26,157 bases of DNA, from NCBI GenBank assembly GCA_945927915.1, contig CAMEMX010000002.1, positions 1 to 26,157 on the forward strand, given 5' to 3'. This document shows positions 1 to 26,157 of the stretch, piece by piece. The stretch comes from an uncultured Clostridia bacterium. GTDB lineage: Bacteria > Bacillota > Clostridia > Oscillospirales > Oscillospiraceae. Position 1 is the first letter of the stretch; every line of letters begins with the position of its first letter. A model generated the notes under the pieces. It had not been told where the DNA came from. It saw nothing but the letters and a program-made list of their open reading frames with translations, and did not search any database. The position numbers and the translations under genes are program-made.

Positions 1-208
1 TGCCCTGCGGCAGGAGCTTGCCGTCCGAGCCGCCGATGATCTTCTCCGCGACCGTTCATTGCATCGCTTCCTTCGCCCAGCCTGCGACCTTGCCGCCGTC
101 CGGGAAGACGTTCAGATCGCCGCGCTTGCTCGTGTCGATGCCCTTCCAGTTCGCATAGCGGAACAGGATCGTCGCGACCTGCGCTTTTGTGATGCCGCGC
201 TGTCTTTG
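1..208 (-). pseudogene. SLH-domain protein remnant, interrupted by an in-frame TGA
   Basis: Reading the minus strand from about 196 gives GITKAQVATILFRYANW, then a stretch ending GGKVAGWAKEAMQ, the classic sequence of an S-layer homology repeat. A TGA stands at 58-56, exactly where SLH repeats normally have a Trp (AMxW). The same frame then continues as TVAEKIIGGSDGKLLPQG to the contig edge. TGG to TGA is a single base change, so this is most simply a nonsense mutation or a base-call error. The upstream part of the gene is missing: SLH homology begins only about 15 bases after the cinA stop, with no ribosome site or signal peptide. SLH domains anchor exported proteins to the cell wall. This piece has no visible way to be made or exported, and a rearrangement or assembly junction beside cinA is likely. 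Confidence 0.65.
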
Positions 209-210
209 TA

Positions 211-663
211 TCACAGCAGCTTTAATGCTGCCAGGCAGGCCGATAAGCGGTTTTCCTTCCTTGTGCCGCTGAGCTGCAATTTTTGGCAGGTCGCTCCGCT
301 TTCACACGCGCAGGCGATGTAGATCTCTCCGACCTTCGGGTTCTTTTCGTCCGCGCCGGGGCCTGCGTTGCCCGTGGTGGACAAAGCGAAATCCGCGCCG
401 AGGCGCTGCCTCGCGCCCTGCGCCATCTGGATGGCGACCTCCTCGCAGACGGCGCCCTTTTCCCGGAGCAGCGCCTTGTCCACGCCGAGCAGGGCTTCTT
501 TGACGGCGTAGGCGTAGGAGATCACGCCGCCCAAATAGACCGCCGAAGCGCCCGGCACGTCGGTCAGGAGCTTTCCCAGCAGCCCGCCCGTGCAGCTTTC
601 CGCCGTGGCGAGCGTTTTCCCCTGCTCCGTCAGGCGGCGGATGACCCTTGCCGCCTCATCCAT
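211..663 (-). CDS. pncC: CinA C-terminal-domain amidase (PncC-type nicotinamide-nucleotide amidase)
   Basis: This 150-residue protein corresponds to the stand-alone C-terminal domain of CinA, which in the PncC family removes the amide from nicotinamide mononucleotide to give nicotinate mononucleotide for NAD recycling. The family signature ESCTGG is at residues 22-27, and TTGNAGPG at 96-103 matches the second conserved loop (usually TGxAGP). The length is normal for the single-domain form (about 150-165), so it lacks the N-terminal molybdopterin-binding-like domain of full CinA. The ATG lies inside the last codons of thiI with an 8-base overlap, indicating translational coupling in a comM-thiI-pncC minus-strand operon. 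Amidase activity is assigned from family knowledge and not shown here. Confidence 0.85.
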   Translation of the reverse strand: MDEAARVIRRLTEQGKTLATAESCTGGLLGKLLTDVPGASAVYLGGVISYAYAVKEALLGVDKALLREKGAVCEEVAIQMAQGARQRLGADFALSTTGNAGPGADEKNPKVGEIYIACACESGATCQKLQLSGTRKENRLSACLAALKLL

Positions 664-1834
664 GATAACGCACCTTCACAAGCTCGGTGTTTTGCAGGGC
701 GCGCTCGATCAGGCCGTCGAAGTCGAGCATCGCGCAGGCGTGATCGACCTGTCCCTTGGTCGGCTTGGTCTTGGGATGGCGCGGCGTAAAGACCGTGCAG
801 CAGTCCTCATACGGCAAAATCGACGTCTCCATCGTGCCGATCTTGCGGGCGATCGTGACGATCTCCTCCTTGTCCATGCCGATGAGGGGCTGGAAGATCG
901 GCAGCTCGACGCACGCGCCCGTGACGGCCATGGCCTCCATCGTCTGCGAGGCGACCTGACCGAGATTCTCGCCCGTGACGAGGCAGCCGCAGCCGTGGTC
1001 GCGCGCGATGCGCTCGGAGATCATCATCATAAACCGGCGCATGATGAGCGTGAAGTATTCCTCCGGGCAGTTGTCGCGGATGGCCTCCTGAATTTCGGTA
1101 AAGCCGACGATGTTCACGGTCATTCTGCCGCAGAAGCGCGTCATCAGGCGGGCAAGCTCCAGCACCTTGTCCTTGGCAAGCTCGCTCGTGTAGGGGTAGG
1201 AGAAGAAATGCACGCATTCCAGCTCCACGCCGCGCTTGGCGATCATATAACCCGCGACGGGCGAGTCGATGCCGCCGGAGAGCAGCACCATCGCGCGTCC
1301 GCCCACGCCCGTGGGCAGGCCGCCGGCGCCCGGATCGGCGGGGCCGTGGACATAGGCCGCGCGGTCGCGCACCTCGACATAGACCGTGTATTCCGGGTGA
1401 TGCACGTCGACCGCGAGCGCCGGGATCGCCTCGGCGATGCGCCCGCCGATCTCCTGCGAAAGCTGGATGGAGTTGAGCGGGAAGCGCTTGTCCGACCGTC
1501 TGGATTCAACCTTGAACGAGCGCGCCATGCGCAGGTCGTCGCCCAGATACGCCATGACCGCGGCAAAGATGGCGTCCAGATCCTTTTCGCACGGGCGGCA
1601 GCGGCACACGCTGACCACGCCGAAGATCGTGTGGCAGGCGTCCCACGCGCCGTCGAGGTCGCACAGCTCGTTCTGCGGCTCGACATAGACGGTCGACTGC
1701 ATGATACGGACGCTGAAATCGCCGAACGGGCGCATTCTGCGCGCGACGTTGGTCTTCAGGCGGTTTTCAAACTGGAAGCGGTTGCCGCCCTTTAAGACGA
1801 TCTCGCCCAGCTTCAGCAAAAACATTTCATTCAT
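656..1834 (-). CDS. thiI: tRNA 4-thiouridine synthetase ThiI, short form without rhodanese domain
   Basis: ThiI adenylates U8 of tRNA and transfers sulfur to make 4-thiouridine, and it can also supply sulfur for the thiamine thiazole. The protein (392 aa) begins with a ferredoxin-like and THUMP region starting MNEMFLLKLGEIVLKGGNR. The PP-loop ATP-binding motif SGGIDS is at residues 186-191, and DCCTVFTPRHP near residue 345 matches the conserved catalytic-Cys segment. It ends without the rhodanese extension of the enterobacterial enzyme, like Bacillus-type ThiI, so a partner desulfurase must donate sulfur; none is visible here. The open frame extends 44 codons further upstream, but 1834 is chosen because GAGGAG stands just before this ATG and homology starts here. 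The gene follows comM after 13 bases and overlaps pncC. Confidence 0.93.
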   Translation of the reverse strand: MNEMFLLKLGEIVLKGGNRFQFENRLKTNVARRMRPFGDFSVRIMQSTVYVEPQNELCDLDGAWDACHTIFGVVSVCRCRPCEKDLDAIFAAVMAYLGDDLRMARSFKVESRRSDKRFPLNSIQLSQEIGGRIAEAIPALAVDVHHPEYTVYVEVRDRAAYVHGPADPGAGGLPTGVGGRAMVLLSGGIDSPVAGYMIAKRGVELECVHFFSYPYTSELAKDKVLELARLMTRFCGRMTVNIVGFTEIQEAIRDNCPEEYFTLIMRRFMMMISERIARDHGCGCLVTGENLGQVASQTMEAMAVTGACVELPIFQPLIGMDKEEIVTIARKIGTMETSILPYEDCCTVFTPRHPKTKPTKGQVDHACAMLDFDGLIERALQNTELVKVRYHG

Positions 1835-1847
1835 TTTGGTATACTCC

Positions 1848-3365
1848 TCACACTTGTGTAAATTGGTAGGTTCGATACTGGATGGCCTCAGCAAGGTGCT
1901 GCGGCAGGATTTCCGCGCTGCCGTCGAGGTCGGCGATCGTCCGCGCGACCTTGCGGATGCGGTCATAGCTCCGCGCCGTCAGACCGAGGGCGTCGAACGC
2001 CTGCCGCATCAAAACGGCGCATTCGTCGCTCAAATCGCAGTAGCGGCGCAGCTCCGGCGTCTGCATATTGGCGTTGCAATGGCAGCGGCTGCCGGCGAAG
2101 CGGTCGCGCTGGAGGCTCCTTGCCGCCTCGACGCGCTTCTTGACCGCGGCGGACGGCTCGGGGTCGGCGTGGCTGCGCAGCTCGTCAAAGTTCAGGGCGG
2201 GCACCTCGACGATGATGTCGATGCGGTCAAGCAGCGGCCCGGAAATGCGCGAAAGATACTGGTTGACCGACGCCTGCGTGCAGACGCAGCGCCCGGACGG
2301 GTCGCCGTACCAGCCGCAGCGGCAGGGATTCATCGCGCACACGAGCTGGAATTGGCTCGGAAAGGTCGCAGAGCCGCTGGCTCTGGAGATCGTCACGACG
2401 CCGTCCTCCAGGGGCTGGCGCATGACCTCCAGGGTCTCCTTGCGGAATTCCGGCAGCTCGTCGAGAAACAGCACGCCCTTGTGCGCAAGCGAGATCTCGC
2501 CCGGGCGCGGGCTCGTCCCGCCGCCCGTCAGACCCGCTGCGGAGATCGTGTGGTGCGGTGCGCGGAAGGGGCGGCGGCGGATGAGCGGCGCCTCCGGCGG
2601 CAAAAGACCCATGACCGAATGGATCTGCGTGACCTCCAGTGCCTCCTCACGCGTCATATCCGGCAAAATGGACGGCAGGCGCTTGGTCAGCATACTCTTG
2701 CCCGACCCCGGCGGGCCGACCAAAAGGACATTGTGCGACCCTGCAGCCGCGATCTCCAAGGCGCGCTTGACGTTCTCCTGCCCCTTGACGTCGGCAAAGT
2801 CCGGCAGGTGCTCCGTGTCCTCCTGCGGCACCCAGCGCGGTTCCGGCGCGATCTCCAGCTCGCCGCGCAGATGGGCGACGAGCTGGCGCACCTCGACGAC
2901 GGGATAGACCGTGATCTCGCCCGCCAGCGTCGCCTCCTTCGCGTTCGTCGCCGGGACGTAGAGCGCGCGGTAGCCCGCCTTCTGCGCCGCGATCGCCATC
3001 GGCAGCACGCCGCTGACCGGGCGGAGCTTGCCCTCCAGGCTCAGCTCGCCCAGAAACGCGGACTGCTCCTTCGGTGTCCTGCAGACCTCTGTCGCGGCGA
3101 GGATGCCCAGAAGGATCGGCAGGTCGTAGAGCGTGCCGGATTTTTTCGTGTTCGCGGGCGCGAGGTTGAGCGTGATGCGGCTGACAGGGAACTTGAAGCC
3201 GCTGTTTTTGATGGCGGCGCGGACGCGCTCTCTGGCCTCCTTGACCGCCGCGTCCGGCAGGCCGACGATGTCAAACGCCGGCAGGCCGCCCGAAATAAAG
3301 CACTCGACCGACACGGGATACCCGCTGATGCCGCTCAAGCCCATGGAATCCAGACGACTGATCAA
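1848..3365 (-). CDS. comM: ComM/YifB-family Mg-chelatase-like AAA+ ATPase
   Basis: This 505-residue protein has the full YifB/ComM architecture. The N-terminal Lon-protease-like ChlI domain carries GLPDAAVKEARERVRAA at about 35-51. The AAA+ core has Walker A GPPGSGKS at 217-224 and Walker B VLFLDE at 298-303. A zinc-ribbon-like insertion has cysteines at 348, 350, 360 and 362, and a Mg-chelatase C-terminal domain follows. Characterised ComM is a hexameric helicase that promotes branch migration during natural transformation, although most Firmicute copies are untested. The start is a TTG at 3365 preceded by GGAGGG at a 7-base gap; the next in-frame ATG is seven codons in and has no such site. 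It is the first gene of the minus-strand operon, and the stop overlaps the ribosome site of thiI. Confidence 0.92.
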   Translation of the reverse strand: MISRLDSMGLSGISGYPVSVECFISGGLPAFDIVGLPDAAVKEARERVRAAIKNSGFKFPVSRITLNLAPANTKKSGTLYDLPILLGILAATEVCRTPKEQSAFLGELSLEGKLRPVSGVLPMAIAAQKAGYRALYVPATNAKEATLAGEITVYPVVEVRQLVAHLRGELEIAPEPRWVPQEDTEHLPDFADVKGQENVKRALEIAAAGSHNVLLVGPPGSGKSMLTKRLPSILPDMTREEALEVTQIHSVMGLLPPEAPLIRRRPFRAPHHTISAAGLTGGGTSPRPGEISLAHKGVLFLDELPEFRKETLEVMRQPLEDGVVTISRASGSATFPSQFQLVCAMNPCRCGWYGDPSGRCVCTQASVNQYLSRISGPLLDRIDIIVEVPALNFDELRSHADPEPSAAVKKRVEAARSLQRDRFAGSRCHCNANMQTPELRRYCDLSDECAVLMRQAFDALGLTARSYDRIRKVARTIADLDGSAEILPQHLAEAIQYRTYQFTQV

Positions 3366-3436
3366 AGCACTTCCCTCCGTTTCCGAACCGATTCCCGCGG
3401 GTCTTTCCGAGCGGCGCCCGCGGTCATATTATTCCT

Positions 3437-3473
3437 ATTATAATATCATACAGCAAAATCCGTCCAAAAACAA
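3437..3473 (-). promoter_or_regulatory. Probable promoter for the comM-thiI-pncC operon
   Basis: The AT-rich strip between the divergent comM and nifJ genes carries, on the minus strand, a perfect TATAAT (3442-3437) with TTGGAC (3467-3462) 19 bases upstream. An overlapping alternative is TATGAT (3450-3445) with TTGTTT (3473-3468) at 17 bases. Either would give a leader of roughly 65-80 bases before the TTG start of comM. No operator or riboswitch was recognised. Which pair is used cannot be settled by eye. Confidence 0.5.
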
Positions 3474-3554
3474 TTCTATTTTTCACATCACGCCTCCATT
3501 TCAAAATTTTTCGCACAATTTCCGCAAAATCTGCTCCTCGTCGCATTTTTCTGA

Positions 3555-3583
3555 TTTACAAAACCGCAAATCGGTGGTAGAAT
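3555..3583 (+). promoter_or_regulatory. Promoter of nifJ
   Basis: TTTACA (3555-3560) and TAGAAT (3578-3583) are separated by exactly 17 bases, with TGG just upstream of the -10 as an extended -10 element. The expected transcription start is near 3590. This matters for the gene start: the in-frame ATG at 3582 lies inside the -10 box and so cannot be the start codon of a transcript made here. Confidence 0.75.
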
Positions 3584-3626
3584 GAAGCTGTCTGCAAATC
3601 AATACTTTTTTAGGAGGTATTTCATT

Positions 3627-6600
3627 TTGGCAAGAAAACTCAAGACCATGGACGGCAATACCGCCGCCGCTCATGTCAGCTACGCGTTCACCGAAGTAGC
3701 CGGCATCTACCCCATCACCCCGTCCAGCCCGATGGCGGACTATGTGGATCAGTGGTCTGCGCAGGGCCGTCTGAACATCTTCGGTAACCGCGTGAAGGTC
3801 GTCGAGATGCAGTCTGAGGCCGGCGCTTCCGGCACCGTGCACGGCTCTCTCGCCGCCGGCGCCCTCACCACCACCTACACCGCTTCCCAGGGCCTGCTGC
3901 TCATGATCCCGAATATGTACAAGATCGCGGGCGAGCTGCTTCCGGGCGTGTTCCACGTCTCCGCCCGTACCCTCGCCACCCACGCGCTGAACATCTTCGG
4001 CGACCATTCCGACGTCTACGCCTGCCGTCAGACCGGCTTCGCCATGCTCTGCGAGACCAATCCGCAGGAGGTCATGGACCTCGCGCCCGTGGCGCACCTT
4101 GCCGCCATTAAGGGCCGCGTTCCGTTCATCAACTTCTTCGACGGCTTCCGCACCTCCCACGAGATCCAGAAGATCGCCATCTGGGATTACGAGGATCTGA
4201 AGGAAATGTGCGACATGGACGCCGTTGCCGCGTTCCGCAAGCACTGCCTGAACCCCGAGCGTCCCGCCATGCGCGGCTCGCACGAGAACGGCGACACCTT
4301 CTTCCAGCACCGTGAGGCCTGCAACAAGTACTATGACGAGCTGCCCGAGATCGTCGAGGAGTACATGGGCAAGATCAACGCCAAGCTCGGCACCGACTAC
4401 AAGCTCTTCAACTACTACGGCGCTCCCGACGCTGAGCGCGTCATCATCGCCATGGGCTCCATCTGCGACGTGGCTGAGGAAGTCATCGACTACATGAACG
4501 CCCACGGCGAGAAGGTCGGCCTGGTCAAGGTCCGCCTCTACCGTCCGTTCCGTGCCGACCGTCTGCTCGAGGCCATTCCCGCCACCTGCAAGAAGATCGC
4601 CGTCCTCGACCGCACCAAGGAGCCCGGCGCTCTGGGCGAGCCGCTCTACCTCGACGTCGTCACCGCGCTGGCAAACGCCGGCCGCATGATCCCCGTCATC
4701 GGCGGCCGTTACGGCCTCGGCTCGAAGGATACGCCTCCCGCGTCCGTCTTCGCCGTCTTTGAGGAGCTGTCCAAGGACGAGATGAAGCGCCAGTTCACCA
4801 TCGGCATCAACGACGACGTGACTCACCTCTCCCTCGAGGAGAAGCCCGCGCCCAACACCGCCGCGGAAGGCACCATCGAGTGCAAGTTCTGGGGTCTCGG
4901 CGGCGACGGCACCGTCGGCGCGAACAAGAACTCCATCAAGATCATCGGCGACCATACCGACAAGTATGTGCAGGCCTACTTCCAGTACGACTCCAAGAAG
5001 ACCGGCGGCGTCACCATCTCGCACCTGCGCTTCGGCGACAAGCCCATCAAGAGCCCGTACTACATCAACAAGGCCGACTTCGTCGCCTGCCACAACCCGT
5101 CCTACATCACCAAGGGCTTCAAGATCGTCAACGACGTCAAGCCCGGCGGCGTGTTCCTCATCAACTGCCAGTGGGATATGGCCGAGCTGGAGCATCACCT
5201 GAATGCCGAGGCAAAGCGCTATATCGCAAAGAACAACATCCAGCTTTACACCATCAACGCCATTGACCTTGCCATCAAGGTCGGCATGGGCAAGCGCACC
5301 AACACCATCCTCCAGTCCGCGTTCTTCTCCCTTGCGAAGGTCATGCCCGAGGCAGAGGCCATCAAGTACATGAAGGACGCCGCCGAGCACTCCTACGCCA
5401 AGAAGGGCATGGACGTCGTCGAGAAGAACTGGAACGCCATTGACGCCGGCGCGACCGCTTATGTCAAGATCGACGTGCCCGCTTCCTGGGCCGACGCCGT
5501 TGACGCCGCGGACGAGACCGTCCTCGAAGGCAAGCCCGAGCTTGTCAAGATGGTCAAGGACATCCTCCTGCCCATCGGCAAGATGGACGGCGATTCCCTG
5601 CCCGTTTCCACCTTCGTCGACCATGTCGACGGTCAGTTCGAGCTGGGCGCCTCCGCCTACGAGAAGCGCGGCGTTGCCGTCACCGTCCCCGAATGGGACG
5701 CCGACAAGTGCATCCAGTGCAACAACTGCGCCTTCGTCTGCCCGCACGCCACCATCCGTCCCTTCATGCTCACCGAGGAAGAAGTCGCCGCCGCTCCCGA
5801 GAGTGCGAAGATCCGCGACGTCAAGGCCGGCAAGGGCAAGGGCGTCTACAAGTACACCATGGCCGTCTCCCCGCTCGACTGCATGGGCTGCGGCGTCTGC
5901 GTCGGCGTCTGCCCGACCAAGGCGATCAGCATGGTCCCGCAGGAGAGCCAGCTCGCGCAGCAGGACGTCTTCAACTACATGGTCTCCAAGGTCGCCCGCA
6001 AGCCCGAGGTCGAAGACCTCACCGTCAAGGGCAGCCAGTTCAAGCAGCCGATGCTCGAGTTCTCCGGCTCCTGCGCGGGCTGCGCGGAAACCTCCTATGC
6101 ACGCCTGATCACCCAGCTCTTCGGCGACCGTATGTACATCTCCAACGCCACCGGCTGCTCGTCCATCTGGGGCGGCCCCGGCGCGACCAGCCCCTACTGC
6201 ACCGACAAGAATGGTCACGGTCCGGCCTGGTCCAACTCCCTGTTCGAGGACAACGCGGAGCACGGCCTCGGTATGTATGTCGCGCAGAAGGTCATCCGTG
6301 AGAGCCTCGCTGCCAAGGTCGCTGCCCTCATGGAGCGCACCGAGAGCGACGAGCGCAGAGCCGTCTGCAAGCAGTACCTTGACACGATGAACGACGGCGA
6401 GGCCAACAAGGCCGCTACCGCCGCCCTCATCGCCAACCTCGAAGCCAACGTCTGCTGCGACGACGTCAAGGAGATCCTCGACAAGAAGGAATACCTCTCC
6501 AAGAAGTCCGTCTGGATCTTCGGCGGCGACGGCTGGGCATACGACATCGGCTTCGGCGGCGTCGACCATGTGCTCGCGCAGAACGAGGACGTCAACATCT

Positions 6601-7151
6601 TCGTCTTCGACACCGAGGTCTATTCCAACACCGGCGGTCAGGCCTCCAAGGCTTCCAACATCGGTCAGGTCGCGCAGTTCGCGGCAGCCGGCAAGGAGGT
6701 CAAGAAGAAGAGCCTTGCCGAGATCGCAATGTCCTACGGCTACATCTACGTGGCGCAGGTCGCCATGGGCGCCAACCCCGCGCAGACCCTCAAGGCCATC
6801 GCAGAGGCCGAGGCTTACCATGGCCCGTCCCTCATCATCGGCTATGCGCCGTGCGAAATGCACTCCATCAAGGGCGGCATGATGCACTGCCAGGACGAGA
6901 TGAAGAAGGCTGTCGAGTGCGGCTACTGGAATATGTTCCGCTTCGACCCGTCCAAGGAGACCGGCAAGTTCACCCTCGACTCCAAGGCGCCGAAGGGCGG
7001 CTATCAGGAGTTCCTGATGAACGAAGCCCGCTACAGCCGCCTGACCCGCGAGTTCCCGGAGCGTGCGGACGAGCTGTTCGCCCGCAACGAGGCCGCCGCG
7101 AAGGAGCGCTACGAGCACCTGCTCAAGCTGGTCGAAATGTACAAGGACTAA
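3627..7151 (+). CDS. nifJ: Pyruvate:ferredoxin (flavodoxin) oxidoreductase, single-chain homodimer type
   Basis: The enzyme converts pyruvate, CoA and oxidised ferredoxin into acetyl-CoA, CO2 and reduced ferredoxin in the cytoplasm, the central oxidative step of fermentation in anaerobes. The 1174-residue chain has the usual length and order. The N-terminal pyrimidine-binding domain carries GIYPITPSSPMADYVD. Two [4Fe-4S] motifs are CIQCNNCAFVCP (about residue 695) and CMGCGVCVGVCP (about 753). CAGCAETSYARL (about 817) opens the TPP part, and GDGWAYDIGFGG (about 968) with TEVYSNTGGQASK forms the TPP/Mg site. The start is a TTG at 3627 with AGGAGG at 3612-3617, 9 bases upstream; the ATG at 3582 lies inside the promoter. 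Codon choice is very strongly C-ending, which suggests high expression. It appears to be transcribed alone from its own promoter. Confidence 0.96.
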   Translation: MARKLKTMDGNTAAAHVSYAFTEVAGIYPITPSSPMADYVDQWSAQGRLNIFGNRVKVVEMQSEAGASGTVHGSLAAGALTTTYTASQGLLLMIPNMYKIAGELLPGVFHVSARTLATHALNIFGDHSDVYACRQTGFAMLCETNPQEVMDLAPVAHLAAIKGRVPFINFFDGFRTSHEIQKIAIWDYEDLKEMCDMDAVAAFRKHCLNPERPAMRGSHENGDTFFQHREACNKYYDELPEIVEEYMGKINAKLGTDYKLFNYYGAPDAERVIIAMGSICDVAEEVIDYMNAHGEKVGLVKVRLYRPFRADRLLEAIPATCKKIAVLDRTKEPGALGEPLYLDVVTALANAGRMIPVIGGRYGLGSKDTPPASVFAVFEELSKDEMKRQFTIGINDDVTHLSLEEKPAPNTAAEGTIECKFWGLGGDGTVGANKNSIKIIGDHTDKYVQAYFQYDSKKTGGVTISHLRFGDKPIKSPYYINKADFVACHNPSYITKGFKIVNDVKPGGVFLINCQWDMAELEHHLNAEAKRYIAKNNIQLYTINAIDLAIKVGMGKRTNTILQSAFFSLAKVMPEAEAIKYMKDAAEHSYAKKGMDVVEKNWNAIDAGATAYVKIDVPASWADAVDAADETVLEGKPELVKMVKDILLPIGKMDGDSLPVSTFVDHVDGQFELGASAYEKRGVAVTVPEWDADKCIQCNNCAFVCPHATIRPFMLTEEEVAAAPESAKIRDVKAGKGKGVYKYTMAVSPLDCMGCGVCVGVCPTKAISMVPQESQLAQQDVFNYMVSKVARKPEVEDLTVKGSQFKQPMLEFSGSCAGCAETSYARLITQLFGDRMYISNATGCSSIWGGPGATSPYCTDKNGHGPAWSNSLFEDNAEHGLGMYVAQKVIRESLAAKVAALMERTESDERRAVCKQYLDTMNDGEANKAATAALIANLEANVCCDDVKEILDKKEYLSKKSVWIFGGDGWAYDIGFGGVDHVLAQNEDVNIFVFDTEVYSNTGGQASKASNIGQVAQFAAAGKEVKKKSLAEIAMSYGYIYVAQVAMGANPAQTLKAIAEAEAYHGPSLIIGYAPCEMHSIKGGMMHCQDEMKKAVECGYWNMFRFDPSKETGKFTLDSKAPKGGYQEFLMNEARYSRLTREFPERADELFARNEAAAKERYEHLLKLVEMYKD

Positions 7152-7167
7152 TTGATTCATTCCATTT

Positions 7168-7205
7168 TTTCGGAGATGGGGGCTTCGCCTCCATCTCCGA
7201 AATTT
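7168..7205 (+). terminator. Long hairpin after nifJ, probable terminator or processing site
   Basis: Positions 7168-7183 pair with 7187-7202 in a 16-bp stem with a single G-T pair and a TTC loop, 16 bases after the nifJ stop. Only TTT follows the stem, so termination may be partial, leaving some read-through into the glycosyltransferase gene. The T run on the 5' side is taken up in the stem. Confidence 0.55.
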
Positions 7206-7225
7206 CAGGATCTCAAGGAGACACT

Positions 7226-8515
7226 ATGCAAGTTGCTACCGTCCTGCTCGCCGTCATCTCCGCCATCGGCTCCTTCATCGCCGCGTTTTACAGCTTCCGC
7301 TCCGCCTATGTCGCGGTCGGTTTGTTCGCCACGCGCGTGTTCCCGAAGGCGAAAAAGCAGCACCGCTACGCCGTCGTCATCGCCGCACGCAATGAGGAGA
7401 AGATGATCGGCAACCTGCTTGACAGCATCCGTGCGCAGGATTATCCGTCCGAGCTGGTCACGGCTTTCGTGGTCGCGGACAACTGCACGGACAAAACCGC
7501 CGCCGTCGCGCGTGCACACGGCGCGGTCTGCTACGAGCGCTTTGACAGCGCGCACCGCACCAAGGGCTATGCGCTGCAGTTCCTGTTTGAAAACATCCGC
7601 AGGGACTACGGCATTGAGTCCTTTGAGGGATATTTTATCTTTGACGCGGACAATCTGCTCAAGCGGGACTATATCTCCCGCATGAACGAGGCGTTCGATG
7701 CCGGTGAGCGCATCATCACCTCCTACCGCAACACGAAAAACATCGACGACAACTGGATCGCCCACTCCTACGCGATGCACTGGATGCGCACCATCCGCAC
7801 CGAGCACCGCGCCCGCTCCCTGCTGGGTCTTGCCACGAGAATACAGGGCACCGGTCTGCTGGTCGACTCCTCCCTGCTCAAAAACGGCTGGAATTATGTG
7901 ACGCTGACCGAGGACCGCGAGCTGTGCGCCGAGGCCGTCGTCATGGGCTGCCCCGTGTCCTACTGCAACGCGGCGGAGTTTTATGACGAGCAGCCGACCT
8001 CCCTGCGCATCGCCATGCGCCAGCGCATCCGCTGGTCAAAGGGCCACCTGCAGGTCATGCGCAAGGCGGGCGGACGGCTGTTCCGGCGCATCTTCACCGC
8101 GGGCAATGTCGCCGATTCCTTCATGGCCTACGATATGCTGACGATCGTTTTCCCGCACTCGCTCTACAGCTCCTTTGTCCGGATCGCCAAGCTGACCGTC
8201 AGCCTGTTCGTCTGGCTGCTGACCGCAGAGAGCTTCGGCTTTTTCTGGGGCGCGGTGTGCACCTGGCTGTTCGGCATCGGCAGGAGCTACCTCTCCGGCA
8301 TCGTTACGGCGGTCTACGTCTCCATCATGGAGCGCCGCCACATCAAGCCGATGCCGTGGTACAAGCGCGTCTGGTTCTGCGTGACCTTCCCGATCTTTGA
8401 CCTCATCGGGCGTCTTTCCATGCTCATCGCCCTCGTGACGAAGGTCGAATGGAAGCCCATTCCGCACACCGTCGAGGCGTCCATCGACGACATGGCCGTC
8501 TCCGGGAAAAAATAG
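7226..8515 (+). CDS. Membrane-bound family 2 glycosyltransferase, processive type
   Basis: This 429-residue GT2 enzyme probably makes or extends a surface polysaccharide at the cytoplasmic face of the membrane. An N-terminal membrane segment (about 3-35) is followed by the GT-A domain: VVIAARNEE at 50-58, VADNCTDKT near 83-91, the metal-binding DAD at 140-142, TED (catalytic base region) at 228-230 and QRIRW at 266-270. The last two are hallmarks of cellulose-synthase-like processive enzymes. Two or three further hydrophobic segments lie between about 300 and 410. The ATG at 7226 has AAGGAG at 7215-7220; the frame is open further upstream within nifJ, but that part is a shadow. The sugar substrate cannot be told from sequence. 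It sits between nifJ and a cell-surface glycosidase gene, which fits an envelope role. Confidence 0.85.
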   Translation: MQVATVLLAVISAIGSFIAAFYSFRSAYVAVGLFATRVFPKAKKQHRYAVVIAARNEEKMIGNLLDSIRAQDYPSELVTAFVVADNCTDKTAAVARAHGAVCYERFDSAHRTKGYALQFLFENIRRDYGIESFEGYFIFDADNLLKRDYISRMNEAFDAGERIITSYRNTKNIDDNWIAHSYAMHWMRTIRTEHRARSLLGLATRIQGTGLLVDSSLLKNGWNYVTLTEDRELCAEAVVMGCPVSYCNAAEFYDEQPTSLRIAMRQRIRWSKGHLQVMRKAGGRLFRRIFTAGNVADSFMAYDMLTIVFPHSLYSSFVRIAKLTVSLFVWLLTAESFGFFWGAVCTWLFGIGRSYLSGIVTAVYVSIMERRHIKPMPWYKRVWFCVTFPIFDLIGRLSMLIALVTKVEWKPIPHTVEASIDDMAVSGKK

Positions 8516-8583
8516 CACCGCAGCTTCTCCATGCCCACGCGGCAGATGATACAAATAATTTACAAATTTGTTTTATCTTCATG

Positions 8584-8612
8584 TTTACACAGGCGCGGGA
8601 TTATGGTATGAT
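8584..8612 (+). promoter_or_regulatory. Promoter of the NAGPA-type glycosidase gene
   Basis: TTTACA (8584-8589) and TATGAT (8607-8612) are 17 bases apart, with TATGG before the -10 giving an extended -10. The predicted start near 8619 gives a leader of about 28 bases. The 130-base gap between the glycosyltransferase and glycosidase genes holds this promoter and AGGAGG at 8633-8638. No clear terminator for the glycosyltransferase gene was seen. Confidence 0.7.
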
Positions 8613-8646
8613 AATGCCCGATTGAATTGCAAAGGAGGGATGCTTC

Positions 8647-9963
8647 ATCAAAGATTCTGAACGCGTACGGAGCTCGTCCGAGCCGCAGGAGGAGCAGCCG
8701 CTTCCCGGCGAAAAAAAGCCGAAAAAGAAGCGGAAAAAGAACCGCAAGCTGCGCGTCATCACGATCCTTCTGTGCATCGTGCTGTTTTTTGAAGCTGCCT
8801 ACTGCTTCCTTGTGTTTACGGATATTTCCACGATCAAATACTGGCGCGAGGTCTATATCGACACCGCCATGTCCACCCTGTCGCACCAATGGCTCGCCAC
8901 ATCCTTCCTGCCGGAATACATGGTGAATAACCAGTTGCTCAAAAATGAGTATATCAATCTGTCCGGCGTCGGGCATAACAGCGAACGTCCGAAGCCGACC
9001 GATCCCGGCACCTCGGTCGAGCCGACCGAGCCGTCCACGACCGAGCCGGTCGATCCGCATTCCGACGCCGCGCAGGAGGCGTTCTACGAGACCTTCTGGG
9101 AGCTGAACCGCACCTCCTTTGAAGAATATCTGGACGATCATCCCGACGTACTGCAAAACGGCTGGGATGCCATCTATATCAATGAGGCCGGTCTGGACGA
9201 CGAGGGCACGAGCATCTACACCTCCATGGGTGAGCAGGTGCTCGCCATCGACGCGAAAAACAAGATCCTGCTCATCCGCGTCGCGGGCAGCAAGGAAGGC
9301 AACGGTTACCAGGGAGTGCTCGCCGTGGCGAAGGACCCCACACAGCTCCGCTGCGGGCCGTCCGCCGGCATCGGCTCCTACGGTCAGGCCCTGGGCGAGC
9401 TTGTCGAGCGCAACGACGGCGTTCTCGGCATCGTAGGCAGCGGCTTCATTGACCCCAACGGAAACGGTACGGGCGGCATCGTCGCAGGCTACGCCATGTG
9501 CAGCGGCACATCCTACGGCACGCACGACCTCCGAGCCGGCACAAAGCGTCTGGAGCTGACGCAGGACAATAAGCTCTATGTCATCGACTCGTTCGAGCCG
9601 GTCGCCTCCGACGTCACGGACGCGGTGGAGTTCTCCCCCGCCCTCATCGTTGACGGTGAGCTGATGGTCAGCGGCTTCTCCGGCTGGGGCGGCGTCCATC
9701 CCCGCGCAGCCATCGGTCAGTCCGAGCGCGGCGAGATCCTCATGCTCATCATCGAGGGCAGAATGGTCGGCCGCTCCATCGGCACAGACATCGAAGAATG
9801 CGCCGAGATCCTCAAGCGGCACAAATGCTACACCGCCATGAACCTCGACGGCGGCACCAGCGCCGTTATGTGGTATGACGGCGAATATGTGACGAAGTGC
9901 TCCAATACCAGCATTGCCTCCCGCCTGCTGCCCAACGCCTGGGTCTACGGCTACAGCGAATAA
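8647..9963 (+). CDS. Membrane-anchored phosphodiester glycosidase (NAGPA domain) with apparent ATC start
   Basis: The C-terminal half (about residues 200-435) matches the NAGPA family: HPRAAIGQSERGEILMLIIE, then GRMVGRSIGTDIEE and AMNLDGGTSAVMW, the family's Asn-Leu-Asp-Gly-Gly core. Family members cleave sugar-1-phosphodiesters and bacterial forms are usually exported. Before it come a very basic stretch (residues 23-36), one membrane helix (about 37-57) and a Pro/Thr/Glu-rich linker (about 115-138) with a repeated EPTEPSTTEP-like motif, so the catalytic part should face outside. The computed GTG at 8779 falls inside the helix and has no ribosome site. The frame opens after a TGA at 8623, and AGGAGG (8633-8638) stands 8 bases before an ATC at 8647. 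No ATG, GTG or TTG offers a sensible start, so ATC, or a miscalled ATG, is preferred. The total is 438 residues. Confidence 0.8.
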   Translation: MKDSERVRSSSEPQEEQPLPGEKKPKKKRKKNRKLRVITILLCIVLFFEAAYCFLVFTDISTIKYWREVYIDTAMSTLSHQWLATSFLPEYMVNNQLLKNEYINLSGVGHNSERPKPTDPGTSVEPTEPSTTEPVDPHSDAAQEAFYETFWELNRTSFEEYLDDHPDVLQNGWDAIYINEAGLDDEGTSIYTSMGEQVLAIDAKNKILLIRVAGSKEGNGYQGVLAVAKDPTQLRCGPSAGIGSYGQALGELVERNDGVLGIVGSGFIDPNGNGTGGIVAGYAMCSGTSYGTHDLRAGTKRLELTQDNKLYVIDSFEPVASDVTDAVEFSPALIVDGELMVSGFSGWGGVHPRAAIGQSERGEILMLIIEGRMVGRSIGTDIEECAEILKRHKCYTAMNLDGGTSAVMWYDGEYVTKCSNTSIASRLLPNAWVYGYSE

Positions 9964-9966
9964 CGT

Positions 9967-9999
9967 GAAAAAATCGGGCTGTATCAGCCCGATTTTTTC
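9967..9999 (+). terminator. Rho-independent terminator after the glycosidase gene
   Basis: A stem made from GAAAAAATCGGGCTG and its complement (9967-9981 with 9985-9999) has a TAT loop and six T residues in the 3' arm. It begins 3 bases after the stop codon and cleanly separates the envelope genes from the next unit. Confidence 0.88.
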
Positions 10000-10010
10000 G
10001 TTTTCAACGG

Positions 10011-10039
10011 TTGCGACATCGACAGGTTTATGGTAGAAT
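10011..10039 (+). promoter_or_regulatory. Promoter of the leuA-like / TIM-AMP-ligase unit
   Basis: TTGCGA (10011-10016) and TAGAAT (10034-10039) are 17 bases apart, with TATGG ahead of the -10. The short leader of about 45 bases to the ATG at 10089 shows no T-box motif, unlike the two ligase modules downstream. Confidence 0.6.
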
Positions 10040-10088
10040 ATACGTCAAACTATGAATGGATACCATTCAGGAAAAGGAGCGAGTTTCA

Positions 10089-11498
10089 ATGAACACCATA
10101 CAAATTTCCGATCGTACCCTGCGTGCGCCGCAGGAAAGCACCGTTCTTAGCTTCCGCGAGAAGGTGGAGAGCATCAAGGAGCTGGATCGACTTTGCGTGG
10201 ATGTGATCGAAACCGCCTGCGCCGCCGGCAGCAAGACCGACGCACTGCTGCTGCGCACCGCCGCGCCGCTTCTGAAGCACAGCGCCCTCTCGTGCGCCTG
10301 CGAGCTGACGCCGGAGGGCATCGACTTCGCCTGGAGCGCCGTCCAAAGCGCCGCAAGGCCGCGCCTGCTGCTTGCCGTGCCGACGTCCAGCGTGCAGATG
10401 GAATACCTCTGCGGCTGCAAGCCCAAGGTGCTGCTGGAAAAGATCTCCGCTCTCGTCGCACGCGCCGTCTCCCTCTGCACGGACGTCGAATTTGCCGCCG
10501 TGGACGCCACGCGCAGCGAGCCGGACTTCCTTCATCAGGCCATTCAGGCGGCGATCGACGCGGGCGCGGCAAGCGTTACCGTCTGCGATACGGCAGGCGT
10601 CCTGCTGCCGGAGGAGTTTGCCGCATTCCTCAGCGAGCTGTACGAGGCCGTTCCCGCCCTGCGCGGCGTCTGCCTCGGCGCGGAGTGCTCGGACAGGATG
10701 CATATGGGCTCCGCGTGCATGGTCGCCGCCGCAAAGGCCGGCGCGACATTGCTCAAGACCGCAGTCAACGAGCCGGGCGTCCCCTCCGTGGCGGACTTTG
10801 CGGACGTTCTGAAACAGCGCGGCGATACGCTCGGCCTGCGCTGCGCGTTGAACCTGCCCGTTTTGGAGCAGGCGTGCGCCCGCATCTGCGATATGCGCTC
10901 GGCAAAACAGAGCGCCCGCTCCCCCTTCACCTCCGGCGTGCAGACGTCGGACGAAAGTCTCCTGCTCCACGCGGGCGACGACCGTGCGACCGTTGCCGCC
11001 TGCGTGAAAAAGCTCGGCTATGACCTGAGCGACGAGGATCTTGCGCGGGTTTACGAGAGCTTCTGCCGCATCTCGGAGAAAAAGGACGTCGGCAGCCGCG
11101 AGCTCGACGCCATCGTCGCAAGCTCCGCCATGCAGGTCGCCCCGACCTATAGCCTCAAGACCTATGTGACCAACAGCAGCAACGTGATGAGCGCAAGCGC
11201 GCAGATCGAGCTGGAAAAGGGCGGCACCGTCCTGCAGGGCATCAGCCTCGGCGACGGCCCGATCGACGCCGCCTTCCTCGCCATCGAGGGCATCGTCGGT
11301 CACCATTTTGACCTCGACGACTTCCAGATCCAGGCCGTCACCGAGGGCCGCGAGGCCATGGGCGAGGCGCTCGTCAAGCTCCGCGCCGGCGGCAAGCTCT
11401 TTGCCGGGCGCGGCATCTCCACGGACATCATCGGCGCGAGCATCCGCGCTTACATCAGCGCACTGAACAAAATCTGCTATGAGGAGGCGCAGGAATGA
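10089..11498 (+). CDS. LeuA-like (isopropylmalate/homocitrate synthase family) protein lacking the metal-binding residues
   Basis: The overall 469-residue fold is that of the DRE-TIM synthases: a barrel opening ISDRTLRAPQ (6-15), VCDTAGVLLPEEF near 165-177, and a C-terminal LeuA allosteric domain (about 340-460) with GDGPIDAAFLAIE and GRGISTDIIGASIRAY. The catalytic signature is degraded. The usual LRDGxQ is LRAPQ, losing the metal-binding Asp, and the metal-binding HxH(ND) reads E199-C-S201-D. All three ligands known for isopropylmalate synthases are therefore gone, while the regulatory domain looks intact. I infer a non-catalytic or repurposed paralog, perhaps sensing an amino acid. The start at 10089 has AAGGAG at 10074-10079; an upstream in-frame ATG at 10056 lacks a site. 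The gene overlaps the next by 4 bases (ATGA), so the two are coupled. Confidence 0.75.
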   Translation: MNTIQISDRTLRAPQESTVLSFREKVESIKELDRLCVDVIETACAAGSKTDALLLRTAAPLLKHSALSCACELTPEGIDFAWSAVQSAARPRLLLAVPTSSVQMEYLCGCKPKVLLEKISALVARAVSLCTDVEFAAVDATRSEPDFLHQAIQAAIDAGAASVTVCDTAGVLLPEEFAAFLSELYEAVPALRGVCLGAECSDRMHMGSACMVAAAKAGATLLKTAVNEPGVPSVADFADVLKQRGDTLGLRCALNLPVLEQACARICDMRSAKQSARSPFTSGVQTSDESLLLHAGDDRATVAACVKKLGYDLSDEDLARVYESFCRISEKKDVGSRELDAIVASSAMQVAPTYSLKTYVTNSSNVMSASAQIELEKGGTVLQGISLGDGPIDAAFLAIEGIVGHHFDLDDFQIQAVTEGREAMGEALVKLRAGGKLFAGRGISTDIIGASIRAYISALNKICYEEAQE

Positions 11499-13975
11499 AG
11501 CTCTCCTTTTCCACGAACCATTGGGGCGACAACAGCCTCAGCCGCTGTCTTGACATCGCCGCGACTTACGGCTTTTCCGGCGTCGAGCTGCACAGTCTGG
11601 ACGATCTCGGCGGCGAGACGCCCGCCGCGGTCTATCACCGCCTCATTGCGCTTGGCCTGAAGATCCCCTGCATCGACCTGTGCGCCGACATCGGCGTTGC
11701 CGCGCAGAAGGACGCGGCGCTCGCGGAGCTGAAGCGGGTCATTCCCGCCATGCAGCGCCTGCGCGTTGCGTATCTTCGCCTGCGCGCTGCGGCAAACGAT
11801 AACGCCGTCGCCGCAGCGGAGGACTTTTTGCGTCAGGCCGTGCCGCTGGCTGAGCGCGGCGGCATTGTCCTGCTCATCGAGACGGCGGGCGCGTTTGCCG
11901 ACACCGCAGCGCTGCGCGGCGTGCTTGGCCTCTTTGCCTCCGACGCGCTGGGCGCGCTGTGGGATCTGCACTACCCCTACCACGTCTGCGGCGAAAGCCC
12001 GGAGGACACCATCCGCAACCTCGGTGCCTATGTGCGCCATGTGCACATCAAGGACTCGACCGACGCGGGCACCTACTGCCTCGTCGGCGAGGGCGCGCTG
12101 CCGCTCGACGAGTTCATGGGTGCGCTGCGCTCGGTCAACTACGACGGCTTCGTCAGCCTTGAGTGGGACCCCGCGTGGGCGGCGGAATACGCCGACATGG
12201 ACTTGATTCTGACCCATTTTGTCAGCTATATGTCCCGTTATTCGACGCTCTCGCGGGCGCAGGCGAGCCTGTACCGCAGCCGCAGCGGCGCGGGCAAATA
12301 CGTCTGGAAAAAGGACGCGCTGATCGAGAAGACCTTCTCGCAGGTGCTTGACACCATGGTGCGGGAATTCCCCGACCAGTACGCCATCAAATACACCACC
12401 CTCGACTACACCCGCACCTACGCGCAGTTCCGCGACGACGTGGACACCTTCGCCCGCGCCCTGATCGACATGGGCGTCCGCGCCGGCAGCCATGTGGCGG
12501 TCTGGGCGACGAACATCCCGCAGTGGTACATCGCCTTCTGGGCGGTGACGAAGCTCGGCGGCGTCCTGGTCACGATGAACACCGCCTACAAGATCCACGA
12601 GGCAGAATACCTCCTGCGCCAGTCCGACACGCACACCCTCGTGATGGTCAGCGGCTACCGCGACTCCGACTATGCCTCGATCATCTCGGAGCTTTGCCCG
12701 GAGCTTGCGGACAACCGCACGGGCGAGCCGCTGCACAGCAAGCGTCTGCCCTTCCTGCGCAACGTCATCACCGTCGGCTTTGCCATGAAGGGCGCGATGA
12801 CCTGGGAGCAGGCCGTCAGCCGCAGCTCGAAGGTGCCGGTCGAGGAGGTGCAGCGCATGGCAGCCGCCGTCGACGTCCATGACGTTTGCAATATGCAGTA
12901 CACCTCCGGCACGACGGGCTTCCCCAAGGGCGTCATGCTGACGCATTACAATATCGTCAACAACGGCAAGTGCATCGGCGACCGCATGGACCTGTCCACC
13001 GCCGACCGCATGATGATCCAGGTGCCGATGTTCCACTGCTTCGGCATGGTTTTGGCTATGACTGCCTCGATGACCCACGGCGCGACGATCCTGCCGCTGC
13101 CCTACTTTTCCCCGAAGCCCGCCCTCGCGTGTATCCATCAGGAGCACATCACGGCCTTCCACGGCGTTCCGACGATGTTCATCGCCATGCTGGAGCATCC
13201 CGATTTTGAAAAGACCGACTTTTCCTATATGCGCACGGGCATCATGGCCGGTTCGCCCTGCCCGATCTCCGTCATGCAGGATGTGGTCGAGAAGATGCAT
13301 ATGCGCGAGATCACCATCGTCTACGGTCAGACCGAGGCTTCGCCCGGCTGCACGATGAGCAGCACGGATGATCCCATTGAGGTGCGTGTTTCCACCGTCG
13401 GCCGCGCCCTGCCGGAGATCGAGTGCAAGATCGTCGACCCGGAGACGGGCGAGGACTGCCCGGACAACGTGACGGGCGAATTCGTCGCACGCGGCTATAA
13501 CATCATGAAGGGCTATTACAAGATGCCCCGCGCCACCGCTGCCGCCATCGACAAGGACGGCTGGCTGCACACGGGCGACCTTGCCTGCCGCACTCCGGAG
13601 GGCAACTACCGCATCACCGGCCGCCTCAAGGACATGATCATCCGCGGCGGCGAGAACATCTACCCCAAGGAGATCGAGGAATTCATCTACACCCACCCGA
13701 AGGTCAGCGACGTGCAGGTCATCGGCGTGCCGGACGAGCAGTACGGCGAGGAGATCATGGCCTGCATCATCCTCAAGGAGGGCGAGACGATGACCGCCGA
13801 TGAGATGAAGACCTACATCCGTGACCACATGGCAAAGCACAAGGTGCCGCGCTATGTCGATTTCGTCGAGTCCTTCCCGATGAACGTCGCGGGCAAGATC
13901 CTCAAATACAAGATGCGCGAGGACGCCATCGAGAAGCTCGGCCTGCAAAAGGCCAATGCCATCGAAACGGCGTAA
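11495..13975 (+). CDS. Fusion of xylose-isomerase-like TIM barrel and AMP-dependent acyl-CoA ligase
   Basis: This 826-residue protein joins two enzyme families. Residues 1 to about 255 are a sugar-phosphate isomerase/epimerase (AP endonuclease 2) barrel with its acidic and His metal residues in place: GVELHS, LIETAG, WDLHYPYH, HVHIKDS and SLEWDP. Residues about 265-820 are an adenylate-forming ligase with the P-loop YTSGTTGFPKG (about 469-479), YGQTEASPG (about 610), LHTGD (about 691), GRLKDMIIRGGENIYP and the C-terminal catalytic Lys in AGKILKYK (about 799-806). The ligase part resembles fatty-acyl-CoA synthetases and would make acyl-AMP, then acyl-CoA. The frame is continuous with no ribosome site at the join, so the fusion looks real. 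It is coupled to the LeuA-like gene and is followed directly by the first T-box promoter. The acid and barrel substrates are unknown. Confidence 0.8.
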   Translation: MKLSFSTNHWGDNSLSRCLDIAATYGFSGVELHSLDDLGGETPAAVYHRLIALGLKIPCIDLCADIGVAAQKDAALAELKRVIPAMQRLRVAYLRLRAAANDNAVAAAEDFLRQAVPLAERGGIVLLIETAGAFADTAALRGVLGLFASDALGALWDLHYPYHVCGESPEDTIRNLGAYVRHVHIKDSTDAGTYCLVGEGALPLDEFMGALRSVNYDGFVSLEWDPAWAAEYADMDLILTHFVSYMSRYSTLSRAQASLYRSRSGAGKYVWKKDALIEKTFSQVLDTMVREFPDQYAIKYTTLDYTRTYAQFRDDVDTFARALIDMGVRAGSHVAVWATNIPQWYIAFWAVTKLGGVLVTMNTAYKIHEAEYLLRQSDTHTLVMVSGYRDSDYASIISELCPELADNRTGEPLHSKRLPFLRNVITVGFAMKGAMTWEQAVSRSSKVPVEEVQRMAAAVDVHDVCNMQYTSGTTGFPKGVMLTHYNIVNNGKCIGDRMDLSTADRMMIQVPMFHCFGMVLAMTASMTHGATILPLPYFSPKPALACIHQEHITAFHGVPTMFIAMLEHPDFEKTDFSYMRTGIMAGSPCPISVMQDVVEKMHMREITIVYGQTEASPGCTMSSTDDPIEVRVSTVGRALPEIECKIVDPETGEDCPDNVTGEFVARGYNIMKGYYKMPRATAAAIDKDGWLHTGDLACRTPEGNYRITGRLKDMIIRGGENIYPKEIEEFIYTHPKVSDVQVIGVPDEQYGEEIMACIILKEGETMTADEMKTYIRDHMAKHKVPRYVDFVESFPMNVAGKILKYKMREDAIEKLGLQKANAIETA

Positions 13976-13985
13976 AAAGAAATAC

Positions 13986-14014
13986 TTGACAAATTCCGCA
14001 GGCGGTGTTATCAT
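13986..14014 (+). promoter_or_regulatory. Promoter of T-box module 1
   Basis: A perfect TTGACA (13986-13991) lies 17 bases before TATCAT (14009-14014), starting only 10 bases after the preceding stop codon. The predicted RNA start is near 14021, just ahead of the T-box stem I. The box sequences and spacing match those of module 2. Confidence 0.88.
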
Positions 14015-14036
14015 ATGGACAATTCCATACACCAAA

Positions 14037-14303
14037 GGCTATGACGAAGACGGCATAGATCCTTTCCGTCCCAGAGAGCCGGCGTTGCTGCGAAGCCGGT
14101 ACGCGAAAGATCTGCTTTTGCCCATCCCTTCCGAGCCGGAGATCCGAGAATATGCGCAGGCAGAAGGTAGGCGTCTCCCGTCACTGCCACGTCACGGCAA
14201 GGGGCTTGTCAGAGCCATGAGGGGCACGAAAGTGCAATTTGAGTGGTACCGCGGGTAATGTATTTTTCCCGTCTCAAAGCGAACGCTTTGGGACGGGTTT
14301 TTT
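14037..14303 (+). promoter_or_regulatory. T-box leader 1 (specifier uncertain, tentatively AUC, Ile)
   Basis: The T-box core TGAGTGGTACCGCGG is at 14240-14254, where it can pair with the NCCA end of an uncharged tRNA, and a terminator follows. Stem I is visible: base GGCT (14037-14040) with AGCC (14134-14137), the K-turn ATGA, helix GAAG (14046-14049) with CTTC (14128-14131), AGATC with GATCT, and the AG-bulge/distal loop CAGAGAGCCGG to GCTGCGAAGCC. Counting from the lower helix as in leader 2 puts AUC at 14124-14126 in the specifier position. However, the base after it is C rather than the usual purine, and the S-turn is not recognisable. The T-box call is firm and the amino acid is not. Confidence 0.93.
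14268..14303 (+). terminator. T-box 1 attenuator terminator
   Basis: CCCGTCTCAAAGC (14268-14280) pairs with GCTTTGGGACGGG (14285-14297) around a GAAC loop and is followed by six T residues. It is the default-off state of the leader; uncharged tRNA binding would favour the competing antiterminator formed with the T-box core. Confidence 0.92.
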
Positions 14304-14332
14304 ATGCAAGAAACAGAAAAGAGGGCTTGACT

Positions 14333-16600
14333 ATGCAGACAGCGACATACGATTCCACCATCACCGCCATCGCAGAACGTATCCGGGATATGCGCGAGAT
14401 CGCGGGCTTCTCCGTCGAGGAGATGGCCCAGCGGACGGACACCACGCCGGAGCAGTACGCCGCCTACGAAAACGGCGACTGCGATTTCCCCTTCTCCTTC
14501 CTCCATAAATGCTCCATCGTCTTCGGCATTGACACCACGGCGATTTTGGAGGGCCGGACGGCGAAGCTCTCGTCCTACACCGTCACGCGCAGCGGCGAGG
14601 GGCAGGTCATGGTGCAGGAGGGCGGCATCGAGATCCGCAACCTCGCGCCGCGCTTCCGCGACAAGATCGCGGAGCCGCACCTCGTCCGCTACGGCTACCG
14701 CGCCGAGCAGCAGAATCTGCCCATCCACACGAACACCCACTCCGGGCAGGAATTTGACTACATCATCAGCGGCAAGCTCAAGGTGCAGGTCGGCAAGCAC
14801 ACCGAGATCCTCGGCCCCGGCGACTCGATCTACTATAACAGCTCCACGCCGCACGGCATGATCGCCGTCGACGGCGAGGATTGCCTCTTCTGCGCCATCG
14901 TCCTGCCCGGCGAGGACATGGAGCCGGAATCCGTCAGCCAGAGCATCGCCGTCGCCCGGTCGAGCCAGCGACTGCTGTGCGAAAAGTTCGTCAAATGCAC
15001 CGAAAATGAGAAGGGCGAGCTGCAGGCCATCCGCTTTGAGAACGAGGACAGCTACAATTTCGCCTTCGACACCGTCGACGCGCTGGCTGACGCCTACCCC
15101 GACAAGCTCGCCATGCTCCATCTGGACAAAAACAAGGTCGAGCGGCGCTTCACCTTCCGCGACATCAAGCGCGCCTCCAACCAGACGGCGAATTACTTCC
15201 GCTCCCTCGGCATCCAAAAGGGCGACCGCGTGATGCTGGTGCTCAAGCGGCACTACCAGTTCTGGTTCTCCATGCTCGCCCTGCACAAGCTCGGCGCCAT
15301 CGCCATCCCCGCGACCAACCAGCTTCTGGCGCACGACTTCGTTTACCGTTTCCAGTCCGCCGGCGTCAGCGCCATCGTCGCCACGGCGGACGGCGCAGTC
15401 GCGGAATCCGTCGAGGAGGCCGCCAAGACCTGCCCGGAGCTGAAAACGAAGATTTTGGTCGGCGGCAAGCGCGAGAGCTGGCGCTGCTTCGACGAGGAAT
15501 ACGCCCTCTTCACCGGCAAATTCGAGCGCACAGCCGACACCCCCTGCGGCGCGGACATCTCCACCATGTTCTTCACCTCCGGCACGACGGGCTATCCCAA
15601 GATCGCCGCGCACAGCTACAAATACGCCCTCGGCCACTATATCACGGCAAAATACTGGCACTGTGTCGAGCGTGACGGCCTGCACCTGACCATTTCCGAC
15701 ACCGGCTGGGGCAAGGCGCTCTGGGGCAAGTTCTACGGGCAATGGATGGCTGAGGGCGCGGTCTTCACCTATGACTTTGACCGCTTCGACGCGCATGACA
15801 TCCTGCCGCTGTTCGCCAAGTACCATATCACCACGTTCTGCGCACCTCCGACCATGCTGCGTATGTTCATCAAGGAGAACCTCTCGGACTACGACCTCAG
15901 CTCCGTCCACCACATGACCACCGCGGGCGAGGCGCTCAATCCCGAGGTCTTCCGCCAGATCAAGAAGGCGACCGGCCTGACCGTCATGGAGGGCTACGGT
16001 CAGACGGAGACGACCCTCACCATCGCCACCCTGCCCGGCACGCCGAGCCGTCCCGGCTCGATGGGCAAGCCCTCGCCGCTGTATGACATCGACCTTGTCG
16101 ATGCCGACGGCAACAGCGTCCCCGACGGCGAGGTCGGCGAGATCGTCGTCCGCACCGACAAGACCGTCCCCTGCGGCCTGTTCAGCGGCTACTACCGCGA
16201 CCCCGAACGCACCGCCGAGGTCTGGCATGACGGCCTTTACCACACCGGCGACACCGCATGGCGCGACGAGGACGGCTATTTCTGGTATGTCGGCCGCGTG
16301 GACGACGTCATCAAGTCCTCCGGCTACCGCATCGGGCCGTTCGAGATCGAGAACGTCATCATGGAGCTGCCGTATGTGCTCGAATGCGGCGTCTCTGCCG
16401 CGCCGGACGAGCTGCGCGGTCAGGTCGTCAAGGCGAGCATCGTGCTGACCAAGGGCACGCAGCCCAGCGAAGCGCTCAAGAAAGAGATCCAGAACTACGT
16501 CAAGGCGCATACCGCGCCGTACAAATACCCGCGCATCGTCGTATTCCGCGACGAGCTGCCCAAGACGATCTCCGGCAAGATCCAGCGAAACAAGCTGTAA
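14333..16600 (+). CDS. HTH(XRE)-cupin-acyl-CoA ligase fusion, copy 1
   Basis: This 755-residue protein has three parts in one frame. An XRE-type helix-turn-helix (about 8-66) includes RIRDMREIAGFSVEEMAQRT and PEQYAAYENG. A cupin (about 128-185) has HTNTHSGQEFDYIISGKL and STPHGM with metal-ligand-like His and Glu. An AMP-dependent ligase (about 220-755) follows, resembling medium-chain or aromatic acyl-CoA synthetases: FFTSGTTGYPK (about 413), YGQTETT (about 555), YHTGD (about 636), KSSGYRIGPFEIE and the catalytic Lys in SGKIQRNKL at the very end. It would activate a carboxylic acid to its CoA ester. HTH-cupin pairs are normally regulators binding a small ligand, so self-sensing or DNA binding is an inference. 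The ATG at 14333 has AGAGGG upstream; the longer frame would read back through the terminator. T-box control implies induction by amino acid shortage. Confidence 0.87.
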   Translation: MQTATYDSTITAIAERIRDMREIAGFSVEEMAQRTDTTPEQYAAYENGDCDFPFSFLHKCSIVFGIDTTAILEGRTAKLSSYTVTRSGEGQVMVQEGGIEIRNLAPRFRDKIAEPHLVRYGYRAEQQNLPIHTNTHSGQEFDYIISGKLKVQVGKHTEILGPGDSIYYNSSTPHGMIAVDGEDCLFCAIVLPGEDMEPESVSQSIAVARSSQRLLCEKFVKCTENEKGELQAIRFENEDSYNFAFDTVDALADAYPDKLAMLHLDKNKVERRFTFRDIKRASNQTANYFRSLGIQKGDRVMLVLKRHYQFWFSMLALHKLGAIAIPATNQLLAHDFVYRFQSAGVSAIVATADGAVAESVEEAAKTCPELKTKILVGGKRESWRCFDEEYALFTGKFERTADTPCGADISTMFFTSGTTGYPKIAAHSYKYALGHYITAKYWHCVERDGLHLTISDTGWGKALWGKFYGQWMAEGAVFTYDFDRFDAHDILPLFAKYHITTFCAPPTMLRMFIKENLSDYDLSSVHHMTTAGEALNPEVFRQIKKATGLTVMEGYGQTETTLTIATLPGTPSRPGSMGKPSPLYDIDLVDADGNSVPDGEVGEIVVRTDKTVPCGLFSGYYRDPERTAEVWHDGLYHTGDTAWRDEDGYFWYVGRVDDVIKSSGYRIGPFEIENVIMELPYVLECGVSAAPDELRGQVVKASIVLTKGTQPSEALKKEIQNYVKAHTAPYKYPRIVVFRDELPKTISGKIQRNKL

Positions 16601-16619
16601 AGAATCGCAAAAGTTTTCA

Positions 16620-16648
16620 TTGACAATCCGAGACGGCTATGGTATCAT
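16620..16648 (+). promoter_or_regulatory. Promoter of T-box module 2 and the VOR operon
   Basis: TTGACA (16620-16625) and TATCAT (16643-16648) are 17 bases apart with TATGG before the -10. It lies 20 bases after the stop of ligase copy 1, and no terminator separates them, so RNA from module 1 could also enter leader 2. Confidence 0.88.
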
Positions 16649-16667
16649 GGTTAAAAATTCATACAAA

Positions 16668-16915
16668 AACGATGACGGAGAGTGTCGCGGAGCCGTTTTT
16701 TTCAGAGAATCGGCGGTTGGTGTGAGCCGATAAGAAGCGTCCGCAGACTGTAGCTCCTGAGTTGGAAAGAAGAAAGCGTTTTGCAAGTAGACCTTTCCCG
16801 TGATTGCTGCGTAAAGGCATAATGCTTGTCAGAGCATGAGGGGCACGAAAGTGCAATTTGAGTGGTACCGCGGGATCCTACCCGTCTCAAAGAATATTCT
16901 TTGAGACGGGTTTTT
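16668..16915 (+). promoter_or_regulatory. T-box leader 2 (specifier probably GUA, Val)
   Basis: The T-box core TGAGTGGTACCGCGG is at 16859-16873, followed by a strong terminator. Stem I reads well: base AAC (16668-16670) with GTT (16761-16763), K-turn ATGA against TGA, helix GGAG (16677-16680) with CTCC (16754-16757), the S-turn-like AGTG (16681-16684), upper helix GCGGA (16687-16691) with TCCGC (16740-16744), AG bulge CAGAGAATCGGC and distal loop GGTTGGTGTGAGCC. The codon that sits one purine before the lower helix is GUA (16750-16752, followed by G), which would match a valine tRNA. This was read by hand without folding. Control should extend to the ATPase, ferredoxin, VOR, amidase and aminotransferase genes, since no later promoter or terminator was seen. 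Confidence 0.93.
16881..16915 (+). terminator. T-box 2 attenuator terminator
   Basis: CCCGTCTCAAAGAA (16881-16894) pairs perfectly with TTCTTTGAGACGGG (16897-16910), followed by five T residues. The lower half of the stem is identical to the terminator of leader 1, as expected of duplicated modules. Confidence 0.92.
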
Positions 16916-16954
16916 GCATTTCCGCGTAAAATGCCCGAAAGAGGAGAAACGCCA

Positions 16955-19240
16955 ATGAAATCGACAACCGGACTAAAGCTCACCATTCAGGACATGGCCA
17001 AGCGTATCCGCGATCTGCGCGAGATCGAGGGCTACACCGTCAGTGAAATGGCAAAGAAAACAGGCCTGACGCCGGAGGAATACGCAAGCTGCGAGGCCGG
17101 CGAAAGCGACCTCAGCTTTGCCTTTCTCTACCGCTGCGCACTGGAATTCGGCGTCGATGTCACCGACCTGATCCAGGGCTCCAGTCCGACGCTCTCGACC
17201 TACACGCTCACGCGCAAGGGCGAGGGCCAGCGCATCGAGGAGGCGCACGGCCTGACCTATTACAACATGGCTGCCTCCTACCGCAACCGTATCGCCGAGC
17301 CGCTGTACGTCGTCTCGGCCTACTCCGCCGAGCGTGAGCACAGCGAGATCGAGCTGACCACGCACGAGGGGCAGGAATGCGACCTCGTCGTGCGCGGCAA
17401 GATGAAAATTCAGATCGGCAACCACATTGAGATCCTCTCCGAGGGCGATTCGATCTACTACGATTCCTCCACGCCGCACGGCATGATCGCCGTCGACGGG
17501 CAGGACTGCGTGTTCTACGCCATCGTGCTGAACCCCTCCGGCGAAAGCGAAAAGCCGAAGCAGGAGCATTTCTCCGACGACGTCCGCGCCACGCAGCACG
17601 ACACCAAGGCGCGGCTTTATCAGGATTACATCATCGCCGATGAGGACGAGAAGGGCGCGCTGCGCTCCATCGCGTTCCGGAACACCGAGCGGTTCAACTT
17701 CGCCTACGACATTCTGGACAGGCTCGCGGACGCGCAGCCGAACAAGCTCGCCATGCTCCACCTCTCCGCCGACCGCACGGAGCGCCGCTTCACCTTCCGC
17801 GACATCAAGCAGGCGTCCAACCGCGCCGCGAACTTCTTCCGCTCTCTCGGCATCAAAAAGGGCGACCGCGTGATGCTGGTGCTCAAGCGGCACTACCAGT
17901 TCTGGTTCGCCATGATGGGCCTGAACAAGCTCGGCGCCATCGCCATTCCCGCCACCTGCCAGCTCAAAGCCCATGATTTCGAGTACCGTTTCCGGGCGGC
18001 GGGCGTCTCGGCCATCCTCTGCACCGCCGACGGCGATGTCGCCAGAGAGGTCGAGCAGGGCGCGGTGAACTGCCCGGAGCTGAAAACAAAGATCCTCGTC
18101 GGCGGACAGCGCGAGGGCTGGCACGACTTCGACGCGGAATTTTCCATGTTCTCCAGCCACTTCGACCGCACCGGGGACACCGCCTGCGGCGACGACCTCA
18201 TGCTGATGTTCTTCACCTCCGGCACGACAGGCTATCCCAAGATCGCCGCACACAGCTACAAATACCCGCTCGGTCACTTCATCACCGCAAAATACTGGCA
18301 TCAGGTCGACCCCGACGGCCTGCACCTGACCATCTCGGACACCGGCTGGGCAAAGGCGATGTGGGGCAAGCTCTACGGTCAGTGGCTCTGCGAGGGCGCC
18401 GTCTTCGTCTATGACTTTGACCGCTTTGACGCGGCGGACATCCTGCCGCTGTTTGCAAAATACCAGATCACGACCTTCTGTGCCCCGCCCACGATCTACC
18501 GCATGATGATCAAGCAGGACATCGCAAAATACGACTTTTCCAGCGTCAAGCACGCGACCATCGCCGGAGAAGCCCTCAACCCGGAGGTCTTCCGCCAGTT
18601 TGAAAAGGCCACCGGCCTGCGCGTGATGGAGGGCTTCGGTCAGTCCGAGACGACCCTCGTCATCGGCAACACCGTCGGCATGAAGCACCGCCTCGGCTCG
18701 ATGGGCAAGCCCGTGCCGCTGTATGACGTCGAGCTGCTCAGCCCGGACGGCAAGAGCGTCCCGACCGGCGAGACCGGCGAGATCTGCATCAGCACCAAGG
18801 ACGGTCTGCCCTGCGGCCTGTTCGTCGAATACTACCGCGACGCGGAAAAAACGCGCGAATGCAACCACGACGGCTGGTATCACACAGGCGACCTCGCGTG
18901 GAAGGACGAAGAGGGCTTCTACTGGTACGTCGGTCGCGCCGACGACGTCATCAAGTCCTCCGGCTACCGCATCGGGCCGTTCGAGATCGAGAACGTCATC
19001 ATGGAGCTGCCGTATGTGCTCGAATGCGGCGTATCCTCCGCGCCGGACGAGGTGCGCGGTCAGATCGTCAAGGCGAGTATCGTCCTGACCAAGGGCACGC
19101 AGCCGAGCGAGGCGCTCAAGAAGGAAATTCAGGACTACGTCAAGGCGCACACCGCGCCGTACAAATACCCGCGCATCGTCGTGTTCTGCGACGAGCTGCC
19201 CAAGACGGTCAGCGGGAAGATCCAGAGGAACAAATTATAA
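16955..19240 (+). CDS. HTH(XRE)-cupin-acyl-CoA ligase fusion, copy 2
   Basis: This 761-residue paralog of the preceding gene has the same three-domain order. The HTH (about 10-68) has RIRDLREIEGYTVSEMAKKT. The cupin (about 128-185) has TTHEGQECDLVVRGKMKIQ and STPHGMIAVDG. The ligase has FFTSGTTGYPK (about 419), GFGQSETT (about 560), YHTGDLAWKDEEGFYWY and the final SGKIQRNKL. Differences cluster in the HTH and cupin, in the segment linking cupin to ligase, and in the acid-binding region around 540-600 (FCAPPTIYRMMIKQD against FCAPPTMLRMFIKEN), consistent with a different preferred acid. The ATG at 16955 has GAGGAG at 16941-16946 with 8 bases between. The stop overlaps the next start as TAATG, so this ligase is coupled to the VOR operon. 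Confidence 0.87.
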   Translation: MKSTTGLKLTIQDMAKRIRDLREIEGYTVSEMAKKTGLTPEEYASCEAGESDLSFAFLYRCALEFGVDVTDLIQGSSPTLSTYTLTRKGEGQRIEEAHGLTYYNMAASYRNRIAEPLYVVSAYSAEREHSEIELTTHEGQECDLVVRGKMKIQIGNHIEILSEGDSIYYDSSTPHGMIAVDGQDCVFYAIVLNPSGESEKPKQEHFSDDVRATQHDTKARLYQDYIIADEDEKGALRSIAFRNTERFNFAYDILDRLADAQPNKLAMLHLSADRTERRFTFRDIKQASNRAANFFRSLGIKKGDRVMLVLKRHYQFWFAMMGLNKLGAIAIPATCQLKAHDFEYRFRAAGVSAILCTADGDVAREVEQGAVNCPELKTKILVGGQREGWHDFDAEFSMFSSHFDRTGDTACGDDLMLMFFTSGTTGYPKIAAHSYKYPLGHFITAKYWHQVDPDGLHLTISDTGWAKAMWGKLYGQWLCEGAVFVYDFDRFDAADILPLFAKYQITTFCAPPTIYRMMIKQDIAKYDFSSVKHATIAGEALNPEVFRQFEKATGLRVMEGFGQSETTLVIGNTVGMKHRLGSMGKPVPLYDVELLSPDGKSVPTGETGEICISTKDGLPCGLFVEYYRDAEKTRECNHDGWYHTGDLAWKDEEGFYWYVGRADDVIKSSGYRIGPFEIENVIMELPYVLECGVSSAPDEVRGQIVKASIVLTKGTQPSEALKKEIQDYVKAHTAPYKYPRIVVFCDELPKTVSGKIQRNKL

Positions 19241-19917
19241 TGAATGACAGCTTAACCCACCGCCGCGTCACGCTGTTCGCGGGGCACTACGGCAGCGGAA
19301 AAACCAACATCGCGGTCAACTGGGCGCTCGCCCTGCGCAAAACGGGCGCGCCCGTGACCATCGTCGATCTCGACATCGTCAATCCGTATTTTCGCACCAA
19401 GGACAGCAAGCAAGAGCTGGACACAGCCGGCGTGGAGCTGATCTCCTCGCCCTACGCCAACTCCAACGTCGACTTCCCCGCCCTGCCGCAGGAGATCTAC
19501 GGCGCGGTCGAGCGGCGCGACCGTCTGGCGGTTCTGGACATCGGCGGCGACGACCGCGGCGCCCTCGCCCTCGGCCGTTACGCGCCCTACATTTTAGAGG
19601 AAAACGACTTCGAGATGCTGTTCGTCGCCAACTGCTTCCGTCCGCTCACGCGCACACCGCAGGAGGCTTTCGAGGTTCTGCGCGAGATTGAAGCGGCAGG
19701 CGGCATCCCGTTTACCGGCATCGTCAACAACTCCAACCTCGGAAACGACACGACAGCCGACGACATCCTCGCCGCGCAGGACTACGCTGCCGCGCTCTGT
19801 GCGCTCAGCGGACTTCCCCTGCGGCTGAGCACCGTCAAGGAAACACTCATACCGCAGCTTACAGGGCGCGTTCCGAGCCTGTTCCCGCTGCGGCTGCAAG
19901 CGAAATACTACGAATAA
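19240..19917 (+). CDS. P-loop ATPase of the MinD/ParA-like (SIMIBI) type in the VOR operon
   Basis: This 225-residue protein has Walker A GHYGSGKT at 15-22, DLDIVNPYF at 43-51 in the position of the second Asp-rich motif, and LDIGGDDRG near 100-108 as the switch-II/Walker B segment. These are features of deviant MinD/ParA/NifH-related NTPases, but the specific role is not recognised. The first Lys of the true deviant Walker motif (KGG) is absent. The start ATG shares one base with the ligase stop. Its position directly before a ferredoxin and an iron-sulfur oxidoreductase suggests a maturation or activation partner, perhaps for cluster loading, but that is inference from context only. Confidence 0.75.
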   Translation: MNDSLTHRRVTLFAGHYGSGKTNIAVNWALALRKTGAPVTIVDLDIVNPYFRTKDSKQELDTAGVELISSPYANSNVDFPALPQEIYGAVERRDRLAVLDIGGDDRGALALGRYAPYILEENDFEMLFVANCFRPLTRTPQEAFEVLREIEAAGGIPFTGIVNNSNLGNDTTADDILAAQDYAAALCALSGLPLRLSTVKETLIPQLTGRVPSLFPLRLQAKYYE

Positions 19918-19929
19918 AGGAGCGTTGTT

Positions 19930-20136
19930 ATGGCAAAGATCACCTTCTCCACCGACCTTTGCAAGGGCTGCGGCCTGTGCGTCGCCGCCTGTCCCAAGGG
20001 TCTGATCGTTCTTGCGAAGGGCAAGCTCAACAAAAAGGGACACGCCCCCGCCGAGATCACCGACCAAGCGGCCTGCATCGGCTGCGCGTTCTGCGCAACG
20101 ATGTGTCCCGATTGCGTCATCACCGTAGAAAAATAG
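19930..20136 (+). CDS. vorD: 2x[4Fe-4S] ferredoxin-like delta subunit of the 2-oxoacid oxidoreductase
   Basis: This 68-residue protein has two complete CxxCxxCxxxC motifs, CKGCGLCVAACP (11-22) and CIGCAFCATMCP (49-60), typical of the bacterial two-cluster ferredoxin fold. In VOR and KOR complexes this delta subunit takes electrons from the TPP site and passes them to free ferredoxin. The ATG follows AAAGGAG closely and lies 12 bases after the ATPase gene and 16 before vorB. The order delta-alpha-beta-gamma is standard for both VOR and KOR, so the symbol depends on the alpha subunit call. Confidence 0.85.
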   Translation: MAKITFSTDLCKGCGLCVAACPKGLIVLAKGKLNKKGHAPAEITDQAACIGCAFCATMCPDCVITVEK

Positions 20137-20152
20137 AAAGGACGGGAACGCT

Positions 20153-21214
20153 ATGGCAGATAAGGTACTTATGAAAGGCAACGAAGCCCTGGCCGAAGCC
20201 GCGATCCAGGCAGGCTGCCGCCACTACTTCGGCTACCCGATCACACCGCAGACGGAGGTCGCGGCATACATGGCGAAGCGGATGCCGAAGATCGGCGGCT
20301 GCTTCCTGCAGGCCGAAAGCGAGATCGCCGCGATCAACATGGTCTACGGCGTCGCCTCGGCGGGCAAGCGCGTGATGACCTCCTCCTCCAGTCCCGGAAT
20401 CTCCCTGAAGGAGGAAGGCATTTCCTACCTTGCGGGCGCGGACCTGCCCGCATTTATCGTCAACGTCCAGCGCGGCGGCCCCGGCCTCGGCGGCATTCAG
20501 CCGTCGCAGTCGGACTATTTCCAGTCCACGCGCGGCGGCGGTCACGGCGATTATCACATCATCGTCCTCGCGCCGTCGTCCGTGCAGGAGATGGCCGACC
20601 TCACGGTCAAGGGCTTTGACCTCGCGGACGAATACCGTATGCCCGCCATGGTGCTGGCTGACGGCACGATGGGCCAGATGATGGAGCCTGTCACCATGGG
20701 CAGCTACCAGCCCAAAACCGTTGAAAAACCGTGGGCGGTCACGGGCACGAGAATGCAGCGTCCGCACAACATTGTCAACTCGCTCTACCTCAACCCTGAG
20801 GAGCTGGAACGCACGAATTTTGAGCGATACGCCCGCTATGCCGTCATCGAGCAGAAGGAGGCCATGTACGAAGCCTTCCTGATGGACGACGCGGACATCT
20901 GCGTGACCGCGTTCGGCATCGCGTCGAGAGTGTCGCGCAACGCCGTCCTCGCCGCAAGAGCCGAGGGCATCAAGGTCGGTATGCTCCGTCCCATCACGCT
21001 CTGGCCGTTCCCCAAGGCGCCGTTTGCCGAGGCCGCCGACCGCGTCAGCGCGTTCATCTCCGTCGAGCTGTCGATGGGCCAGATGATCGAGGACGTCGAG
21101 CTTGCCACGCGCTGCAAGCGTCCGGTCTACCTGTGCAACCGCACGGGCGGCATGATCCCCTCGCCGGAGCAGGTGCTCGCAAAAATCAAAGAGATTGCGG
21201 GAGGTTTGAAATGA
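20153..21214 (+). CDS. vorB: 2-oxoacid:ferredoxin oxidoreductase alpha subunit, VorB type
   Basis: This 353-residue protein is the pyrimidine-binding plus transketolase C-terminal subunit of a 2-oxoisovalerate (branched-chain 2-oxoacid) oxidoreductase. Recognisable segments are KVLMKGNEALAEAAIQAGC, YFGYPITPQTEVA (25-37), SSSSPGISLKEEGISYLAGA (near 80-99), NVQRGGPGLGGIQPSQSDYF and GHGDYHIIVLAPSSVQEM. The reaction links a 2-oxoacid, CoA and ferredoxin with acyl-CoA, CO2 and reduced ferredoxin, and it is reversible. VorB identity is by recall of family sequences; a 2-oxoglutarate enzyme (KorA) is the main alternative, but the neighbouring branched-chain aminotransferase favours VOR. The stop overlaps the vorA start (ATGA). 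Confidence 0.87.
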   Translation: MADKVLMKGNEALAEAAIQAGCRHYFGYPITPQTEVAAYMAKRMPKIGGCFLQAESEIAAINMVYGVASAGKRVMTSSSSPGISLKEEGISYLAGADLPAFIVNVQRGGPGLGGIQPSQSDYFQSTRGGGHGDYHIIVLAPSSVQEMADLTVKGFDLADEYRMPAMVLADGTMGQMMEPVTMGSYQPKTVEKPWAVTGTRMQRPHNIVNSLYLNPEELERTNFERYARYAVIEQKEAMYEAFLMDDADICVTAFGIASRVSRNAVLAARAEGIKVGMLRPITLWPFPKAPFAEAADRVSAFISVELSMGQMIEDVELATRCKRPVYLCNRTGGMIPSPEQVLAKIKEIAGGLK

Positions 21215-21963
21215 AAACTGTCTTTCAGAAGCCGAAAGCCCTGACGGATGCGCCGCTGCACTACTGCCCCGGCTGCACCCACGGCATCATTCACCGCCTC
21301 GTCGCCGAGGCGATCGACGCGCTCGGCATTGAGGGCAATACCGTCGGCGTCGCACCCGTCGGCTGCGCGGTCATGGCTTACGATTATTTCTCCTGCGACA
21401 TGGTCGAAGCCGCCCACGGCAGAGCGCCCGCCGTTGCCACCGGCTTGAAGCGCGCCATGCCGGAAAACATCATCTTCACCTATCAGGGCGACGGCGACCT
21501 TGCCTCCATCGGCATGGCGGAGACCGTCCACGCCGCCACCCGCAATGAGAATATCACCGTCATTTTCGTCAACAACGCCATTTACGGCATGACGGGCGGT
21601 CAGATGGCGCCGACCTCCCTGCCCGGTCAGGTCACGCAGACCTCGCCCTACGGCAGAGACGTCAAGCACTGCGGCTACCCCGTGAAGGTCTGCGAGATGC
21701 TTGCACAGCTCGAAGGCCCGGAATATCTGGCGCGTGTTGCGGTCAACAACGTCAAAAACGTCCTGAGCGCAAAGAAAGCCATCCAAAAGGCGTTTGAAAA
21801 CCAGATCGCGGGCAAGGGATTCTCCCTCGTCGAGGTGATCTCGGCCTGCCCGACCAACTGGGGCATGACCCCGCAGAAGGCGCTGGAGTGGATCGACGAG
21901 AAGATGATCCCCTACTATCCCCTCGGCGTCTACAAGGACAGAAGTAAGGAGGCGGGCGTATGA
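21211..21963 (+). CDS. vorA: 2-oxoacid:ferredoxin oxidoreductase beta subunit, TPP-binding
   Basis: This 250-residue TPP-binding subunit carries YCPGCTHGIIHRL (about 18-30) and the TPP/Mg motif GDGDLASIGMAE (about 93-104), followed by NNAIYGMTGGQMAPTS, which is near-universal in KorB/VorA proteins. The frame is open further upstream, but ATG 21211 is chosen because it follows GGGAGG (21199-21204), overlaps the vorB stop by 4 bases and begins where homology begins. It binds thiamine diphosphate at the interface with the alpha subunit. The short 3' end overlaps the gamma-subunit start by 4 bases, giving a tightly coupled complex operon. Confidence 0.9.
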   Translation: MKTVFQKPKALTDAPLHYCPGCTHGIIHRLVAEAIDALGIEGNTVGVAPVGCAVMAYDYFSCDMVEAAHGRAPAVATGLKRAMPENIIFTYQGDGDLASIGMAETVHAATRNENITVIFVNNAIYGMTGGQMAPTSLPGQVTQTSPYGRDVKHCGYPVKVCEMLAQLEGPEYLARVAVNNVKNVLSAKKAIQKAFENQIAGKGFSLVEVISACPTNWGMTPQKALEWIDEKMIPYYPLGVYKDRSKEAGV

Positions 21964-22499
21964 GCGCAGTACAGATCGTGATCGCGGGCTTCGGCGGACA
22001 GGGCATCCTGTTCGCGGGCAAATTTCTCGCCTACAAGGGTCTGCTGGAGGAGCAGAACGTGAGCTGGCTCCCCTCCTACGGCCCGGAGATGCGCGGCGGC
22101 ACGGCGAATTGCAGCGTCATCCTCAGCGACAGCGCCATCGGCTCGCCCATCGTCACGCACCCGGACGTGCTGATGGTGATGAACCTGCCCTCGCTGGACA
22201 AATTTGAGGACGCGGTCGTTCCCGGCGGCAAGATCTTCGTCGACTCCACGCTGATCGAGCGCAAGGTCAAGCGTACCGACGTCGAGGTGCATTACGTCCC
22301 CGCCACGCAGATGGCAACGGACGCCGGCATCCCAACACTGGCCAATATGCTGCTCACGGGCAAGCTGATGAAGGAGGTCCCCGCCCTGTGCGGCGGCGAC
22401 TGGGAGGCGGCGCTGAAAAAGGTCGTTTCCGCACGCCATCAGGAGCTGCTGGCCTACAATCTCAAGGCGCTGCAGACGGGCGCCGCGTTCGAGGGCTGA
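21960..22499 (+). CDS. vorC: 2-oxoacid:ferredoxin oxidoreductase gamma subunit
   Basis: This 179-residue protein is typical of the gamma (POR_N-type) subunit: IVIAGFGGQGILFAGKFLA at about 6-24, then YGPEMRGGTANCSVILSD at about 40-57, both strongly conserved in the family. This subunit completes the oxidoreductase and contacts CoA in related enzymes. It overlaps vorA by 4 bases and is followed by the amidase gene after 3 bases. With delta, alpha and beta it forms a full four-subunit enzyme. Gamma subunits of VOR and KOR are hard to tell apart, so the substrate assignment rests on vorB and on context. Confidence 0.88.
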   Translation: MSAVQIVIAGFGGQGILFAGKFLAYKGLLEEQNVSWLPSYGPEMRGGTANCSVILSDSAIGSPIVTHPDVLMVMNLPSLDKFEDAVVPGGKIFVDSTLIERKVKRTDVEVHYVPATQMATDAGIPTLANMLLTGKLMKEVPALCGGDWEAALKKVVSARHQELLAYNLKALQTGAAFEG

Positions 22500-22502
22500 G
22501 CC

Positions 22503-23291
22503 ATGCGCGTGAGCTGTATCCAGATGGACATGGTCTTCGCCGCACCGCAGGAGAATTTTGCCCGCGCCGAAGCGCTCGTGCGTCAGGCAGTGCTGAATGA
22601 GAAGCCCGACACCGTCGTGCTGCCCGAGACGTGGAACACGGGCTTTTTCCCGCGGGAAAGCCTCGCGCAGTACGCCGACGAAGACGGAGTGCATACGAAA
22701 GCCCTGTTTTCCGCGCTGGCAAAGGAGCTGAACGTCAACATCGTCGCCGGCAGCGTGGCAAACCGGAAGCGCGGCGGCATCTATAACACCGCCTATGTTT
22801 TCGACCGCACGGGCGCGTGCGTCGCGGAATACGACAAGACCCACCTGTTTTCCCCGATGGAGGAGGACAAGTTCTTCCAAAAGGGCGACCATCTGTGCCG
22901 CTTTACCCTCGACGGCGCGCAATGCGGCATCCTCATCTGCTACGACATCCGTTTCCCGGAGCTGACGCGGACGCTCACGGTCGAAGGGCTGGACATTTTG
23001 TTCCTCGTCTCCCAGTGGCCGAGGGTGCGTCTGCCGCACCTGCAGCTCCTGACGGCCGCCCGCGCGGTGGAGAATCAGATGTTCACCGTCTGCTGCAACT
23101 CCTGCGGCACGGCGGGCGAGACGGTCTACGGCGGCGGCTCCCAGCTCGTCGACCCGTGGGGCACAATCCTCGCCCGCGCTGAGGGCGCGCAGCAGCTTCT
23201 CACCGCTGACCTCGACCTCGGCATTTTGGACGGCATCCGCAATTCCATCCATGTTTTCCGGGACAGACGCCCCGAATTATACCGATACTAA
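22503..23291 (+). CDS. Nitrilase-superfamily amidase (omega-amidase / YafV-like)
   Basis: This 262-residue carbon-nitrogen hydrolase has the full Glu-Lys-Cys triad: E42 in LPETW, K112 in YDKTHLF and C146 in ICYDIRFPEL. The pattern resembles omega-amidases and YafV-type enzymes, which turn 2-oxoglutaramate or 2-oxosuccinamate into the oxoacid and ammonia after glutamine-linked transamination. In this operon it could pull a transaminase reaction forward, or release a carboxylic acid from an amide to feed the ligases; both are inference. The ATG lies 3 bases after vorC, and GAGGG at its end can serve as ribosome site. A biotinidase or N-carbamoyl hydrolase role cannot be excluded. Confidence 0.82.
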   Translation: MRVSCIQMDMVFAAPQENFARAEALVRQAVLNEKPDTVVLPETWNTGFFPRESLAQYADEDGVHTKALFSALAKELNVNIVAGSVANRKRGGIYNTAYVFDRTGACVAEYDKTHLFSPMEEDKFFQKGDHLCRFTLDGAQCGILICYDIRFPELTRTLTVEGLDILFLVSQWPRVRLPHLQLLTAARAVENQMFTVCCNSCGTAGETVYGGGSQLVDPWGTILARAEGAQQLLTADLDLGILDGIRNSIHVFRDRRPELYRY

Positions 23292-23311
23292 ACAGAAAAG
23301 AGGCTTTTTCT

Positions 23312-24391
23312 ATGAACTATACCTTCCCCGTGACCCGCACGACCCACCCGAAGCAGAAGCCCGATCCCGATCACCTGCACTTCGGGCAGGATTTCTCCGA
23401 CCATATGTTCATCATGGACTACGACGAGGGGCAGGGCTGGCATGACGGACGTGTCATCCCCTATGCACCGCTCGCCATCGACCCTGCCTCCTGCGTGCTG
23501 CACTACGCGCAGATGATCTTCGAGGGCATGAAGGCCTACAAGACGCCCGAGGGCAACATCCGCCTCTTCCGCCCGTATGAGAACGCCGCGCGCATCAACC
23601 GCTCCGGCGCGCGTATGTGCATTCCGCCCATCGACGAGGATCTGTTCGTCGCCGCGATCAAGGCGGTCGTCATGGCGGACGTGGACTGGGTTCCCGACCG
23701 TCCCGGCACGGCGCTGTATATCCGCCCGTTCATCATCGCGGACGAGGTCTCCTTCAGCGTCATGCCCTCGAAGCACTATCATTTCATCGTCATTCTCTGC
23801 CCCTCCGGCCCGTACTACGCAGGCGCGGACGGCAAGCTCGGCACGACGAAGATCTATGTCGAGGACGAATACATCCGCGCCGCGCACGGCGGCACGGGCT
23901 TTACCAAGTGCGGCGGCAACTACGCCGGCGGCATGAAGGCCTCCGAGAAGGCCGCCGCCGCCAACTGCCGCGACGTGCTGTGGCTGGACGCCGCCGAGCA
24001 TAAGTACGTCGAGGAGATCGGCACCTCCAACGCGTTCTTCCAGATCGGTGACGAGATCATCACCGCACCGCTTGCGGGCACCATCCTGCCCGGCATCACG
24101 CGCAACTCCGTCATCACCCTGCTGAAGGACTGGGGCTACAAGGTCACGGAGCGCAAGCTCGCCATCGACGAGGTCTATGCCGCCGCCGAGGCCGGCACGC
24201 TGGGCGAGATCTTCGCCACCGGTACCGCCGCCGTCATCTCCCCCATCGGCCTTCTGAGCTATAAGGGCAAGGAGATCATCATCAACAACAACGAGGTCGG
24301 CGCTTTGGAGCAGCGGCTCTACGACACCATCTACGGCATCCAGACCGGCACCGCCGACGACCCCCACGGCTGGGGCATGACCATCGGCTAA
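23312..24391 (+). CDS. ilvE: Branched-chain amino acid aminotransferase (class IV, long form)
   Basis: This PLP enzyme interconverts valine, leucine or isoleucine plus 2-oxoglutarate with the 2-oxoacids and glutamate. The 359-residue length and sequence match the long BCAT group: HYAQMIFEGMKAY (64-76), LFRPYENAARINRSGARM, YIRPFI (136-141), GGNYAGGMKAS with the PLP lysine at K209, EIGTSNAFF (near 235) and FATGTAAVISPIG (near 305). The ATG at 23312 follows AAAAGAGG. It is the last gene of the VOR operon, 20 bases after the amidase, and ends just before a strong terminator. Its presence is the best evidence that VOR here handles branched-chain oxoacids. Confidence 0.94.
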   Translation: MNYTFPVTRTTHPKQKPDPDHLHFGQDFSDHMFIMDYDEGQGWHDGRVIPYAPLAIDPASCVLHYAQMIFEGMKAYKTPEGNIRLFRPYENAARINRSGARMCIPPIDEDLFVAAIKAVVMADVDWVPDRPGTALYIRPFIIADEVSFSVMPSKHYHFIVILCPSGPYYAGADGKLGTTKIYVEDEYIRAAHGGTGFTKCGGNYAGGMKASEKAAAANCRDVLWLDAAEHKYVEEIGTSNAFFQIGDEIITAPLAGTILPGITRNSVITLLKDWGYKVTERKLAIDEVYAAAEAGTLGEIFATGTAAVISPIGLLSYKGKEIIINNNEVGALEQRLYDTIYGIQTGTADDPHGWGMTIG

Positions 24392-24400
24392 TATCACTTC

Positions 24401-24447
24401 AAAAAACCGTCGGCATCGGGAGACGTTCCCGATGCCGACGGTTTTTT
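24401..24447. terminator. Bidirectional terminator between ilvE and the convergent small gene
   Basis: AAAAAACCGTCGGCATCGGGA (24401-24421) pairs perfectly with 24427-24447 in a 21-bp stem around a 5-base loop, with six A residues on one side and six T on the other. It lies 9 bases after ilvE on the plus strand, and its edge touches the stop codon of the minus-strand gene, so it can end transcription from both directions. Confidence 0.92.
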
Positions 24448-24605
24448 CACTTTTTCAGCGGGCGGACGGCGCGCAGCTCGATGTAGCCGCGTTCGCCGCG
24501 CGGCTCCAACTGGATGCGCGGGGTCGTCTCGTCCCATTCATAGCCGATGAGCGACGGGTCATATTTCCGCATCGCGCTTTGCACGGCTAAAATTTGTTCC
24601 TTCAT
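24447..24605 (-). CDS. Small hypothetical protein, 52 residues
   Basis: The frame begins with ATG at 24605-24603, preceded by GAGGTGAGG, and reads MKEQILAVQSAMRKYDPSLI, then GYEWDETTPRIQLEPRG, ending AVRPLKK and TGA at 24449-24447. The codons are C/G-ending like the neighbours, which with the ribosome site argues for a real gene. It is charged and soluble, with no membrane segment, Cys pair or recognised domain. It lies 66 bases after citrate synthase on the same strand, with no terminator between, so it is probably co-transcribed with it. Its stop touches the shared terminator stem. Function unknown. Confidence 0.6.
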   Translation of the reverse strand: MKEQILAVQSAMRKYDPSLIGYEWDETTPRIQLEPRGERGYIELRAVRPLKK

Positions 24606-24671
24606 CCGTTCCTCACCTCACAGCGCCATTTTACCGCATCGGGAAGGAGATTTCTCGACTTTCTTTGCCTT

Positions 24672-26036
24672 CTATGCTCTCCGCTCCATAGGAACATACG
24701 GCGTCTGCTCCTTTACGCCGATGTAGGACGGGCGGATGATCTTACCCGCATTTTGAATTTCCTCGATGCGGTGCGCGCTCCAGCCGGCCATGCGCGCCAC
24801 GGCAAAGATCGGCGTGAACAGCTCGCACGGCAGGCCGAGAAGCTGATACACCAGACCGGAATAGAAGTCGACGTTCGCGCTGACGCCCTTGTACATCCTG
24901 CGCCGCTCTGCGATCACCACCGGCGCCATCTCCGCGACCGTCTCGTAAAGGGCAAATTCCTCTTCTCTTCCCTTCTCCGCCGCAAGCTCTCTGGCGCATT
25001 GGCGCAGGAGGTTCGCACGCGGGTCGGAGACGGAGTAGATCGCGTGACCCATGCCGTAGATCAGTCCCGCGCGGTCAAACGCCTGCTTGTCGAGCAGACG
25101 GACAAGATAGTCCTCCACCGCGCCCTTGTCCCCGGTGTTGACGTTCTGCTTCATGTCCTCAAACATCCGGACGACCTTGATGTTTGCGCCGCCGTGGCGC
25201 GGGCCCTTGAGTGAGCCGAGCGCTGCCGCGATCGCGGAATAGGTATCCGTGCCGGAGGAGGTGACGACGTGGGTCGTGAAGGTGGAGTTGTTACCGCCGC
25301 CGTGCTCTGCGTGCAGCACCAGGGCAAGATCGAGCACCTTTGCCTCCAGATGGGTGAATTTTCCGTCCTTGCGCAGGATGTGCAGGAGGTTTTCCGCCGT
25401 GGACATCGCGCTGTCCGGGTTGCGGATGTACAGGCTCCTGCCCAGGTGATAGTGGCAATACGCCTGATAGCCGTAGACCGCCAGCAGTGGGAACATGGCG
25501 ATGAGCTGCAGGCACTGGCGCAGGACGTTTTCGACCGTCACCGTGTCCGGGTCGTCATCGTAGGAATACAGCGCCAGCACGCTGCGCGAGAGGATGTTCA
25601 TCACGTCCTTGCTCGGCGCCTTGAGGATCATGTCGCGCGCAAACGACGGCGGCAGGCTGCGGTATTCTCCCAGCGCCGCGCGGAATTCCGCAAGCTCCTG
25701 CGCGTTCGGAAGGGCGGAAAAGAGCAGCAGATACGCGATCTCCTCAAATCCGGGGCGGTCGTCGCGCAAAAAGCCGGCGCAGAGCTCCTCAACGTCGATG
25801 CCACGATAATAGAGCTTGCCCGCGCAGGGACGCAGCGTGCCGTCGGGCAGCTTTTCCTTGGCGTGGATGGTCGAGATCTCCGTCAGGCCGGTGACGACGC
25901 CGTTGCCGTTGACGTCGCGCAGGCCGCGAAAGACCTTGTGCTCCCCGTACATCTCCGGCGTGATATGGTTGCGCGCGCTGGAGGTCGCGGCAAGGGCGCG
26001 GATATACGGCGTGATTTCCGAATAGGATCTCGGCAT
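24672..26036 (-). CDS. gltA: Citrate synthase
   Basis: It condenses acetyl-CoA with oxaloacetate to citrate, feeding 2-oxoglutarate and glutamate synthesis in an anaerobe with an incomplete cycle. The 454-residue protein has the family active-site segments: LHAEHGGGNNSTF (241-253), GPRHGGAN with H281, GMGHAIY with H331 and NVDFYSG with D390, corresponding to the catalytic His-His-Asp set. The N-terminal extension before LPDGTLRPCAGKLYYRGIDV is typical of the longer clostridial type. The ATG at 26036 has AAAGGAG just upstream, overlapping the end of the preceding gene. Glutamate made from this branch is the amino donor for the aminotransferase nearby, though the genes are on opposite strands. 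Confidence 0.94.
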   Translation of the reverse strand: MPRSYSEITPYIRALAATSSARNHITPEMYGEHKVFRGLRDVNGNGVVTGLTEISTIHAKEKLPDGTLRPCAGKLYYRGIDVEELCAGFLRDDRPGFEEIAYLLLFSALPNAQELAEFRAALGEYRSLPPSFARDMILKAPSKDVMNILSRSVLALYSYDDDPDTVTVENVLRQCLQLIAMFPLLAVYGYQAYCHYHLGRSLYIRNPDSAMSTAENLLHILRKDGKFTHLEAKVLDLALVLHAEHGGGNNSTFTTHVVTSSGTDTYSAIAAALGSLKGPRHGGANIKVVRMFEDMKQNVNTGDKGAVEDYLVRLLDKQAFDRAGLIYGMGHAIYSVSDPRANLLRQCARELAAEKGREEEFALYETVAEMAPVVIAERRRMYKGVSANVDFYSGLVYQLLGLPCELFTPIFAVARMAGWSAHRIEEIQNAGKIIRPSYIGVKEQTPYVPMERRA

Positions 26037-26038
26037 GG

Positions 26039-26157
26039 CTATTCTCCTTTCTTCTCCATATGTTCGTTCAGCTCGTCAAAGATCGCAAAGAGGCGCTCGT
26101 ACAGGCGCAGAAATTCCTGCGCGTCGTGCGCGCCGAGGGAGCGAAAGCCCTCTGCAA
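26039..26157 (-). CDS. C-terminal fragment of an unidentified gene, cut by the contig edge
   Basis: Only the last 38 codons are present, reading AEGFRSLGAHDAQEFLRLYE, then RLFAIFDELNEHMEKKGE and a TAG at 26041-26039. The heptad-like spacing of Leu, Phe and Ile suggests a terminal helix. The stop is 2 bases before the citrate synthase start, so the two genes form an operon and the ribosome site of gltA lies in its last codons. Not recognised; too short for a family call. Confidence 0.6.
   Translation of the reverse strand, partial: AEGFRSLGAHDAQEFLRLYERLFAIFDELNEHMEKKGE

What the first reader, a model, noticed from the sequence alone, without database searches (positions are those of the whole stretch)
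13986..24447. T-box-controlled route that appears to make branched-chain amino acids from scavenged short acids
Seen: two T-box leaders, each in front of an acyl-CoA ligase gene. The second is continuous with ferredoxin, VorB, VorA and VorC subunits and a branched-chain aminotransferase, ending at one terminator. Known: T-boxes turn expression on when a tRNA is uncharged, and rumen anaerobes and methanogens can reductively carboxylate isobutyryl-, isovaleryl- or 2-methylbutyryl-CoA with ferredoxin-linked enzymes. Inference: ligase, then VOR run in reverse, then BCAT form a salvage pathway (branched acid to acyl-CoA to 2-oxoacid to amino acid), wired to the matching tRNA. VOR clusters are usually read as catabolic; the T-box argues the opposite here.
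Basis: partly seen in the sequence, partly recalled or inferred. Interest (0 to 1): 0.85.

Follow-up and report, generated by a model that had tools for sequence, protein, structure and literature searches.

The report
tRNA-controlled amino-acid making from waste acids
An uncultured gut bacterium appears to make valine, isoleucine and probably leucine from short branched acids left by its neighbours, with RNA switches that turn the matching enzymes on when the matching tRNA runs empty.

Summary
Two T-box leaders precede two paralogous HTH-cupin-acyl-CoA ligases, with specifiers AUC (Ile) and GUA (Val). The second opens a tight operon: ligase, P-loop ATPase, ferredoxin, VorBAC, amidase-like gene, branched-chain aminotransferase, terminator. 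The arrangement recurs in rumen and hindgut Clostridia. All 53 ligases with an Ile specifier fall in one clade, all 67 distinct ones with a Val specifier in the other (19 unread); Val specifiers vary synonymously. Only one catalytic-domain position separates the groups (Gly/Ala), four residues before the acyl-pocket Trp of the 2-methylbutyrate enzyme MacsMa. ilvC is over cut-off in 4 of 50 genomes with these ligases; across 147 genomes of the order, ligase and ilvC are anticorrelated, also within families. In relatives it often has Leu T-boxes (17 read, all Leu; 3 unread); the window copy has none. Best reading: isobutyrate, 2-methylbutyrate and probably isovalerate are activated, reductively carboxylated by VOR and transaminated. 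The chemistry is known from 1960s-70s rumen work; genes and tRNA wiring were not found in my searches. Flux is untested.

The parts
10089..11498 (+). LeuA-like protein (HMGL-like + LeuA allosteric domain), predicted catalytically dead; no T-box found in front of it in the window
11495..13975 (+). fusion of a xylose-isomerase-like TIM barrel and a third AMP-forming acyl-CoA ligase (proposed isovalerate:CoA ligase)
13986..14014 (+). promoter-like site of transcription unit 1 (TTGACA-17-TATCAT)
14032..14279 (+). T-box leader 1, specifier AUC (Ile) at 14124-14126
14268..14297 (+). terminator hairpin of T-box 1
14333..16600 (+). ligase 1: HTH-cupin-AMP-forming acyl-CoA ligase, proposed 2-methylbutyrate:CoA ligase (Ile branch)
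16620..16648 (+). promoter-like site of transcription unit 2
16663..16892 (+). T-box leader 2, specifier GUA (Val) at 16750-16752
16880..16911 (+). terminator hairpin of T-box 2
16955..19240 (+). ligase 2: HTH-cupin-AMP-forming acyl-CoA ligase, proposed isobutyrate:CoA ligase (Val branch)
19240..19917 (+). P-loop ATPase of unknown role, conserved between ligase 2 and ferredoxin
19930..20136 (+). ferredoxin / VOR delta-like subunit (4Fe-4S domains)
20153..21214 (+). VorB (NCBIfam PRK07119, 546 bits, cut-off 399)
21211..21963 (+). VorA, TPP-binding beta subunit
21960..22499 (+). VorC, gamma subunit
22503..23291 (+). carbon-nitrogen hydrolase (nitrilase/omega-amidase-like)
23312..24391 (+). branched-chain aminotransferase (ilvE type II, 377 bits, cut-off 250)
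24401..24447 (+). terminator closing transcription unit 2

Best explanation
The region is a kit for making branched-chain amino acids from scavenged branched short-chain acids in place of the acetohydroxyacid (ilvBCD) pathway. AMP-forming ligases activate the acids: ligase 1 2-methylbutyrate, ligase 2 isobutyrate, the TIM-barrel/ligase fusion probably isovalerate. The ferredoxin-linked VOR adds CO2 reductively to give the 2-oxoacids, and BCAT transaminates them. Two T-boxes read the charging of tRNA-Ile (AUC) and tRNA-Val (GUA), so each ligase, and the shared VOR-BCAT operon behind the Val T-box, is transcribed through when its tRNA is uncharged. In many relatives the third module has a Leu T-box. 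Shown from sequence: gene order, T-boxes, specifiers, clade split, missing ilv genes. Inferred: substrates, direction of VOR, antitermination. The dead LeuA-like protein is guessed to be a leucine-binding feedback subunit.
For: T-boxes. Specifier read by one anchor in 115 of 116 leaders: ligase 1 45 of 46 AUC (in the 46th, L087, the first of two anchors was taken; the one at the usual distance is AUC), ligase 2 69 of 69 GUN (62 GUA, 6 GUC, 1 GUG). The same anchor gives GUC for the own genome's valS, GCC for alaS and ACC for thrS (these two recognised by eye). Tree: 53 of 53 Ile copies and 67 of 67 distinct Val copies in separate clades, 19 unread. One catalytic position separates them, G460/A466. 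Best solved relative 3ETC, which prefers 2-methylbutyrate; MbcS activates 2-methylbutyrate and isobutyrate. ilvC over cut-off in 4 of 50, ilvD 6 of 51, both over cut-off in 14 of 14 control genomes; order-wide ilvC in 8 of 52 with versus 61 of 95 without the ligase, Fisher p 7e-9, within-family OR 0.084. VorB in 49 of 51, third ligase in 49 of 51. Specifiers of T-boxes before the LeuA-like gene: 17 read, all Leu, 3 unread.
Against: No flux, expression or binding data. VOR is reversible and known as a catabolic enzyme. The own genome is 85.2% complete, so missing genes may be gaps; completeness of the 50 genomes is not given. 4 of 50 keep full ilvC and one a fragment; 34 of 95 genomes of the order without the ligase also lack ilvC, so lack of ilvC alone does not prove the pathway. 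The leuB cut-off is strict: over cut-off in only 9 of 14 controls, and 47 of 50 genomes have some leuB-like match. The window's Leu module has no T-box. VOR and BCAT sit behind the Val T-box only, so Ile starvation alone may not induce them. 14 of 45 loci with room have no VOR beside ligase 2. tRNA-Val and tRNA-Ile were not among the 8 tRNA matches found in the own genome. The anchor reads nothing in 4 of 7 other own-genome T-boxes (L002, L004, L005, L006).
Confidence: 0.82

Rival explanations
1. The ligases supply branched acyl-CoA for membrane fatty acids, as MbcS does in Staphylococcus aureus, and VOR/BCAT are neighbours that balance the same pool.
For: MbcS is the best-scoring NCBIfam model of both ligases, though at about half its cut-off (440 and 436 versus 850 bits); its proven role is branched fatty acid synthesis.
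Against: Control by uncharged tRNA-Ile/Val fits amino acids, not lipids; ligase 2 shares its operon with VOR and BCAT; 45 of 50 of these genomes show no ilvC over cut-off or fragment.
Confidence: 0.05
2. The operon is catabolic: BCAT and VOR oxidise Val/Ile/Leu to acyl-CoA and reduced ferredoxin, and the ligases work backwards or recapture acids.
Against: AMP-forming ligases are driven toward activation (recalled); a T-box switches on in starvation, the wrong sign for catabolism; ilvC and ilvD are over cut-off in few of the genomes.
Confidence: 0.05
3. Valine and isoleucine come from the acids as proposed, but leucine comes from an ordinary isopropylmalate pathway fed by VOR-made 2-oxoisovalerate, with the LeuA-like protein active.
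For: Leu T-boxes in front of a LeuA-like gene; leuB over cut-off in 8 of 50 genomes, among them G040, G042 and G045 without ilvC over cut-off; 47 of 50 genomes have a leuB-like match, two at 251 bits, and the cut-off misses 5 of 14 controls. I raised this from 0.06 to 0.08 after weighing that control.
Against: Of 28 LeuA-like sequences, none of the 27 that cover the region keeps the LRDGEQ Asp, and none of 28 keeps HxH.
Confidence: 0.08

Closest known systems
Reductive carboxylation of branched short-chain acids by rumen anaerobes and methanogens (Allison, Robinson, Bryant, Peel; cited in PMC7356843, PMC2812497)
   Same: Same precursors and products: isobutyrate to Val, 2-methylbutyrate to Ile, isovalerate to Leu.
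   Different: That work was isotope labelling (recalled; the originals were not held). I saw no gene cluster or tRNA control in the passages read. Here genes and regulation are assigned.
T-box riboswitches (RF00230; TBDB, PMC7778990)
   Same: Stem I with specifier, UGGN antiterminator, terminator hairpin.
   Different: The regulated genes are acyl-CoA ligases and a 2-oxoacid:ferredoxin oxidoreductase. The words acyl-CoA and oxidoreductase do not occur in the TBDB paper's main text.
MacsMa (PDB 3ETC) and S. aureus MbcS, branched short-chain acyl-CoA synthetases
   Same: Catalytic domain; 626.8 and 651.9 bits to 3ETC.
   Different: N-terminal HTH and cupin domains, two paralogues split by specifier, amino acid rather than lipid context.
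2-isopropylmalate synthase LeuA
   Same: HMGL fold and LeuA allosteric domain.
   Different: The Asp of LRDGEQ and both His of HxH are gone; that these bind the metal is recalled.

Membership tests
T-box leader RF00230 | covariance-model match | tested here: met
   98.1 bits (over gathering) for leader 2; 60 bits, E 2.9e-11, below gathering, for leader 1
T-box leader RF00230 | specifier fitting downstream function | tested here: met
   AUC and GUA, conserved; valS, alaS, thrS and proS controls agree
T-box leader RF00230 | read-through on uncharged tRNA | not testable with these tools
   -
T-box leader RF00230 | tRNA with matching anticodon and discriminator in the host | tested here: inconclusive
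   8 tRNA matches found in the incomplete genome, no Val or Ile among them
MbcS (NF047394) | score over curated cut-off | tested here: not met
   440.5 and 436.3 bits, cut-off 850: a relative, not a member
VOR, VorB subfamily PRK07119 | score over curated cut-off | tested here: met
   546.3 bits, cut-off 399
Branched-chain aminotransferase (ilvE_II) | score over curated cut-off | tested here: met
   377.4 bits, cut-off 250.05
LeuA, 2-isopropylmalate synthase | curated cut-off and metal ligands | tested here: not met
   252.2 bits, cut-off 598.7; Asp and HxH absent
Reductive carboxylation route to branched-chain amino acids | ligase + VOR + BCAT together with loss of ilvBCD | tested here: met
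   for the own genome (85.2% complete); for relatives
Reductive carboxylation route to branched-chain amino acids | label from branched acid in amino acid | not testable with these tools
   -

The most novel reading that the evidence does not exclude
A three-ligase, three-tRNA system replaces de novo branched-chain amino acid synthesis in many gut Clostridia. Each ligase is wired to its own tRNA (Ile, Val, Leu) and they share one VOR. A retired LeuA that lost catalysis but kept its leucine-binding domain acts as the leucine sensor on the third ligase, the HTH-cupin heads form a second sensing layer, and one Gly/Ala position sets C5 versus C4 acid.
Probability: 0.4. Interest if true: 0.92.

Novelty: new variant of a known kind. 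Interest (0 to 1): 0.82.

Why it matters
Branched short-chain acids have long been known as growth factors of rumen bacteria (cited in PMC7356843), but I found no assignment of the bacterial genes in my searches. This gives a gene set that can be looked for in any genome, a per-amino-acid prediction of acid use, and a direct test in cultured relatives. It shows T-boxes in front of acyl-CoA ligases and a ferredoxin-dependent carboxylase, and offers a candidate case of an enzyme retired into a sensor. It bears on isoacid feeding of livestock and on cross-feeding in the gut.

Tried and rejected
A T-box in front of the window's own LeuA-like gene was sought and not found. tRNA genes of the host could not settle the anticodon match. 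True LeuA for comparison was sought in four stretches of ilvC-bearing genomes and not found there; two PDB sequences served instead. A first specifier script misplaced 6 leaders (L042, L072, L077, L079, L080, L089) and failed on 3 (L017 ligase 1, L027, L056); an anchored script replaced it. In the tree, 8 Val rows were the same genes fetched twice; one search removed them (75 to 67) and left the result unchanged. I first took the discriminating position to lie beside Acs Trp414 from memory (note); the paper and the 3ETC numbering place it four residues before MacsMa Trp259. The catabolic and membrane-lipid readings were kept as rivals. Structure prediction was not run; its description lists no coordinates from which to measure distances. 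Two of three protein-database searches were not used; the one run scored a capped set of 7999 candidates and served only to see the domain layout.

Full report
What is there. The window is contig 2 of a 1.47 Mb, 209-contig genome, 85.2% complete. Rfam finds a T-box at 16663-16892 (98.1 bits, gathering 93) and, with a looser threshold, one at 14032-14279 (60 bits, below gathering, E 2.9e-11). Each is preceded by a TTGACA-17-TATCAT site and followed by a terminator hairpin. Behind them lie two paralogous ligases, 66% identical, each built of HTH, cupin and AMP-binding domains. The second continues without a gap over 20 bases through P-loop ATPase, ferredoxin, VorB, VorA, VorC, CN-hydrolase and BCAT to one strong terminator at 24401-24447. 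VorB and BCAT score over their curated cut-offs.

Specifiers. Reading three bases, then one base, then the 3' strand of the lower stem I, the Rfam alignments put GUA at the specifier place of leader 2 and AUC in leader 1; TBDB uses the same place, 2-4 bases before the end of the specifier bulge. An anchor without regard to gene type, but written after I had seen the leaders, reads ligase 1 as 45 of 46 AUC and ligase 2 as 69 of 69 GUN: 62 GUA, 6 GUC, 1 GUG; one truncated leader (L056) gave nothing. Eleven leaders had two or more anchors and the first was taken; for L087 ligase 1 that gave CGC, while the second, at the usual distance, is AUC. The third base of the Val specifiers varies only synonymously. 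Controls with the same anchor: valS GUC (valS by NCBIfam), alaS GCC and thrS ACC in the own genome and proS CCG in L015; alaS, thrS and proS were recognised by eye. Four other own-genome T-boxes (L002, L004, L005, L006) gave no anchor. The lower stem varies with pairing kept in ligase 2 leaders: 38 GAAG/CTTC, 14 GGAG/CTCC, 6 GAAA/TTTC and six others among 64 (pairing was part of how that script chose, so this leans toward the structure).

Gene tree. Of 147 rows, 8 were the same genes fetched twice, leaving 139 distinct ligases: 53 AUC, 67 GUN, 19 with no specifier assigned. All 53 AUC copies fall in one clade of 58 (SH-aLRT 100) and all GUN copies in the other 89 rows (quick method). Nine of the AUC copies come from genomes where ligase 2 had no VOR in its stretch, found afterwards. 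Nine alignment positions are at least 90% fixed and different between the groups; eight lie in the HTH-cupin part and one in the catalytic domain, Gly460 of ligase 1 (53 of 53) versus Ala466 of ligase 2 (67 of 67 distinct). In 3ETC that position is Gly. With the offset given by the YHTGD motif (431-435 in the paper, 454-458 in the chain) it is Gly255, four residues before Trp259, which the paper says occupies a position like that of the acyl-pocket Trp of Acs and is critical (PMC10455477, passages read). MacsMa prefers 2-methylbutyrate, which fits Gly for the Ile ligase. MbcS of S. aureus activates 2-methylbutyrate and isobutyrate, isovalerate poorly (PMC10026030, passages read).

Missing classical route. 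In the own genome ilvC gives only a 24-bit hit, ilvB none, ilvD none at E<=1e-30. Of 50 genomes behind the loci, ilvC is over cut-off in 4, with a fragment in a fifth and weak matches in 17 more. ilvD is over cut-off in 6 of 51, with three more near 500 bits (cut-off 618). ilvC, ilvD and ilvB are each over cut-off in 14 of 14 control genomes. leuB is over cut-off in 8 of 50, but 47 of 50 have some leuB-like match and the cut-off is reached in only 9 of 14 controls, so loss of leuB is not established. As a control, 147 genomes drawn from the order, the own one included, were searched for the ligase and for ilvC. Counting full-length matches of at least 53% identity, ilvC is in 8 of 52 genomes with and 61 of 95 without the ligase (Fisher p 7e-9); stratified by family, with 140 of 147 labelled, the odds ratio is 0.084, chi-square 17.3. 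The cut-off was mine; partial copies, as in G138 and G173, count as without; and 34 of the 95 lack both.

Conservation. Of 80 loci, 45 have at least 8 kb after ligase 2; 31 of these hold ligase 1 upstream and P-loop, ferredoxin and VorBAC downstream, 26 also BCAT within 8 kb. The other 14 have no VOR there. VorB is in 49 of 51 genomes at E<=1e-60, from 100% down to 56% identity for the best match, so some may be other VORs. Of the 18 genomes with no VOR beside ligase 2, 16 show at least two matches to ligase 1, the copy of ligase 2 included; in 9 of them a copy reads AUC, and second copies in others were not read.

The third module. Upstream in the window lie a LeuA-like gene (10089-11498) and a fusion of a TIM barrel with a third acyl-CoA ligase (11495-13975). 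A LeuA-like gene lies in the fetched stretch of 29 of 80 loci; in 27 of these the TIM-barrel/ligase fusion, or the start of it, follows, and in the other two (L016, L057) the stretch ends. The fusion is found in 49 of 51 genomes, one match each (these genomes were chosen for holding the first two ligases, so this has no negative control). T-boxes in front of the LeuA-like gene, counting one locus (L062) where the contig ends before the gene can be seen, read CUC in 15, CUU in 1 and CUG in 1; three more (L075, L081, L082) could not be read. In 10 of the 29 loci none was found, two of them cut at the start (L066, L086), and the window has none. None of the 27 LeuA-like sequences covering the region has the Asp of LRDGEQ, and none of 28 has the HxH pair, whereas the LeuA allosteric domain is strongly conserved; that these are the metal ligands is recalled. 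The likeliest reading is that the third ligase makes isovaleryl-CoA for leucine and the LeuA-like protein is a leucine-sensing leftover; this is inference.

Literature. PMC7356843 and PMC2812497 (passages) cite the older work on Val, Ile and Leu from branched acids; the two originals looked up were not held, and that it was labelling is recalled. Searches pairing T-box with 2-methylbutyrate (two papers, irrelevant by title) and T-box riboswitch with 2-ketoisovalerate ferredoxin oxidoreductase (none) found nothing. Wider ones showed no such regulation in the titles and abstracts listed, but searches list only 20 of 43, 20 of 78 and 40 of 1,179. Two T-box surveys, PMC3766115 and PMC2494555 (passages), do not have the words acyl-CoA or oxidoreductase in their main text; their supplements were not read, and two other surveys (Vitreschak 2008, Gutierrez-Preciado 2009) were not held. 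Novelty is therefore claimed only within these searches.

Odds.

Noticed in passing
window 19240-19917: A P-loop ATPase with only weak matches to MinD/ApbC-like families sits between ligase 2 and ferredoxin and is found after ligase 2 in 31 of 31 loci with VOR and room; role unknown.
   Followed up: partly
window 22503-23291: A carbon-nitrogen hydrolase between VorC and BCAT, also next to BCAT in L023, L030, L042, L066 and L070; could be an omega-amidase.
   Followed up: no
window 14333-14700 and 16955-17320: HTH and cupin heads of the ligases carry 8 of the 9 positions that separate the Ile and Val groups, hinting that they sense different ligands.
   Followed up: partly
L012 20939-21751, L055 20927-21733, L089 20996-21802: An amidohydrolase-like gene (recognised by eye) follows the third ligase where the Leu module stands behind BCAT.
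   Followed up: no
window 3582-7151: Pyruvate:ferredoxin oxidoreductase, 1714.7 bits.
   Followed up: no
window 24672-26036 (-): Citrate synthase, convergent with the operon.
   Followed up: no
window 8779-9963: Phosphodiester glycosidase (NAGPA) domain protein upstream of the LeuA-like gene.
   Followed up: no
window 11477-14035 (-) and 3501-7160 (-): Very long antisense ORFs opposite real genes, most likely an effect of G+C-rich codons.
   Followed up: no
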